From positions 1-64,000 of IMG/VR virus record IMGVR_UViG_3300032753_000007: a stretch of DNA of 64,000 bases; one strand, 5' to 3'. The translations under genes were made by a program, and so were the position numbers. Shown piece after piece: positions 1 through 64,000 of the stretch; position 1 is the first letter of the stretch, and every line of letters begins with the position of its first letter. The notes under the pieces were generated by a model. That model did no database searches and was not told the origin of the DNA. It saw nothing but the letters and a program-made list of their open reading frames with translations. The stretch comes from a virus.

Positions 1-2176
1 TATAGGTAGCTGTACCGCCATTTGCATAACCTGTTCCACCATTAGTAGGTGTACAAAAAGGTATCCAACTAGAAATATAGCCATTAGTAATATTAATAGT
101 AGCAGTAGGCATAATACTAGGCAGTGTGCCGCTATAATAATTTAATGGCACGTTTGTATAAGTAGCTGTACTGGTTGGCGTATAGCCAGAACCTGAATTA
201 GTAGGTGCATATGACATGCTACCTACTATTTGAAATACGTACCATGTATTAGGATTAGCATAAAATATTTTAGCAGTTTGTATTTGATTTTGAGCTTGTC
301 TTTGATAGTTATAGTTTTGATAGCTTACTGTTATTGTTTGGGAGTTACACCCACTATAGCCTCTAAATCCATTCCCACCAGTAGCAGCTGGTACAGTTGT
401 ACCAGTACCTGCAAAAGGCTGATTAGCAAAATATAAAACATTGGCATAACTAGAAGGTGCAAAAACAGTACCATCAGTAAACCCAAATTGATAACTCTCT
501 GAGGTACTAATGTTGGGAAAATAAACACAAGTTTCATACGTTACTGTAGTGCCATTAGGATTTAGTGGTGAGCTAGTAGGAGCTGGTGATAACGCGCCCA
601 TTTCAGATATAATAGCATTTCCAGCATTAACTATAGTAGATGATGTCGCTGCAGTAGTCGTTGTTAAACTAATTACGCCAACATTATTATTATTTTGTAA
701 TGATGTATTAGCGTACCAATATGGAGCAGTAGTCTGTACTGGGTAGAAAGGTGATAAATAGTTAGCGTCGTTATAACCTGATATAAAGTCACTAAATAAA
801 ATAGTGGTATTTCTACTAAAGCCACCTGAGGCGCCTGCTGGCCCTATAGGGCCAGCTAAGCCAGGTGCACCTGTAGCACCTGTAGCACCCATCATTGTAA
901 TAGAAATAGGTAATGAAGTGTTATATGTAACACCACCATAAATAACAGATAAGTTAATAGCGTTATTACCTAAAGACTGACTAAAATTAGTAGTCAGCGT
1001 AGGTGTAAATGTAGCACTAGTAGAACTACCTGATAGCATACTAAGACTAGGGTTAGCAATTGACCAGCTTTGACCAGTAATACCTGATGTAATAGTCGTG
1101 CCATTAATACTCAATATATACGAATATGCAGTAACACTAGGCGTAGGACTAGTGCCTAATGCGTTATAGATATATGTAGTAGAGCCAGAATTAATAAATA
1201 ATTGAGGCGTTGATCCATTAGTGCCATTAGTACCACTTGTGCCATTTTGTCCAACTTGAGTGATTGTAATGGGCAATGATGCTAAATAAGATATGCCATT
1301 ATATACAACGGTTAACAATATTGTATTGTTTGCTAAACTACTATTAAATGTAGTAGCCATATTAGGTGTAAAAGTAGCAGTAGCAATGGCATTATTGGTA
1401 CAAGATAACATACTAGTAGATGGGCTTAAAATAGACCATGTTTGTGTAGCACTACCCATAGCAGAAGTAATAGTAGTAGCACTACTGCCCGTACCAATAG
1501 CCAAAGTATAGCTATATGCTGATAAGCTAGGGCTATAACTAGTACCAGCCGCATTAAATAAAAATGTTTGAGGACCACTAATGGTTAACTGTACAGTTAC
1601 CATTTGCTGTGGGTTACTAGGGTCAATAAAGATATCCCCATACTGTGGTAATGCAGGCGCTGTAGAGAAATAGACTTTACTAGATAATGAATTAAATCGA
1701 CTATCATTGCCTTGTGCAAATGTACCAGCAGTAGTACCAAATATAGGTGCAATATTATTGCCGTTTGTTGAAAATGCTGTAGAGTAGGTTACTGATGCAG
1801 CTGATTGACTATTAATGTAGTTAATGGCTGATACAATATCGGTTCTACCACCAGGTAAAAAAGCAGTATCACCTACATACGTTTTAATAGCTTTTACGGT
1901 TGGTATATGTAAGTCATCTACTGCAGTAAAATCAGTAGCTGTGGTAGCTTTTTGTATCCAGCCAGCACTAGTAAGACTATAAGTAAAGCCTGTATCTTGA
2001 CAGGTCGCTGTCATGCCTATAGCTAAACGAGCAGCTGGAATGTTAGCAATGCTTGTAAATGTATCTACTGTTTGATGACCGCCCGCGCCATAGTTGGCGT
2101 AATGGGTAGGGTATCCATCGTTTGTTGTAAACGGTACAATAGGTGCCGCTACATTTGTTCCTAATATATTACTCAT
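1..2176 (-). CDS. Tail fibre protein with collagen-like repeat (3' end outside window)
   Basis: The frame is open from the ATG at 2176 to the left edge, so about 725 residues are visible and the C-terminus is missing. The start (MSNILGTNVAAP) overlaps the stop of the upstream gene by one base (TAATG). The middle carries two similar domains of about 115 residues in tandem, each ending in a LPI(S/T)IT strand. The second is followed by a Gly-X-Y run (about 840-895 on the plus strand; reads GATGAPGLAGPIGPAGASGG). A Gly/Thr/Asn-rich C-terminal part follows. Collagen-like triplets and repeated beta domains are typical of trimeric phage fibres, so an adhesin or receptor-binding role outside the virion is likely. 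It is the last visible member of the minus-strand fibre cluster. Confidence 0.75.
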   Translation of the reverse strand, partial: MSNILGTNVAAPIVPFTTNDGYPTHYANYGAGGHQTVDTFTSIANIPAARLAIGMTATCQDTGFTYSLTSAGWIQKATTATDFTAVDDLHIPTVKAIKTYVGDTAFLPGGRTDIVSAINYINSQSAASVTYSTAFSTNGNNIAPIFGTTAGTFAQGNDSRFNSLSSKVYFSTAPALPQYGDIFIDPSNPQQMVTVQLTISGPQTFLFNAAGTSYSPSLSAYSYTLAIGTGSSATTITSAMGSATQTWSILSPSTSMLSCTNNAIATATFTPNMATTFNSSLANNTILLTVVYNGISYLASLPITITQVGQNGTSGTNGTNGSTPQLFINSGSTTYIYNALGTSPTPSVTAYSYILSINGTTITSGITGQSWSIANPSLSMLSGSSTSATFTPTLTTNFSQSLGNNAINLSVIYGGVTYNTSLPISITMMGATGATGAPGLAGPIGPAGASGGFSRNTTILFSDFISGYNDANYLSPFYPVQTTAPYWYANTSLQNNNNVGVISLTTTTAATSSTIVNAGNAIISEMGALSPAPTSSPLNPNGTTVTYETCVYFPNISTSESYQFGFTDGTVFAPSSYANVLYFANQPFAGTGTTVPAATGGNGFRGYSGCNSQTITVSYQNYNYQRQAQNQIQTAKIFYANPNTWYVFQIVGSMSYAPTNSGSGYTPTSTATYTNVPLNYYSGTLPSIMPTATINITNGYISSWIPFCTPTNGGTGYANGGTATY

Positions 2177-3261
2177 TATTGCCAATCCACAGTTAAGGCT
2201 GATGAAGTTTGTATGCCATTAAAACGCAATACATAATAGTTTTGACTATAACCGCTCAAATTAGTAACTGATACAACATTATATGTCCAGTCTGAAAAAG
2301 ATAATCCACCTACTCTAACATTTGTTGGTAATCCTAAATTAGCAGGATAACAATAATAAGGATACATGCCACCAGTACAATTATAAACAGCACCTAATAA
2401 CGTATAGCTAGTACAAAAGTTACTATTGGATAAGGCTAATATATCTGCATTAGCTAATGCCGTATTACTGGATGCACCATAATAATATTTAGGATTAAAC
2501 TTAATAGTTGTATTAGCCGTAGCAGTAGTAGTGCCATCATTAACTGATAACGTATAGAGTGTATTTGTATTGATTGATAAACTATTTAATGTTAAACTCG
2601 TTTGATTAGCGGTTAATGATACACTCCCTATACCTGACAATGATTGTGAAACCATTGTTTTTGATAATCCCCATGTTAATGTAAACGATGAAACAACTGA
2701 TCCTATTTCTGCAGTACCAATAGTGTTTGTAAAGTTAGTAATAGCAGGATATTTATAAACAGATAATACGCCATTGACTATTTGAAAATCGTTACTGACT
2801 GTAGTAAAGGGTAATCCTCTGCCTGTAGCAGCATTAATAGCTGCGTTAACAGCAGCTGTAGTAGGATAGTGATAATTATCATTACTGGATAAATCAATAG
2901 CTTTATTAAAACGATTTTCTTGATAAAAACAATTCCAAGCACCATTATTTGAAACAGCAGTAGCCGTATCATATTGTGATGTTAAAATAATATTATTGGT
3001 AGGTGAAATAATAGGATGTGCTAATGAAGCTACTACAGTAACCGTATTAGCACTTGTATCTGTTTTAATAATAGTGCGTTTAATATTTGGATAAAGCGAT
3101 GCATTAGGCAACTCCATTGAAAAGCTACCATTAGATGCATCACAGTAAATGAAAGCCTCATTAGGTGTACCTGGAATAGCATAGCCTTGTGTACCCGTTA
3201 ACATAGCTGGCGTATACGTTGGTAATATTACGCTGCTAATAGGTTTTGTTTTAATATTCAT
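2176..3261 (-). CDS. Tail fibre / receptor-binding protein, 361 aa
   Basis: This is a 361-residue protein rich in Ser, Thr and Asn with no membrane segment. The N-terminal part contains a segment (GYAIPGTPNEAFIYCDASNG) of the type that caps phage fibre beta-structures. From about residue 170 there is an immunoglobulin-like stretch (EIGSVVSSFTLTWGLSKT, later TTTIKFNPKYYYGAS) ending LRFNGIQ..ALTVDWQ, a pattern seen in C-terminal domains of phage fibre and tip proteins. It lies between a 50-codon gene and the collagen-like fibre in one minus-strand run, with a one-base stop/start overlap to the next gene. I infer a fibre tip or accessory adhesin; no enzyme motif is visible. Confidence 0.7.
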   Translation of the reverse strand: MNIKTKPISSVILPTYTPAMLTGTQGYAIPGTPNEAFIYCDASNGSFSMELPNASLYPNIKRTIIKTDTSANTVTVVASLAHPIISPTNNIILTSQYDTATAVSNNGAWNCFYQENRFNKAIDLSSNDNYHYPTTAAVNAAINAATGRGLPFTTVSNDFQIVNGVLSVYKYPAITNFTNTIGTAEIGSVVSSFTLTWGLSKTMVSQSLSGIGSVSLTANQTSLTLNSLSINTNTLYTLSVNDGTTTATANTTIKFNPKYYYGASSNTALANADILALSNSNFCTSYTLLGAVYNCTGGMYPYYCYPANLGLPTNVRVGGLSFSDWTYNVVSVTNLSGYSQNYYVLRFNGIQTSSALTVDWQ

Positions 3262-3263
3262 TT

Positions 3264-3416
3264 TTATTGACTCGCTATTTGAATTATAATATAGTTTCCT
3301 TGATCGTCTACAAGGTAATTACCTTGATCATCTGTAAGGTATGCATAGCCAGCAGGTAATTGATTAGCCATTACAGCGCCTTGATTCTGTGTTCTGTTTA
3401 AAAAACGTAATTTCAT
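3264..3416 (-). CDS. Small protein with duplicated DDQGNY motif, 50 aa
   Basis: A 50-codon frame starts at ATG 3416 with an AAAGGA ribosome site about 8 bases upstream, and its TAA stop lies 3 bases before the next start. The product begins MKLRFLNRTQNQG and contains an exact tandem motif (TDDQGNYLVDDQGNYII), also visible as a repeat of about 24 bases in the DNA. The good ribosome site and tight packing support a real gene. Function is unknown. The position between fibre genes suggests a small fibre accessory or assembly peptide. Confidence 0.55.
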   Translation of the reverse strand: MKLRFLNRTQNQGAVMANQLPAGYAYLTDDQGNYLVDDQGNYIIIQIASQ

Positions 3417-3478
3417 TTTAATTATCCTTTATAGTAAATATCTATATAATTAATATACAACTAGGGACATCCATAAAA

Positions 3479-3514
3479 TAACACCCTTACTCTATCACTA
3501 GAGTAAGGGTGTTA
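3479..3514 (-). terminator. Terminator-like hairpin, 15-bp stem
   Basis: A perfect 15-bp inverted repeat (TAACACCCTTACTCT and its complement, loop ATCACT) lies just after the 3527-4141 gene. On the minus strand it is followed by TTTTATGG, a short U-rich tract. It separates the assembly-like gene from the 50-codon gene. Confidence 0.65.
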
Positions 3515-3526
3515 TAGAGGATTATT

Positions 3527-4141
3527 TTACCACGCTATACTTTGTACTGCATTAATTATTTCTTGTACTGTGCCTGTATTATTGACTTCAGACACTTGAT
3601 TTTTTAAAAGTTGTGCTTTTGCAAAAGCAGCTAGCCCTTGATCATATACCAATTTAGCTAAATTTTGTACATCGGTTAGTGTAAAAGGAACAGGCGTTTT
3701 ATCTTCAGCTTGCCAAAAGAAATCAGACGACAATTGCCCACTAGACCCAATGAGTGTTGCTTGTAAGTAATTAGCAGCTATATCACTTGCTGGATATGTT
3801 TGTGTAATTCCACCAACACTTGTATATGTTACTGGCTTTGTTTTTGCTATTTGATAATTAGCTTCGATAATAGCACATTGATTAGCCTGCATAATGGATA
3901 AAAAATATGATGGATTTTTTGGAGTTATTGACAATACACCAAATCCACCCATAGTAAGTGGCGGGTTAAATGAATAACTATATTCACTGGGTGTTAAATA
4001 AATGGCTTGACGAGCATCCCAGTTATAGACTAAAAAAGCATCACTTGGTATTTCTGTAGTATCTGTTAAATAACTTAGATCAGTAACATCTAAGCCTACA
4101 CTATCATTATAAAATAAATTTGTACTTGGAGAATATAACAT
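3527..4141 (-). CDS. Tail fibre assembly-like protein (DUF4376-type), 204 aa
   Basis: The product is 204 residues. The N-terminal half (MLYSPSTNLFYNDSVG..., SDAFLVYNWDARQAIYLTPSEYSY) looks like the first domain of phage tail-fibre assembly proteins. The C-terminal half resembles the DUF4376 region of tail-fibre-associated proteins (DVQNLAKLVYDQGLAAFAKAQ...). The start overlaps the stop of the upstream 1151-residue spike (ATGA at 4141), implying translational coupling and a role with that spike. The role follows from domain resemblance and context, so it is an inference; the sequence match was judged by eye. Confidence 0.6.
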   Translation of the reverse strand: MLYSPSTNLFYNDSVGLDVTDLSYLTDTTEIPSDAFLVYNWDARQAIYLTPSEYSYSFNPPLTMGGFGVLSITPKNPSYFLSIMQANQCAIIEANYQIAKTKPVTYTSVGGITQTYPASDIAANYLQATLIGSSGQLSSDFFWQAEDKTPVPFTLTDVQNLAKLVYDQGLAAFAKAQLLKNQVSEVNNTGTVQEIINAVQSIAW

Positions 4142-7100
4142 CAGTAGCTTACCCTATATTCGATGTCGATCATTAAATAAACACTGTTATTGCTATTGAT
4201 ATTTGCTCCAGCAATATTTAAATAAAGACTAGGCGCCATAGTTTTGACAATTTCAGTAGATGGCCCAGTAACTAATGTTGTTAAATAACTTCCTGCGGCT
4301 GAGTTAATAGCTGCAATGCCTGTTGCTGCAATTAAATCAGTAGTGCCACTAGCTGTGCCTAAACCAACTGTTGGACTACCAGATGACGTTAAGGAGGTTG
4401 CGCCACTCGCAAAAACAACGCGGCATGTAACCATTTTAATGATAATGCTGCCGCCTAAATTATTAATTGGCAGATTTCCCAAAAAACTGTTGCTTACATT
4501 TGTAAATCGAGAAAAACTGATATTTAATGTAACGTTATTGCCATCGGGCCAAGTGTACATTAAAGTTGCTGGTGGTCTAAGAACAGTAGTAACCAACGCC
4601 GGATTATTAAATATATAGCCAGCGGCAATTAACGAGTTTTGGCATAAATTCGCTGAGCCATACAGTCGCCAAGGAATTTGACGCGCATTAGTGTTATTGC
4701 CATACATGCGAATAGGGCCACAATGACCAATTGTATAAATTGTGTTAGTCGCATTAGTGCTATTGTAATGTACGCCGTAAATGTACGTATTTGTCCCTTC
4801 AATTTTGCTTTCTATGTAATCAACATTTACACTTGATGCACTATCAGCAGCAAGTTCAACACACTCATAAGCTGCTGCGTCAGCAATGTTGACCAAGCCA
4901 TTCACCTTAGTTGACACATGCACATCGGTCATAGTGCCACTTGACAAAGCCACAGTAACTGCCGCACCACTTCCGGAGATCAATCCATAACCATTGGACG
5001 ATAATGCAAGCTGTACTGATGTTGTTGCAGCAACATATTTATTACCGTATAAACCAATATTTATAGCAACAATGCCGCCATTTACCACGCTAACAAATGC
5101 GCTCGCGCCCGTTCCTGTTGCACTATCAATAATGTTTACTGTTCCATAGCCATAAGCACTTAATGTTGGTTCACTTGTAGATCCATTTTGGCTGTAAGTG
5201 TCCCAATAGTTACCATAGCTATCTGTGCCTTTTGCAACTACATAGCCTGACCCACAATTGGTTATTGTCAACGCATTAACTTGGCCTTTCATGGCGCTTA
5301 TCATCGTGCCAATTGCGGTTACATTAGTATTGACGGGCATAACCTGATTGATAACGTTATTGTCGGTTATGTCACAGGTGTTAATGTTACCACACGAATA
5401 ATAAAATTGATTGCCACCGCAACTAATAGCCGTATTGCGCCTAACGTGGGTGCGTAAAGGACTACCGTCAACCTTTACCATACCCTGGCTAAACCCTACG
5501 CCATGGTTTTCATAAACGTCAACATCAGTGGATGAACCGTAAATCTGAATCGCCCATGCTCCGGCTTGATTTATGGCAAAAAACCAGTTGTCATGTACTT
5601 TTAATTGTTGTCCTAGCGGTGCGCCACTATTCTTACCCTTAATATTCATTGCCGCCGTATTGGTCGTGCAATCAATACCGATATTACCAGCAATATCACC
5701 AGTGTTGGCCTTAAAGTAAAAGCCTCCACAGCTATTGGTGATGTTTTCTGAATTTGCGTTTATAACAATATTATTATGAACATTGACACAATAGCCCATA
5801 ATAATAATCACTTCAGTAAACGTAGTAGTGCTGACGCTTGGGTTATAAACGTTTCTTAAAATATTGCCTTCACAAACAATATTGGTGGTTGCTGCCTGTA
5901 TTGCCGTGCCAACATCATTAGTGTCACCAATACTGATACCAAAAACATTAAACTCGCTGCCAATTACATAAGGCCAAACAGTATTGTCGCGCCCTATATT
6001 ATTGCCTAAATTGTTTAAAACAATAACTGAACCCAGCGTACACCGGACATAACACCCTTGTGAATTTTCAATGTCATTATTGCTGAAATTATATTTATCT
6101 ATATAACCAGTCCACCCATTACAAGCATCTGCCGCATAAACACCATACCCACGGTTTTGGTATAGTTTGCAATTGGTCATCGAGACATTGTCACAGTTGC
6201 CGTTATAAACAGTTGCAACGTGACTCCATTTTGCAAACTGCAACCCGTCAATTACAATTTGCGAGGTAACGCTCGAATCGGTCGATACAAAATCTACCGC
6301 ATTTCCGCCTGTACCCGGCCCGATCAATATCGTGCTGTTGCGGTCAGTGCCAATTAATCGCACATAACCCAATGTTAGTGTCGTCCAACTTTTAAAATTG
6401 TAAACCCCAGCCGCAAGCTCAATGGCATAGTTCCCTGCACTTGCCGCCGTTAATTCAGCCGCTAAAACACTGGTCTGGTCTGCGCCAGTATTAGGCACAC
6501 ATTTACTTTTTACCGCTATTTGCGTGGCGGTGGTAATTTGAGCTAAAAAATTGGCATAACCGACACTGCTCAAAATATTGCTTGCGGCGCTGTCCACAAT
6601 CGCCAGCAAATCAGCAGGTAACAGCGTGGATTTTGTCGCTGCATTGACAATAGCACCAATACTAGTTGCTGTTTCATTACCTGTGTTAATTCCAGACAGG
6701 TTTGGAGCAGCGATGTTTCCGGTAAACGTATCGCCCGCTTTGTTGGCTGGGGTATAGCCTAATGCTGATTGTTTGCTGTTAAATGCAGCATAATCAGTTG
6801 ATGATAAATAGCCTGATTGCGTAGTACTTGATTTTGGAATACTAAATACACCACCTACATTATCATAAGTTAATGGTGTTGTAACTGATAAGCTAGTTAA
6901 CCCAATGCCTCCTAATCCTGATAACGTATAAGTAGGATATGGCGGTATAGTCAATACATTATTTGTATAATTAGGATTTCCACTGCCGTTTGTAGAAATA
7001 GTAAAAGCAGGTTGATAATTTGATAATTGAGTAGTGATATATGTATAGATACCTGATACTGAAGGATACTTAGTAGTACTTGTACTATTATCAGTAATAT

Positions 7101-7596
7101 CACTTGTAATATTGCTAGTTAATTGAGCTAATGCAATAGCGTTAGTATTTGCAATAGCAGTAGCATTTACAGTTGATATTTGTGATTGTAAGTCATCTGT
7201 TTTACTGGTTACAAAATTATAGGTTGCTCTAGTACTAGGGTATGTTATATCCGATATAGTTCCATAAGTAATACCTGTTAATAGATTTGCTATATCTTGT
7301 TTAGCTAAAACAGTAGCGTATAGCCCGCCTATAGAGGCATTATTTATAAAGCTATTTAACGCAGTATACTCAGCATTTGTTAAGTGGTAGTATTCTCCAC
7401 CTAACGTTGTGTATTTTCCTCCTTGAAGATCTGTACTTTGATTATGCGGCATTCTAAATGTGCCTGTACTAATTAACTCGCTCATTACCTGTGAAACTAA
7501 TGCAGGTAAGGTATTTTTTATACTGCTAATAATAGCTAATAAATTATTATACTTAGTATAAAGATCTTTTAACCGGTCATTATCAATTAAACTCAT
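4141..7596 (-). CDS. Tail spike with right-handed beta-helix, 1151 aa
   Basis: The N-terminal ~330 residues are Ser/Thr/Asn-rich fibre sequence like the neighbouring genes, including the phage motif LGYTPANKAGDTFTGNI near residue 285. From about residue 370 the sequence becomes a parallel beta-helix of pectate-lyase type, with repeated short strands and Asn ladders (VRLIGTDRNSTILIGPG, NVHNNIVINANSENITN, TCDITDNNVINQ). Such domains bind or cleave surface polysaccharide in phage spikes, though no catalytic residues can be assigned here. The DNA for the helix part (about 4150-6740) is clearly GC-richer than both flanks, which suggests an exchanged receptor-binding module. The start MSLIDNDRL has a GGAT-type ribosome site. 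Confidence 0.75.
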   Translation of the reverse strand: MSLIDNDRLKDLYTKYNNLLAIISSIKNTLPALVSQVMSELISTGTFRMPHNQSTDLQGGKYTTLGGEYYHLTNAEYTALNSFINNASIGGLYATVLAKQDIANLLTGITYGTISDITYPSTRATYNFVTSKTDDLQSQISTVNATAIANTNAIALAQLTSNITSDITDNSTSTTKYPSVSGIYTYITTQLSNYQPAFTISTNGSGNPNYTNNVLTIPPYPTYTLSGLGGIGLTSLSVTTPLTYDNVGGVFSIPKSSTTQSGYLSSTDYAAFNSKQSALGYTPANKAGDTFTGNIAAPNLSGINTGNETATSIGAIVNAATKSTLLPADLLAIVDSAASNILSSVGYANFLAQITTATQIAVKSKCVPNTGADQTSVLAAELTAASAGNYAIELAAGVYNFKSWTTLTLGYVRLIGTDRNSTILIGPGTGGNAVDFVSTDSSVTSQIVIDGLQFAKWSHVATVYNGNCDNVSMTNCKLYQNRGYGVYAADACNGWTGYIDKYNFSNNDIENSQGCYVRCTLGSVIVLNNLGNNIGRDNTVWPYVIGSEFNVFGISIGDTNDVGTAIQAATTNIVCEGNILRNVYNPSVSTTTFTEVIIIMGYCVNVHNNIVINANSENITNSCGGFYFKANTGDIAGNIGIDCTTNTAAMNIKGKNSGAPLGQQLKVHDNWFFAINQAGAWAIQIYGSSTDVDVYENHGVGFSQGMVKVDGSPLRTHVRRNTAISCGGNQFYYSCGNINTCDITDNNVINQVMPVNTNVTAIGTMISAMKGQVNALTITNCGSGYVVAKGTDSYGNYWDTYSQNGSTSEPTLSAYGYGTVNIIDSATGTGASAFVSVVNGGIVAINIGLYGNKYVAATTSVQLALSSNGYGLISGSGAAVTVALSSGTMTDVHVSTKVNGLVNIADAAAYECVELAADSASSVNVDYIESKIEGTNTYIYGVHYNSTNATNTIYTIGHCGPIRMYGNNTNARQIPWRLYGSANLCQNSLIAAGYIFNNPALVTTVLRPPATLMYTWPDGNNVTLNISFSRFTNVSNSFLGNLPINNLGGSIIIKMVTCRVVFASGATSLTSSGSPTVGLGTASGTTDLIAATGIAAINSAAGSYLTTLVTGPSTEIVKTMAPSLYLNIAGANINSNNSVYLMIDIEYRVSY

Positions 7597-7615
7597 AGAT
7601 TATCCTTGTAATAAA

Positions 7616-7649
7616 AGCCCACTACATACTATCAAGTATGTAGTGGGCT
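7616..7649 (-). terminator. Intergenic hairpin, 15-bp stem
   Basis: A perfect 15-bp stem (AGCCCACTACATACT and its complement, loop ATCA) lies between the giant fibre gene and the spike gene. On the minus strand it is followed by TTTATTAC, so it may act as a weak intrinsic terminator. Confidence 0.6.
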
Positions 7650-7671
7650 ACTAATTAATATATTAAAATGA

Positions 7672-10600
7672 TTATCCTGTAAAGGATGGTGTAATTGTAA
7701 AGTAAGTAGACTTACGTGTAACTGCAGCACTCGTATTACCAATTGTTTCAGTAGTCGTTGTACTGCCGTCACTAGTAAACGCTATAGCTGTGCTGCCACC
7801 ATCTATAACTATATCTAAAGCATTTGTTGAATCGTGATAAACATATAATTCAAATATATCACCAGGCAATACAGTAATAGGTTGTGAGTTTACTGTTTGT
7901 ACAGTTATATCAGAATATGTACTTACATTATAGTAATAAATAGCACCAGCTGCTGGTTTTGTTGATATGCCGGCGTATGATGTTGCTGGAGATGATATTG
8001 TACTTATTGTCCCACCTATATTGCTATAAAATGTAACACTACAATTTGGATATAAAGTAGCATTATGATAACTATTATATAAGGCATTATAAGCTGATGC
8101 ATCTGCTGCAGTACCTAACCAAGTCATTGTACCGCCTTGTAATGTAGTGGTATTATTCATTGCAGGAACCATAGATTCTGCAATAATAGTTTTAGCACTT
8201 GAACGTGTTTGTACAATAGCTAATCTACGATTACCAGTAGATTGTCCTGATGTTAAATCAGGAGACCATGCTACTGATGCGCCAAAGTTATATTCTCCAG
8301 AATAGCTATCATTAATACAGAATACAGTAGGCTGACTAATATAACCTAATGTAGCATCATCTGCTGAAATATTAATAGCTGCATTACTAGTAAATGTAAA
8401 TGTATTTGCATTTACTAGTGTAGCTAAAACAACACCATTAGCTAATAACCCTATTGAATTTAAAGTAATATTAGTGCCTGTAAATCCAGATAACCGTACA
8501 TTGGATATGTTATATGATCCAGAAGTAGTAGTAGCGGTAGATAATGGATAAGGGGTAGTAATAGTTGCAGTTAATGCAGATGATGGTTTAGTTGTTACTG
8601 AGCTAGGAAATGTAATAGAAAATGCAGTAGCTGATATCCATGTTGCTGTATAAGTACCATTAAATGTAGCATTACCAGTATCTGATAATATTACTGATGT
8701 ATTAGGATTATTATACCCATTATTGGTAGTGATTGTTAATATAGATGATGCAGCAGGTACATCAGTTGCTGTTTGAATACTGTATAATGCGCCCGATACA
8801 ATTGTATTCGCATTAGCTACATATACACGAGTGACTTGTTTATCATATACTAATAAATCTGCAGTTACTGTACCTGAAGTACTAGTTAACGTTATTCCTT
8901 TATGACTACCATCCACATACCCACTGCCTCCATTAGTTGGTAATGTGTTAGTCGTACTACCTGTCCAAGTAAACCCACTGCCTGAATAAGTAGTTAAAGT
9001 AGCTGCTGATATAGTATCTACAAACGTATTATCTTTTAGTGTAACAGTAACAGTACTTGTATTACCAGCAGTTACTGATGACATGCTTTTAATAGCTGCA
9101 GATAAAATGATTGATGAGTTATTAACTGAACAATCTGCAATATTTGAACCAACATAGTTATATAAATACGTAAAGCTAGTACCACTTGTTACCCATACTG
9201 GATAAGTGCCATTGCCAATTGATACGCCACTACTGTTACTTGCATTTGATACAGTTACATATTGACCTGATGATAAATTATGATTAGTGCCACAGTTAAC
9301 TGTCATATAACCTGATACTACAATGGCCCAATTAGCAGCTGATTGGCCTGGGTTATTAACTAATGCATTATAAATGTTCCATGTATTTGTAGTGCTAGTG
9401 ACTACATTTACTAGCCAGAAATCACCTTTATTAATAGCACCACTAGTACCACTACCTCCAGTACTAGGATATGTATTAATAGCATAACTAAATATACCCA
9501 TATAGTTAGTTAATATTAACGTTGTACAAATACTAGGCTTAGCAGTAATACCTGATAACGTACCATTAGTAGCTGCTGTAAACGTGCTGTTAGCTGCATA
9601 AGTAACACCACTAGTGCCAGCAATAGTATTCCACTGTGCTTGAGTTACTGAGCCTGTACCACTATTCAATGAGTTAATAGTGTAGTTTACACCTACTACT
9701 AAACTGCCTAAAGCTATTGTATTGCTAACAGGCGCAGTATATGCCATACTACCATCATTAATAAAATGCGTATAACGATTAACATATGGTGATCTAGTAT
9801 CGTTACTCGTATCCCATGCTATTACACTATATTGCTTTATACTAGATGGTGCTACTGCTGGAATTTGTAAATTCTTATTATTTAATGTTAATGTATCAAA
9901 ACGGTATTTAGCATTACTGGTAATAACGTTACTTTCACTTAATGGTGATACCATAGCAACATGATAGGGCTTAGTAATTGAAGTATTTAAACCATGTAAT
10001 GTATTATTTGCAGTACTAGCTGCATAAACAATAGTACCTGCTGCAGTAGTATATAGAGTACCATCATAAACAATATCTTTAATATCCGTTGGTGTGATAA
10101 TTAACATATCTACATCAAGCTGATTAGTTGTTATGTCATTAATAATGTTTGCCCCTACACCACTATAATTTCTATTATTAACATCAGTTACTGTTAAGTA
10201 ATTAGATGCTGTTAAATCCGTATCACTTAATAATCTAACACGGCTACTCCATTCACCATAACAAACACCAGCATCATACGCATTACTAGCACTATTACCA
10301 GAAGCACTAACGTGTGACAGTGTCATTAATCCACCACCTGCTATATAAATGCCATTAAATGAATTTGATGAACCAGGCTCTTTCCAAAAAATAGAGTTAC
10401 TAATCCAGCCACCAGACATCCAAGTAATATAGAGTGAATTTATATTTGTATTAATATTACAATTACTGATGTTAATGCTATCACTACCTGTTTGATAGTT
10501 TACTACAATCCCATAGTTTGATCCAGCACCTACTACGTTAGCAATAGCCAAACCTTCACTGTATTCAGAATACAGTGTACCTAATGCTATCCATTGTTTA

Positions 10601-13600
10601 ACTGGTGTTTTAACAGAGGTTAAATAATCATCTAATATATACATTAGCACATAGACATCGCCAACATTAGGGAATATAGCGTTTTGTCCTGATGCCATGC
10701 TGGCTGCTAATGGATTAGTTAAAGTAACTTTTACAGTATATGGGTCTATTACCGTTAATGTAGAATAGTATTGCATATTGCTACTACTGTCTTTATAAAC
10801 CGTATTAAACGCAGTAGGAATAAAACCTGATGTCATACAGTGATAATTCCCATTACCATCTGGTGTACTATCCATATTTAATCGATGTCCTATGTTATCA
10901 TAGGTCACTGTAATGTATGCTGATGCACTGCCTACTGCTGGTGTATAAATGGCTGATATAATTTTACTAATAGAGCTACTGCCTGCTAAAATAACACCAT
11001 CATAACCAGTACAATTTATGTTACTATATATACCACCTGTACACATGTTATCGCTATACAGTGCTACTGAATTAACGCTATCGTACTGCGTAGCATTAGG
11101 CGAACTACCATTAGTCCATATGTCATTGACTTTACTATAGGGTATGTTTTTAACATGAACAGCTGTAGTAATAGAAGCAGTTGGCTGTGTTGTTGCACTA
11201 CCACCTAGACTAGTAGGCGGATTTATTTGATACCATGGACTTAATACAGAGTTAAAATTAATACGCTCAATAATAGCTTGTGTGCCACCTACACCTACTG
11301 ATCCCCATGCAGTACTTGATGCCATAGCACAAGTAATGCTAGTAGGTCTAGGTGCAGCTAACTGCGTGGCACTCAATTTAAACGTATAGCTATAAGGATC
11401 ACTGATATAAGTAATTACATCGCCATTACTCATTGCAGCATAGCTAGTAGTACTGTTATTTAAACCACCAATAATAAAGTCTGCTACACTGCCAATAAAT
11501 CTGCCATTTAAATAGAGTGCAGGATAATCCCTGTACTTTGCTGCTACAGCCATGTAATTGGTAATGAATGTATTAAAATCAGTTGCCAAATGTCCAGTGG
11601 TAGTGCCTTTAATGAATTTAGCTATAACTGGTGTAGCAATAACGCCTGGAATTGAATAGCTTGTACCAATTACATCAGAGTTATAAGGGCAACTATAATC
11701 ACTATAAGTTATTACATCACCAGCTGCTAAACCACTATTATAATCAGGCATAGCAGTTAAAGTAGTTGCTACGCCATTTTTTGTAATAGTTATATTGCTA
11801 CTGCCATAAACTCTTAAATAAACCTGCTGTAACTTAGTATAGGCTGCTGTATATGTAGCATAAGTATCACTTGTAGAGCCATTGTAATTAAATGTTTTTG
11901 TTTGAACAGAAGTGCCTGTATTTTTAATACCGGTAATATTAACTAAACGTCCTATAATACTGAACTCATGTGGAAATGCTAATGTAACAGTGGCTGTAAC
12001 ATTATCACTGTTTAATGAAACAGAATTAATAGGTGTTGTAGGTCTACCGCGCGTATTACCTGTATAGACCATTGAAAATGGTGCTAATACACTAATGCCA
12101 TTATTAACAGTCCCACTAGATCCTGCTCCTAACCAACCATTACTAAGTGCGTTCCATCCAGGTGAAGCGGGTGCAGGATACATGCCACCAATAATACTAA
12201 GGTCATGACACCTAATCGTAACGTTTCCATCTTCAGGTATAATAGTAATGCCATTAGAGCCAGTAGCACCTACTAATGTAATTGTACTGCTATTTCCATT
12301 ACCAAATAAAGAAAATGATTTAGCTGCACGTATTCTGAGTATATCTATATCTAATTTATTAGCACTAGTATTAGTCAATAATGTAGCGGCATTTATCCAA
12401 AAATTACCATCAGGTACAAATATAGAAGTACCATTATTACCTGAAGAGGCTAATGCTTTTGATAAGTTTTTTGCATTAGTAATAGCAATATCAGATAACT
12501 GCTGAGTAGTTATATTAAATCCACCTGCACCTGTCATAATAGTCCATGTAATTGAACCATCTGTAATAGTAGTAGTGCCGTCAGTTACATTACTAGGCCA
12601 AGTAATGCTATTGCCACTCGTCCAACTACTACCACTAATATAGCCAGTAGTACCATAAGCAGTCACGTTAGCTATCCATAAATAACTACCACCAACAACA
12701 ATACTGTATCGAGTATATGATGTGTTTTTAGTCCAAGATGGATAATTAGCACTGGTTTGATAATTTGTAAGATTAGTTACAATAGACTGAGTACCGCTAT
12801 AATAGCCTGGTGTAATAGCGACTAGCCCATAATCTACTTGTAAATTTTTAGTAGTACTTGATGAAGATGTTGTAGTACTAGTAGTAGTGCTTAGTGAATT
12901 AACAGTTGTTTGTAATGTTGATATTTCTGTACTGATTGTTGCTACAGTACTAGCTACGCCATTAATTGCTTGTGCTAAGGTGACAGGTGTTCCAGTAGCA
13001 ATAGTTGATGTAACCGCAGTTGTTAGATCGGTGGTAGAGCCTGTTGTTGTACTCAATGCATAGCTTGATAAACTAGCTATTGTAGCAAAGCTTTGTAAAT
13101 ACTTACCTAACATTCCAGCACTATAATTCACTAGCGATCCATCTGTATTAGTTAATTTAATACTTTGATTACCTAATCCAGTACTGATCTGACTAGAAAT
13201 AAAAGTACCAATATTAGTTTGCAAGTTATTACTGCTACTTGCAGTCAATGCTGTATTAACAGCAGCGACAGCTTCACTATCAATCAATGCATTAATCTGA
13301 CTAGATAATTCACCCCATGTAGTATAACCTAATGCAGTAGAATTATTTTTAGTATCAATTAATGGAAATTTATCAGTTGATAAATAGGATGACTTATCAC
13401 TACCACTTGTAATTGCACCAGTAACAGATGACGAATTAACTAAATTTGAAAGATCTTCCAAACCAGCAAATGTTATTGACTTATTAGGTAATTTATAAGT
13501 TAAACCACTTTGAGTTGCTATACCAGTAATGTAATTAGTATATAATGTACCACTAACAGAATTAGAAATAGTAATGTCATACCCATTTAAACCAACATAG

Positions 13601-15171
13601 CCATTTGATTGGTTCTTATTAGCTTGATTTTCTGGTGTATAACCAATAGAATGTAATGTAATTACCCAAGTAGCATTACCACTGCCATCAACGCCTGTAC
13701 AAGTAACTGTATCGCCACTACTTACAGTATTACCAGAAATACTACCACCTGTTCCACTAACTATCCATACCATGCCTGATGCTAATGCAACATCACCCAC
13801 TGTATTTGCACTAGTAGGATAACTAACAGCACCATTAACAGTATAAGTACCTTGAATCCTATAAAGACTAGAATTTGCAGCAGTTAGTTGCTGTACTGTT
13901 ACTGCATCAAGACTATTAACACCATTTGCGTGTAATGTCAATGGCCCTGTTAATGTGCCACCATTTGTTGTAAAGGCTGTTTGTCCAGCTGGAATGTAAG
14001 CAGGTATAGTAAGTTTTGCTGTAGCTGAATCATAGGTTGCAGGGCCACTAGTAGCGCTAGTATCTAGTGTAATTGGCGATTGATAATCAGTACCTGCGAC
14101 AGCTTGCTTAATATTGCCATTGCTAGATACACCATACATCAATCCATCTATTGTAGATGCTGCACTAACTGCACCTGTAGTCGATACAGTAACTTCCACA
14201 CCATTAGATGTAGCTGATAATGAATTATAAATATCTGTTTTAATATTACCTATTGTTATATTAGATAATGCATTATCATTACTTACATCAACTAATGGTA
14301 ATAAATCGCTATCACTAATAGATGTAGGCGCATTAGTTGCTACTGTACTAGCCGCAATATCTGTACTGCCCCCTGTAGGTGTATAGCTACTTAATGCAGT
14401 TGTTAATGCCGTTGTTGTTACTAAGTTACTAGTAGCATTAGTTAATTGAGTACTTGTAACATAATTACTCATTGCACTAGAGACAATTGTATTTAAGCTT
14501 TCTGAAATAGTACCCGTACTACTAATGCCTAACACTTGTGTTAAATTAGCAGATAGCTTATTAAAGTCATTACGTTGATTAGCGATTAATGCAGCAATAC
14601 CATCAATACGGCTCTGTAGTGCAACGCCTGCTAATGTTAATGGTCTACTGTTTGTTAAAGCACTCGTAATGTCTTCTAATGCATTGCGTAATGCTTCTAG
14701 GCTTGTTAAATCAGTTAAGATATTATGTTGATGTGCTGCGGGTGGATAAGTAGAGGGTTTATTTTGTACTGCACTCCAACTAACGCCTAAGCTATTATAG
14801 TAAGCGACTTGATTACGTAAATCATTAACTAAGCCATTTACGCCACCTTGAATACCGCCTACGCACTGATACTGTAAATTAATACTACCAGTAATACCAT
14901 CATTAATGAGTGCAATAGCAGCACAGCACTCGCTACCTGTCATTGCTGTAATGACTTCATCAAAGCCTTGATAAGTATAATCAGTATTTAAAACTAAAAC
15001 ACTGTTATCGCTAACACGTGTAACAACTAATGATGTTGTATAGTATAATCCTTGATTAGCAACCACTAAACGAGATGTTGCGTTTGATAAATCGTGTGTT
15101 TCTGCAATAATTAAATTGCTTCTACTATGACCAGTGCGATCATAGGTATAACTAGGTGTAACAGTAGCCAT
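7672..15171 (-). CDS. Giant tail fibre protein, 2499 aa
   Basis: I choose ATG 15171 (MATVTPSYTYDRTGHSRSN) because an AGGA site lies about 8 bases upstream. The frame also extends 23 codons further upstream through an unlikely hydrophobic leader. The N-terminal ~170 residues are shared with the next two fibre genes (YDxTG...N.I..E, a long Gly/Tyr-rich stretch, then PPAAHQHNIL), probably the virion-attachment domain. A long Ser/Thr/Ala stalk follows. A pectate-lyase-like segment begins near residue 920 (NLSKALASSGNNGTSIFVPDG). Repeated beta domains follow, including one copy of the module LVVGVNYTINSL....QAQW. This size and architecture fit the large side fibres of phiKZ-like phages. The DNA is low-complexity and repetitive throughout. 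Confidence 0.75.
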   Translation of the reverse strand: MATVTPSYTYDRTGHSRSNLIIAETHDLSNATSRLVVANQGLYYTTSLVVTRVSDNSVLVLNTDYTYQGFDEVITAMTGSECCAAIALINDGITGSINLQYQCVGGIQGGVNGLVNDLRNQVAYYNSLGVSWSAVQNKPSTYPPAAHQHNILTDLTSLEALRNALEDITSALTNSRPLTLAGVALQSRIDGIAALIANQRNDFNKLSANLTQVLGISSTGTISESLNTIVSSAMSNYVTSTQLTNATSNLVTTTALTTALSSYTPTGGSTDIAASTVATNAPTSISDSDLLPLVDVSNDNALSNITIGNIKTDIYNSLSATSNGVEVTVSTTGAVSAASTIDGLMYGVSSNGNIKQAVAGTDYQSPITLDTSATSGPATYDSATAKLTIPAYIPAGQTAFTTNGGTLTGPLTLHANGVNSLDAVTVQQLTAANSSLYRIQGTYTVNGAVSYPTSANTVGDVALASGMVWIVSGTGGSISGNTVSSGDTVTCTGVDGSGNATWVITLHSIGYTPENQANKNQSNGYVGLNGYDITISNSVSGTLYTNYITGIATQSGLTYKLPNKSITFAGLEDLSNLVNSSSVTGAITSGSDKSSYLSTDKFPLIDTKNNSTALGYTTWGELSSQINALIDSEAVAAVNTALTASSSNNLQTNIGTFISSQISTGLGNQSIKLTNTDGSLVNYSAGMLGKYLQSFATIASLSSYALSTTTGSTTDLTTAVTSTIATGTPVTLAQAINGVASTVATISTEISTLQTTVNSLSTTTSTTTSSSSTTKNLQVDYGLVAITPGYYSGTQSIVTNLTNYQTSANYPSWTKNTSYTRYSIVVGGSYLWIANVTAYGTTGYISGSSWTSGNSITWPSNVTDGTTTITDGSITWTIMTGAGGFNITTQQLSDIAITNAKNLSKALASSGNNGTSIFVPDGNFWINAATLLTNTSANKLDIDILRIRAAKSFSLFGNGNSSTITLVGATGSNGITIIPEDGNVTIRCHDLSIIGGMYPAPASPGWNALSNGWLGAGSSGTVNNGISVLAPFSMVYTGNTRGRPTTPINSVSLNSDNVTATVTLAFPHEFSIIGRLVNITGIKNTGTSVQTKTFNYNGSTSDTYATYTAAYTKLQQVYLRVYGSSNITITKNGVATTLTAMPDYNSGLAAGDVITYSDYSCPYNSDVIGTSYSIPGVIATPVIAKFIKGTTTGHLATDFNTFITNYMAVAAKYRDYPALYLNGRFIGSVADFIIGGLNNSTTSYAAMSNGDVITYISDPYSYTFKLSATQLAAPRPTSITCAMASSTAWGSVGVGGTQAIIERINFNSVLSPWYQINPPTSLGGSATTQPTASITTAVHVKNIPYSKVNDIWTNGSSPNATQYDSVNSVALYSDNMCTGGIYSNINCTGYDGVILAGSSSISKIISAIYTPAVGSASAYITVTYDNIGHRLNMDSTPDGNGNYHCMTSGFIPTAFNTVYKDSSSNMQYYSTLTVIDPYTVKVTLTNPLAASMASGQNAIFPNVGDVYVLMYILDDYLTSVKTPVKQWIALGTLYSEYSEGLAIANVVGAGSNYGIVVNYQTGSDSINISNCNINTNINSLYITWMSGGWISNSIFWKEPGSSNSFNGIYIAGGGLMTLSHVSASGNSASNAYDAGVCYGEWSSRVRLLSDTDLTASNYLTVTDVNNRNYSGVGANIINDITTNQLDVDMLIITPTDIKDIVYDGTLYTTAAGTIVYAASTANNTLHGLNTSITKPYHVAMVSPLSESNVITSNAKYRFDTLTLNNKNLQIPAVAPSSIKQYSVIAWDTSNDTRSPYVNRYTHFINDGSMAYTAPVSNTIALGSLVVGVNYTINSLNSGTGSVTQAQWNTIAGTSGVTYAANSTFTAATNGTLSGITAKPSICTTLILTNYMGIFSYAINTYPSTGGSGTSGAINKGDFWLVNVVTSTTNTWNIYNALVNNPGQSAANWAIVVSGYMTVNCGTNHNLSSGQYVTVSNASNSSGVSIGNGTYPVWVTSGTSFTYLYNYVGSNIADCSVNNSSIILSAAIKSMSSVTAGNTSTVTVTLKDNTFVDTISAATLTTYSGSGFTWTGSTTNTLPTNGGSGYVDGSHKGITLTSTSGTVTADLLVYDKQVTRVYVANANTIVSGALYSIQTATDVPAASSILTITTNNGYNNPNTSVILSDTGNATFNGTYTATWISATAFSITFPSSVTTKPSSALTATITTPYPLSTATTTSGSYNISNVRLSGFTGTNITLNSIGLLANGVVLATLVNANTFTFTSNAAINISADDATLGYISQPTVFCINDSYSGEYNFGASVAWSPDLTSGQSTGNRRLAIVQTRSSAKTIIAESMVPAMNNTTTLQGGTMTWLGTAADASAYNALYNSYHNATLYPNCSVTFYSNIGGTISTISSPATSYAGISTKPAAGAIYYYNVSTYSDITVQTVNSQPITVLPGDIFELYVYHDSTNALDIVIDGGSTAIAFTSDGSTTTTETIGNTSAAVTRKSTYFTITPSFTG

Positions 15172-15261
15172 AGTGAGTAATCCTATATGCAAACAAAAAA
15201 TACAGTAATTTCTGTAATAAATAAAGCTTTTTACATACAATCATATACATATTTTTATTAC

Positions 15262-15297
15262 TTCTACTTCTACTAGGTATTCCTAGTAGAAGTAGAA
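15262..15297 (-). terminator. Intergenic hairpin, 16-bp stem
   Basis: A perfect 16-bp inverted repeat (TTCTACTTCTACTAGG and its complement, loop TATT) lies between two fibre genes. On the minus strand the downstream bases are A-rich rather than U-rich, so it could be an mRNA-end or processing hairpin rather than a classic terminator. Confidence 0.5.
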
Positions 15298-15312
15298 AAA
15301 GATATATTTAAA

Positions 15313-18300
15313 TTATTTACCTATTGCAATCCAGCCATAGTTAGTAGCTTCATAGACTTGACAATAACCACCACCCCAATCGGTATTAGAAGTAACAGTG
15401 CCTGTTGATAATGTACTGCCAGTAAGATATGTTGCACCTGCGTTACCAGCTACAAATACGCTGCCATTGGTCGGTGTAGTACTAACCGTACCTACTGTTC
15501 CATTATTAGCAGCAGGAGTAACAAACTTACCATTAGCAGAAACCGCTTGCCATTGAGCTGTCGTATTATTTCCAATATTACTAATTGTATAACTGTTGCC
15601 TGGTACTAGATTACCTAATGTTAATGATGTATTATTACTGCCTAATACAGTTAATGATGGTATAAACGCATACGCTGCAAACTGTTGTAAATTAGTTAAT
15701 GTAGGTTGCGCAGTATAGTTATTAATAGGATAATATTGAGGCACTATCATGCCAGCGCTATTACCAGGATTACAACCAGGCCATACATTACTTGAATTAA
15801 AGCCAAATGTCATGCCAGTAATGCGCGATCCTGGACCTTGATCTGAAGGTATTAACGTATATATAGCAGTTGTAAAAGGTATAGGAAACGTAATGGTATC
15901 GCCCATACCAGTAGGCAATAGCATACTGCCACCTTGTATTAAAAAACCACCTAACCAACTAGGCAATTGTAGATACCAATTTCCATAATTAAAACTAGTA
16001 GTGACTTTCCAAGCATTACCAGTAGTACCTGTTGCACCAGTTGGATGAGTAGCAGTTGCTTGAAACATATCGCCTACTGCAACAGTCGTAGCAGTATTTG
16101 GATAGCCTACTGATTGCCATTGTGCTAATGTAGTAGTACCTACGCTATTAATAGTATAATAGTTATTTACTACTAAAGAGTTAACACTGACTGTAGCTGA
16201 GTTATCATATACCCATGGATTTGTGTGAGTTTCTGACCCTGTAATATAGCCAAATCTAATGCCCCATGTTAATGCGACTGGCGTTACAATACTTGTATTA
16301 TCTGTTAAATCAGTAGTGCCTGTTAAAGCGCTTAATATTGACGCTGTTGCTGTTTTAGCAATACCCATAATGGTAGAGGTAGCCTGTGCAATTGCACCTA
16401 ATGCAGAGGTAGCATTGGGCGTATTAGGTGTACCTCTTGTACCAGGAAAGAATGTAGGGCTATTGCCAGGTACAGTAATAATTGCACTGGTATTTGCAAT
16501 ATAATTATAGCCTGTTACAGTGCCATTACTGCCACCCACATTAATAGTGCCACCAAGAGCAATGATATTTGCATTGGTATCCGCATAGGCAAATGCGTGA
16601 CAAATGAAATTAAATGAAGGCTTAATAGTTATTGTAGGTGTTTCGATCGTAATATTACCTGATTGTAGACTTCTTAAATGTTGTCCTGCATGGCCTGCAA
16701 TGATAATGCCAGTACCATTATAAGCTACATTACCGTCTTGTAATGCTGCAATGTGTGCACCATTAGGAATAAATGTAGCAGTTGATCCACCTGTACTAAA
16801 GGTAACACCTGACATTACTGAATTACTAGGTACTGTAAAATATTGACCAATATAAGGAGAAGCTGAAGTACCTGTACAAGTAAGCCATTGTGCTGTAGTA
16901 TACCCAGAACCTAAACTAGTAATAATGTAACTATTACCTGCTACTAAATTAACCATGTTAATAGTAGGACCCATTTGACCAAACGTAACATTATTTCCAA
17001 TGGTTACTTGACCACCTTGTCTTGCACGAATAGCAGTAGGGTTATTCAATGTAGCATTATCTTGAAGATAAATGTTTTGATAAGTAACTGCATTAATACT
17101 AATATTTGATGAGCCATTTAAAATAACATTATTTACATTATTAGGTGCTGTAAATGTGTAGTTACTGCCTGAAGCAGTAGCACTATTATAACCTTGAATA
17201 ATAATATTAGTTTGACTAGGTGCACTAAGAATATCACAGTTAGTATACGTATTAGGTGTAGATGTACCTTCTAATAAACTAATGTAAATACTTACACTAG
17301 TAGCAGGCGTAGTCACTGGATAATAGTATTGAATTAATTCAATAGCTTTTGCAAAGCTAGCTACAGGTGATGTAGGCGTAGTACCCGTATTACTATCGCT
17401 GCCTAATGGAGAAACAAATATATAAATATTGCTTGTTACCATTTGCATGTAATTTACATAGTATGGCTGATAGCATATGTAATGAGGCATAGATACAGTG
17501 CCTGATACAGTATTTGCTAAATTAGGTACATTAAATTGACCTGTACCAGCAGTAGTATAATACGTATTTCCTATTTTATTATAAAGCAGTGAATAGGTTG
17601 TTTGTGATACCGCTGAGCCATCACATGGAATCCAATTTGAAGATATTGTAGATAGGCTACCGCTATCTATTTCAGATATTAGCTTAATATCACCTACTGA
17701 TGCAATAGTAGGTGCAATTTGCAATGAGGTTAAACCAACCCCTTGTGTTAAGTTATTAATATCGGCTTGTAAAGAGTTTACTGTTGATTGTAATCCAGTT
17801 ACTTCAGAATTGAGTGTTGATATATTAGTATCTAATGTTTGTTTATAGCCATTAGGGGCTTGTAATGCTAATGCAATGCTATTTAAATTACCCGATAGTA
17901 TATTTACAGTATCTGTATTTGTTAAACTGTAATTACTGCCTACTTGGCCTAATGTAGCTAATTCACCTGTAAATGTTTGCCAGGTTTCTAAATTAGTTTT
18001 ATCAAATGTGCCTGCAGCTACTATTTGATTAATTAATACTGTATCAGGATCACCACCGACTGCTTGATAGTTTAATGTAATGCTTGTCCAGTTAGTATAG
18101 TTAATTAATAAAATATAAGAATAAACTTCTTTACCTGTATCTGCAGAACGGGTTGCAAATAATGGACTCATTACATAATCGGTAAACTCTACTAATGCAG
18201 TAGGCCCTGATGTTGAGCCTACTGCAATACCAGTAACAGATAAACCGAGTTTATAAAAAGGAGTAGATGCAGAGCTACCATCACTGCTATTAGTAACGAG

Positions 18301-18399
18301 TTGTGAAGGCCAAATATCGGGCTCTGTAATAGGGCTGTGTATTTCATTAGTAATGGAATTACTAGCTAGTAACCCACTAGGGTCATAAACGAGTGTCAT
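15313..18399 (-). CDS. Tail fibre with tail-collar domain, 1028 aa
   Basis: The N-terminus (MTLVYDPSGLLASNSITNE) matches the attachment domain of the two neighbouring fibres. Around residues 235-310 there is a phage tail-collar domain (GDIKLISEIDSG...WIPCDGSAVSQTTYSLLYNKIG...GQFNVPNL). A beta-helix opening follows (FVSPLGSDSNTGTTPTSPVASFAKAI). Three copies of a ~45-residue module (LVAGNSYIITSLG.....TAQW and variants) occur in the C-terminal two thirds. The start overlaps the stop of the upstream gene by 4 bases (ATGA). A virion adhesin is the likely role. Confidence 0.75.
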   Translation of the reverse strand: MTLVYDPSGLLASNSITNEIHSPITEPDIWPSQLVTNSSDGSSASTPFYKLGLSVTGIAVGSTSGPTALVEFTDYVMSPLFATRSADTGKEVYSYILLINYTNWTSITLNYQAVGGDPDTVLINQIVAAGTFDKTNLETWQTFTGELATLGQVGSNYSLTNTDTVNILSGNLNSIALALQAPNGYKQTLDTNISTLNSEVTGLQSTVNSLQADINNLTQGVGLTSLQIAPTIASVGDIKLISEIDSGSLSTISSNWIPCDGSAVSQTTYSLLYNKIGNTYYTTAGTGQFNVPNLANTVSGTVSMPHYICYQPYYVNYMQMVTSNIYIFVSPLGSDSNTGTTPTSPVASFAKAIELIQYYYPVTTPATSVSIYISLLEGTSTPNTYTNCDILSAPSQTNIIIQGYNSATASGSNYTFTAPNNVNNVILNGSSNISINAVTYQNIYLQDNATLNNPTAIRARQGGQVTIGNNVTFGQMGPTINMVNLVAGNSYIITSLGSGYTTAQWLTCTGTSASPYIGQYFTVPSNSVMSGVTFSTGGSTATFIPNGAHIAALQDGNVAYNGTGIIIAGHAGQHLRSLQSGNITIETPTITIKPSFNFICHAFAYADTNANIIALGGTINVGGSNGTVTGYNYIANTSAIITVPGNSPTFFPGTRGTPNTPNATSALGAIAQATSTIMGIAKTATASILSALTGTTDLTDNTSIVTPVALTWGIRFGYITGSETHTNPWVYDNSATVSVNSLVVNNYYTINSVGTTTLAQWQSVGYPNTATTVAVGDMFQATATHPTGATGTTGNAWKVTTSFNYGNWYLQLPSWLGGFLIQGGSMLLPTGMGDTITFPIPFTTAIYTLIPSDQGPGSRITGMTFGFNSSNVWPGCNPGNSAGMIVPQYYPINNYTAQPTLTNLQQFAAYAFIPSLTVLGSNNTSLTLGNLVPGNSYTISNIGNNTTAQWQAVSANGKFVTPAANNGTVGTVSTTPTNGSVFVAGNAGATYLTGSTLSTGTVTSNTDWGGGYCQVYEATNYGWIAIGK

Positions 18400-19418
18400 G
18401 CGGTTAATCCTATGGCAAAGTATGTAATCAATCGACGAGGGTTAGTGCCTACAGGTGGCACTGCTAAATTAGTAACGGTAGGGGTATGGTATTGAATAGT
18501 ACAGCTTACTTTTGTAGGCGTAGGTACACCAAAGAATATTTGATCTTGTGTAGGTGGATCATAGCTATTTGATGAAGTAACGTTACCAATTGCAAACAAT
18601 GGCCTGCCTGACATAGGCGGATCAGTAAAAAACAATTCAGTAGGCTCTTTACCTATTTCATATTCATAGCGACCTGTTTTAAATACAAAGTTACCAAAAT
18701 AAGGAATATTATAATGTTTATCAGTAGTACTAATATTCGATAAACTCATTTGTGGTTGTAAAAAAGATAACAATGATGCAATAGCTGTATCACTGTTATT
18801 ATTAATTATACCGATAGCACCCATTAAATTAGCAATAGGATTAACAGTCGCTTTTAAATTAGCAAAAGCAATATCAAATACATCATCAAACATAATGCCA
18901 CTAGGTCGTTTAGTAACAGCTGCAGCAATATCATAAAGTGCTTGATATATTTGTGTCATGCCAACGATACCCGATAACTCATGCTTATGTGGTATCGATG
19001 GGAATGTGGTCGGTGCAGTACTCCAATCAACATTAACATATTGATTTAATCCACCACAAATACCAGACTGAATAGTATTTAATGGTGTCGTTACATATTC
19101 GCCACCAATTGTTCTATAGACTAATCTATAATTACCAATTAAATAACCATTTTTTATTGTAATGCTCCCATATACATCTTTACCAATATTAGTGCTAGCT
19201 TCAGTCCAATAATGTGATAAAACATAATCGCTATTTACATTAAGTGGCACGCCCGTTGTGTCAATAACAACCATGCTATCGCCATAAAATGGCGTAGCAT
19301 CAGGTATAATAAGATATGCGTTTATTCCATTAGCTGTATTAATTGTAACTACTTCATTATTAATGTAGTTAGAAGAAAATGTACCAGTAGGATCATACGG
19401 ATAAGCAATCGCTGTCAT
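18396..19418 (-). CDS. Short tail fibre / fibre-attachment paralogue, 340 aa
   Basis: The product begins MTAIAYPYDPTGTFSSNYINNE and carries the same N-terminal domain as the two larger fibres, including FYGDSMVVID, a conserved GG(E/D) turn and PHKHELSGI. It lacks the long repetitive stalk. A helical segment (IYQALYDIAAAVTKR) joins it to a C-terminal beta domain with no recognised match. It is the first gene of the minus-strand fibre run, with an AAGGA site before the ATG. It may be a short fibre or an adaptor that holds the long ones. Confidence 0.65.
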   Translation of the reverse strand: MTAIAYPYDPTGTFSSNYINNEVVTINTANGINAYLIIPDATPFYGDSMVVIDTTGVPLNVNSDYVLSHYWTEASTNIGKDVYGSITIKNGYLIGNYRLVYRTIGGEYVTTPLNTIQSGICGGLNQYVNVDWSTAPTTFPSIPHKHELSGIVGMTQIYQALYDIAAAVTKRPSGIMFDDVFDIAFANLKATVNPIANLMGAIGIINNNSDTAIASLLSFLQPQMSLSNISTTDKHYNIPYFGNFVFKTGRYEYEIGKEPTELFFTDPPMSGRPLFAIGNVTSSNSYDPPTQDQIFFGVPTPTKVSCTIQYHTPTVTNLAVPPVGTNPRRLITYFAIGLTA

Positions 19419-19487
19419 GTTGTGTCCTTATTAATTATAATTTCATATGATATGTGCTTTATAACCGTTTTATAAATAGGATTAATT
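19419..19487. promoter_or_regulatory. Divergent intergenic region between fibre cluster and plus-strand genes
   Basis: This 69-base AT-rich gap separates two divergent runs of genes and must hold, or sit beside, both promoters. AT-only stretches (TTATTAATTATAATTTCATATGATAT) are present. No clear shared promoter motif could be fixed by eye. Each start has a ribosome site: AAGGA on the minus strand and AGGAT on the plus strand. Confidence 0.4.
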
Positions 19488-20696
19488 ATGCTAACCATCA
19501 CCTCTATTTTAGCTAAAAATTATCCATCTTGGATAAATTTACCTGATACCACTTTAGTTAATACATTGCTTAATCAATACACTAGTGTATTGATTGATAT
19601 ATCAGATAGTACAAATACACCATTAGGACAATTTAATATAAGAAACCTAATAGGAATTAATGATGTGCCAAATACAGTAACAATCAGTAACTTTATTGCT
19701 AATTATAGCTATATTTTAATAAACGAAATAACTACACCAAAATCATTGTTAAATAAAAAAAGAATACTCTGTATGCAGCCTTGGTGGAAGAATGTAAATA
19801 TAGATGCAGGTAATATGCGTTTACAAGCTGTTAATGTATCAGGTAATAATGATGATGTAGTTGTACATTTTAATCAGCCTAATACTTTAACAATGAATGA
19901 TTATCATAATTACTTTTTAATGACTATTAATGGATTAATTTTCTTTGAAACTATTTTAGGTAATTATGCTTATTTACCTAATGGCATGAAATACGTTTGT
20001 AAAGAAGAATTACAAGGTTTTTCTTTATTAGATTTTTCAGCAGTGTCACCTATTACTAAAACAGTTATTGAAAGTAACCATATTACAATTAGCCATAAAA
20101 CAGTAGTAGGCTGTACAGTAACATTAACAATGCCTACAGCATTTACTAGTACTGCATTCTTTTTAGTTTTAAATGGTAGATTAAAGTATGCAAAAAGTGA
20201 TACGTATATTATTAATAGCAATAGTATTTCGTTTCCACTTTTATACAGTGAAATGAGTAAAGAAGCAACAGGCATTGATAGTTTAGATAGGGGTTGGATT
20301 CCTGCTGCTGATGGTTATGGTAAAGGGTATAACTGTTCAGCAATCAATGTTATTAACTATTTAACAAACGGTATGACAGGCATTATTAGTTTATCTGTTA
20401 AAGATTTGTGCTATGATTTATTACCTTGTTTACGTACTGATTTAAAAGGTACTTATAGATTGCCATATGGCATAGCGACTAATGGATTTTTAGTTTTATC
20501 AGATGGGCGATTAGCAGAATACAATGCAGTGCAAAAAACAGGTTATGGTACAGTACTCAATACAACGAATACTAAATACAATAGAGCAGCTACACGTACA
20601 CAGCCTATAAATAAAATAAAAGTTGACTTATTAGCAAATTACGATTATAAATCAGATTACACAATGGGCAGGTATATTGACTTTTATGTTTTATAA
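19488..20696 (+). CDS. Probable virion structural protein, 402 aa
   Basis: The start is MLTITSILAKNYPSWINLPD, with an AGGAT site. The product is a soluble beta-rich protein without membrane segments or catalytic motifs that I recognise. It contains small repeated-strand segments (HITISHKTVVGCTVTLTMP) and a Tyr/Asn-rich C-terminus. It opens the plus-strand run that faces the fibre cluster and precedes RNase H. A baseplate or fibre-network protein is a reasonable inference from position only. Confidence 0.55.
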   Translation: MLTITSILAKNYPSWINLPDTTLVNTLLNQYTSVLIDISDSTNTPLGQFNIRNLIGINDVPNTVTISNFIANYSYILINEITTPKSLLNKKRILCMQPWWKNVNIDAGNMRLQAVNVSGNNDDVVVHFNQPNTLTMNDYHNYFLMTINGLIFFETILGNYAYLPNGMKYVCKEELQGFSLLDFSAVSPITKTVIESNHITISHKTVVGCTVTLTMPTAFTSTAFFLVLNGRLKYAKSDTYIINSNSISFPLLYSEMSKEATGIDSLDRGWIPAADGYGKGYNCSAINVINYLTNGMTGIISLSVKDLCYDLLPCLRTDLKGTYRLPYGIATNGFLVLSDGRLAEYNAVQKTGYGTVLNTTNTKYNRAATRTQPINKIKVDLLANYDYKSDYTMGRYIDFYVL

Positions 20697-20732
20697 CCTA
20701 TTATTATTGTGTGTAATCTTTAAGGAATTAAA

Positions 20733-22139
20733 ATGACAACACATACCGTAACATTATATACTGATGGCAGTACAGCGCCTAAAAACCCTGGCCCATCAGG
20801 CTATGGGTTTTATGCTGTATATGAAGATGGATCTGCTTATGATGGGTATGGTCCAATAGGAGAGTTAAAAACAAATAATGTAGCAGAATTATTAGCTGCT
20901 TTTCATGGCATTAGTTTTTTATTAACATTACCTGATATTAAAAAGATTATTGTTATTTCAGATAGTAGCTATTTTATTGATGGTACTAAAAGTTTAAATA
21001 AATGGAAATTAAAACAATGGAAAACGAGTACTGGAAAAGAGGTTGCTAATAAAGAAGAATGGATACTATTAGACAATCTATTTAGTACAGCTAAAAACAA
21101 TACTATTGAATTAGTCTTTAAATGGGTTAGAGGACATAATGGTAATGTAGGCAATACACGTGCTGATAATAATGCTAATCTAGGTAGAAAAGCAGTATTA
21201 GATAAAGCATTAGAACCTGTTATAATTTTTAATGAAGCCAGTGATAAATCGATTGCAATCATTACGGATACAGCTACTAAAAAAGCTAAAGCTAAAACAA
21301 TTACTGAATCGCGTATTAATCCATTAGTCAATGCGAATAAATGGATGTTTGATACTAATAGGAATTATTTTGATACTGCTACTGGCTATTATGTTTATAC
21401 TTTATCGTCTTATAAAGAGAGTGATAAATTAGCAGGTAAAAACATTGGTAAACCTAATCCTAATACACGCTATAGCATTGCCTTATTAAAAGAACCTATT
21501 AAAGAATTAGAAAAAATTAAAGTAATGTATAACAATGCTTTTGAAGGTGGTAATGTGCCTATTAGTGGTGATTTAGCTAAAATTACTCAAAGTAAAATTT
21601 GGGGTACATTAATGGATGATAATGCAATGACATTAAAAGGCAGAACGATTGTACATGAAAGTAGTACAGCATTATCTAAAATCATCTATCCACCTTTATT
21701 AGTATTTAGATTAGAAGAGATATTTACTAAAGGTATGCTATTATTAAGTAAAGCTTTCATTAGTAAAACAAATACAGATTCATTTATTGTTGATATTACT
21801 GATAAATTAATTGATGTATCTGATAAAGGAAAGCTTTCTGTTAAATCTAGCTATACTAACACAGCACGCATATTAGAAATTAATGACATTGCTATTAATG
21901 AGGCTATTCCTACATTTGATGTTAAGCTAATACCAGGCACTGATTTAATTACCCGTGGTGGATTATCCAATCTAATTAAGTATTATAAAACAGATATTAA
22001 ACTGTATTTGTTATTGACTGATTTAGTAATTAAAGATACACCTATTAAAAGTTACAATGTTGCCACTGTGATTGAAGCCGGTGGTGATAAAGCTATTTAC
22101 TATTCCGCAGACTCCAGTTATCGCATCATTAAACAATAG
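20733..22139 (+). CDS. rnhA-like: Ribonuclease H with long C-terminal extension, 468 aa
   Basis: Residues 1-155 form a complete RNase HI domain. The four catalytic carboxylates are D11 (YTDGS), E52 (NNVAELLA), D77 (SDSSY) and D145 (NTRADNNAN), with the flexible-loop histidine H135 (RGHNGN). The enzyme degrades the RNA strand of RNA-DNA hybrids, for example during primer removal. A further ~310 residues follow that I do not recognise, beginning after a basic Ala/Lys-rich linker (TATKKAKAKTITESR). RNase HI is normally about 150 residues, so this is a fusion or a large accessory domain. AAGGAATTAAA precedes the ATG. Confidence 0.85.
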   Translation: MTTHTVTLYTDGSTAPKNPGPSGYGFYAVYEDGSAYDGYGPIGELKTNNVAELLAAFHGISFLLTLPDIKKIIVISDSSYFIDGTKSLNKWKLKQWKTSTGKEVANKEEWILLDNLFSTAKNNTIELVFKWVRGHNGNVGNTRADNNANLGRKAVLDKALEPVIIFNEASDKSIAIITDTATKKAKAKTITESRINPLVNANKWMFDTNRNYFDTATGYYVYTLSSYKESDKLAGKNIGKPNPNTRYSIALLKEPIKELEKIKVMYNNAFEGGNVPISGDLAKITQSKIWGTLMDDNAMTLKGRTIVHESSTALSKIIYPPLLVFRLEEIFTKGMLLLSKAFISKTNTDSFIVDITDKLIDVSDKGKLSVKSSYTNTARILEINDIAINEAIPTFDVKLIPGTDLITRGGLSNLIKYYKTDIKLYLLLTDLVIKDTPIKSYNVATVIEAGGDKAIYYSADSSYRIIKQ

Positions 22140-22149
22140 GACGCACTTC

Positions 22150-23481
22150 ATGCTATATAATACCTTAACTATTGCAGCTTATGTTAATAATGCTGCCAAC
22201 ACTATTAGCCCTATTGGGGAATTTAGTGAAAAGTCATATACCTTTGCAACAGATACTATTCAAACGTTTGCTAGTGGCGTTACATTAACGACTTATGATT
22301 GTGATAGTGCAGATACGTATACTATTAATAATAGAGCAGCTGTATCTCAAGCAGTTGCTAATTTAATGCCAGCTGTTATTACTGCTATGACTACTGTGAC
22401 TACTGGTGGTGCATTAGCCATCATTAGTGCCGCGTTAGGTAATACAGCAAACAATGTAGTTACTAGCAGTATATTAGTCCCTATTAGTGTAACATCAAAT
22501 GGTACTACGACTACCATTGATTATCCTGAATACTTTAGTTTTTATTTATCAATAAACAGCAGTACTGTACCTGTTACTGTATTTTTAGCAGATGAAGCTT
22601 TTCAAAGAGATTATCCATTTGGCACTATTCAAATAATCTCGCCTATTAATTTACAAACTATCTTAAGTAATTATAGTGCTGCTGCCGCTACTGTAAGCGC
22701 TATGACACCTACTACATTATTGAGTTTAATTAATAGCACGGTTACTAATCCAGTAACTAAAATAGATGTTATTAATTTACAAGTTTACAATACTAATAAT
22801 CCATCACAATCATTTGATCTGCCATTAGCAGTAGCCTGTAATGGTGGTAATACGTATTGTACGATGTCAAATTACTTAATAACATTACAAAACTTATTAA
22901 CAAGTAATGGAAGCTATACGACACAACAATGGCAGGCCGTTATACCTGGCTTATTACCTAGTAATACCTATTGGATTATACCAAATTGGGCTAATGCAGC
23001 TATTAGCAATATTGCAGTAGGTTATCCCATTATCAATCCTACAATTCCTATTAATTTATATAATACAATAGCGACTAATTATTTAGCATGGTATCCATCA
23101 AGTGATATAGTCCCTAATATGTGCTATACCGTTGCTCAGTATAAGTCAATAGGTTTATTTATTGTGCCTGATACAGGAAATACAGATGGCATTATTAGTT
23201 GGTTAAGTAAATTCCCTGACTATTTCTTGGTAGCGAGTGGTTCACCAACGGCAGGACAAATGAGTGCACTGACATTAGAAACAGTAACCTTATTAAATGC
23301 TTTGTTAACTACTGCTGAACATTATTCAACAGGCACTGCACTTGCTACAGGCATTTCCTTAGTAATACAAGGCACTAATGCTAGTGGCAATACAACTCAT
23401 TACTTATCACAAAAAATTACTACAGCAGCAGGTACACCAGGCGACATTACATTAAACATTTTAGTTAGAGCGGATCAATGA
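22150..23481 (+). CDS. Probable virion protein, 443 aa
   Basis: I choose ATG 22150 (MLYNTLTIAAYVNNAANTISP), preceded by AGGA and placed after the RNase H stop. An upstream in-frame start would overlap RNase H by 68 bases. The product is rich in Ala, Thr, Ser and Asn. Its composition matches phage sheath and fibre proteins, with a segment YFLVASGSPTAGQMSALTLE that could be part of a compact domain. Function is not recognised. It overlaps the next start by 4 bases (ATGA), indicating coupled translation. Confidence 0.55.
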   Translation: MLYNTLTIAAYVNNAANTISPIGEFSEKSYTFATDTIQTFASGVTLTTYDCDSADTYTINNRAAVSQAVANLMPAVITAMTTVTTGGALAIISAALGNTANNVVTSSILVPISVTSNGTTTTIDYPEYFSFYLSINSSTVPVTVFLADEAFQRDYPFGTIQIISPINLQTILSNYSAAAATVSAMTPTTLLSLINSTVTNPVTKIDVINLQVYNTNNPSQSFDLPLAVACNGGNTYCTMSNYLITLQNLLTSNGSYTTQQWQAVIPGLLPSNTYWIIPNWANAAISNIAVGYPIINPTIPINLYNTIATNYLAWYPSSDIVPNMCYTVAQYKSIGLFIVPDTGNTDGIISWLSKFPDYFLVASGSPTAGQMSALTLETVTLLNALLTTAEHYSTGTALATGISLVIQGTNASGNTTHYLSQKITTAAGTPGDITLNILVRADQ

Positions 23482-24083
23482 GTAATGTAGTAATAGCCAT
23501 TAATACCTATGGCATATTTACAGTAGCATCGCCCTTTACAATAGCCAGTGGTAATTATAGATGTGGATCAGTACAATTAATTAGCGCATTAGTATCCAGT
23601 GGTGTAGATGTTTATAATACCTATTATGCGCCTAATAGCATTAGCTCAGCAGCATTTAATACTGATCTAGCTAATGGGGTAACTATTGTTGTTTTGATTC
23701 CTGATAGTGGTGCTACAGTCAGTATTCCTAGTAGCTACATTACTAGTGCGCCTACTGACCTAGCAGTACCTTATAGTAAAATAGTATTATCTATTGATAT
23801 TGGTTTATTACCTGATAGTTTAGACTTAACACAATTAATGAATGACCTATCGGAGTTAGCACAAACAGAAATGGGTATCACTACAGCTACTGCTCAATTG
23901 CATAAAATTTCATCTAATTTAAATTACACGGTAGCAGAGAGTCAAGTATTGGAAGCTGCAAGATTAGCTAATATAGAAAGTTATGTATCAAACATTACAG
24001 CAAAGAATAATGCATTGACTGAACTAGTAGCGTGTAAACAAAAAGTACATGATTTAGAATTAGCATTAATAAATAAACCCTAA
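23478..24083 (+). CDS. Hypothetical protein with C-terminal coiled coil, 201 aa
   Basis: The product starts MSNVVIAINTYGIFTVASPF. The N-terminal ~120 residues look beta-rich. From about residue 125 the sequence is helical with heptad-like leucines (LTQLMNDLSELAQTEMGI... KQKVHDLELALI), consistent with a coiled coil and oligomerisation. It is coupled to the preceding gene by ATGA overlap and ends just before the promoter block of cassette 1. A minor virion component is likely but not proven. Confidence 0.5.
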   Translation: MSNVVIAINTYGIFTVASPFTIASGNYRCGSVQLISALVSSGVDVYNTYYAPNSISSAAFNTDLANGVTIVVLIPDSGATVSIPSSYITSAPTDLAVPYSKIVLSIDIGLLPDSLDLTQLMNDLSELAQTEMGITTATAQLHKISSNLNYTVAESQVLEAARLANIESYVSNITAKNNALTELVACKQKVHDLELALINKP

Positions 24084-24089
24084 TAAATA

Positions 24090-24125
24090 AAATTCAAATA
24101 TTTTTCATATGGATATTGTGTTTAT
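24090..24125 (+). promoter_or_regulatory. Cassette promoter-like block, copy 1
   Basis: This block aligns without gaps with 33885-33920 and 37871-37906. All three start AAATTCAAATA, have an AT-only centre (CATATGGATATTGTG here, TATATAGTTT elsewhere) and end T(T/A)(C/T)ATG or similar directly before a leader hairpin. Its placement between a stop codon and a structured leader, three times, argues for a promoter. A TTCAAA / TATTGT pair about 15 bases apart is possible, but the polymerase that uses it is unknown. Confidence 0.7.
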
Positions 24126-24169
24126 GAGTAAATAGCTTTACTCGTTTCTTTAGTACCTTAGGAGGTAAC
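24126..24169 (+). promoter_or_regulatory. Cassette 1 leader hairpin and ribosome site
   Basis: A 7-bp hairpin (GAGTAAA / TTTACTC, 24126-24143, loop TAGC) occupies the same place as the AATAAAGA/TCTTTATT hairpins of cassettes 2 and 3. It is followed by TACCTTAGGAGGTAAC, in which the full ribosome site AGGAGGT can pair with the upstream ACCT. The initiation site may therefore be partly masked. Confidence 0.6.
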
Positions 24170-24580
24170 TTGAATAAGAAACAAATCATTGAAACGCTAA
24201 AAGCGTTTCACGCCGAAACAAAAGTGTCAAGAGTAGAAATGCTCATTGGCGCTGGATCGGCGCTTTGTTTGTATGGTCTTAGGGAAGAGACCAGTGATAT
24301 TGACGGGGCTTTACCCCGTCACTGGTTTGAGAAATTCGTGAGGGAAGGGAAGCCTACTCACGAATTTAAAATTCATGGCACCAGCGTGCCAGTGTGTGAA
24401 TGGTCAGAGGTAATTGACCTGCACATCCTGGCTGCAGGAGCCTTAAATAAAACTAGTTGGGTTGAGGGCATTCAGGTGGAAACACTTGAGGGCATCTTGG
24501 CCCACAAAGAATCTATGAAACGTTCTAAGGATCAAGAGGACATTCGCAGAATCAAAGAGCGCCTAGGCATTAAGTCCTAG
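24170..24580 (+). CDS. Nucleotidyltransferase-fold protein, 136 aa (cassette 1)
   Basis: The product carries a nucleotidyltransferase signature at residues 27-45 (GAGSALCLYGLREETSDID), with the paired acids D43 and D45 and a further DLHIL strand near residue 86. This is the pattern of small MNT/AbiEii-type enzymes that transfer nucleotides. The start is TTG at 24170, right after a consensus AGGAGGT; the next ATG (24238) would cut into the signature. Coding DNA is a chain of hairpins, for example 24191-24209 (GAAACGCT stem), 24302-24320 (GACGGGG stem) and 24332-24367 (11-bp AAATTCGTGAG stem). Its codon use is GC-richer than the neighbours. Such enzymes occur both as toxins and as tRNA- or nucleotide-modifying proteins, so the substrate is unknown. 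A counter-defence role is inferred from the cassette it shares with an AcrIII-1 gene. Confidence 0.7.
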   Translation: MNKKQIIETLKAFHAETKVSRVEMLIGAGSALCLYGLREETSDIDGALPRHWFEKFVREGKPTHEFKIHGTSVPVCEWSEVIDLHILAAGALNKTSWVEGIQVETLEGILAHKESMKRSKDQEDIRRIKERLGIKS

Positions 24581-24619
24581 GCTTTATTAACCTCTTAAAA
24601 GGAGGACTCTATACTACCT

Positions 24620-24715
24620 ATGAAGGTAGTAGGCCTGCTCATTACCTTTATAGGTATCTGGGCAGCAACAGGATTATTGGGCATCCTGTTGTTTATAGCA
24701 ACATTGCCCCAATAG
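24620..24715 (+). CDS. 31-residue single-span membrane peptide (cassette 1)
   Basis: The short frame starts MKVVGLLITFIGIWAA and ends ATLPQ, almost wholly one hydrophobic membrane segment. The start codon lies in the four-base loop (ATGA) of an 8-bp hairpin (24612-24631). The ribosome site GGAGG is about 15 bases upstream, farther than usual but brought closer if the hairpin forms. Small single-span peptides in phages often act on the membrane or on membrane-bound defence proteins. The function here is unknown. Confidence 0.5.
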   Translation: MKVVGLLITFIGIWAATGLLGILLFIATLPQ

Positions 24716-24751
24716 GCACCATGACATGGATGTCGTGGATTTATTAATCAT

Positions 24752-24772
24752 TTCCACGATGAGTGGAAGGAG
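24752..24772 (+). promoter_or_regulatory. GATGA-loop hairpin with ribosome site, copy 1
   Basis: A 6-bp stem TTCCAC / GTGGAA closes the loop GATGA (24758-24762) and is followed directly by AGGAG, then ATG 24779. A mini reading frame starting in the loop (MSGRRFR) stops at a TGA that overlaps the main ATG (ATGA). The same element occurs at 25146, 33971 and 37958 with different stem sequences. Confidence 0.75.
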
Positions 24773-24778
24773 ATTCAG

Positions 24779-25153
24779 ATGAATCTTGTAAGGCGTACAA
24801 ACTTGGACAATGCTGTAAGGGGCATGTGTCCAAGACCTGTTCAGGATGAAGGGGTCTTTTTAGCTATGGATGGCATCAATGATTTACGTATACTGGGACA
24901 AAATCCCGTGTACGTAAAGTACGCCAACCTAGACCACCTACTTAAAGTAGGAAAGGTTTGGGTTGGCAAAGCTGGGGTAGATCCTGAATGGATGGAAATA
25001 AGATCTGTTAAGGATCTACCAAAATTTGCAGTATACGTCATCGAAGACTACGATGCGTGCGCTGCAAAAATCGATGCGGCACCTTACATGCCGCAGTTCT
25101 TCTTTACTCCTACCAATTTTAGAGGTAGGAAAACACTAAAAAGAATCCGCTGA
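24779..25153 (+). CDS. Unrecognised 124-residue protein (cassette 1)
   Basis: The product starts MNLVRRTNLDNAVRGMC; the GGAAGGAG ribosome site is 6-8 bases upstream. It is a soluble mixed alpha/beta protein with motifs VGKVWVGKAGVDPEW and VYVIEDYDACAAKI and a basic C-terminus (RGRKTLKRIR). I do not recognise a family. The coding DNA is folded almost end to end: 24802-24834 (CTTGGACA stem plus inner ATGC/GCAT), 24883-24918 (TTTACGTA stem) and 25076-25094 (GCGGCA stem). The stop TGA lies within the next GATGA hairpin. By position it is a candidate counter-defence protein. Confidence 0.6.
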   Translation: MNLVRRTNLDNAVRGMCPRPVQDEGVFLAMDGINDLRILGQNPVYVKYANLDHLLKVGKVWVGKAGVDPEWMEIRSVKDLPKFAVYVIEDYDACAAKIDAAPYMPQFFFTPTNFRGRKTLKRIR

Positions 25154-25166
25154 TGAAGCGGAAGGA
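25146..25166 (+). promoter_or_regulatory. GATGA-loop hairpin with ribosome site, copy 2
   Basis: Stem TCCGCT / AGCGGA closes the loop GATGA (25152-25156), followed by AGGA and ATG 25173. The upstream gene's TGA stop (25151-25153) lies in the stem-loop junction. A mini frame from the loop ATG (MKRKDVV) ends at a TGA overlapping the main ATG. Confidence 0.75.
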
Positions 25167-25172
25167 TGTAGT

Positions 25173-25256
25173 ATGAAAAAAAAAGATTATGGAGTCTTTT
25201 GGTCAGGGTGGAACAACACCCTGATCGGTATCCATCAGGATACCACGCCCGTGTAA
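25173..25256 (+). CDS. 27-residue peptide (cassette 1)
   Basis: The reading frame is MKKKDYGVFWSGWNN... ending TTPV, with an AGGA ribosome site from the GATGA hairpin. It is basic at the N-terminus and Trp/Gly-rich after it. Its stop overlaps the next start (TAATG), and this overlap lies exactly in the loop of a 7-bp hairpin (25245-25265). Two further perfect hairpins fill the body (25203-25224 and 25227-25244). The function is unknown. The placement of the signals supports real translation. Confidence 0.45.
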   Translation: MKKKDYGVFWSGWNNTLIGIHQDTTPV

Positions 25257-25330
25257 TGCGGGCGTTGGAATTACGCAGGAAGCGTGATTCCAAAATTTGG
25301 CTATGGAGAGCCAAAGCTGCTGAAGAGTAA
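25256..25330 (+). CDS. 24-residue basic peptide (cassette 1)
   Basis: The reading frame is MRALELRRKRDSKIWLWRAK... ending AAEE, a basic amphipathic helix by composition. It has no ribosome site of its own and starts at the TAATG overlap, so it would depend on coupled translation. The stop codon falls in the loop of the first hairpin of the cassette terminator. The function is unknown. Confidence 0.4.
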   Translation: MRALELRRKRDSKIWLWRAKAAEE

Positions 25331-25392
25331 AACTCTTTTACTATAGACTGATCTATTAATAGATCAGTCTATAGTCAGCAGTATTTTTTTTT
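25317..25392 (+). terminator. Cassette 1 terminator, three-way junction
   Basis: An outer stem (CTGCTG 25317-25322 with CAGCAG 25376-25381) encloses two hairpins: AAGAGT/ACTCTT (25323-25337), whose loop holds the last stop codon, and a perfect 36-base palindrome (25340-25375) centred on ATTAAT. A TA and a run of nine T follow. This is a very strong intrinsic terminator with the same plan as in cassette 2. Confidence 0.85.
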
Positions 25393-25468
25393 GTATTTAA
25401 AAAATATTTAATACATACATTATTTAAATGAAATAACATCATTAATAACTATTGAGGGTAAAAAATGA

Positions 25469-25690
25469 ATGAGGCTTAAGTTTATATGTGGTAGAATTGC
25501 TTTACATATGTGCGATGAAAGAATATGTATATATATTGGCTGGTGTACTGGCTTTTATATATTAAATAAAAGAGGAAATTATATAATCCAAGGAAGGATA
25601 TGGCATGGAGATTTCTTTCCTGTCTATGTAGATTTTAGTTTTTACGATTATTATCGAGAATACTGCTTTTTTCGTTTTCTTGAAAAATAA
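25469..25690 (+). CDS. Hypothetical small protein, 73 aa
   Basis: The product starts MRLKFICGRIALHMCDERIC; a GAGGG site is about 10 bases upstream. An ATG four bases earlier in another frame leads only to a 4-codon peptide. The protein is rich in Tyr, Phe and Cys (NYIIQGRIWHGDFFPVYVDF, YDYYREYCFFRFLEK). No family is recognised. It is the first gene after the cassette 1 terminator, with AT-only DNA upstream that could hold a promoter. Confidence 0.45.
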   Translation: MRLKFICGRIALHMCDERICIYIGWCTGFYILNKRGNYIIQGRIWHGDFFPVYVDFSFYDYYREYCFFRFLEK

Positions 25691-25713
25691 CATTTTTATG
25701 AAAGGAGTAATAA

Positions 25714-26415
25714 ATGAGCGATACATTTTCAGCAGGCACATTTTCACCAGCATTACCGATTAATGCTGTTAGTGAATTTGAAATTAAATTACTACAATTA
25801 TTTGGTATTGAAGTAAAGATTAACAATGATAGCATTACTGATGCTTTTTACTTTTATGTACCAGATGGGTTTAAATCCTTGTATCTAGACGACATTAATA
25901 TTGAATATTGCTGTAGCAATCTAGTAAACAACTATGCTAACTTAAATGATCCTTTAGCATTACGTTTGCTAGAAACAGCAAATAAGCTAAAACATAAAGG
26001 ACATACGATAGCTTCAATTATTTCTGCATTTAGTAATTGGACAGCTATTTTTCAAAAAATACTAAATAAGCCACCTTGTAAAGATATAGACTACATTAGT
26101 TGTAGTGGCAGCTACTGGTCTAATAAGTATTTACCTGATGAATTTGGTGGCATATATTACGTTATCACAAAAACAGGGTATCAGGAAATATATGGAAGAG
26201 AGGTTATTGATGAGTTACTAGAAAGAGAACAAAGAAAGAAAGATTTAATTACTGTAGTTACTTTCATGGAAAAATTATCCATAGTAGATAAAGAGTTAGA
26301 CAACACATTGTATCGATTAAAAGAACACATAGGCGATTGCTGTGAATTTTCCGACGGCTATTCAATAGAAGAGTTACCAGGTCTTTTTCAACCAACTGAG
26401 GAATTAAATGTTTAA
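25714..26415 (+). CDS. Hypothetical protein, 233 aa
   Basis: The product starts MSDTFSAGTFSPALPINAVSE; GAAAGGAG precedes it. It is soluble, with a central helical region (LRLLETANKLKHKGHTIASIISAF), a Gly/Tyr-rich segment (YISCSGSYWSNKYLPDEFGG) and a charged helical C-terminus. It overlaps the next gene by 8 bases, so the two are probably translated together. Codon use matches the phage background, unlike the cassettes. Function is not recognised. Confidence 0.6.
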   Translation: MSDTFSAGTFSPALPINAVSEFEIKLLQLFGIEVKINNDSITDAFYFYVPDGFKSLYLDDINIEYCCSNLVNNYANLNDPLALRLLETANKLKHKGHTIASIISAFSNWTAIFQKILNKPPCKDIDYISCSGSYWSNKYLPDEFGGIYYVITKTGYQEIYGREVIDELLEREQRKKDLITVVTFMEKLSIVDKELDNTLYRLKEHIGDCCEFSDGYSIEELPGLFQPTEELNV

Positions 26416-27136
26416 ATTATATATTAAAGATATTGATCTTATAGTTTATGCGGATAGATTAAGTACTATCCTAAATGTAGTTGAACTAGCACGAGTACAT
26501 ACCGACGTTACAGCTACGTCAATTGAAAGGGTAGAAAAACTGCCATACTTTAATACGGTTATTAAATATACCACACCTGGCAGACTCGACAATTACATAA
26601 ATATATTTAATGAGTTATGCAAAACGCATACTTTGTTTATAATGGCTGTAGTTAAAGATGGCGTATACAATGATGCGCTCTATTACGCAGATAAAGAAAA
26701 AAGCAATTCTATACCGGATAAAGATGCTGAAGATGCTTTATACGAAACACTTAAAAAACTAGATGATTTACAAAAAGCAGTAATTGAAACGTTTTACTAC
26801 ATAGGTAAAAAGGAAACAAACGCCGTAGATGGTATATTTCATATTTTTGAAAAAATAGAAAATTTGAAAACCACAATAAAATTGATAAAAGAATGTGGAT
26901 CTGATAACTTGGTAAGACTAGATCCTTTAAATGAATCTGAAAATCAAAATAAATGCACTAAAGATAATAATAGATGGAATCGGGCTGCGCCGACATCATT
27001 AGGTAGTTATTTAGCTAGGTGCTCATGCAATATCCCAAGAGACTTTATTTCAATAGATGAGCAGCGTTTAAATCAGATAATTGCCAAAGCAGTTTCTGAG
27101 TCTATTCGGGTATTACAACCGTATAAACGTAATTAA
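26408..27136 (+). CDS. Hypothetical protein, 242 aa
   Basis: The product starts MFKLYIKDIDLIVYADRLST; the ribosome site GAGGAATT lies inside the end of the preceding gene. A central helix (DALYETLKKLDDLQKAVIETFYYIG) and a Cys-containing C-terminal part (LARCSCNIPRDFISIDEQRLNQI) are visible. No family is recognised. The gene ends just before a 30-base perfect palindrome. Confidence 0.6.
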   Translation: MFKLYIKDIDLIVYADRLSTILNVVELARVHTDVTATSIERVEKLPYFNTVIKYTTPGRLDNYINIFNELCKTHTLFIMAVVKDGVYNDALYYADKEKSNSIPDKDAEDALYETLKKLDDLQKAVIETFYYIGKKETNAVDGIFHIFEKIENLKTTIKLIKECGSDNLVRLDPLNESENQNKCTKDNNRWNRAAPTSLGSYLARCSCNIPRDFISIDEQRLNQIIAKAVSESIRVLQPYKRN

Positions 27137-27161
27137 TCTAATTTAGTACTTTATCTTTTAC

Positions 27162-27191
27162 CATACACATGCATTTAAATGCATGTGTATG
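27162..27191 (+). terminator. Intergenic 30-base palindrome
   Basis: A perfect palindrome, CATACACATGCATTT followed by its complement, lies between two hypothetical genes. No T-run follows it. It could be a terminator for a phage polymerase or an mRNA-stabilising 3' hairpin. Confidence 0.45.
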
Positions 27192-27221
27192 AACTTACCC
27201 TTACCACAATAGGAAAAAACA

Positions 27222-27917
27222 ATGGCTGCTAAAAAATCTACTAAAACCGAATATAACTTTGATGAAAAAAATGAAATAAAACCAACATTTAATGATCTAA
27301 TGAATAATTGGAATAATTATTTATATCATCAATATCATGCACATAATGCTTATAGGCAGCAGCAAGAGCCCGTCACCCCATTAACTGCAAGCGTACAAAA
27401 TTCACCTTGGTATACACCAAATCACCCACAAGCATTTTATAGCATTAATGTGCCATTTGGCAACGTTACTATTAAAGATGTTATTGCTGGCATAACCTTT
27501 AAAGTTAACTCAATTGATGAGCGCATAGTTTTAAATACGCAGTTTCCTGAAAATAGCATTATCTATAAGATACTGTACTATTCACCACGATCACTCATTG
27601 ATAAGGGATGGAAAACAGGGGATATTAATTATATATCAGATAGCGATATAGTTAAGTGCTTCAAAAAACTAGAAACTGAAGCTATAGTAAATGTAGAAAA
27701 TTGGATATATGAATGTGAAGAATATGGTAAGCTTATAAGTCATTTTTACTATTGTGTAAAAAGAGAATACGCAAAAAGATATTTAAATGACATAGTATTG
27801 CCACATGCCTTTGAGTTTGAATTGCAGTATCCAATAATCAAAGAATATGTAGCAAAGTGCCTAACACTATACATGGATGAATACTTTGATAAGTTAAAAG
27901 ATTCTGTAAAAGAATAA
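27222..27917 (+). CDS. Hypothetical protein, 231 aa
   Basis: The product starts MAAKKSTKTEYNFDEKNEIK, preceded by CCACAATAGGAAAAAACA. The same leader words (TTACCACAAT, AGGAAAAAA) precede the next gene. There is a polar, His/Gln/Tyr-rich N-terminus (YLYHQYHAHNAYRQQQEP) and an acidic helical C-terminal half. No family is recognised. Confidence 0.6.
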   Translation: MAAKKSTKTEYNFDEKNEIKPTFNDLMNNWNNYLYHQYHAHNAYRQQQEPVTPLTASVQNSPWYTPNHPQAFYSINVPFGNVTIKDVIAGITFKVNSIDERIVLNTQFPENSIIYKILYYSPRSLIDKGWKTGDINYISDSDIVKCFKKLETEAIVNVENWIYECEEYGKLISHFYYCVKREYAKRYLNDIVLPHAFEFELQYPIIKEYVAKCLTLYMDEYFDKLKDSVKE

Positions 27918-27982
27918 TCATTAATACTGTTGTATGTAGTAACCTAAATAAACTTTTACCACAATCAATTAAGGAAAAAATA

Positions 27983-29635
27983 ATGAACAATATTGCTAAT
28001 ACACAACCACTGTATATTGTTAAAACTAACTCACTCACAAATCTTTTTGTAGGTCAAGATAGCGTGCAACATGCGCTTGAGGTACATAGAAGGATGTCTT
28101 ATGTTGTCAATGAATTTAGTATTGACATTTATGATTCACTATCTGACCCACGTAAAACCATGCTTTTGGCATCAGAGAAGATTCACAATGACCATATTTT
28201 AGGTGATTCTTTTAACATTTATTGTAGTGAATTAGTTGATCCATTATCAAGAAATAATAAATGTATTTACATATATGTTAAAAAGGATTTAAAAGAAGAT
28301 GATTTAAGTGAGCTGTATAAAATCCATGATAAAAATACCATATATGGGTATATTCATGGCTATGCTAATGCTTTAAAATTAAAAAATGATATATTAAAAG
28401 TATTATCTAATCATGCTAATGATATATCATTAACAAAAAAAATATTATCTAATTTTGCTGAAGAACCAGAAGAATCTATTAAAGTTTTATTAGACGTACC
28501 TCATATTGAATATGATAAAAATGTTTATAATGGGTTAATACCTTTAATTGACTATACAGACGACATTAGTATTATGGATTATGACCTTTATAAAACATAT
28601 AAATATGTTATTTATACTAATGAATATAATCATAAAATATTTGTTCCAGAAAAAGATATAAAAGAGTTTAAAGAATGGTTAGAGTCAAAAACATTAATTG
28701 AGTGTAGAGATGAGATTAACTCTTTAGAGCATAACTTTTGTACTACATATGGTAATAATAAGTATGATAATGCGTTAAAAAAGGATAATATGTCTACTTT
28801 ATATTTACTATCAGGAGAGTTTTTTGGATATGTTCATGGATATGATAATGCAATAAAGGTAAGAAACATTGTAGCAAGCATTTTAAATATAAGTAAAGAC
28901 TTAATCAATGTTACTGAATTTAAATGTGAGGAAAGTGTTAATATTTATAAAGAATCACTAAAAGTATCTGAAAATGGATTAATTGAAGGGCATACATTAC
29001 ATACCTTGATGAAAAAGCATAACTATAGTATCTACACAACTGATAGTATGCGCCCCATAATTATCCCATCAGAAGATGTAGAATGTTTTGATAAGTGGCT
29101 AATGTCAGACTCTAAGTCTGATCGTGGTGCCACACCATCTTTTGCTATAATGGATGAAACTAAAAACAATCTATTAACTAAAAACATTAGAGATAGAGCA
29201 ACTTATGTTGAACGCGGTTTAACATCAATAACTTATACGCAGGTATTTACTGGCTATGTCATTGCTGAATATCATGATGATAATGACGATAACTCTCATG
29301 TAACGCGTATATTAGTAAAAGAAGACGCATTTAGTTGGAATAAAGAACCATCGTCAGAGGAATGCTACATAGTCATTCAAGATCACTATGTTAACGGGAA
29401 TCTTAGCAGCCGAAAAGCAGCAGAGCTTGATGCACGCGATGTGCCTATGTTAGTAGGTTACTTTAGTCTAAAAAAGGCATACCAAGCAGGAATAAAACTG
29501 AATGCAAATGAAGATGTATTTGATAAATCCAATAAAGAAAAAGAACTTGCTGAACTACGTAAAACCATCCATGATATAGAAAGATGGTTAATTGACAGTG
29601 ATATTGAGTTCGTAATTGATGATCTAATTAGTTAA
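27983..29635 (+). CDS. Hypothetical protein with internal duplication, 550 aa
   Basis: The product starts MNNIANTQPLYIVKTNSLTN after AAGGAAAAAATA. The middle is duplicated: YGYIHGYANALKLKND (residues ~120) recurs as FGYVHGYDNAIKVRN (~285), and KYVIYTNEYNHKIFVPEKDI (~210) recurs as NYSIYTTDSMRPIIIPSEDV (~348). Each pair is about 140-165 residues apart. The C-terminus is helical (KELAELRKTIHDIERWL). No family is recognised. It ends at a strong terminator, closing the 25469-29635 group. Confidence 0.6.
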   Translation: MNNIANTQPLYIVKTNSLTNLFVGQDSVQHALEVHRRMSYVVNEFSIDIYDSLSDPRKTMLLASEKIHNDHILGDSFNIYCSELVDPLSRNNKCIYIYVKKDLKEDDLSELYKIHDKNTIYGYIHGYANALKLKNDILKVLSNHANDISLTKKILSNFAEEPEESIKVLLDVPHIEYDKNVYNGLIPLIDYTDDISIMDYDLYKTYKYVIYTNEYNHKIFVPEKDIKEFKEWLESKTLIECRDEINSLEHNFCTTYGNNKYDNALKKDNMSTLYLLSGEFFGYVHGYDNAIKVRNIVASILNISKDLINVTEFKCEESVNIYKESLKVSENGLIEGHTLHTLMKKHNYSIYTTDSMRPIIIPSEDVECFDKWLMSDSKSDRGATPSFAIMDETKNNLLTKNIRDRATYVERGLTSITYTQVFTGYVIAEYHDDNDDNSHVTRILVKEDAFSWNKEPSSEECYIVIQDHYVNGNLSSRKAAELDARDVPMLVGYFSLKKAYQAGIKLNANEDVFDKSNKEKELAELRKTIHDIERWLIDSDIEFVIDDLIS

Positions 29636-29645
29636 ACGACTATAC

Positions 29646-29690
29646 GTACTCTAGACTGGGATATATCCCAGTCTAGAGTACTGTTTTTTT
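29646..29690 (+). terminator. Intrinsic terminator
   Basis: A perfect 16-bp stem (GTACTCTAGACTGGGA with its complement, loop TATA) is followed by TG and seven T. It ends the group of hypothetical genes and isolates the SbcC-like gene downstream. Confidence 0.85.
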
Positions 29691-29732
29691 GGTTAATTAT
29701 ACCCATCATACTATGTCACTTTAGGAGATAGT

Positions 29733-32189
29733 ATGAAAATCTTATCGGTATATTTACGAGGATTTAAACCATTAGCATTACGAAATATCAATGAAATCAC
29801 TATTGATTTTACAGAACAAGTCACTTTAGTATTAGGTAGAAATGGTTGTGGTAAATCATCATTATTAAGAGAATCTACACCATTGCCTGCTGTCATGGAA
29901 GACTATTATGAAAATGGTGAAAAACGAATTACATTAGAGCATAATGGCCATCACTATGAACTAGTAACTGTATTAAAGAAATCAGCTAAACACAGTTTCT
30001 ATAAAAATGGCATTGCTTTATTAGAACACGGCATTACCAGTACACAACAAGCTTTAGTAGAAAGCGAATTAAACTATACTGATTTAATACATAAACTATT
30101 AATTGGTAAACTAACATTTACTACTATGTCAGTTGGTATGCGTCGTGATATATTAACAATGATTTCACCTTTAGATTTAAATTATGCTATTGAATTACAT
30201 AATAAAATTAAAGTACAAATTAGAGATAATCAAGCTATTATAAAACACCTTAATAGTAAACGTGGTGAAATAGAGCATAAGTTAAAAGACCTTAATCAAT
30301 ATAAGTATATTGAAGAGCAAAAAACTAAATTAGAAAATGAACTATCAGTAGTCATGCCATTTGCTTTATTAAAGTCATTACCTAGTCATCAGATACAAAA
30401 AAACATTAATGAAAGTCAACACTCATTAATGAGTTTACATAAACAACTACATAAAGAAGATGGATTATCAGTGCCTACTCGAGGTATTAATAATGTTACT
30501 GACTTAACAACTTACATTGGTCAATGCAATGGTGAATTAAACGCACTACAATCACGTATAAACGATCTTTATACAGAACTTGATGGATTAGTAGGGGTAA
30601 CACAATCGCTCTCTAATAATCATTTATCTACAACTGATATAGAAAGCTATATAGCACAATGTGATGCTATTATTAACGATTTTGTTGCTATGCAAATGCC
30701 TAATGTTGATGGTAATCTATCACTCTATAGTGACCAGTTAATTACACTTTATGATAGTTTTATTTCATTAGATGACATGTTATCTAAAACACATTACTTT
30801 ACAGTAAATGAAATTAAAGACATTAATCATGCTTATAATAAAATAAGTACGTTACAAGCACATGCTATTAATGAATTAGATAGCATAAAAGAAAAAGGTA
30901 ATCATTATAAGAATAATCATAGTGCTATTGAATGTCATCAATGTAAAACTAAATTAACATTAGAAGGGCAATCAGTTGAATTAGTCATTAATGATTTACG
31001 TAATAAAGCAACTGATTTAATTAAACAAATTAAATCATATAAAGAACAATTAGACATACTCACACCACAAGTAGAACATATCCAATTATTTAACCAAGTC
31101 ACTAATAGTCTTATTACATTAAAAAATAACATTACATTACCGAGTTTATTTTGGAATGAATTTACAATAGAGTCAATATTACAATATCCATCACTATTTT
31201 CTACGCATATTGTAAGATGGCAAAAAATAATTGAACAAACAAAAATAAAAAATAAAGCATTAGCTGATAGAGAAACTTATAAAGATGCATTATCAGCTTA
31301 TCAAAAATGTGGTGGTAGTGTTAGTATTCATATTGAAAAACAAAATAAGCTATTAGATCGTTTATTATTAAAACAACAAATTATTAAAAAAGATTTAGTC
31401 ATTTGTCAACATGTATTAAAACAATATATGCATTATACAGAAATGCATGATAAACATATTCAGTTATCAAGCTATATAGACATTCAATATAAATCGTTAA
31501 TTAATGCTTATATAAAAGAAGATGCTGAAGAAAAACGATCTAAGCTTTACCAAACATTATCAGATATTAACAATATCGTTACTAAAAAAGAAACATTAAC
31601 TAATGCACTTAATGAACTCAATAAAGAATACCATGCATTGTGTGGTAATCAAGAATGTTTATTACTATTAGAAAAAGAACTATCACCTAAAACAGGCATT
31701 GTAGCTGAACAAATGTTAGCGTTTATTACTAGTTATGTTGAACAGCTTACTGATATTTGTTCTCAGGTTTTTACTTATGATTTAACTATTAATCCTTGTA
31801 ATATGGATAATGGTAAGTTGGATTATACATTTAGTGTATTAGTAAAAGATGCTTTAGTAAAAGACATAAATATTCTTAGTTCAGGTCAAGCTGAAGTTGT
31901 TAATTTAGCGTTTATGCTAGTGCTTAGACAATATTTAAATCTAATGGATTATCCTTTATATTTAGATGAAATTGGTATTCATTTTGATTCACAGCATCGC
32001 AATAATCTTTCATTGTATATTAAACAAATATTACAAGAAGGTTGTTGTAGTCAGTTGTTTATTATAGAGCACTATACGCATGTACAAAACTTTTTACCTA
32101 ATCATGATACTATTGTGTTAGATGCTACTAACATTACTGTACCCGATAATTATAATCAACATACCACCATTAAAACAGGAGTAGATTAA
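29733..32189 (+). CDS. SbcC/Rad50-like ATPase (T4 gp46-type), 818 aa
   Basis: The N-terminal Walker A is at residues 35-43 (GRNGCGKSS). The C-terminal lobe holds the ABC signature (LSSGQAEVVNLAFML) and Walker B (YPLYLDEIGIHFDSQHR). Between them lie long coiled coils with a zinc hook at about residues 401-404 (CHQC), as in Rad50/SbcC. This family works with an Mre11/SbcD nuclease to process DNA ends in recombination and replication. No nuclease partner is visible in the window. Ribosome site AGGAGA. The stop overlaps the next start by one base. Confidence 0.85.
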   Translation: MKILSVYLRGFKPLALRNINEITIDFTEQVTLVLGRNGCGKSSLLRESTPLPAVMEDYYENGEKRITLEHNGHHYELVTVLKKSAKHSFYKNGIALLEHGITSTQQALVESELNYTDLIHKLLIGKLTFTTMSVGMRRDILTMISPLDLNYAIELHNKIKVQIRDNQAIIKHLNSKRGEIEHKLKDLNQYKYIEEQKTKLENELSVVMPFALLKSLPSHQIQKNINESQHSLMSLHKQLHKEDGLSVPTRGINNVTDLTTYIGQCNGELNALQSRINDLYTELDGLVGVTQSLSNNHLSTTDIESYIAQCDAIINDFVAMQMPNVDGNLSLYSDQLITLYDSFISLDDMLSKTHYFTVNEIKDINHAYNKISTLQAHAINELDSIKEKGNHYKNNHSAIECHQCKTKLTLEGQSVELVINDLRNKATDLIKQIKSYKEQLDILTPQVEHIQLFNQVTNSLITLKNNITLPSLFWNEFTIESILQYPSLFSTHIVRWQKIIEQTKIKNKALADRETYKDALSAYQKCGGSVSIHIEKQNKLLDRLLLKQQIIKKDLVICQHVLKQYMHYTEMHDKHIQLSSYIDIQYKSLINAYIKEDAEEKRSKLYQTLSDINNIVTKKETLTNALNELNKEYHALCGNQECLLLLEKELSPKTGIVAEQMLAFITSYVEQLTDICSQVFTYDLTINPCNMDNGKLDYTFSVLVKDALVKDINILSSGQAEVVNLAFMLVLRQYLNLMDYPLYLDEIGIHFDSQHRNNLSLYIKQILQEGCCSQLFIIEHYTHVQNFLPNHDTIVLDATNITVPDNYNQHTTIKTGVD

Positions 32190-33022
32190 TGACACCTAAT
32201 AGTAACTTAGTATCAGTAGGCATTGGTACTGTAGCACAAGATAAAAATGATAATAGTCGGTTTATATCTGTTTATTTATCAGAACAACATCCTTTTTATG
32301 AAGGTGATGTAACGAATGATGTTGCTGAAATAGAAAGAACGGTTATAGATGAACATGGCAATAGTACTAAACTAAATCTCTATAAAACAATGGCTGTTAA
32401 AGCTGATTGGTTAGAAGATGAAAGTAATAGAGAAACAGCACCCCATGTAAAAAAAGGTGAATCCGTTAATGTATTTGAAAAGAAAGATACAAGTGAATAC
32501 TATTGGCAGCCTCGTAAAAAGAATAACCCTACGCGTAGAGCTGAAGCCGTTACGTTTGCATGGAGTGCTGCTAGTCAAAGTAATGACATAGATATTCCTA
32601 AAACAGCAGATAATCATTATAGCGCTACTGTTGATGGTATTAATGGCCATATTACCATTACTACATCGAAAGATAATGGTGAAGTAGCTAAATACACTAT
32701 ACAAGTACAAGGTAAACAAGGACATGTTACTGTAGCAGATGATTTAGGTAATCTGATTCAACTAAACTCATCTACAAAAACAATTACATTATCTAATGGT
32801 GATAATACTTATGTTCAATTATCTGGCCCTAATATACTAGCAAATGCAAATGAAACTATTTTATTAAAAGCAAATAATATTGTATTGGACAGTAGTACCG
32901 TATCTATAACAGGTACAACACAAACTAACAATAACGTTAATGTAACCGGTGATGTTAGTGTAAGCGGTACTACTACAACAAATACAATTAATGCTTCGAC
33001 TTATATAGGGGATAATGATTAA
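32189..33022 (+). CDS. Baseplate spike / gp5-like protein, 277 aa
   Basis: The N-terminal part (NLVSVGIGTVAQDKNDNSRFISVYL) looks like the OB-fold of phage baseplate hub and spike proteins. The C-terminal half is built from short Val/Thr/Asn strands (GHITITTSKD, NTYVQLSGPN, NIVLDSSTVSITG) ending in repeated TN(N)NVNVTGDVSVSGTTTT units. These form a triple-stranded beta-helix needle in gpV/gp5-type spikes. It likely pierces the outer membrane during infection. It is coupled to the SbcC-like gene upstream and to the TSCPD gene downstream by one-base overlaps. Confidence 0.7.
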   Translation: MTPNSNLVSVGIGTVAQDKNDNSRFISVYLSEQHPFYEGDVTNDVAEIERTVIDEHGNSTKLNLYKTMAVKADWLEDESNRETAPHVKKGESVNVFEKKDTSEYYWQPRKKNNPTRRAEAVTFAWSAASQSNDIDIPKTADNHYSATVDGINGHITITTSKDNGEVAKYTIQVQGKQGHVTVADDLGNLIQLNSSTKTITLSNGDNTYVQLSGPNILANANETILLKANNIVLDSSTVSITGTTQTNNNVNVTGDVSVSGTTTTNTINASTYIGDND

Positions 33023-33483
33023 TGAGTACTAAAGTGATAGATAAAGAAATAGTAAGCTATAGTATTAAAAAAACAGAAGAGTTGACATTATCTGCTAAGC
33101 CTATTGTTCCTGAAGAACGTCCTGAATTATTAGAAGGCGTTACTTATAAGTTTAAAGCATTAGAGTTTGCTTATTATGTTACTATTAATGACATGGTACT
33201 AGAGAATGAAGATGGTAGTAAAACATATATTCCTTATGAAATATTTTTAAATAGTAAAAATGTAGAACACTATCATTGGATAGTGTGTACGATGCGAATT
33301 ATTTCTTTATACTTTAAAGCTAATGGCGATATAGTTAAATTAATTAGCGAATTAAAAGAAACACACGATGCTAGTGGTGGTTATTTTAAGAAAGGTGGAG
33401 GCAGAATGCCATCTGTTGTAGCTGAGTTAGGGTTTGTATTAGAAAAACACATTAATCGTTTTAAATCTGGAGATAAAAAATGA
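33022..33483 (+). CDS. Stand-alone TSCPD (NrdJ C-terminal-like) protein, 153 aa
   Basis: Residues ~32-145 closely follow the C-terminal part of adenosylcobalamin-dependent ribonucleotide reductases: RPELLEGVTYKFKALE, YVTINDMV, PYEIFLNSKNVEHYHWIVCTMRIIS, GGYFKKGGGRMPSVVAELG. The zinc-finger tail and the catalytic barrel of NrdJ are absent. Such isolated TSCPD-domain proteins occur in bacteria without an assigned role. Here it lies between a baseplate spike and an unknown protein, so it may be structural or regulatory. The family assignment is from memory of conserved motifs. Confidence 0.7.
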   Translation: MSTKVIDKEIVSYSIKKTEELTLSAKPIVPEERPELLEGVTYKFKALEFAYYVTINDMVLENEDGSKTYIPYEIFLNSKNVEHYHWIVCTMRIISLYFKANGDIVKLISELKETHDASGGYFKKGGGRMPSVVAELGFVLEKHINRFKSGDKK

Positions 33484-33866
33484 ACATCAATCAAATCGAT
33501 CAAGTGCCTGTAGCAGTGTTGCCTAGCATATTGCCTTTAATAACTGCTGCTATTAAGTCAGATATGTTCATTAAATTATCTATTATTGATAATGAGTTAG
33601 ATAGCTTTGAATTAAAATCTAAAGAAACAGGAAAATGCCTTTATATGGATCCATTAAAGTTTTTAAATGGTGAAACACATGCAGAAGCTTTAATACCTAC
33701 ACCACGTAATATTCCTGAACATAATCCACATGCCGTATATCAACCAAACATTAATGTAAGAAAGTGGGATACTGAAGGACTAAAAATCAGTGATTATCCA
33801 CCTGGTGCATCGCCCAGTGTATCTACTGTAGCTACTAATAACTTTCCAATATCACGCGCATACTAG
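33480..33866 (+). CDS. Hypothetical protein, 128 aa
   Basis: The product starts MNINQIDQVPVAVLPSILPL and overlaps the TSCPD gene by 4 bases (ATGA). It is a soluble protein with a Pro-rich C-terminal half (LIPTPRNIPEHNPHAVYQP, PPGASPSVSTVATNN) that looks extended. It may be a small baseplate component, judging only from the neighbouring spike gene. It ends just before the cassette 2 promoter block. Confidence 0.5.
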   Translation: MNINQIDQVPVAVLPSILPLITAAIKSDMFIKLSIIDNELDSFELKSKETGKCLYMDPLKFLNGETHAEALIPTPRNIPEHNPHAVYQPNINVRKWDTEGLKISDYPPGASPSVSTVATNNFPISRAY

Positions 33867-33884
33867 CATAGTAACGCAGTTTAT

Positions 33885-33920
33885 AAATTCAAATAATTTT
33901 AATATAGATATAGTTTACAT
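33885..33920 (+). promoter_or_regulatory. Cassette promoter-like block, copy 2
   Basis: This copy reads AAATTCAAATAATTTTAATA followed by TAGATATAGTTTACAT. It aligns base for base with the blocks at 24090 and 37871. Copies 2 and 3 differ at only a few positions, and the identity continues into the leader hairpin (GAATAAAGAATAATCTTTAT). Confidence 0.75.
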
Positions 33921-33921
33921 G

Positions 33922-33957
33922 AATAAAGAATAATCTTTATTAACGTATCGTTACGTT
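33922..33957 (+). promoter_or_regulatory. Cassette 2 leader hairpins
   Basis: A perfect 8-bp hairpin (AATAAAGA / TCTTTATT, loop ATAA, 33922-33941) is followed directly by a second one (AACGTA / TACGTT, 33942-33957). The first is identical in cassette 3. The second has a different sequence there but keeps its pairing. Confidence 0.65.
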
Positions 33958-33970
33958 TTAACGAATTAAA

Positions 33971-33989
33971 TCCCTGATGAAGGGAAGGA
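33971..33989 (+). promoter_or_regulatory. GATGA-loop hairpin with ribosome site, copy 3
   Basis: Stem TCCCT / AGGGA closes the loop GATGA (33976-33980), followed by AGGA and ATG 33996. A mini frame from the loop ATG (MKGRK) stops at TAA 33992-33994, one base before the main ATG. Confidence 0.75.
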
Positions 33990-33995
33990 AATAAC

Positions 33996-34331
33996 ATGAA
34001 AACTTTATATATCTGTAATGCCTTTTCTCTTCAAATGCTTGCGTTTGAAGAGAACATGATACGGGTAACCCCCGTACCATCTCCAGCCGCATGGTTGGAG
34101 AATGTCGAACCATTGTTCGACATTCTCCACTCTGCCGTCGGCCATGCCGACACAGCTGCTATATTTTCTTCCGTATTAAATATGGAAGTAAAAGAAAACA
34201 GGACTTCAATATCGATGTCGAAAGACATAGAGCTATTGGTGGGCCAGTACAGCGGCCCACGCTTGCCAGAGGGGGCAACAACGCTCCCTCAGGGAGCAAC
34301 AATTAAGTGGTTCCATGTTAAGCTAGTATAA
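33996..34331 (+). CDS. acrIII-1-like: AcrIII-1-type viral ring nuclease (DUF1874), 111 aa (cassette 2)
   Basis: The protein follows the DUF1874 family over its whole length: LYICNAFSLQML at the N-terminus, SAVGHADTAAIFSSVL at 46-61, NRTSISM and PRLPEGATTLPQGATIKWF at the C-terminus. In characterised members a histidine in the (S)A(I/V)GH motif is needed for fast cleavage of cyclic tetra-adenylate; here that is H50. Such enzymes act in the cytoplasm and shut off type III CRISPR signalling. The length matches the family. GAAGGAA precedes the ATG. The coding DNA is packed with hairpins, for example 34025-34054 (11-bp stem), 34097-34128 (14-bp), 34137-34151, 34215-34228 (GAAA loop) and 34239-34260. 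The stop codon sits in a terminator loop. Confidence 0.88.
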   Translation: MKTLYICNAFSLQMLAFEENMIRVTPVPSPAAWLENVEPLFDILHSAVGHADTAAIFSSVLNMEVKENRTSISMSKDIELLVGQYSGPRLPEGATTLPQGATIKWFHVKLV

Positions 34332-34397
34332 GCTAGCTTAACATGGTTAGCTAGGCATCAGTGATTAATCACTGATGCCTAGCCACTTTTCTTTTTT
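34305..34397 (+). terminator. Cassette 2 terminator, three-way junction
   Basis: An outer stem (AAGTGG 34305-34310 with CCACTT 34383-34388) encloses a 13-bp hairpin (CCATGTTAAGCTA, 34313-34346), whose loop carries the TAA stop of the ring nuclease, and a perfect 34-base palindrome (34350-34383) centred on ATTAAT (the last base is shared between stems). A T-rich tract (TTTTCTTTTTT) follows. This is the same plan as cassette 1. Confidence 0.85.
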
Positions 34398-34479
34398 CTA
34401 TTTTTTTTTTCATTTACATTATATAACTATATTATTACTAAGGTAAATAACATATCTATTAAGTTTAGGAGTATAAATA

Positions 34480-34521
34480 ATGGATACGTTTTCAAAACCT
34501 AATACCAAAGAAATCATATAA
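34480..34521 (+). CDS. 13-residue leader peptide candidate
   Basis: The frame MDTFSKPNTKEII is preceded by TTTAGGAGTATAAATA, a good ribosome site at normal spacing. It ends 30 bases before the next gene's start. It could be a leader peptide or a decayed gene start. Evidence is limited to the ribosome site. Confidence 0.3.
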   Translation: MDTFSKPNTKEII

Positions 34522-34551
34522 TGCAGTATATCACAATAAGGAATGAGTATA

Positions 34552-35181
34552 ATGAATTTTAATTCTCAACAAGCAAAAAATAACACAATAATACATAAAC
34601 CATATACGTCTTTGTATTTAAATCAGTTATTAGCAGATAATAAGTTAATACTTAATTCGCGTAGTGAAGAAGTATTCTTCCCGTTAGAGATTGCACCTGC
34701 TAACGCATCAGTTAAAATTCCATGTCTTTATGATAAATCTATTTGTAAAAATAAACCAATATCTTCTAAATGGTTTTATAAAATGGAAGATCTGTTTAAT
34801 GATTTATTAGATGAAGAAAACTGGGATTGGGGTTTACCTTATCCTACATTAAATGCGTTTCAAGCTTTCTTTAACGTGCTGAATGATTTAGACCCACCAC
34901 GTAAACCAACTATTGGCGTTACATCTGATAGTGCGTTAACAATGTATTGGATTAATACAAGAGCTACTGTAGTCATTAAATTAAAAGACATCGATAATAT
35001 AACTATGCGGTTTAAAGTAACTAATGATGATTTAGTAGAGCTAACATCCGATTACATTAATAAAGCAGAATCATTTAAATGGATTTTTGAAATTCATAAT
35101 TTAAATGATGTATTACTGGATATTAAAATAAAGTATAATATTATACCTAATGTTTTTAAAATTGACGGTTTAATTAATTAA
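34552..35181 (+). CDS. Hypothetical protein, 209 aa
   Basis: I choose ATG 34552 (MNFNSQQAKNNTIIH) because AAGGA lies 9 bases upstream. The earlier in-frame ATG 34543 touches that site. The product is soluble, with a Trp/Asp segment (LLDEENWDWGLPYPTLNAFQAF) and a C-terminal part of alternating strands. No family is recognised. It begins a plus-strand run of small genes that continues to 37009. Confidence 0.6.
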   Translation: MNFNSQQAKNNTIIHKPYTSLYLNQLLADNKLILNSRSEEVFFPLEIAPANASVKIPCLYDKSICKNKPISSKWFYKMEDLFNDLLDEENWDWGLPYPTLNAFQAFFNVLNDLDPPRKPTIGVTSDSALTMYWINTRATVVIKLKDIDNITMRFKVTNDDLVELTSDYINKAESFKWIFEIHNLNDVLLDIKIKYNIIPNVFKIDGLIN

Positions 35182-35193
35182 AGGAAATCAGTT

Positions 35194-35376
35194 ATGTCTA
35201 TTAAAGAAATACTTAAACTATTTGTTTATACATTAACACTATTTATTGCTGTTAATGTTTTGTTTTATATTCAATTAGCAACAGTTGATGCAGAAACACT
35301 TATTATATCAAGTATAGTTTGTGATTTGTATTTTTTAATCGTTTATCTTTATCGAGTGAGATTTCTATGGAAATGA
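35194..35376 (+). CDS. Small membrane protein, 60 aa
   Basis: The product starts MSIKEILKLFVYTLTLFIAV, with AAAGGAAA upstream. Two hydrophobic segments (residues ~8-27 and ~35-52) suggest a helical hairpin in the inner membrane. It overlaps the next small membrane gene by 10 bases. No family is recognised. Pairs of tiny membrane proteins in phages can act in lysis or in superinfection exclusion, but nothing here decides between these. Confidence 0.55.
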   Translation: MSIKEILKLFVYTLTLFIAVNVLFYIQLATVDAETLIISSIVCDLYFLIVYLYRVRFLWK

Positions 35377-35492
35377 TTAGGTATGTAAGATTTTGTATGA
35401 TCCCTATAGTAATTGGCATAATCGCATTTTTGATTATTACTTGGGATGGATGGAGTGATGACAATGGCGACGATTACAAGCATGATATATAA
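35367..35492 (+). CDS. Small membrane protein, 41 aa
   Basis: The frame starts MEMIRYVRFCMIPIVIGIIA with one membrane segment (residues ~10-26) and an acidic tail (DGWSDDNGDDYKHDI). It overlaps the 60-residue membrane gene by 10 bases in another frame. An N-in arrangement with the acidic tail outside is likely from the charge pattern. No strong ribosome site is seen, so it is probably coupled to the preceding gene. Confidence 0.5.
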   Translation: MEMIRYVRFCMIPIVIGIIAFLIITWDGWSDDNGDDYKHDI

Positions 35493-35504
35493 GGAAAACA
35501 GATT

Positions 35505-36335
35505 ATGAAAAAAATAGCATTAGTAATAGCCGCTACTGAAGATCATTTGATTGGATTAGATGGCAAAATACCCTGGCACATTACAAAAGACCTACAGCGA
35601 TTTAAACACGTCACTATGGGCGGTGTCGTTATCATGGGCAATAATACCTGGAAGTCATTAAACTGCAAGCCATTACCAGGTAGAATTAATATTGTTATTA
35701 CACATGAAGATAATCTATTGCCTATACCTGAAGTACCACAAACAGATGTAGCGTATAGATTTATGTTTAATTCAGATACACCTACACCTGAAGCCTTATT
35801 AAACTTACCACAATTTAATGATTATAAACTATTTATTATTGGCGGCGCTAGCCTATATAGTAAATTCTTTAAATACTGTAATGAAATACATTACACTCAT
35901 ATCCATGATATATTAGGTACTGAAATAGATCCTGAACATAAAGGCGTTTATTATGAGTTACCTGAAATACATGAAGATGAATGGACTCAAGCTATTGTAA
36001 GTGACTATACTGATCACTCCTACGAACTCTTTATAAAAGCCAAAACACCTGATACACTTGAAGAAGCGTGGAATAGGTTTTATGATATTTTAATATCTAA
36101 TAAGGATAACTACGATGAGCGTTTTGTAAAGGCCGTTAAAACGACCTATATGAAAGGTGCATTAGATGCATTACAGATTTATTCATTAATGATAATGGAT
36201 GGTAAATGTGATTGTCCATCAACTATAACTGAAAAATTAGTTGGTCCTATCACAGTAACACTGGGTGTCGATAAATTTATTGGGTTATTGACTAAGCTGA
36301 TTATGGAACCAACTGCAGAGAATGAAAATGAGTGA
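35505..36335 (+). CDS. folA-like: Dihydrofolate reductase with C-terminal extension, 276 aa
   Basis: Residues 1-~178 are a complete dihydrofolate reductase: ALVIAATEDHLIGLDGKIPW, with the proton-donor acid at D29 (TKDLQRFK), the cofactor motif VVIMGNNTWKSL, then LPGRINIVIT and LFIIGGASLY. The enzyme reduces dihydrofolate to tetrahydrofolate with NADPH and supports thymidylate synthesis in the infected cell. About 95 further residues (TLEEAWNRFYDILISNKDN...) form a helical extension absent from typical enzymes of 160-190 residues. AAGGAAAACAG precedes the ATG. Confidence 0.88.
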   Translation: MKKIALVIAATEDHLIGLDGKIPWHITKDLQRFKHVTMGGVVIMGNNTWKSLNCKPLPGRINIVITHEDNLLPIPEVPQTDVAYRFMFNSDTPTPEALLNLPQFNDYKLFIIGGASLYSKFFKYCNEIHYTHIHDILGTEIDPEHKGVYYELPEIHEDEWTQAIVSDYTDHSYELFIKAKTPDTLEEAWNRFYDILISNKDNYDERFVKAVKTTYMKGALDALQIYSLMIMDGKCDCPSTITEKLVGPITVTLGVDKFIGLLTKLIMEPTAENENE

Positions 36336-36384
36336 TGATAAATTACCAAATACTCTTATACCCATTCCAAAGAGAAAAAAATAA
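36328..36384 (+). CDS. 18-residue peptide candidate
   Basis: The frame MSDDKLPNTLIPIPKRKK overlaps the end of the reductase by 8 bases and its stop overlaps the following ATG (TAATG). The only support is this tight overlap on both sides, which would allow coupled translation through the junction. Confidence 0.25.
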   Translation: MSDDKLPNTLIPIPKRKK

Positions 36385-36737
36385 TGAATGACGATTACTT
36401 TATTTCAAAGAAAGCAAAACTTTTATTTATCTTGTTTAATACATCAGGTAAACTACGAAGAGAATTGTTAGGTGTAACTTATACTACGTATATAACTGTA
36501 GCTTCAGCTAAGCTGTGGTACGATGGTACACTTGCTGTATTAGAGTGTCCAACCACATTAAATGAAAATGAATGCGATAGTGAGGCAATGCTTTCAGCTA
36601 AACTACAATTAGCACGTGTATGTGAGGATGAGGGCGTTTATCATCCTGAAGTCATTTCGTCAGCAAAATCCATATTACGTTGGATTTATAAAGAAGAAAT
36701 TTTAACCTATCATCAATCTTACTTACAAACAAAATAA
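36384..36737 (+). CDS. Hypothetical protein, 117 aa
   Basis: The product starts MNDDYFISKKAKLLFILFNT; it is a soluble, mainly helical protein (AMLSAKLQLARVCEDEGV, VISSAKSILRWIYKEEIL). Its stop overlaps the next start by one base (TAATG). No family is recognised. Confidence 0.55.
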   Translation: MNDDYFISKKAKLLFILFNTSGKLRRELLGVTYTTYITVASAKLWYDGTLAVLECPTTLNENECDSEAMLSAKLQLARVCEDEGVYHPEVISSAKSILRWIYKEEILTYHQSYLQTK

Positions 36738-37009
36738 TGACATTAGTTATTCAAGAAAAATACTTCTCATTTGAAACAGAAACCATTAAAGAAAAAATAG
36801 AACGATTAACAGTACATCGCAATAACCTCATGGAGCAATATGGCAATACTGCTGCAAGTGAACGAGAGAAATGCGTGTTATTAGAATTTGATAAAGATAT
36901 TAAAAGACTCAAAACACAATTGAGTCCTAAAAATGCTGCTAAAGAAAAAATAGAAAAGGAAGAAATTGATAAAAAGAATTGGGGATATTTAGGTAAAGTA
37001 CATGGTTAA
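36737..37009 (+). CDS. Hypothetical coiled-coil protein, 90 aa
   Basis: The product starts MTLVIQEKYFSFETETIKEK. The middle is a long charged helix with heptad-like spacing (IKEKIERLTVHRNNLMEQYG... LLEFDKDIKRLKTQL) ending in a Lys/Glu-rich tail. This suggests dimerisation or a scaffold role; no family is recognised. It overlaps both neighbours by 1-8 bases. Confidence 0.5.
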   Translation: MTLVIQEKYFSFETETIKEKIERLTVHRNNLMEQYGNTAASEREKCVLLEFDKDIKRLKTQLSPKNAAKEKIEKEEIDKKNWGYLGKVHG

Positions 37010-37169
37010 AAAAGATATTGTTCTTGGCGGAACAAGATATAATGTTACATATGAGCAAAAAGAAAATGAAATCATAATTCATTCTTTAATTGCTGGTGAT
37101 AAACCCATGTCAGTAAATCTTTGTATGCCTAGCGTATTAGCGTTAATTAAAAAGAAGTTAACAGAATAA
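37002..37169 (+). CDS. Hypothetical protein, 55 aa
   Basis: A 55-codon frame starts at ATG 37002, overlapping the upstream stop by 8 bases: MVKKDIVLGGTRYNVTYEQK ... LIKKKLTE. The alternating pattern near the start suggests a small beta-sheet protein. It ends just before a 32-base palindrome, which fits a last gene in the run. Confidence 0.45.
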   Translation: MVKKDIVLGGTRYNVTYEQKENEIIIHSLIAGDKPMSVNLCMPSVLALIKKKLTE

Positions 37170-37177
37170 ACTAACCA

Positions 37178-37209
37178 CTATACTAGATGTCATATGACAT
37201 CTAGTATAG
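37178..37209 (+). terminator. Palindromic terminator-like hairpin, 32 bases
   Basis: A perfect palindrome (CTATACTAGATGTCAT with its complement) follows the 34552-37169 gene run. The downstream bases are CCTTATTATAGG, not a clean T-run, so termination strength is uncertain. Confidence 0.55.
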
Positions 37210-37229
37210 CCTTATTATAGGATAATCAA

Positions 37230-37553
37230 ATGAAATTTATAGATATAATAAATCATTCAGTACCAAAACATAATCTAATTGATGTAGTGCATCATTCTTG
37301 GATAATGTGCTTTGGTCATAAAACATCAAGTAATAATGACTTTTGGTTTCCCTATCAAGGTTATGGCCCAAAAAGAATGCGTATACCTATTAGGTGTTTA
37401 TCTATTGATAATGATTGGACAAAAGTTTATAAGCGTTCAAGAAAACCGTTTTGTGATATAGTCGCAAAACGATATTATAATAAGCCTGTAGCTATATCAG
37501 GTAAGTGGATTAGTAAAAAAGAAAAAGCTAAACCATGGGGCTATATTAGATGA
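37230..37553 (+). CDS. Hypothetical basic protein, 107 aa
   Basis: The product starts MKFIDIINHSVPKHNLIDVV, with ATAGGATAATCAA upstream. It is strongly basic and aromatic (FWFPYQGYGPKRMRIPIRCL, YKRSRKPFCDIVAKRYYN), which suggests nucleic-acid binding. It overlaps the next gene by 4 bases (ATGA). No family is recognised. Confidence 0.5.
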   Translation: MKFIDIINHSVPKHNLIDVVHHSWIMCFGHKTSSNNDFWFPYQGYGPKRMRIPIRCLSIDNDWTKVYKRSRKPFCDIVAKRYYNKPVAISGKWISKKEKAKPWGYIR

Positions 37554-37882
37554 GCTATATTAATAATTGGCTATATCACCATTTGCGTGATATTCAGTTT
37601 AATAAGATACTAAAGATTAATAAAAAACGCCCTAGAGTAGAAAAGAGAATGAGGAAAAGAATTAAACCTACTAAAACTAAACTATTTATTAATGTAACCT
37701 ATCGATCTTATCCTCTTATAAGGTGGTATAAAGAGCTATTAAGAGAAGAGATAGATGATATTATTTTTAATAAACAAAGACTATGGATTAAAGATAGTAT
37801 TAGAGAGCGCTATAACTGGTACAGTGGGTTACGTGCTAGAGTGATTGCTTGTAAAAATAAGGATTTTTATAAATTCAAATAA
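37550..37882 (+). CDS. Hypothetical very basic protein, 110 aa
   Basis: The product starts MSYINNWLYHHLRDIQFNKI and is very rich in Lys and Arg (KKRPRVEKRMRKRIKPTKTK), followed by helical segments. This composition fits binding to DNA or RNA. It is coupled to the preceding gene by ATGA overlap. Its last four codons run into the cassette 3 promoter block, so that block is partly coding. Confidence 0.5.
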   Translation: MSYINNWLYHHLRDIQFNKILKINKKRPRVEKRMRKRIKPTKTKLFINVTYRSYPLIRWYKELLREEIDDIIFNKQRLWIKDSIRERYNWYSGLRARVIACKNKDFYKFK

Positions 37883-37906
37883 TTTTCATATATATATAGT
37901 TTATAT
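37871..37906 (+). promoter_or_regulatory. Cassette promoter-like block, copy 3
   Basis: This copy starts AAATTCAAATAATTTTCATA and continues TATATATAGTTTATAT; it aligns without gaps with 24090 and 33885. The first 12 bases overlap the end of the upstream gene, so the block is conserved even where the surrounding context differs. Confidence 0.75.
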
Positions 37907-37907
37907 G

Positions 37908-37943
37908 AATAAAGAATAATCTTTATTTAGTTAACGTTAACTA
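37908..37943 (+). promoter_or_regulatory. Cassette 3 leader hairpins
   Basis: The first hairpin (AATAAAGA / TCTTTATT, 37908-37927) is identical to that of cassette 2. The second is a 16-base palindrome (TAGTTAACGTTAACTA, 37928-37943), different in sequence from cassette 2 but in the same place. Both then continue to an AACG word and the GATGA hairpin. Confidence 0.65.
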
Positions 37944-37957
37944 TTAACGCATTCATA

Positions 37958-37978
37958 TGCTGCGATGAGCAGCAAGGA
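37958..37978 (+). promoter_or_regulatory. GATGA-loop hairpin with ribosome site, copy 4
   Basis: Stem TGCTGC / GCAGCA closes the loop GATGA (37964-37968), followed by AGGA and ATG 37988. A mini frame from the loop ATG (MSSKDIRS) stops at a TGA that overlaps the main ATG (ATGA). Confidence 0.75.
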
Positions 37979-37987
37979 TATACGATC

Positions 37988-38326
37988 ATGAACAAGTTCA
38001 ATAAATTTGCCACTGACTTTTCAACAGGTTTCAAAGTGGGTTATCAAAACCCTCATCGCCTGCCAATGTATTGGGGAATGCTGAAGCTGCATTGGTACGC
38101 AGCTTTTATTAAAGCCTCATATGAGGCTAAACACTCAATTGAAAAACAAAAAGTCCCCCAGTGGGCACTGGGGATCGTGCACCGCGCTTGCGCGGTGCAC
38201 GATAAAAGAATCAACTGGGCTACCAAAAAATTTAATGGAATAGTCTTAGATGGTTGGATGGACTTCGGCTTAGAAGCGCTTAAAGCGCATCTAAGCAGAC
38301 AGATAAGGAGAGCCGAAAGAGGCTAA
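37988..38326 (+). CDS. Unrecognised basic 112-residue protein (cassette 3)
   Basis: The product starts MNKFNKFATDFSTGFKVGYQ, with AAGGA upstream. It is basic and Trp/His-rich (YWGMLKLHWYAAFIKASYEA) with a helical C-terminus (LEALKAHLSRQIRRAERG). No family is recognised. The coding DNA is a chain of hairpins: 38084-38105 (AAGCTGC stem), 38113-38128 (palindrome), 38156-38173 (CCCCAGT stem), 38174-38203 (14-bp, GC-rich) and 38268-38296. Codon use is GC-richer than in neighbours. It is a candidate counter-defence gene because it shares promoter, leader and style with the ring-nuclease cassette. Confidence 0.6.
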   Translation: MNKFNKFATDFSTGFKVGYQNPHRLPMYWGMLKLHWYAAFIKASYEAKHSIEKQKVPQWALGIVHRACAVHDKRINWATKKFNGIVLDGWMDFGLEALKAHLSRQIRRAERG

Positions 38327-38413
38327 CCTTACGTCGGCTTCCAGATTACTTTAAAGTAATCTGGAAGTCAATACTGCTGCAGAGATTAATCTCTGCAGCA
38401 GTATTTTTTTTTA
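38311..38413 (+). terminator. Cassette 3 terminator with stacked palindromes
   Basis: Three hairpins follow one another: AGCCGA/TCGGCT (38311-38339), which encloses the stop codon, a perfect 28-base palindrome (38339-38366), and a perfect 30-base palindrome (38373-38402) centred on ATTAAT. Then come A and a run of nine or more T. The convergent minus-strand gene ends inside the T-run. Confidence 0.85.
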
Positions 38414-39259
38414 TGCTAAATCTTTATTTATTTTTTTGCTTGTTTCTGATTGGGCATAGCCTACTAGCTTTACTTGAAATAATACAATAGAAAACAGTTC
38501 TAATGCTTTAGCACAGTTTAAGATATATTCTCTTAATTGTTCTAATTTAGCTTCAGGTAATTCTTTTAGTATTTGCTCATGCTCTTTACTAGAGGTTAAT
38601 TTAGTAATGTAATCTAATAGTCTTTTTAATCTAGCGGTAATTTCAGCAGTATTTACTTTAGATGCAGTATCAATTAATAAGGTAACTTGTTTAAAGCATT
38701 TCTCATAGCCTTCTACATCACCGTATAAATCAATAAATAAACGATTATGAATACCATTATCAACGGACTGATTAAAATGCTTCATTAACTCATCATTGTG
38801 TTTTTTATAATCTAATGCATGTGGATCTAAGTTAATCCATACTTTATACAATGTTTCAGGTTTACTAATACAAATAGCTAACCATTGCTCTAATGGCTTT
38901 AATAATAAGTTATCTATATTACTCAATGTATCTAATGCTTGATGTAATGTCTCTACATAAGCAGGTAAGTCTTTATCAATATAAGCAGGTGCACAAACTG
39001 TATAGGTTGTTAATGCAGTTCTACCTAATTTATTGATATTATTAACACTCGTTTTAAAACCAGTATTATCTAAAAAGTTTAATCGTAGTGCTTTGTTATT
39101 TAACGAAGCTGATTCATCTGACAATACAGAGGTTACTTTAGTAAAGAAACCTACTGCAAAGTTTTTAACAGAAGCAAAGTCAAAGCCTTCCATAGCGACT
39201 TCAACTAAATCTTCATCTGTATATCCTAGATTTTTTAAAATAGCGTTATTTAAGCTCAT
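38411..39259 (-). CDS. Hypothetical protein, 282 aa (possible virion protein)
   Basis: The product starts MSLNNAILKNLGYTDEDLVE and is nearly all helical, with Leu/Lys-rich amphipathic segments (ITARLKRLLDYITKL, LPEAKLEQLREYILNCAKAL). The N-terminal stretch VEVAMEGFDFASVKNFAVGF resembles propeptide-like starts of internal head proteins in phiKZ-like phages, but this is only a resemblance. It stands alone on the minus strand between plus-strand runs and ends in the T-run of the cassette 3 terminator. Confidence 0.5.
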   Translation of the reverse strand: MSLNNAILKNLGYTDEDLVEVAMEGFDFASVKNFAVGFFTKVTSVLSDESASLNNKALRLNFLDNTGFKTSVNNINKLGRTALTTYTVCAPAYIDKDLPAYVETLHQALDTLSNIDNLLLKPLEQWLAICISKPETLYKVWINLDPHALDYKKHNDELMKHFNQSVDNGIHNRLFIDLYGDVEGYEKCFKQVTLLIDTASKVNTAEITARLKRLLDYITKLTSSKEHEQILKELPEAKLEQLREYILNCAKALELFSIVLFQVKLVGYAQSETSKKINKDLA

Positions 39260-39338
39260 AGTTTTCTCATTTTATTTAATTAGTAACCCCCATTATTTTA
39301 TAGACAATCCGTTAACTTAACAAATTGGATATATAATA

Positions 39339-40838
39339 ATGAATCTATTATCAGGTTTTACATCAGTACCGGCTATTACGCCAGCTTTTAATGTAGGTGG
39401 TGGTTTTGATATTTTAACCGGTGCATACTATATTGGTAGATGGGGGCAATCTATATTAAACGGTGGTTTATATTCTACAGTATCTATCGCTGGCCCTGCT
39501 AATTCATTTAAATCAGCTCTCATAGATTACTTACATTTAACAGTATGTGATAGAATTAAACCGTATCAATTATCTAAGTATTGTACTGAGAATTCATCTA
39601 CTTATAAACGGTTACAAGCACTTTGTGCTAAAATGCCTAATATGTCTAAAATAGATCACTCAAATGAATTTTTAGAACCTGAAGAAATAAAGATACGACT
39701 CACTACTATTAAAGAAGAAATGGGCGATGTGTATTTTTCTAAGATGAGTAAGCTATCTCGATTTAAAGCATCTGATAAATCTATAAAACGTTTTACTACA
39801 CCTTTTAGAAATGCTAAAGGCGATCCCATTACTATGATACAGCCTACTGGCCTTATCATAGACTCTATATCAGCTTTCATGACTACTAATGTAGAAGAAG
39901 GGATGATTGCTAATAATAACTTAGGTAGCTCTGAACAAAATACAGTATGGATGCGTTTAGGATTAGCTAAAAAATTATTAATATCTGAATTACCTGGATT
40001 ATGTTCTAGAGGCTCTATGTTTGTTGGTTTAACGGCTCATGTAGGCGAAGAGTTTGAATTAGGTGGCCCAATGGCACCTAAGAAACATAAGCTCACACAT
40101 GCTAAAAAAGGCACGACTATGAAAGGGGCTTCAAAAGCATTTGAGTATATAAATACTGTTTTATTTGAAATACAAAATGTTTCATTACTCAATAATAAAA
40201 CGTATAATACAGGTGTACTTTATCCAGCTAATGCAAGAGATAGAGGTGAAGAAACCGCTGATTTAATTTTAATTAAACTCATTGCTATTCGTAATAAAGA
40301 AGGTGGTAGTGGCAATAGATTAAATGTAGTTGTTTCACAACGTGAAGGTTTATTGCCTCATTTAACACAATTTCATCATTTAAAAGAATCTAAATTTTTT
40401 GGGTTAGTTGGAAATGATAGAAATTATGCATTAGCATTATTGCCCGACTTACCATTAAGTAGAACAACAGTAAGAAATCTTATTGACAATATGCCTGAGT
40501 TAAGAAGAGCATTAGAGATTACTGATGAGCTATTACAAATAAAAGAATACTGGGATACGCCTAAAGATGATTTACTCTGTACACCTGAAGAACTATACAA
40601 TGACATTATAGCATTAGGCTATAATTGGAAAACATTATTAAATACTAGAGGATGGTGGGTGTTTGATGAGCATCTTAATGATAATCTTCCTGAATTATCT
40701 ACCTGGGATTTATTGCGCATACGTAAAGGTTTATATAAGCCTTATTGGCTAAGCAGAAGTTGGGCTAAAACAGAAAAGCCAAAAGGACTCTTATTAGATG
40801 TACTATCACAAATATCTGAGGATGAAAAATATGACTAA
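39339..40838 (+). CDS. RecA-superfamily ATPase (UvsX/RecA-like), 499 aa
   Basis: The Walker A motif AGPANSFKS is at residues 51-59 and a Walker B-like strand (TGLIIDSISAF) lies near 166-176. Further segments (FVGLTAHVGEEFELGG, LIKLIAIRNKEGGSGNRLNVVV) match the RecA/UvsX core strands. Such proteins pair DNA strands in recombination-dependent phage replication. The ~150-residue insertion between Walker A and B and the long C-terminal part are larger than in RecA. Whether it is a true recombinase or another RecA-fold ATPase cannot be decided by eye. The upstream 80 bases separate it from the divergent minus-strand gene. Confidence 0.65.
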   Translation: MNLLSGFTSVPAITPAFNVGGGFDILTGAYYIGRWGQSILNGGLYSTVSIAGPANSFKSALIDYLHLTVCDRIKPYQLSKYCTENSSTYKRLQALCAKMPNMSKIDHSNEFLEPEEIKIRLTTIKEEMGDVYFSKMSKLSRFKASDKSIKRFTTPFRNAKGDPITMIQPTGLIIDSISAFMTTNVEEGMIANNNLGSSEQNTVWMRLGLAKKLLISELPGLCSRGSMFVGLTAHVGEEFELGGPMAPKKHKLTHAKKGTTMKGASKAFEYINTVLFEIQNVSLLNNKTYNTGVLYPANARDRGEETADLILIKLIAIRNKEGGSGNRLNVVVSQREGLLPHLTQFHHLKESKFFGLVGNDRNYALALLPDLPLSRTTVRNLIDNMPELRRALEITDELLQIKEYWDTPKDDLLCTPEELYNDIIALGYNWKTLLNTRGWWVFDEHLNDNLPELSTWDLLRIRKGLYKPYWLSRSWAKTEKPKGLLLDVLSQISEDEKYD

Positions 40839-41130
40839 AGATGTTTTAACCACTACAATAGATATCATTGCTGATGTCTGTAGTCATCGTGCCAGTGAAC
40901 GCTTTAAAGCTATGGTAACTAAAGCACGTTTTACACTAGATACTGAATTATCAGAAGCATTACAAGTCAAAGCTATTAATGTATTTTGGCGTAATCTTTT
41001 ATTAGATTATCCTAATACCATGCAAATTAGAATGTGGCTATGTGATTGTGAAACCATTGCAGCCTATGCACATGCATTTAAGTATTCGTGGTTACCTATG
41101 TTAGATGGCATTGGTATTTTCCATGACTAG
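40831..41130 (+). CDS. Hypothetical protein, 99 aa
   Basis: I choose ATG 40831 (MTKDVLTTTIDIIADVCSHR), because GAGG lies 8-9 bases upstream. The frame is open 11 codons further up. The product is helical and soluble (SERFKAMVTKARFTLDTELSEA). It overlaps the end of the RecA-like gene and the start of the next gene by 8 bases each. No family is recognised. Confidence 0.55.
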   Translation: MTKDVLTTTIDIIADVCSHRASERFKAMVTKARFTLDTELSEALQVKAINVFWRNLLLDYPNTMQIRMWLCDCETIAAYAHAFKYSWLPMLDGIGIFHD

Positions 41131-41785
41131 ACATGAAGTAGAAAAATGGTTTTTAGATTACATTGATGAGTTAGATCCAGGCAATGATAATGTTAAACTC
41201 TATAAAGAATTCTTTGCTACATTGAGTTTTAAAGATTTACAAAACTTAGGTAGACGATTAGTCAATAAAGAAATTACATTGCCGTATTATGCCGCTAATA
41301 TGGTAAATAGAGATATACCTGTTGATAATGCTTTAAAGGTATTAGATAAGTTAGGCGTTAATGTATTTCAGCGTGTAGAAGTAACTGATTCAGTAACAGG
41401 TGTTAGATATAAAAGTGCTGTTAAATATATGATATTAACATTACATGTTAGACGACAATCACAACATAGTTTAAAAGGTAAATCAACTGCTACAGATAGC
41501 GTTCATATTGACTATTTGACAGGTCAAGCAAGTGGTGTATCAGATACAACTCATTTATCATTACCTGAAATCATGAACTTAGAATCTGCTGGATTACATA
41601 AAGGCATTCAAGAAATGGTTAATGTACGAGGTGGTAATCAAAAAGGATTTAATGAAGCCAAACAACGTATTTATCAAACCGGTGGTTATAGCTTAGATTC
41701 TATTTTAGAATTAGGCTATAGACCTACTTCTACTGAAACGTTTCATGCATACTTACTTGGTATGCATTATGACAATAACTATTAA
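41123..41785 (+). CDS. Probable RNA polymerase beta C-terminal subunit, 220 aa
   Basis: I choose ATG 41123 (MTRHEVEKWFLDYIDELDPG); an upstream in-frame ATG at 41105 is possible. The C-terminal half follows the order of the bacterial beta clamp region: a YMxLxLxV strand (KYMILTLHVRRQSQHSLKGK), an LTGQA segment where beta has LGGKAQFGG, LSLPEIMNLESAGLHKGIQEM where beta has MEVWALEAYGAAHTLQEML, and VRGGNQKGFNEAKQRIYQ where beta has the NGR.K.Y. strand. The beta gene at 59562 lacks this part. In phiKZ the virion beta C-terminal piece (gp149) is likewise a separate gene near the endolysin, as here. The match is weak in identity, so this is a reasoned inference. Confidence 0.6.
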   Translation: MTRHEVEKWFLDYIDELDPGNDNVKLYKEFFATLSFKDLQNLGRRLVNKEITLPYYAANMVNRDIPVDNALKVLDKLGVNVFQRVEVTDSVTGVRYKSAVKYMILTLHVRRQSQHSLKGKSTATDSVHIDYLTGQASGVSDTTHLSLPEIMNLESAGLHKGIQEMVNVRGGNQKGFNEAKQRIYQTGGYSLDSILELGYRPTSTETFHAYLLGMHYDNNY

Positions 41786-41799
41786 ATAGGATAATAGTA

Positions 41800-42588
41800 A
41801 TGTTAAAGCAAGGTGATACCTCTGTAAAAGTTAAGCAATTGCAATTAGCAATTGGTCTGAACAATATTACTGGTTACTTTGGCGTAGAAACAACTAATCG
41901 AATTAAACATATACAGCGAGATAAAAACATGATACCAACTGGAACAGTCAGCGATGATTTATTTAAAGAATTAGTACATACTACTGATATTAAATTAAAT
42001 CAACTTGTTAACATTTTACCTACTACTATCGTTAAAGAGCTCTATGCTTCTTTAAATCTTATACCAGAAATAACTGCTGCTAATATAGCACACTTTATAT
42101 CACAATGTATGGTAGAGAGTAGTAACTTTACACGCTGCGTAGAAGATTTAAGGTACTCAAAAGAAGGTTTATTAAAAAACTTTAGTAAATACTTTACACC
42201 TACTGAAGCCCATATATATGCTGGTAATGAAGCTAAAATTGCTAATCGCATTTATGCTAATCGCAATGGTAATGGAAATGAACACAGTGGTGATGGTTGG
42301 AAATATAAAGGCAGAGGCTATATATCACTAACATTTAAAGATAACTATAAAGAGTTTAGTGAGTATGTTAAACAACCTGCTATTATGACATCACCTGATT
42401 TAGTAGCTACTCAATACCCATTAGAGTCTGCTATATTCTTTTTTACTAAAAATAAATTATGGGGATTAAATGCACCTGCTAATAACCATGGTGTAATGAT
42501 TGTTAGAGAGCATGTTAATGGTGGCACAATTGGTTTATCAGAAGCCATTAAATGTTTTGATAAAGTCTATACTGCTATTAAAGCATGA
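41800..42588 (+). CDS. Endolysin: peptidoglycan-binding domain plus GH19-type lysozyme, 262 aa
   Basis: Residues 1-~60 form a peptidoglycan-binding domain (MLKQGDTSVKVKQLQLAIGL, GYFGVETTNRIKHIQ). From ~90 onward there is a glycoside hydrolase family 19-like domain: the catalytic glutamate is probably E106 (QCMVESSNFTR), followed by EDLRYSKEGLLKNF, NRNGNG...DGWKYKGRGYISLTFKDNY and an Asn/Gly-rich end. The enzyme cleaves the glycan strands of the cell wall at lysis. Modular endolysins of this order are typical of phiKZ-like phages (gp144). No signal peptide is visible, so it needs a holin or similar, which I do not see here. Confidence 0.85.
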   Translation: MLKQGDTSVKVKQLQLAIGLNNITGYFGVETTNRIKHIQRDKNMIPTGTVSDDLFKELVHTTDIKLNQLVNILPTTIVKELYASLNLIPEITAANIAHFISQCMVESSNFTRCVEDLRYSKEGLLKNFSKYFTPTEAHIYAGNEAKIANRIYANRNGNGNEHSGDGWKYKGRGYISLTFKDNYKEFSEYVKQPAIMTSPDLVATQYPLESAIFFFTKNKLWGLNAPANNHGVMIVREHVNGGTIGLSEAIKCFDKVYTAIKA

Positions 42589-43316
42589 AACACCACAAAC
42601 TACTTATACCCCTAGATTGTTTGTTTGATACTTATCTAGGGGTTGTTGATGCCCTGTATCCAAAAACCATCATCTCATTATTGAGTGATGGTTATTTTGG
42701 ACGTGTTCATAACAAGTTATCGGCATTTAATAAAAATATTGATGATTTAGCAGTTGCTAAAAGGTGGTCTAATCGTGATATAGAAATATTGCGAAATAGT
42801 AAACGAAGTGCATTAGTATCTGTATTAATGAAGTACTTTACTGATGTAAATAATAGTAATGAAGAAAATCCATTAGCTAATACCTATACAGTAGTCATTA
42901 ATACATGGCCTTATGATTTAGCTAATCAAGAATTAGTTGAGTTATTTTCTTTATTAATTGATTTATTTAACATTGGTGATATTAAACACATTCATGTAGC
43001 AATGGCTGATTTAACACCTGAATATATTAAAGAAAAACAATATACAAAATTCTTTTTATATGATTGGAATGAATGGCACTATCATCATAAATTAGCATTA
43101 CAGAAATGTAAAATACCTAAAATAACATGTGTATTTCCATTAACCTATATTAATGGCGTAACTACAGCTGAACATGAAGAAGAAGTAATAAAATGGACAG
43201 CAGCAGGTGCTTACTTACATATTGATTTAGAGATCGTTAGATTAGCAGATATGTCTATTGATGCTGAATTACTATTAAATGAACTAAAGGAAATTTATGA
43301 CCCACAAACAAATTGA
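42585..43316 (+). CDS. Hypothetical protein, 243 aa
   Basis: The product starts MKHHKLLIPLDCLFDTYLGV and overlaps the endolysin stop by 4 bases (ATGA). It is soluble, with alternating strands and helices; a segment (DIKHIHVAMADLTPEYIKEK, FFLYDWNEWHYHHKLAL) looks like a Rossmann-like or nucleotidase-type fold, but I cannot name a family. It overlaps the next gene by about 20 bases. Confidence 0.55.
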   Translation: MKHHKLLIPLDCLFDTYLGVVDALYPKTIISLLSDGYFGRVHNKLSAFNKNIDDLAVAKRWSNRDIEILRNSKRSALVSVLMKYFTDVNNSNEENPLANTYTVVINTWPYDLANQELVELFSLLIDLFNIGDIKHIHVAMADLTPEYIKEKQYTKFFLYDWNEWHYHHKLALQKCKIPKITCVFPLTYINGVTTAEHEEEVIKWTAAGAYLHIDLEIVRLADMSIDAELLLNELKEIYDPQTN

Positions 43317-43830
43317 ATCTATTTTACAAATACTAAATAAATGCATTAACACAAAACAAGCATTTAAAGATATTGCTGATTATCAAATTGAAATGAAATC
43401 TTTAAAAGGGAGTAGTTTTGCATTTGTTGATGATGATGAATCAGTAGCATTAATTAAATTAACATTAGAAAACATTACAATGCCATTTAGTGATGCAATA
43501 GAGAGAGATAAGAATAATGAAAGTATTAATTTTCCATTATTTAAAGAATTAGAAAATTTAACCTATGAATTTAGTTTTGTATCTGGATTATCATTAGATG
43601 ATTGGTCTGTATTAGCTACCTATATGGTTATGGCACATGAACGTAGTTTAAAGTATGTTTATGACATTGGTATATTAGATAGTAAAGTTAGATTACTATT
43701 AGGTAATCCTTGGTTATTTATTTTACTTTTATTAGAGTTAACACCATTTACATTGTATGCTGATATTGTAGAAACTGAATTATTAAAAATAGCTATTAAT
43801 CAACGTGTTGATAAACTCATAGCTACTTAG
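43297..43830 (+). CDS. Hypothetical protein, 177 aa
   Basis: The product starts MTHKQIESILQILNKCINTK, with AAAGGAAA upstream inside the preceding gene. It is mainly helical and acidic (SFAFVDDDESVALIKLTLEN, LLGNPWLFILLLLELTPFTL), with one hydrophobic stretch near the C-terminus that is probably a buried helix. It ends tail-to-tail with a minus-strand gene, overlapping it by 8 bases. No family is recognised. Confidence 0.5.
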   Translation: MTHKQIESILQILNKCINTKQAFKDIADYQIEMKSLKGSSFAFVDDDESVALIKLTLENITMPFSDAIERDKNNESINFPLFKELENLTYEFSFVSGLSLDDWSVLATYMVMAHERSLKYVYDIGILDSKVRLLLGNPWLFILLLLELTPFTLYADIVETELLKIAINQRVDKLIAT

Positions 43831-44215
43831 TAGTTTCTACTAATACCATAAAATCATTGTATGTTAATGATGATAGTTTTGTAGAGGTTTCATCTGGCAA
43901 TGGTACAATAGCAGGTACTTCAGGAGATTGTATTACTTTACTTTGAACAGTGTCTATTCTAAATGGATCACTCATTAGTTTAGTAAAGTGTTGTGCCATT
44001 GCAATAGATAGTTGTTTATTGCTTTCAGCATTAGATTCTTCTTGTTTAACTTTTAATTGGCCTAATGCAGTTGTGGTTAATCCAGCCAATAATAAGGCTT
44101 TATCTTTAGTTGACATTTCTTCTGTTGCAAGAATTTCTAATCTTTTTTGTTGTGCATAATTAATCACGTCTAATGGATTAGCTACATCAACAAGTGGTAA
44201 CTCATTTGTTTCCAT
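43823..44215 (-). CDS. Hypothetical protein, 130 aa
   Basis: The product starts METNELPLVDVANPLDVINY. It has a helical centre (QQKRLEILATEEMSTKDKAL, then TTTALGQLKVKQEESN) and a Pro-rich tail. It is an isolated minus-strand gene among plus-strand ones, with TAGGAATATTACA before its ATG. The helical pattern resembles small head or packaging proteins of phages, but no family is assigned. Confidence 0.5.
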   Translation of the reverse strand: METNELPLVDVANPLDVINYAQQKRLEILATEEMSTKDKALLLAGLTTTALGQLKVKQEESNAESNKQLSIAMAQHFTKLMSDPFRIDTVQSKVIQSPEVPAIVPLPDETSTKLSSLTYNDFMVLVETTK

Positions 44216-44291
44216 TGTAATATTCCTATTATTTAATAAATTTTAAGCCATATATTATCTATATGATAATTCAAAAACTAAGGTATAGCTA

Positions 44292-44795
44292 ATGCAATTA
44301 GTAAAAAATATACAAAAAGGACTATACGCAAAAAGCACAATTAAAAAAATGAAAGATAAAAACCTATCTATTTGGAATAGAGCTGTATTAGGTATTGATT
44401 TAATTACTGAAGATAATGCACCTACAGTAACATGGGTTTGGATGCAAACTTATATTTGGTCACCAGCTATTCCTAATTTAAATAAATTTGTTAGTCACAT
44501 AGAGCATGTTGTAACAAGCTATGATAAGCGATTACTCATCGATCACATCGCGCCTTATGCGCCAATTGATATTCGGTTAGATACGTGGTGCTATGCTGAA
44601 AACAATAACAACATTGGATTATTAGAGGGCTATTTTATTGTAGCGAGTTATATTAAACACATGAAAGATGCTAAATTAAAAGAGCATGAAATATCCGTAT
44701 TATCTCGAAAACTATATACGGTTTTAGCAACGTTTATTAAATTAACCATTATATTGGTGGAGTTAAAATATGGCAGAAAAAGAAGTTGGTTCTAA
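44292..44795 (+). CDS. Hypothetical protein, 167 aa
   Basis: The product starts MQLVKNIQKGLYAKSTIKKM. It is soluble and rich in Trp and Tyr (TVTWVWMQTYIWSPAIPNLN), with a helical C-terminus (LYTVLATFIKLTIILVELKY) that might touch a membrane. It overlaps the next gene by 26 bases. No family is recognised. Confidence 0.5.
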   Translation: MQLVKNIQKGLYAKSTIKKMKDKNLSIWNRAVLGIDLITEDNAPTVTWVWMQTYIWSPAIPNLNKFVSHIEHVVTSYDKRLLIDHIAPYAPIDIRLDTWCYAENNNNIGLLEGYFIVASYIKHMKDAKLKEHEISVLSRKLYTVLATFIKLTIILVELKYGRKRSWF

Positions 44796-45177
44796 AAATC
44801 CAATGATTGATGTAATAGAATCTGGATTACAAGGAATACATAGTACAACCAATGTTTTAGCATTTATCTTTAGAAAAGTTATTTGGGATATTAATATTGA
44901 TGCACCTACTTGGTACAAGTTGTTAAATGATTGGCAAATCATGTTAAGTAAATCTGAAATGACTCAGAAGCAATTAGCGAGTGATAGAGGAAATACTATT
45001 AGACGACTCGCTAAAGATAAGTTGCAATGGAGTGGTTTTATGTTAGGGCTGCATATACTACAAATTGAAAAAGTTGATATTGAAATGGTATTTCATAGAA
45101 ACGATACTATCCTTACCACTGTAAAAGTTACGGTACCCATTGTTAGAAAAAGTAAACCAAAACCAATTAATAAATGA
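44770..45177 (+). CDS. Hypothetical protein, 135 aa
   Basis: The product starts MAEKEVGSKNPMIDVIESGL, with GGTGGAG 6-8 bases upstream inside the preceding gene, which fixes the start. It is helical with a basic segment (LASDRGNTIRRLAKDKLQWS) and a Pro/Lys tail. It ends just before an intrinsic terminator, closing the 39339-45177 run. No family is recognised. Confidence 0.55.
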   Translation: MAEKEVGSKNPMIDVIESGLQGIHSTTNVLAFIFRKVIWDINIDAPTWYKLLNDWQIMLSKSEMTQKQLASDRGNTIRRLAKDKLQWSGFMLGLHILQIEKVDIEMVFHRNDTILTTVKVTVPIVRKSKPKPINK

Positions 45178-45183
45178 ATAATC

Positions 45184-45225
45184 ATATGTGATGAGCCTCA
45201 TAAGCTCATCACATATTTTTTTTTA
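45184..45225 (+). terminator. Intrinsic terminator
   Basis: A 13-bp stem (ATATGTGATGAGC / GCTCATCACATAT, loop CTCATAA) is followed by eight or more T. It lies between the small-gene run and the 857-residue virion gene. Confidence 0.85.
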
Positions 45226-45244
45226 TCTTTATAAAGGAGTAAGT

Positions 45245-47818
45245 ATGGCTGATGTACAAGATCCAGAATATCAAGCAAGATTAGATCAAGCCAGTATTAA
45301 CGTTAACGGCACAGCTCAAGGTGGAGACAGTATCATTTATAATGGGGTAACTTACAACAAAAGCATTGTATTAGTTAATCCAAAAATTAATCCTGGAGCA
45401 TCACCAGATGGTAATTGGATAGCAGATATTACCCCTACACCAGGAGCAGCATTTGGATCTGATGGTGGCATTTCACCCACTTCAAGTATTCCAACATCTA
45501 CTAATGCTGCTAGTGGCTCTTTACTATCTGGCATTAGCAGTTCTGCAAACAATGTTGTTAGTGGTATATCTAGTAGTGCAGGTAATGCTGTAAATGGAAT
45601 TTCAAATACAGTAAACGGCGTTACTTCTCAAGCAAGTAGTTTACTAAATGGTGCTACTGATACAATTAGTAATTTACCTAAACAAGCGACATCATTATTA
45701 AGCGGTATATCTAGTACTGTATCGAGCGGCATTGGTAGCGTTGAATCGCTATTTAATTTTAGCTCAACGCCCTCTCCAGTAGTTACTCCTAATCCAGTAC
45801 CTACTCCTGTTGCTAAATTATCACCTACTAGTTTTCAAACATCACCTTTTGCTGAAAAAGTATTAGTAGATCCTTACCAAACATTTAATTTAAATAAACT
45901 CACATTACCAGAATTATCTATTGATAAAACAGTAGATTATTTAGAAAGCTTAATACCTACTGACATTATTAGCAATTTAAAAAAAGCACCAGACTTACTT
46001 AGCTTTTTATCACAAAAAGCAATGTCATTAGAAAATTTTGTAGGCTCATTAAGAAATATGATGCCGTCTAATTTTTCATTAGATGGCATATTAAGAAAAT
46101 GTGGTGCTTTAGATTTATTTAATAATATAAATGATATTAAAAACGTATATAGTAATTTAGGTGTAGAACTCAGTACCATTGGGCCAGATGCATTAGCTAC
46201 TGCTACTAATTACATATCTAATATAGAAGGTCAATTTAGTTCTGTATCTCAACAATTTTCATCATTAGGTGGAGGGCTATTAGGATCATATGGTAGCAAT
46301 AGTTATGGTAGTGTGCCTTATAGTTACAATGCATCGCCTATTGTATCTACTGCAGCTACATTAAGTTACGTTAATGAGTTAGCTAAAGTAACACCATCTA
46401 ATAGTGATATACTCTCTACAGTAGGATTAAATAGTATAAACAATAACAAACTATTAAATAGCACTACTAGCAGTACATTTACCACAATAATGGGAGCAGC
46501 TCAAACTATTGGTGCTTCTAATACGGCTAATATAGCTAATTCAGTATCGACATTAAATCCAGCATTAGTAACTTCTATTTATACACAAGCAGTAGCAAAA
46601 CTAGGAACAGCAAATAGTTCAGGAAATCTGCCTACTACAATTCCTAAAGTAGTAGCTTCTGGTATAGCTGCAGTAACTAAATTAGGTACAACTAATAGTA
46701 ATGCTATTTGTGCTATGACAACAACTCAATCAGCAGTTATTTTATCAATTGCTACACAATACGATACATTATCTTCTAAGTTCATTACTACGCTAACTAC
46801 ACAAATAGCAACGCATGGTAGTGCTACTATACAAACAATAGTTAATGATTTAAATACAGTTATTTCTACTACTGGTGTAACGCCATTATTAACGTTACTA
46901 AATACAGTTTATAAAACAAATAGCACTACTGCATTATCTACTGCTACAAATAGCAGTATTTATACAACGTTAATATCAGACATTAACGCCTATGGGATTA
47001 GCTTTATTTATTCACTTGCACAAAGCATTGCTGTTAGTGGTCAAGCTACTGTTATTTCACTAATTACAAATATTAGTGAAATAACGCCTGCTGTATTATC
47101 GCCTATACTAGCATCAGTATCCACTATACAAACAACAATGACTAGTTTAATTGCTGATATACAGACATTAACACCCGCACAATACACAGCTATTACAGAT
47201 ATATTGTCTACTTATGATCCTGGATTAATTAGTGCACTAGCTACTGCAAATACTACATTAACAGCAGCACAAGTACTACAAACTATCAATGCATTTACTA
47301 ATGTAGATCCTACTGTATTAAGTAATAGCATTATACAATTAACTAATCAGTCTACATCAACGCTAACTACTATTGGTAAATTAATGGCAGTTAATGAACC
47401 CTATAGCATTGTTAGTAATTCTGTGTATGGTGATCCAATATTACTACATTACGCAATAAAAGAAAGTTTAAAAATTTATTCATTAAAAGGTAATTATAAT
47501 GCTGTTTTAAATCTATTAACTAATTATAATGGCACTATTGTAGCCAATGATTTATTAACAGTTATTAGTAACCTATTAACTAATTATAAACAGACTACTT
47601 CTGATTTATTACTGGGATTAACAGAAGCGGGTGCTAATTTATTAAACGCTTTAAATAGCATTTATATTAATTGGTTTACTGTACTCAGAAATGGCATTAG
47701 TATTGAAAATACTTATATACTAATTGGCGCTAGTAACGATGCTTTAATTTTATTACAAACTCAACCATCCACAGCTATTGGGGCTACTTTAGTACTTGAT
47801 AACAACTATACAAAATAA
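45245..47818 (+). CDS. Probable virion structural protein, 857 aa
   Basis: I choose ATG 45245 (MADVQDPEYQARLDQASINV), because AAAGGAG sits 6 bases upstream. The frame is open for 19 more codons through the terminator. Residues ~100-190 are a low-complexity Ser/Gly/Val/Asn stretch with repeating ISS.xNxVxGIS units. The C-terminal two thirds are very rich in Thr, Ala, Ile and Leu with many short helical repeats (TLTPAQYTAITDILSTYD). No enzyme motif is seen. Its size, composition and place beside large virion genes suggest a baseplate or tail component. Confidence 0.6.
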   Translation: MADVQDPEYQARLDQASINVNGTAQGGDSIIYNGVTYNKSIVLVNPKINPGASPDGNWIADITPTPGAAFGSDGGISPTSSIPTSTNAASGSLLSGISSSANNVVSGISSSAGNAVNGISNTVNGVTSQASSLLNGATDTISNLPKQATSLLSGISSTVSSGIGSVESLFNFSSTPSPVVTPNPVPTPVAKLSPTSFQTSPFAEKVLVDPYQTFNLNKLTLPELSIDKTVDYLESLIPTDIISNLKKAPDLLSFLSQKAMSLENFVGSLRNMMPSNFSLDGILRKCGALDLFNNINDIKNVYSNLGVELSTIGPDALATATNYISNIEGQFSSVSQQFSSLGGGLLGSYGSNSYGSVPYSYNASPIVSTAATLSYVNELAKVTPSNSDILSTVGLNSINNNKLLNSTTSSTFTTIMGAAQTIGASNTANIANSVSTLNPALVTSIYTQAVAKLGTANSSGNLPTTIPKVVASGIAAVTKLGTTNSNAICAMTTTQSAVILSIATQYDTLSSKFITTLTTQIATHGSATIQTIVNDLNTVISTTGVTPLLTLLNTVYKTNSTTALSTATNSSIYTTLISDINAYGISFIYSLAQSIAVSGQATVISLITNISEITPAVLSPILASVSTIQTTMTSLIADIQTLTPAQYTAITDILSTYDPGLISALATANTTLTAAQVLQTINAFTNVDPTVLSNSIIQLTNQSTSTLTTIGKLMAVNEPYSIVSNSVYGDPILLHYAIKESLKIYSLKGNYNAVLNLLTNYNGTIVANDLLTVISNLLTNYKQTTSDLLLGLTEAGANLLNALNSIYINWFTVLRNGISIENTYILIGASNDALILLQTQPSTAIGATLVLDNNYTK

Positions 47819-47830
47819 AAGGTGATTTAT

Positions 47831-48454
47831 ATGTTAATTAAGTTTGCAATTGAAAACGGCTATGCTATCATATTTTGGCTCTATGTAACATGGCACTCTA
47901 TTTTAATTATATATAACTTAGTAAGAAAAAAGAACACAGCTGTTAAAGTAGCAAAAGCATTAAATGAAGTATTAGAGAATAATCCTAGAATTGTTTTTAC
48001 TAAGCATGAAAGGAAGATACTAAAAGAAACAATGCCGTTAATGAATGATGTTTTGTTATTAAAAGTATTTTTTGAATTTCCTAGTATTAAATCATTAAGT
48101 GATAATAACTTAGTATCAGATAGAGTAATTAGTTTATATGAGTTAGGTAAAGATTGTAGCCCTAAAATACAAGAAGCTATTGTTTGGTTATTAATGTTAC
48201 AGACTAATATAAAATGTCATGAAGAATATTATCATAATAAAAAAATAGTCGTAAAAGAAGAAGTCTATAAAATACCTAAAACAAAAGTAGATTTATTGCA
48301 TCAGCTAAATGCTTTAAATGGAGAATGTAGTCGATTAAAAATATCTACCGATGCATTTACTGAAAAGGGCATTACATTTATGTATGGATTAGCAGTTGAA
48401 TTAAATCTATGCAGAACTCATGAAGGAAAACGTTTAAATTGGACAACGCATTAA
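47831..48454 (+). CDS. Membrane-anchored hypothetical protein, 207 aa
   Basis: I choose ATG 47831 (MLIKFAIENGYAIIFWLYVT); AAGG lies about 8 bases upstream. A GTG three codons earlier is the alternative. One membrane segment (residues ~10-29) is followed by a basic cytoplasmic-type domain of helices (VRKKNTAVKVAKALNEVLEN). The polarity suggests anchoring in the inner membrane. It ends at a bidirectional terminator. No family is recognised. Confidence 0.5.
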   Translation: MLIKFAIENGYAIIFWLYVTWHSILIIYNLVRKKNTAVKVAKALNEVLENNPRIVFTKHERKILKETMPLMNDVLLLKVFFEFPSIKSLSDNNLVSDRVISLYELGKDCSPKIQEAIVWLLMLQTNIKCHEEYYHNKKIVVKEEVYKIPKTKVDLLHQLNALNGECSRLKISTDAFTEKGITFMYGLAVELNLCRTHEGKRLNWTTH

Positions 48455-48465
48455 CTGCATATAGC

Positions 48466-48499
48466 ATCACTACAGAGCCAATTATGGCTCTGTAGTGAT
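48466..48499. terminator. Bidirectional terminator hairpin between convergent genes
   Basis: A perfect 14-bp stem (ATCACTACAGAGCC / GGCTCTGTAGTGAT) lies between two convergent genes. Neither side has a long T-run (TTGTATATATT on the plus side). Confidence 0.6.
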
Positions 48500-48507
48500 T
48501 GTATATA

Positions 48508-50649
48508 TTAAAAATCTAATCGACCTTGTGCTGCTATACTCATTATGTTGCCTGGTAATGTATCATTGGCAAACCAACACAATAAGTTATTTACTGATAC
48601 ATAAGTATCAAAGTTTTGTTGTGCTCTTGCTCTTCTTAAACGCCATCTATTAGTAGGATAATATTGCTCTGCTAATCCTAAACTACCTAATACAGCCATA
48701 TAGTCAGTAAACATAGTATCTTCATCAAACATAGATGTCCAGCCTTGCAATACGTCTGATGTACTCAATTCAGATGTAATAGGGACATGCAGCATTTTAG
48801 ATAAGTTAATAATACTAATTGTTAAATCAATCCCTAAAGGCTGTTGCTGTATATTCCATCCTACGTTACCAGTGCCTCTACGAATGCTTAAATTACTCAC
48901 TATAGCGAGTTGATGTTGTACCCTACCCTTTTGCCATAGCTTTAAAAGAAAAGGCCCTGTCCAGCTATTTCTACCCGTTGTACGTGGCGCTGCGGCGGCT
49001 ATCCACATTGCAGTAGGTACTAATAAATCTTGTAAAATAGAAATGGGGTTTCCATAAGGCGTTCTTAATTTAATAGTATAGTCACTTGTTGGTAATGAGG
49101 TACTACAGCTATCCCAAAAATCAGGTATGTCAACAAAGGCTTTACCGCCTAACATAGCTAAACCACTAAAGCCAACTGATGCAGCTACACCAGACATAAT
49201 ACTACCAATTCCAGATATAGCTGTTTCTAAACTATTAGCAATGATATTATCAGCAATATTGCCATTTGCAATATTAAATAAACTGCTGCGTGCTGATCGA
49301 CTCGTCTCATTCATTTTAGATGCAATTTCAGATTCTTTAGTACTATTAGAGAATGATTCACCCGTACTCGCATCCCAATCTACAACAAAAGAAACAAATG
49401 CCTGCCCATAACCTAAGTCACCTTGTAATACTTCTGAATATTCAGCTAAATGTCGTGTTAAACCATTCCATAAATTAACGACTTCACCGCCCATAGTAGT
49501 AGTTGCTGTAGCTGCTTCATTAACTGATGTTTGTGCATCTTTTACAGTAGTATCAGGCTGTTGATCAGGTGTTGAATTATTATTACCAGAAACAAGATCG
49601 CTTAATTGATCCAATAGCCAATGGCCAGTCGCTGAAGCACTGTTTATATACGCATCAATTGTTTTAGCAAAATCAGGTTGATCTTGTATATCGCTTTCTT
49701 TTAATCCACCGCCATCTATATACGCTTTAATAGCAGCATTAGCAGATGCTGTATCTAATGAGTCTTCTCTAATTTTATTTATTATTTTTTGATGAGCATG
49801 TGTTAAACGATGGTATCTGTTAGCTACTTCTCTAATGTCTATGCCGCCATTATTGTTTAACCAAATATCAGGTAAAATAGTGCTGAGTGTTTTTATATCT
49901 GCAGCGGATTGTCCAAATGCAGCTGCATTCATAGTAGCCTTTTGTCCAGGTGTTTTAGATATATCGCCTGATGCTACGCCTTGTGCTAGTTTCATATTAA
50001 CGCTTAATGCATTAACAATAACTGTTACAGTAGACCAGTAAAGACTCATGGCGGGTTTCATGTAATAGAACTTACTCATAGGGCGCTGTTGTAAATCAGC
50101 AATCGCTTTTACTGCAGTACCATATAACACATTCATTAATGCTAATTCAGGTACAATATACCAGATCATAATGAAGCCAGTAAACTGAGCAATGGTTTTT
50201 AATAGATCGCCACCTACCTTACCACTGTTAGCCATGTTGCCGTGCATAGGATCGTAAAACGATGTAAAGAAATTAGTTAAACTATTATAAGCAGGTACGC
50301 CACATTGTATGGTAATCCGTGATGCATTTTGATCGACTGCTTCAGCATAATATCTACCCATACCCATACAAGCATTTTTAGCAGGACGTGTACTATTTTC
50401 TACACGTGCTATTAGCGATGGTAAATTAGGATCTGCATTTTCTGTATACTGATAGAGTGGGTTAATAGAGCGGTTTCCACCTAATGAGGTATCAGAATAG
50501 TTTAGCGTATTATAACTAAACTGCTTACTAGCTGCCATTTCTTTTGTGCGAATATTGTTATCTCTTGTAGCACCTCTACTAGGTACAAAGAATGCTTGCC
50601 TTATCCAACTTGCATCCGTTACATTTACTGTATTTGTATATAATGCCAT
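48508..50649 (-). CDS. Probable tail structural protein, 713 aa
   Basis: The product starts MALYTNTVNVTDASWIRQAF. It holds a hydrophobic stretch (FTGFIMIWYIVPELALMNVL), a long helical Asp/Gln-rich middle and, near the C-terminus, a strand set (RRGTGNVGWNIQQQPLGIDL, then TISIINL) that resembles the conserved end of tail hub and tube-initiator proteins. It is read just after the tape-measure gene in the same direction, with a 30-base palindrome between. I infer a tail or baseplate hub role; no exact family is assigned. Confidence 0.55.
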   Translation of the reverse strand: MALYTNTVNVTDASWIRQAFFVPSRGATRDNNIRTKEMAASKQFSYNTLNYSDTSLGGNRSINPLYQYTENADPNLPSLIARVENSTRPAKNACMGMGRYYAEAVDQNASRITIQCGVPAYNSLTNFFTSFYDPMHGNMANSGKVGGDLLKTIAQFTGFIMIWYIVPELALMNVLYGTAVKAIADLQQRPMSKFYYMKPAMSLYWSTVTVIVNALSVNMKLAQGVASGDISKTPGQKATMNAAAFGQSAADIKTLSTILPDIWLNNNGGIDIREVANRYHRLTHAHQKIINKIREDSLDTASANAAIKAYIDGGGLKESDIQDQPDFAKTIDAYINSASATGHWLLDQLSDLVSGNNNSTPDQQPDTTVKDAQTSVNEAATATTTMGGEVVNLWNGLTRHLAEYSEVLQGDLGYGQAFVSFVVDWDASTGESFSNSTKESEIASKMNETSRSARSSLFNIANGNIADNIIANSLETAISGIGSIMSGVAASVGFSGLAMLGGKAFVDIPDFWDSCSTSLPTSDYTIKLRTPYGNPISILQDLLVPTAMWIAAAAPRTTGRNSWTGPFLLKLWQKGRVQHQLAIVSNLSIRRGTGNVGWNIQQQPLGIDLTISIINLSKMLHVPITSELSTSDVLQGWTSMFDEDTMFTDYMAVLGSLGLAEQYYPTNRWRLRRARAQQNFDTYVSVNNLLCWFANDTLPGNIMSIAAQGRLDF

Positions 50650-50670
50650 TAATTAAAATCCTGTAGTAAT

Positions 50671-50700
50671 TAGATAGCATAGCAATTGCTATGCTATCTA
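50671..50700 (-). terminator. Perfect 30-base palindrome
   Basis: TAGATAGCATAGCAA and its exact complement lie between the tape-measure-like gene and the next minus-strand gene. No T-run follows on the minus strand. It may reduce read-through or stabilise mRNA ends. Confidence 0.55.
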
Positions 50701-50706
50701 TAAAGG

Positions 50707-53700
50707 TTAATAGGTTCTACCACTACTAATAACAGGCGATAGTGTTTGTTTAGCAGATGATGCATTAGCTACAATAATATTTTGAGCAGGTGTATTTGCT
50801 GTTGACTTCATCGTAGTTAATATTTGAGCCAATAGATCATTAGTAGTAGACAATTTAGTAAGATGCTCATCATGTCTATTAGCTGAATCTTTATTAGCTT
50901 GTACTAATTTATCTTCAATAGGTTTAGTATTGAGTGCTGTTTGTGTAGTAACACTAGATAGCGTTGTTGCACTAGGTACAGGCGGCATATCGTTAGCTGT
51001 GCTTGTAGTTGTAGATTTAGATGCAGCTGCAATAGGCGATGTTACCGCATTAGCTGGCGTTACTGAGGTAGCAGGCGTAGGCATTACACTAGATGTAGGC
51101 ATTGGTGGCATGTCATTGCTTGCTAGTGATGGGCCATTTCCTTTAGTTGCAAATGCATCAGCAGGGGGTAAGCCACCTGTATTAATAGGCACATTTGTAT
51201 TAGCAATGGCATTACTACTAGACGATACTGCTACTTGATAGGCTTCATCTTCAGACATGCCTTTAGATAAGTTAGCTTTATATTGCGCTCTACTGACATT
51301 CATTGCAGTAATTACACGCTCAGCTGATACTGAAGCTACATTACCATGCCCGTGCTTACTTCTGCCTGTATTAGGGTCAGCTAAACTCGCCCATTCTTCA
51401 GCAGCAGCATTAGCAGCAGCAACTGGATTATCAGTTTTACCTTTAATATAGGCTGATATTTGAGGTCTTTTTTTATCTAATAAATATTTACTAAATAAGA
51501 GTTCTTGTGTTTTAGCATCAAACTTAGTTGTATCTGGATTTAATCCTAATTTCTTTATGCCGTCTATTAATGTTGGTGGAATCATTTGATACTTACCTAC
51601 AGCAAATAAACGACGCTCATCATTAGCAGATCTATTCATATCCGCTAGTATTTCAGATAATGTCATGCTCGTTAAATCACGATTACCTACTGGACCTAAA
51701 ATCTTATTACCAGAAGTACCACGATTATAAGCGTTATAGCCTTTACTGCCTGATTCAGCATTTTTAATTAAACCAGCTAATGAGTTAACTACCGGTTCAA
51801 CTAAATTAACTTTAGCCCAATCAATGCCTTTACCGGCTGCTGTTTTACCTAATGTGTAAAGCTCTTTAGCTTTATCACCTACTTTACCAGCAAAGTCTTT
51901 AATAGGATTTAATAAGTTTTCTTTACTCCAATCTACTGCTTGATCAAACATAGATTTCTTAGGTGTACCATCTGGATTAACGCCTTGCTGTCTATCTCTA
52001 TCATAGTTAGGTGGTAATACTGGTTTATCTTTATCTAGTTTAGTAACAGTAGGATGTAAATTAATTGCAGATACTTTCTTTAAGTTATCTGCTTTAGTAT
52101 CATTATTTCTATTAGCTTGATTCCTAAGTTGTTCTACTAATACGTCAATAGTACTTTTATTATCACTTAACGTTATATCATGCCAAGGACTATTTTGTAT
52201 GCCATAAGGATTCATACCTAAGTTAGCTTCAACAGAACCAAACTGTACTAAGTTAACAAACTTAATTATATCTTCTTTTTTTAATTCATCGTCAATATTG
52301 TCTACTTTACTTTTACCAAATTGCTGTAAGCTAGCTTTATGTTTAATATAAACAGGTAAAAACCGTTTATATAACCAGGTATTAAAGTTAGTCTTATCAG
52401 TCATGTTGTCATAAGTACAACCAAAATCTTTATAGTACTTTTCCCATACTTCTTTAGGCAATAAATCTATTTTAGGAATATTTTTAGTGAGTGTAATATG
52501 GGGTGTAAAATCAGATTCAAAATTACGCATATCTGCTACTGCTTGACTATTATCAATAGGTATACCATATTGTAAAAATCTTAATTTTTCTAAAGGCTCT
52601 AATGCTGTTCTATTCATTATATATTTAGTGCCTTTATATAAGCCATAGCCAGCAGCACCAACAATAATAGCCCAGCCTACTGGATTAGATAACAATAAAG
52701 CACTTTCACCTAACGCTGCGCCTGCCACGCCTAACTCACCAACAGTAGCTAGTCCAGCGCCACCTTCAGCAGCTGCAGTAGCAGCGCCTGCTGCAGTAGC
52801 AGCGGCTTCACCGCCAGCTAGTGCTCCAGCTCCAGCTACTCCTGCTGCACCTGCACCACCAATACCTAAAGCACCTAACGCTTTACCGCCCCAGCCTTTA
52901 GCATCTTTTACTAGATCACCTGCTTTACCAAATGCATCTAATATACTACCGCCAGTAGGAGTCACAATTGGTGCTGGTTTCTTATTAGTAGGTACACCCA
53001 TTTCACGTAATTTTTTAGCAGTTTCTTGTTTAGCTTTACGTTTTTTAATAATGTCTTGAAACCCACCTTCACGATTAGCTTCTTTTTCTTCACTATTTTC
53101 AGTAGGCCACTTAGTGCTAATATAGTTTTTAATATCTTTTAGTGTAGTATTAATGGTATCTAGTTTATTACTGATCTCATTAACGTTTTCATCTACTGAT
53201 TTAGTTTTCTTTCTATTTTTAAAGAAGCTGCTAATGCTGCCTACAGGATTTTTTAATACACCACCTAATTTACTAAACCAATTGCTAGCATCTTTTTTAT
53301 CAGGTTTTCGTTTACCCATAGCAGCAAATAATAAATTAGACATTACTTGAGTAGTGCCTGTAAAAGCACCCCAACTTAGTTTACCTAATGTACCTACTGC
53401 TCTAGCTGCACGCTTAGGTGCTTTCTTAGCAGACCACCATATTAGATTGCCTAATAGCTTTGCTGGGAGCAATGCGAGTTTAGCACTACCAATGCCTAAT
53501 TTAGCAGCTAATGGACCTAATACTTTAGCTACTGTCCAACCAACCTTAGCTAGTCTTTGTGCTCTTTCAGGGGCTTTCATTAGTTGTCTTTTTAAAAATC
53601 CACCACCTTTCCATAATGTTCTGCCTGTAAAGCCTAACATTGTTTTAAGCGGATTATAAGCAGCCATAGCTAAACTAAATGGTAGCTTTGCAAGTGTCCA

Positions 53701-56700
53701 AGGTATTTTTATTAATGCTCCGCCTTTATCTACTATAAAGCGGCTAATGCCAGATAAGCGTTTAAATGAATTACCAAATTTAATACCTAAATTTTTACGT
53801 ATACTAGGATCACCATCTGGAGAAGGGGCTGCATAGCCCGCTGATGGAATGGTAGCAATAATGGTTTGTAATAGTGTATTAGTGGATGTGCCTGTTTCTG
53901 TCAAAACAGTCATTAGATCTTTATGTTGATCTTTTAATTGTTTAGATAATGAAGTTAATTCATCAGGATTACTGCTATTGAATAAACCATTATGTTTTTG
54001 ATTATCATCATTATTCCATTTAGGTAAATTTAATTTAGGCAATTCTATTTTATTACCGTATTTATCATAGAGCTCAGTGGCATTTGTTTTTAATGCATTT
54101 ACGCCAGTACTCCATCTATTTTTAATGTTCTCTTTTATATCAGAGCCTTTTACTTTTTTTGCTTTATTTTTAATAAGCTCTTTTACTTTATTAACACTGC
54201 CATACTTTTCTTTAAGGTTATTAAACGTAGTTTCTCTGTTATCAAAAGCATGTGTTAATGCAGCATTAATTTGATTAGGTGTTAATCCTTTACTTGTTAA
54301 GTTTTCAAATAGTTTTGGATTTTTTTCTTTTATTAAAGTTTCTAAATTTTCTACTGTTGGTTTATCCGGTAATTGATCTTTATGTTTATCATAGAAACCA
54401 CGAATAGCAGTAGTAGCTGTATTAACTAGCTTATCTTTTCTTTCTAATAAATTAGTTTGTAAAGCTTTAGCATCAAAAGGCGTATGGATTACCTTATTAG
54501 CTTCTTCTAATTTAGTCTTTAATAAATCTTCTATTTCTTTTTTATTAAACCCACGTTTTTCTAATTCAGTAAATAGTTTACCACTTTGTGCAGTTAGTTG
54601 CTTACCGATTTCTTCAGGTTGTAATTGAGCGGGTATTAAATGTTTATGTTTATTATAGAAGGCTTTGCTTTGTTTACTTGCTTCAGTAATGTGTGGTGCA
54701 ACATGTTTTAATAAACCACTTTTAACATTTTCTATATTTTGAGATAATGGGATAGCTGTTAGTTTTCCTTTAGTATCTTGAATATAAGTTGATAGCCCTT
54801 TTATCCGCTTACTGCCAGCACTATATACGCTATTTAAATGTTTAGATAATTCACTTGGTGTGGAAGTATAATTAATAAATCCAGCACTAGGCATTAAATC
54901 AATCATGTTTTGTAGCAGGGCATTATTACTGCTGCTATGTGCTGCTAACGCCTTTAACATATCGCTATGATTAAAGCTCATTACATTAACTAATGTAGTA
55001 ATATTATCATTACTAAAATTAACATTAGTAGTAGGCGATATCCCCTCATTAATGTTAACTGTAGAGGATGTAGGCAATAATGAATTATTACTAGATAATG
55101 GTGTAGGGTGAATGGTTTTACCTGCCATTACTTTCATTCTGGCTTTAGGTGATTTATTTTGATCGCCATATAAAGCGTCAATTAAATCCCAACGATATTG
55201 TTGATTAACAGCACCTTCATTATTGATTAAATTACCTAATAACTCTTTAGTACCTGTTGCATTAGCTTCATTAAGTACGTCACCAAAATTACCCACGCCA
55301 TATCGCAAAGCATTATAATTTCTGCTAATGTCTTTTTTTAATGTAGCAGTTTCTATATCATTGCTTGATACAGTCTTTATTCCGTTTTCATTAAACTCTT
55401 CAGTAATTTTAAACTTTTCTATAAATAAATTAGCAATTTTATTACGAGATTCATATGAGAGTACAGCAGGTAAGTTATCAGGCGATGCATAGTCTATTGG
55501 GTCAAAGTTAACACCTTCAACCGCTGATTGTTTCATAAAGAAAATACCTAAATATTTTCTTTCATTGGCATTTAGTATATTTTTATCAGGATCAATTAAA
55601 TCAATGATATAATCAGCATTTGTTTTTAAATCAACACCGACTTCTTTTTTTAATAGCTCACTAACTCGTTTTTTAGCACTAGATAACGTAGTAAACTGTT
55701 CAGTACGTGTATCAAACGTCAATCGTTCTGCTATTTCACCATTGCCTGATGTGTAGTTATAGAGTTTAGTTTGTTGTTCTAATATACGAGAAAGATAGCC
55801 TGGAATAATCTCTATTAATGAGCGACGTGATATTAAATCCCATGATACTGTTTCTGTAGCATCACTCATTAAATTCTTATTAACAGATTCGCCTAATGTG
55901 CCATTATCGCCACCATTAAATAGCTCGCCTACTGAGCCTACTAATGACCCGTATTCTGCATGTTTAACTTTACGATTAATTATACCTGGTAGATCACCAA
56001 ACCAGCGTGCTAGATCTTGTCCTACTGCATTAGTTTTATTAATGGCGCTAGTGCCTCTTTCACCAAGCACATTTTCAACATGTTTTTTACCATTCTTTTT
56101 TATCCAACCTGCAAATAACTTTCCAAGACCTTCACGCGCTTCATCGCCTGCCATACCTGCTGCCATTTCAGCAGCAGATGGCATAAATTCATCCATGCCA
56201 TCTTCTTGAGGTAAATTAGAATTTATAGCACTAGCAAATTCACTAATTTGTGTTTTTAGATTATTTTTAATACGATTAGGCATATCACCTAATCGATTAC
56301 TAATACTCTTTTGTACACTACCAATGATGCGTCGTTTACTTTCATCTCTAAACTTTTCAGAATTAGTTACTTTAACTTCATTAGGTAATGCTGTATTTTT
56401 AACAACATCAGCTAATAATGTTAATGTTTTACTATTATGAGAAAGCGTATTTTCTAATATGTCTTGTGTAGCAAAATAATGGAGGTATTGTACTTCTAAT
56501 GACTTTTTATAATAAGTAGCTAATATCTTATCTTGAAAACCAACTATTCTTCCAATACCACTAACTATTTTATGCTGATACTCTATACCATGTTGAAATT
56601 TAGCTTTATCTAATTTAATGCTATTTAATTGAATAACATCATCGCGCTTTCTTTTTAACTTACCTTCAAGTTGTTGAGCACCAAAGATAGTTTCTAATGT

Positions 56701-57180
56701 ATCTTTTAATCCTGTTTCTCTTGTATTTGAAGACCGTCCATAATCGTATGAATCGGATTCTTTTCCTACATGAGACATGTCTTTTATTTTATTAGTCACT
56801 TTATTAGGTAAGAATTTACCTAATGTAGGGAGTGCTTTTTGTACTTTTTTATCAATAACATTTAGCGCAGGTGCAAGTTCTTTTCTTGCATCATCAAACA
56901 TGCTCTCTGCATCATATTTAAATGACATAATAGAGCTATAAGCGTCGCCGTAACTACCTGGTAATACATCTTTAATTAACTTACCTATAAAGCCAATGCC
57001 ATGCTCTTTTGGATTAAAACTGCTTTTTAATCCTGACGCTATATCGCTAATAGGTTTGCGATCTTTTTTAATATCAGGATCTGAATCATCAAAATCACCA
57101 AATTCAGATCCAAACTCTTTCATAAAGTCATCATAGTCATCATCTAAATCTAACTTTATATCATCATCTTTCTTTGCCAT
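50707..57180 (-). CDS. Tape-measure-like tail protein with lysozyme domain, 2157 aa
   Basis: The product starts MAKKDDDIKLDLDDDYDDFM, an acidic leader, followed by long helical regions, a basic hydrophobic middle (IPWTLAKLPFSLAMAAYNPL and neighbouring residues) and an Ala/Gly-rich membrane-like segment around residues 1445-1510. Residues ~1800-1960 are a lysozyme/transglycosylase domain: a probable catalytic Glu in LIKNAESGSKGYNAYNRGTS, then RLFAVGKYQMIPPTLIDGIK and EEWASLADPNTGRSKHG. This architecture matches phiKZ gp181, the tail-associated peptidoglycan-degrading protein. It would measure tail length and open the cell wall during DNA entry. It is divergent from the polymerase beta' gene, only 25 bases away. 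Confidence 0.8.
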   Translation of the reverse strand: MAKKDDDIKLDLDDDYDDFMKEFGSEFGDFDDSDPDIKKDRKPISDIASGLKSSFNPKEHGIGFIGKLIKDVLPGSYGDAYSSIMSFKYDAESMFDDARKELAPALNVIDKKVQKALPTLGKFLPNKVTNKIKDMSHVGKESDSYDYGRSSNTRETGLKDTLETIFGAQQLEGKLKRKRDDVIQLNSIKLDKAKFQHGIEYQHKIVSGIGRIVGFQDKILATYYKKSLEVQYLHYFATQDILENTLSHNSKTLTLLADVVKNTALPNEVKVTNSEKFRDESKRRIIGSVQKSISNRLGDMPNRIKNNLKTQISEFASAINSNLPQEDGMDEFMPSAAEMAAGMAGDEAREGLGKLFAGWIKKNGKKHVENVLGERGTSAINKTNAVGQDLARWFGDLPGIINRKVKHAEYGSLVGSVGELFNGGDNGTLGESVNKNLMSDATETVSWDLISRRSLIEIIPGYLSRILEQQTKLYNYTSGNGEIAERLTFDTRTEQFTTLSSAKKRVSELLKKEVGVDLKTNADYIIDLIDPDKNILNANERKYLGIFFMKQSAVEGVNFDPIDYASPDNLPAVLSYESRNKIANLFIEKFKITEEFNENGIKTVSSNDIETATLKKDISRNYNALRYGVGNFGDVLNEANATGTKELLGNLINNEGAVNQQYRWDLIDALYGDQNKSPKARMKVMAGKTIHPTPLSSNNSLLPTSSTVNINEGISPTTNVNFSNDNITTLVNVMSFNHSDMLKALAAHSSSNNALLQNMIDLMPSAGFINYTSTPSELSKHLNSVYSAGSKRIKGLSTYIQDTKGKLTAIPLSQNIENVKSGLLKHVAPHITEASKQSKAFYNKHKHLIPAQLQPEEIGKQLTAQSGKLFTELEKRGFNKKEIEDLLKTKLEEANKVIHTPFDAKALQTNLLERKDKLVNTATTAIRGFYDKHKDQLPDKPTVENLETLIKEKNPKLFENLTSKGLTPNQINAALTHAFDNRETTFNNLKEKYGSVNKVKELIKNKAKKVKGSDIKENIKNRWSTGVNALKTNATELYDKYGNKIELPKLNLPKWNNDDNQKHNGLFNSSNPDELTSLSKQLKDQHKDLMTVLTETGTSTNTLLQTIIATIPSAGYAAPSPDGDPSIRKNLGIKFGNSFKRLSGISRFIVDKGGALIKIPWTLAKLPFSLAMAAYNPLKTMLGFTGRTLWKGGGFLKRQLMKAPERAQRLAKVGWTVAKVLGPLAAKLGIGSAKLALLPAKLLGNLIWWSAKKAPKRAARAVGTLGKLSWGAFTGTTQVMSNLLFAAMGKRKPDKKDASNWFSKLGGVLKNPVGSISSFFKNRKKTKSVDENVNEISNKLDTINTTLKDIKNYISTKWPTENSEEKEANREGGFQDIIKKRKAKQETAKKLREMGVPTNKKPAPIVTPTGGSILDAFGKAGDLVKDAKGWGGKALGALGIGGAGAAGVAGAGALAGGEAAATAAGAATAAAEGGAGLATVGELGVAGAALGESALLLSNPVGWAIIVGAAGYGLYKGTKYIMNRTALEPLEKLRFLQYGIPIDNSQAVADMRNFESDFTPHITLTKNIPKIDLLPKEVWEKYYKDFGCTYDNMTDKTNFNTWLYKRFLPVYIKHKASLQQFGKSKVDNIDDELKKEDIIKFVNLVQFGSVEANLGMNPYGIQNSPWHDITLSDNKSTIDVLVEQLRNQANRNNDTKADNLKKVSAINLHPTVTKLDKDKPVLPPNYDRDRQQGVNPDGTPKKSMFDQAVDWSKENLLNPIKDFAGKVGDKAKELYTLGKTAAGKGIDWAKVNLVEPVVNSLAGLIKNAESGSKGYNAYNRGTSGNKILGPVGNRDLTSMTLSEILADMNRSANDERRLFAVGKYQMIPPTLIDGIKKLGLNPDTTKFDAKTQELLFSKYLLDKKRPQISAYIKGKTDNPVAAANAAAEEWASLADPNTGRSKHGHGNVASVSAERVITAMNVSRAQYKANLSKGMSEDEAYQVAVSSSSNAIANTNVPINTGGLPPADAFATKGNGPSLASNDMPPMPTSSVMPTPATSVTPANAVTSPIAAASKSTTTSTANDMPPVPSATTLSSVTTQTALNTKPIEDKLVQANKDSANRHDEHLTKLSTTNDLLAQILTTMKSTANTPAQNIIVANASSAKQTLSPVISSGRTY

Positions 57181-57205
57181 TTTTTATACCTATAAAAAGG
57201 ACATC
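57181..57205. promoter_or_regulatory. 25-base divergent start region with palindrome
   Basis: The sequence TTTTTATACCTATAAAAAGG is an inverted repeat (TTTTTATA / TATAAAAA around CC). It also supplies the ribosome sites of both genes: AGGTATAAAAA on the minus strand and AAGGACATC on the plus strand. There is no room for two full promoters, so at least one must lie inside a neighbouring coding region. Confidence 0.5.
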
Positions 57206-59302
57206 ATGTTAAGTAAAAAAGAACCCTTTAATATATTTTTATTAAGTAATCAGAAATCACGTCTGATGGGCCTATTGCCTGTCCAATCAATGGACATTAA
57301 AAACATTGGTGGAGAATTTCATCCACAAGGGCTATACAGTATTGAAATATTTGGTGCACTAGGATCTAGGCAGCGTCAAAATAAACACGCCTATATTGAT
57401 ATGCGCTGTTATGTCATGCATCCTAAAATCTTTAGTGATTTAGAAAAACTAAAAGGACTCTATGCAGGCATCATGAGTAGAAAACAATATGCATTATGGG
57501 ATAATAACATAAAAGACTTTGTTAAGGCTGATGCCATTGATGGTAAAACAGGTTATTCTTTTTTTATGTCTCATTTTGAAGATATTCAGTTTCCACGTAA
57601 TGAGTCAGGCATACGCGATGCACGTATTGATCTATTAATACAAGAACAAAAAAAATGTATGTATCGCTATTTAGTTGTATTACCTGCAGGATTAAGAGAT
57701 TTGACTTATGATGAAAAAGGTCAAGAAGTAGAAGACGAAATTAATCCTATCTATAGAAAAATATTACGTACAGCTAATACTATTTTAGTAGATAATAACA
57801 ACATAAATCCAACAAATATTGATGTGGCTAGATGGACATTACAGACATCATTTAATGAGCTTTATGATTACATAGAATCAATCCTAAGTGGTAAGAAAGG
57901 ACTCATATTATCTAAATTAGCAGCACGCGCAGTGCATGGCGGTACACGGGCTGTATTGACGGCGGCGGATCCATCACCTGCTCATTTAAATGCGCCTGGT
58001 GGCTTTACTGTAAATGATACATTAGTGGGTTTACATCAATATATAAAAGGTACAGTAGAGTTAACTATTTATGGTATTAAAACAGGGTTAGCTAAAGACA
58101 TTATTGATAGATTACCTGGTGAAATATCATTAGTTAATAAAAGCACTTTAACTAAAATAACATTAAACCCATCAACTGATACAGTTACATTATGGGGTGG
58201 CGAAGTAGGATTAGAAAAACTAATTAATAAGTTTGAAAAACCTATTATACGACATAACCCTATAATGATTGATGGTCATTATTTAGCTTTGTTATATAGA
58301 GATAGTACGCATTTTAAAGTACTGTATGATATTACTGATTTACCTAAAGAGTTTAATAAAGCTAACGTAAAACCTATTACATGGGCTGAGTTTTTTTATT
58401 TAGCTGTTTATGAGCGCGTTAAAGATGTAGCAGTTTATGTTACGCGTTATCCTATTACTGAATTAGGTAGTATTTATCCATCTATGGTTAAATTACAAAC
58501 AACTGTACAGTGTGAAAAGCTAATACCATTAGATGATGATTGGAAACCTATAACTACTAATGTAAATGAAGTAACTGCCTACGCAATGCCTGTTTTAGGT
58601 AAACCCTTTTATGATAGTATCTCTGTACATACTACAAAGCTTCTTGAATTAAACGCAGATTATGACGGTGATAAAGTAAATGCTGTATTTGTAATGTCTA
58701 AAGAAGCAGTAGATGAAGTAAAAAAATACCATCATACAAAAACTACTTTTTTAAATAGTAGTGGTAGTTTACGGTATGGTGCTTGTGGTGTTAAAGATCC
58801 ATTAATTGGCTTGATATTACAAGGACTAACATCCGGTTTAGATAAAGATAAAATAATTACTATAGAGCCATTAAAAGAGAGTGAAACTAAAAATTATATT
58901 CAGTTAGTTGAACATAAATCACATGACCCTTCATTAGGTGGCATTGTTATTGATAAATTAAAAGCTGAATCTATTTATAGTAATTTATCTGATAGTGCTA
59001 ATATAGGCTATACATTGAAACGAGGTAGTGCTATAGTTGGATTTGCTGTTTTTATTCGATCAGGCGTTTCTATGTCAGGTGAATTATACTGTATTGTTTT
59101 AGATATTTATTCAGGTAATAACTACGGCTATAAAATACTTAAAACATTATTAAAGCAATTAAAAACACTAGGTGTTAAAGAAGTCATTACTACTGTAGGT
59201 AAAGACGCATCTGCTGGTATTGTTTTATGTAAAAAACTAGGCTTTATGTATGTGCCAATTAAATCACCTAATGTAATAGAATATCGTTTGAGGTTATTAT
59301 GA
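57206..59302 (+). CDS. RNA polymerase beta' N-terminal subunit with C-terminal GNAT-like domain, 698 aa
   Basis: The N-terminal ~535 residues follow bacterial beta': a zipper/clamp-like start (MDIKNIGGEFHPQGLYSIEI), LSKLAARAVHGGTRAVLTAA, PIIRHNPIMIDGHYLALLYR, then the catalytic magnesium motif NADYDGDKVN at about 483-492 (D485, D487, D489), and KDPLIGLILQG where beta' has PSQDVVLGLYYLT. The beta' part stops there, as in the split subunits of phiKZ-like phages. Residues ~560-698 look like an acetyltransferase: GYTLKRGSAIVGFAVFI, CIVLDIYSGNNYGYKILKTL and LCKKLGFMYVP. The acetyl-CoA loop is degenerate (GNNYGY instead of Q/RxxGxG). The frame is continuous. Confidence 0.85.
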   Translation: MLSKKEPFNIFLLSNQKSRLMGLLPVQSMDIKNIGGEFHPQGLYSIEIFGALGSRQRQNKHAYIDMRCYVMHPKIFSDLEKLKGLYAGIMSRKQYALWDNNIKDFVKADAIDGKTGYSFFMSHFEDIQFPRNESGIRDARIDLLIQEQKKCMYRYLVVLPAGLRDLTYDEKGQEVEDEINPIYRKILRTANTILVDNNNINPTNIDVARWTLQTSFNELYDYIESILSGKKGLILSKLAARAVHGGTRAVLTAADPSPAHLNAPGGFTVNDTLVGLHQYIKGTVELTIYGIKTGLAKDIIDRLPGEISLVNKSTLTKITLNPSTDTVTLWGGEVGLEKLINKFEKPIIRHNPIMIDGHYLALLYRDSTHFKVLYDITDLPKEFNKANVKPITWAEFFYLAVYERVKDVAVYVTRYPITELGSIYPSMVKLQTTVQCEKLIPLDDDWKPITTNVNEVTAYAMPVLGKPFYDSISVHTTKLLELNADYDGDKVNAVFVMSKEAVDEVKKYHHTKTTFLNSSGSLRYGACGVKDPLIGLILQGLTSGLDKDKIITIEPLKESETKNYIQLVEHKSHDPSLGGIVIDKLKAESIYSNLSDSANIGYTLKRGSAIVGFAVFIRSGVSMSGELYCIVLDIYSGNNYGYKILKTLLKQLKTLGVKEVITTVGKDASAGIVLCKKLGFMYVPIKSPNVIEYRLRLL

Positions 59303-59565
59303 AAGAAGAGTATAAAATTAAATTATTAGCATTAGTAAAGTTAATAAAAAAACGTTTATGTAAATTAGTAGGCTGTAATTTTTCATTAGTTGATGAAGTC
59401 ACTGTAAACGCTATTAGTAAACACCAATCTTATACTAAATTTACATTAAGCTGTAAACGCTGTAAAGGTGATATGATGATTGGTATGCTAGTGCCTATTA
59501 CTGAAATAGAGTTAGAAGATGCTATTTTATTAGAAAAATTTAAAAAGGGGTTAATTGTAAAATGA
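59299..59565 (+). CDS. Small Cys-containing protein, 88 aa
   Basis: The product starts MKEEYKIKLLALVKLIKKRL. Cysteines at CKLVGC and CKRCKG could bind one metal. It overlaps the beta' gene and the beta gene by 4 bases on each side (ATGA twice), so all three are made together. In phiKZ one small gene (gp179) lies at the same place. A polymerase accessory role is possible; no family is assigned. Confidence 0.6.
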   Translation: MKEEYKIKLLALVKLIKKRLCKLVGCNFSLVDEVTVNAISKHQSYTKFTLSCKRCKGDMMIGMLVPITEIELEDAILLEKFKKGLIVK

Positions 59566-62500
59566 CACTATTATCTACAGATGCTTTTACAACACAATTT
59601 GTTACACGACAATTAAATAAACTCAGCACTGTATCTCGTTTACGATCAGTTGATGATTTTGAATTACCTGAAAATGCGATTATTCATTATGTTAGTGATA
59701 GCGATCAGGTATTAGGCATTACTAAATCTAACGATATGATTAGAAGTACTAGCGATGTTTATACTTATCACGTTGATGCATTAGAGGGTAAAGAAGGCCA
59801 TTATAGTAAATCAGAAACTACACTAAATGCTTTAATTACAAAATACCATCAGTTTAATTTAGGTATTAAACGCATTAATAATCTGTCAAGTGTATTAGAA
59901 AAAGTTAAACAGCCTATTGTAGTTAACTATAGCATGTTACCTTCTTTATACAAATATACTGTTTCTTCATTATCAGTCTATTACGAGTGGTTAAATATAC
60001 GGACTACTATTTGGCACCATATTAAAGAAATAGGCAGCGATAAGCTTCATTTTATAGTTTATAAAATACCTGAAGTATTAATTACTAAAAATGATTTAAA
60101 CAAATATGCCCATAATTTTAAACCTGATGCGTTAGAATTATTTACTGATATTAATAATTTAAACCTATTAGAGCTATGGCGAATGTTAGGCGAAAATAAT
60201 ACTACATTAGAAAGTGAAATGGATGAATTACTTTTAAGTAAAGTACATATCGTATTTATTGAAAGTAGACATATCGGTATTTTTACATTAAAGTCTTTTA
60301 TTGATTGGGGTAAAAGCGATGGCTCTAAAGCTAAGATAGAGTTTTATAATTTCTTAGATAATTTAATTGCTAAACGCTCTAACTTAGAATCTGAAAAACT
60401 AATTAAAGAAGCAGGTGAAGAGCCTGAACAAGGTGAAATTAATAATGATAAAATTCATCAATTAATTAATGAAAAAGCAGAAAACGGCTTATTATCTACT
60501 AATGAAAAGAAAGCTTTATTAAAACTATCTGAAAAACATAAAACAGTAATAGACCCTGTTACTGGTTTAACGTTAGATAAAATAGCTGTTAAAAATACTG
60601 AATTAGTATTAAAGAAAAAACCACTCATTAAAGATAATAATACTATTTTTGATAAGTCTATGCTATACAGTAGCATTAGAGATTTAGACAAGCAATATAT
60701 TGAAGAAGGCTTATTACATCGGCATATGATAGAATCCGTAATGATGTTACATCCAGCAGGTGTCATTGTTAAAGATATGCGTGTTAAAGATAAAATGACA
60801 GCCGCTACTAAAGCAACTGTATATAGTTTTTCTTTACAGCCTATTAATGGGCCTTCATCTACTATTACTTTTCCTATCCCTAAAATTAATCCAGATGGTA
60901 CATTTTTAGCTGGTGGTGTTTTATATCGAATGGATAAGCAACATGGTGAAATGCCAATTGCTAAAATTAAACACGATACAGTTAAATTAACTAGCTATTA
61001 CGGCACTATCTTTATTAATCGATCTGAAAGTACAGTGACTAATCTATCTAAATGGATAGTCAATGCATTAGTTAAATTGACTAAAGCAGGATCAGTTACT
61101 AATTTAGTTTATGGTATTACTACTAAATTTGATAAAAACTTACCTAGACAATATACAGCCATAATGAAAAGTATTAGTCGGTTTAATTATCAGACTACTG
61201 AAGTTAATTATAGCTTTTATTTTACCTATAGTAAGCTTAGTAATTTCTTTTCAGAAACAGAAATAGCTAAATTTGCTAATAGTAAGTTAGTAGGTTGTGG
61301 TAGAAATGAAAAGACAGGTAATCTATTAGTCATGGATGAGTTAGGTGATGTAATAGAGTTACAAGATAACTCACCACTTAACTTAGGCAAGATACAGAAT
61401 ATACTATCTGATACAGGTGGCCCTATTGAATATACTGAAATGGGTTTATTAAATAGACGTATTCCAGTAATAATGGCTATGTGTTATGTACATGGATTTA
61501 CTAAAATTTTATCTGAATTAAAAGTACCTCTTGTTCAACATCCAGCAGGCACTAGAGTGCCCTATAAGCCAAAAACTTATGTATTAAAATTTAAAGATGT
61601 CGTTATTGAATTACCTTATAGAAATGTAGAAGAAGAATTACTATTCGGCGGGTTTATGCCATTTCGTAAAGATTTAATCAATTTCCGTAGTGGCGATTTA
61701 AATAAACGAACTGCTTATTCTAATTTATTAAGTGGTAATGGATTATCTACTTATCATTTTAGAGAATTATTATTAATGTGGGATATGTACATTGATCCTA
61801 TTACAGCTGCACTATTACGAGAAACTGATGCACCTACGGACATCTTTAATGTTATATTAGCAGCTAATCGTTTATTAATTAACGATGCTATGCCTGATTA
61901 TACGACTGTACGGTATAAAGGCTATGAAAGACTATGTGGGTTTATGTATAAAGAGCTTATTGGTGCAGTTAAAGCACACCGTGCTAAAGGCGCTTTAAGT
62001 GATGTAGGCATTACTATTAAACCTAATGGTGTTTGGTTAAATATATTGGAAGATCAATCTATTGTCTTAGTAGAACAAAGTAACCCTATTCATAATTTAA
62101 AAGAGCAAGAAAGCTTTACTCATGCAGGTGCTGGCGGTAAGTCCGCCATTACTATGGTAGCTGCTACACGTGGTTTTAAAGACAGCGATTTAGGTGTTGT
62201 ATCTGAAGCTACACCTGATTCTGCTAAAGTAGGTATTAGAGCTATGTTAACGCCTAATGCTAATATTGTTAATCTATTAGGTATGGTTAAACAATATGAA
62301 GAAGATAAAGATGGTATTAGTTCAGTTATATCTACAACTGCTATGTTAGCACCAGGCATTACCCATGATGATGGAAAACGATGGAACTTTAATAATGTTC
62401 AAATGTCACATGGTGTAGCTGCGATTGGTTATCAACCGTTACCCTATCGTACTGGTTATGAGCAAACAATTGCTAATCGTGTTAGTGATTTATTTGCTAC

Positions 62501-63512
62501 TGTAGCTACAGGTAATGGTTTTGTTTCTGAGATTAAATCATCTGGCATTACAATTACTTATGATGATGGTTCTAGTAAAACGTATTTCTTAGGTGTTAAA
62601 CACGGCATTGTATCGGGCAGTACTATACCACATCACATTGTAACGCATTTAAATAAAAATGATAAAGTTATTAAAGATCAAGTCATTTGTTATAATGACG
62701 GGTTCTTTACAACAGGCGAATTAGATCCAAAAAGCATTATTTATAAACACGGCGTTATTTGTAGAATCGCATTAGCTGAAGATAGCGATACATTAGAAGA
62801 CGGTTGCGTTATATCAAAAGGATTAGCTGATAAACTATTAACACCTACATCAGAAGTCTATGGCATTGTTTGTGACTTTAGTATGGCAATACATAATTTA
62901 GTTACTATTGGACAACGCGTTACACCTGAAACTATTTTGTGTATTCTTGAGCATAGCTATGAAGGTGCTGCAGAAAAAGATTCTGATGCAATTTGGGCAT
63001 TAAGTCAATTGAGCAATATATCGCCTAAATGTAAAGTCTATGGTACAGTCAGCGATATTGAAGTAGTTTACTTTGGTAAGCTAGAAGATATGTCACCTTC
63101 TTTAGCTGAAGTCGTTAGACACTACGATGCAATACGAAATCGTAATGTTAAAACCTATTCTTTAAATGAAGCTAAATCAGGTGAAATCGATGAAACAATT
63201 CGTGTATCAGGTAAAAAGCTAATTAAGAATCAAGCAGCTATTAAGATATATGTGGATTATATTTTAGATATGGGTGATGGCGATAAGATCGTTATAGGCC
63301 ATCCATTAAAAACAACCATTAGTCGAGTAGACATTAATCCTATGACAACTGACGATGGTGTTGAAGTAGATGCTTTATTTGGCGCTCAATCGGTATCAGC
63401 GCGTATTGTAAAATCTGCTGAAATATGTGGATTATCAAATGAAGTAATGTGTAAATTATCAGTAGATTTTGGTGAAATGGTTTTAAAACTTAATGAAGGA
63501 GATAACAAATGA
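59562..63512 (+). CDS. RNA polymerase beta N-terminal subunit, 1316 aa
   Basis: The order of bacterial beta motifs is visible: FLAGGVLYRMDKQHGEMPIA near residue 450 (like the beta lobe), the fork-region stretch EQESFTHAGAGGKSAITMVA, then ATRGFKDSDLGVVSEATPDS around 848-890 (beta: [33 protein letters not shown]), EDGCVISKGLADKL at ~1079 (beta: YEDSILVSERV), and GDGDKIVIGHPLKTTIS at ~1236-1252 with two lysines matching the nucleotide-binding lysines of beta (GDKMAGRHGNKG). The protein ends soon after, without the clamp part, which is probably the gene at 41123. It makes the transcription core with beta'. Together with the neighbours it resembles phiKZ gp178. Confidence 0.85.
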   Translation: MTLLSTDAFTTQFVTRQLNKLSTVSRLRSVDDFELPENAIIHYVSDSDQVLGITKSNDMIRSTSDVYTYHVDALEGKEGHYSKSETTLNALITKYHQFNLGIKRINNLSSVLEKVKQPIVVNYSMLPSLYKYTVSSLSVYYEWLNIRTTIWHHIKEIGSDKLHFIVYKIPEVLITKNDLNKYAHNFKPDALELFTDINNLNLLELWRMLGENNTTLESEMDELLLSKVHIVFIESRHIGIFTLKSFIDWGKSDGSKAKIEFYNFLDNLIAKRSNLESEKLIKEAGEEPEQGEINNDKIHQLINEKAENGLLSTNEKKALLKLSEKHKTVIDPVTGLTLDKIAVKNTELVLKKKPLIKDNNTIFDKSMLYSSIRDLDKQYIEEGLLHRHMIESVMMLHPAGVIVKDMRVKDKMTAATKATVYSFSLQPINGPSSTITFPIPKINPDGTFLAGGVLYRMDKQHGEMPIAKIKHDTVKLTSYYGTIFINRSESTVTNLSKWIVNALVKLTKAGSVTNLVYGITTKFDKNLPRQYTAIMKSISRFNYQTTEVNYSFYFTYSKLSNFFSETEIAKFANSKLVGCGRNEKTGNLLVMDELGDVIELQDNSPLNLGKIQNILSDTGGPIEYTEMGLLNRRIPVIMAMCYVHGFTKILSELKVPLVQHPAGTRVPYKPKTYVLKFKDVVIELPYRNVEEELLFGGFMPFRKDLINFRSGDLNKRTAYSNLLSGNGLSTYHFRELLLMWDMYIDPITAALLRETDAPTDIFNVILAANRLLINDAMPDYTTVRYKGYERLCGFMYKELIGAVKAHRAKGALSDVGITIKPNGVWLNILEDQSIVLVEQSNPIHNLKEQESFTHAGAGGKSAITMVAATRGFKDSDLGVVSEATPDSAKVGIRAMLTPNANIVNLLGMVKQYEEDKDGISSVISTTAMLAPGITHDDGKRWNFNNVQMSHGVAAIGYQPLPYRTGYEQTIANRVSDLFATVATGNGFVSEIKSSGITITYDDGSSKTYFLGVKHGIVSGSTIPHHIVTHLNKNDKVIKDQVICYNDGFFTTGELDPKSIIYKHGVICRIALAEDSDTLEDGCVISKGLADKLLTPTSEVYGIVCDFSMAIHNLVTIGQRVTPETILCILEHSYEGAAEKDSDAIWALSQLSNISPKCKVYGTVSDIEVVYFGKLEDMSPSLAEVVRHYDAIRNRNVKTYSLNEAKSGEIDETIRVSGKKLIKNQAAIKIYVDYILDMGDGDKIVIGHPLKTTISRVDINPMTTDDGVEVDALFGAQSVSARIVKSAEICGLSNEVMCKLSVDFGEMVLKLNEGDNK

Positions 63513-63727
63513 GTGCAGTAATGACAACAGGCATTAATGATGTGCCTGGTAATGGCGACGTTATTGAACATGCTAGAGCAGCACGCGTAGGTGCTTGTGC
63601 AGTGAGCTTAGGCGTAGCTATTGTAAAAGAGTTAATTGGTAATGAAATTGGTAAAGAGGGCTTTAGTGATGAGTCATTGCCTGATATGATGGCTGCCGCT
63701 ATCAATAGCCATATTAGAGGATTATAA
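63509..63727 (+). CDS. Hypothetical protein, 72 aa
   Basis: The product starts MSAVMTTGINDVPGNGDVIE, with GAAGGAG upstream; it overlaps the beta gene by 4 bases. It is small, Ala/Gly-rich and helical (ARAARVGACAVSLGVAIVKE). No family is recognised. An antisense frame in the same place is a shadow. Confidence 0.5.
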   Translation: MSAVMTTGINDVPGNGDVIEHARAARVGACAVSLGVAIVKELIGNEIGKEGFSDESLPDMMAAAINSHIRGL

Positions 63728-63729
63728 TC

Positions 63730-64000
63730 ATGTTAACAGTAAGAGCAGCAGAACTCGGTACTGATATGGCATTTTCTCTTTCTACGTGTTGCGAAAATGA
63801 TCATAATCAGAAACGAAGGACTTTATATTCCAAATCAGGCACACCTGTTAATAATGCGTTATTAACATTAACCCCTATTGAAAACACTATTAATGCTAAG
63901 AGTATTTCAGATGATTCTATTGCTACTAAAAGTAGTTATGGTAATCATGCGGATATTCAAAATCAAACTGCTATTAAAGCTTCGCATACTATTGCTAATA
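63730..64000 (+). CDS. Partial gene at right edge (90 codons visible)
   Basis: The frame starts at ATG 63730 (MLTVRAAELGTDMAFSLSTC), two bases after the preceding stop, and is open to the window edge. The visible part is Ser/Thr/Asn-rich (TPVNNALLTLTPIENTINAK), in the style of virion proteins of this phage. The function cannot be read from this fragment. Confidence 0.5.
   Translation, partial: MLTVRAAELGTDMAFSLSTCCENDHNQKRRTLYSKSGTPVNNALLTLTPIENTINAKSISDDSIATKSSYGNHADIQNQTAIKASHTIAN

Follow-up and report, generated by a model that had tools for sequence, protein, structure and literature searches.

The coat operators of RNA phages (MS2-type) are hairpins at the ribosome-binding site (RBS) that lie inside hairpin-dense messages, an arrangement similar to the one described here. 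Among phages with DNA genomes, T4 uses a hairpin operator close to the RBS to control gp43, and the loop of this operator differs between phages (PMC3014915). The boxB hairpin of P22 carries a GACAA loop that forms a GNRA-like pentaloop with its third base turned out and is bound by the N peptide (PMC12550061). In jumbo phages that encode their own RNA polymerase (RNAP), AT-rich, phage-specific early promoters are known (PMC7598289). A wider question in nucleus-forming jumbo phages is the way in which their own earliest messages are marked, exported, protected and translated.

The 64,000 nucleotides analyzed here (the window) come from a virus record of 109,752 bases (~109.8 kb). The source virus is a phiKZ-like jumbo phage, with a multisubunit RNAP beta subunit encoded at 57206-59302 and a phiKZ gp29-like tail sheath gene in the same record. 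The best matches of the RNAP subunit are ~39% identical, and none comes from a close named phage. Alignment of the RNAP recovered as closest relative G003, a 220-kb contig from IMG/VR whose RNAP subunit is 57% identical, and protein-pattern searches with a 111-aa cassette protein (see below) or with the RNAP subunit alone found nothing. An earlier note on this DNA had reported four hairpins with a GATGA loop directly before RBSs. All four are present on the plus strand of the window, and a fifth and a sixth copy came from the remaining 45.8 kb of the record, which the note did not cover; the sixth was found by a covariance model built from the first five (match 91782-91805):

24752-24768, plus strand: copy 1a, TTCCAC-GATGA-GTGGAA; the Shine-Dalgarno sequence (SD) AAGGAG overlaps the last stem bases and extends to 24772
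25146-25162, plus strand: copy 1b, TCCGCT-GATGA-AGCGGA; SD AGGA at 25163-25166; contains the stop codon of the preceding ORF
33971-33985, plus strand: copy 2, TCCCT-GATGA-AGGGA; SD AGGA at 33986-33989
37958-37974, plus strand: copy 3, TGCTGC-GATGA-GCAGCA; SD AGGA at 37975-37978
67911-67925 of the record, outside the window: fifth copy, GCTGC-GATGA-GCAGC; precedes an SD and an ORF
91783-91797 of the record, outside the window: sixth copy, GCTGC-AATGA-GCAGC; precedes an SD and an ORF

The SD lies 0-1 nt from the hairpin in all six copies, with the start codon 10-13 nt after the hairpin, and the AGG(A) said to follow at once is indeed found in the four window copies, as an overlap with the stem end in copy 1a and directly adjoining the stem in the other three. 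That the loop is always GATGA holds for these four; record-wide it holds for five of six, the sixth being AATGA. Likewise, the stems differ completely within the window except at pair 3, which is C-G throughout, and this description fails for copies 3, 5 and 6, which have the stem GCTGC in common and are therefore not fully independent. The element was also said to occur only in gene cassettes, and all six copies do lie inside cassettes, with none ahead of any ORF elsewhere in the record. The note would have been refuted by hairpins just as common in shuffled DNA or upstream of random genes, and they are not: the four GATGA hairpins of the window (stem of at least 5 bp) compare with 0.12 expected from 200 first-order Markov sequences, both strands counted, and the expectation drops to ~0.005 for a GATGA hairpin followed by AGG.

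Changed stem bases with kept pairing, which the earlier note took as a sign of a functional RNA, were borne out by the six-copy alignment. Four of the six stem pairs change on both sides while pairing is kept, 92% of alignment cells are paired, and none of 500 shuffles, nor any slid register, attains the covariation score of 0.91, the compared sequences being paralogous copies from one genome. Four different stems occur among the copies, each perfectly paired. In sequence context, the hairpin forms with a probability of 0.96-1.00 and its loop is unpaired in 6/6 copies. It is near certain that the hairpin is a real RNA element.

The cassette of every copy combines an upstream motif, a leader hairpin, at least one small ORF and terminal palindromes with T-runs. 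The upstream motif is AT-rich, is common to the cassettes and reads roughly AATTCAAATAATTTTCATATATATATAGTTTATATGAATAAAG; we infer that it acts as a promoter. The window holds three cassettes with the following features:

24091-24125, plus strand: cassette 1, predicted promoter motif AATTCAAATATTTTTCATATGGATATTGTGTTTAT, a motif found in five cassettes here and at seven G003 sites
24126-24143, plus strand: cassette 1, 5' leader hairpin GAGTAAA TAGC TTTACTC, as read from the sequence
24170-24580, plus strand: cassette 1, ORF of 136 aa with a TTG start, PHROG 12854 (unknown function), nucleotidyltransferase-like in appearance, hairpin-dense, no GATGA hairpin before it
24620-24715, plus strand: cassette 1, small hydrophobic ORF of 31 aa
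24779-25153, plus strand: cassette 1, ORF of 124 aa, no family, the most structured ORF of the record
25173-25256, plus strand: cassette 1, small ORF of 27 aa after copy 1b
25256-25330, plus strand: cassette 1, small basic, Arg-rich ORF of 24 aa, its start overlapping the previous stop (TAATG)
25340-25375, plus strand: cassette 1, terminator palindrome with 18-bp arms and a T-run
33886-33920, plus strand: cassette 2, predicted promoter motif (the shared motif)
33922-33941, plus strand: cassette 2, 5' leader hairpin AATAAAGA ATAA TCTTTATT
33996-34331, plus strand: cassette 2, hairpin-dense ORF of 111 aa, STIV_B116-like/DUF1874 (AcrIII-1 viral ring nuclease family)
34313-34383, plus strand: cassette 2, two consecutive palindromes at the end, a T-rich tract after the second
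37872-37906, plus strand: cassette 3, predicted promoter motif (the shared motif)
37908-37927, plus strand: cassette 3, 5' leader hairpin AATAAAGA ATAA TCTTTATT
37988-38326, plus strand: cassette 3, hairpin-dense ORF of 112 aa, no family
38338-38405, plus strand: cassette 3, two loopless palindromes at the end, a T-run after the second

Two cassette 1 genes have no GATGA hairpin before them. The Arg-rich ORF has a longer in-frame TTG reading from 25199 that would give 43 basic residues and looks ARM-like. With a G+C content of 0.44-0.48, the window cassettes stand out from the phage (0.33), and those at 67.9 and 91.8 kb have ~0.36. Since RNAP-encoding jumbo phages with AT-rich early promoters are known, the cassettes are probably expressed early. 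AcrIII-1 ring nucleases (DUF1874 family) counter type III CRISPR; the cassette 2 protein matches PF08960 above the cut-off as well as PDB chains 2x4i, 6scf and 2j6b, and is likely an AcrIII-1-type viral ring nuclease that would antagonize type III CRISPR. The other cassette proteins are small and have no assignment. The same phage, with its many perfect loopless terminator palindromes, encodes an SbcC-like protein (palindrome-specific nuclease subunit) at 29733-32189.

Much of the cassette coding sequence itself consists of serial perfect hairpins (24170-25330, 33996-34331 and 37988-38326, and 67939-68310 and 91810-92202 of the record). Measured against codon-preserving shuffles, four of the five strongest structure outliers among 93 ORFs are those starting at 24779 (z -8.6), 37988 (z -5.7), 24239 (z -5.7; 24170-24580 read from an inner ATG) and 33996 (z -5.6). 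The remaining one of the five is the tail sheath gene (72733-75597 of the record, minus strand), which lies outside the cassettes and has a z of -5.8 at the gene start; the ORF at 67939 of the record has a z of -3.9. Perfect stems cover 38% of the ORF at 33996, as against 7% when shuffled. Loop sequence varies among these coding hairpins and is never GATGA; the loop is therefore constrained only at the RBS position. A strand test on the coding helices (G-U vs A-C mismatches) gave 3 vs 2, too few events to tell selection on RNA from selection on DNA. In the literature on DNA phages, we found no report of selection on whole messages.

G003 has the cassette promoter class at seven strong-match sites, with the leader hairpin conserved, and four of its cassette ORFs (158909, 149236, 139549 and 23778) are among its top five by stem coverage. 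A hairpin of its own abuts the SD in six of the seven strong-match units, for example GUCCUC-AUA-GAGGC followed by AGGAG, or GUCCC-UAUAA-GGGC followed by AGGAG. These hairpins are weak (-3.5 to -4.6 kcal/mol, not better than shuffles) and their copies mostly near-identical, so they attest a shared layout and give no independent proof; their conservation could stem from recent duplication. The architecture is thus common to both phages, and the GATGA loop is known only from the source phage. The cassette genes of the source phage have no homologues among those of G003, beyond a weak match to G003 sequence immediately ahead of a cassette, and this suggests conservation of the format and not of the cargo. 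Hairpin-dense coding sequence on non-homologous genes in two phages further suggests selection on the whole message. About 20 sites of another motif, TATACATTATCTA, precede ordinary genes of G003 and probably mark its main early promoter, so the cassette promoter seems to be a separate or extended class. The contig also contains repeated palindromes, AGAGCCTAGGCTCT with 8 counts and TAGCCTAGGCTA with 10 counts (both strands), which are probably terminators sharing a core.

The more distant relatives G005 and G009 have no such cassettes and no hairpin-dense ORF extremes. A search of phage genomes with a covariance model, suggested in the earlier note, covered 25 related or jumbo-phage records (4.7 Mb) and gave only two matches that exceeded 20.8 bits, with no SD following either; with only these two strong matches and none at an RBS, the hairpin is not a widespread phage family. 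GATGA DNA patterns in IMG/VR gave high-GC chance matches only. A first promoter pattern had two matches in IMG/VR, of which the one examined lay in coding-like sequence and not before a cassette; with a second pattern, G003 was the sole real match. No Rfam family matched the window at gathering score, and no tRNAs were found.

Our favored reading, in which we place about even confidence, is that the hairpin acts in cis as an RNA element within a regulon of early accessory genes, its loop being read beside the SD by a trans-acting factor that tunes translation. The unit of this regulon would be the promoter-to-terminator cassette of accessory genes. The sequence shows a stem of 5-6 bp, maintained by compensatory changes, that presents an unpaired (G/A)AUGA loop immediately upstream of the SD and does not itself sequester the SD; the loop may adopt a GNRA-like pentaloop fold in which the U is flipped out, GA[U]GA. 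Five copies are sequence-compatible with such a pentaloop, and the AAUGA of the sixth fits GNRA poorly. A factor encoded by the phage or associated with the ribosome would recognize the loop at the 30S docking site, and its binding would raise or repress translation of the cassette genes together. The mRNA, folded from leader to terminator, would constitute a specialized message format that probably also slows decay. The suggestion that a phage or host protein binds the element to switch translation is, on this analysis, plausible. Several observations weigh against the favored reading: GATGA is confined to one phage, the relatives and the 4.7 Mb of jumbo-phage records searched yielded no such RBS element, two cassette 1 genes lack the hairpin, three copies share a stem, and the G003 hairpin at the RBS is weak.

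Because the whole message is folded, the main rival is that the hairpin is one of many structures shielding the mRNA from RNases, its loop staying constant only because a pentaloop of this kind is stable and resists nucleases. Every cassette has leader hairpins, hairpin-dense ORFs and double palindromes, and G003 shows the same format, which gives this stabilizing role a real if minor probability; yet it accounts less well for the constant loop, as the loops of the coding hairpins vary freely without ever being GATGA, and a stabilizer has no need to abut the SD, nor to sit inside an operon away from the 5' end, as two copies do. We rank passive insulation, antitermination and neutral duplication below stabilization. 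A passive aid to translation, in which the hairpin frees the SD from competing structure or serves as a ribosome standby site with no trans factor involved, fits copy 1b, where forbidding the hairpin lowers SD accessibility from 0.98 to 0.36; the other five copies show no clear effect and the constant loop is left unexplained, making this explanation unlikely. SD insulation as a general role was rejected on the same count of one copy in six.

That the hairpin is the boxB-like component of a nut site for N-type antitermination, and acts on transcription, draws on the GNRA-like pentaloop class it would share with P22 boxB and on the Arg-rich 24-aa ORF at the end of cassette 1. We consider it very improbable, as the position is tied to the SD in every copy, the terminator follows copy 1b after 180 nt, jumbo phages rely on RNAPs of their own, and the Arg-rich peptide has no match among PDB sequences; inspection of the leaders found no consistent boxA-like sequence shortly upstream. 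Equally poor prospects attach to a functionless, recently duplicated leader whose loop is kept by descent: the promoter and leader hairpins are common among the cassettes and three copies share a stem, but four different, perfectly paired stems around an unchanged loop are unlike neutral divergence. Sporadic AT-rich hairpins with other loops do occur adjacent to SDs, but with the low expectations given above (0.12 and 0.005) and two further copies beyond the window, the probability that these are chance hairpins near RBSs is close to nil. We further rejected a RegB (GGAG) cleavage site (GGAG occurs in two of six copies only), an RNase III site (the stem is too short) and an upstream reading frame from the ATG in the loop (it has no SD and its frame is not constant).

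Beyond the trans-read translational element favored here, we tentatively entertain a broader possibility: that in one lineage of jumbo phages a separate promoter, a hairpin in the leader, a hairpin tag of constant loop at the RBS, serial coding hairpins and end palindromes together form a special message format for a class of accessory, perhaps anti-defense, genes. A lineage-specific factor might then read the hairpin tag and license translation, export or protection of the message, for instance against RNA-targeting defenses. The constant-loop tag before several unrelated cassette genes, among them the likely antagonist of type III CRISPR, offers a defined RNA that can serve as bait and in reporter constructs.

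Set against known systems, the likeness to AcrIII-1/DUF1874 ring nucleases concerns the cargo protein of cassette 2, with its predicted activity, and not the RNA element. In the MS2-type operator, the stem holds the SD or start codon and carries a bulged A, whereas in the present element the SD is found immediately 3' of the stem, and the genome is dsDNA. As with the early promoters of RNAP-encoding jumbo phages, a phage-specific AT-rich motif lies upstream of presumed early operons (PMC7598289); the difference is that G003 has its main motif plus a separate, extended one before the cassettes, both of them candidate promoters. The boxB of lambdoid phages (P22, lambda) likewise has a 5-bp stem and a pentaloop, and GAUGA could fold like the GACAA of P22 (PMC12550061), but boxB functions in antitermination within a nut site, while the present element abuts the SD and is not accompanied by a consistent boxA. 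The gene 43 operator of T4 and RB69 is also a short RBS-proximal hairpin, and its loop carries the specificity (PMC3014915). Judged as an RBS-hairpin operator, the element lies at the RBS in 6/6 copies and has compensatory stem changes and a conserved loop. The T4/RB69 operator serves one autoregulated gene from ~40 nt upstream of its start; in the source phage, by contrast, one element stands before six unrelated genes.
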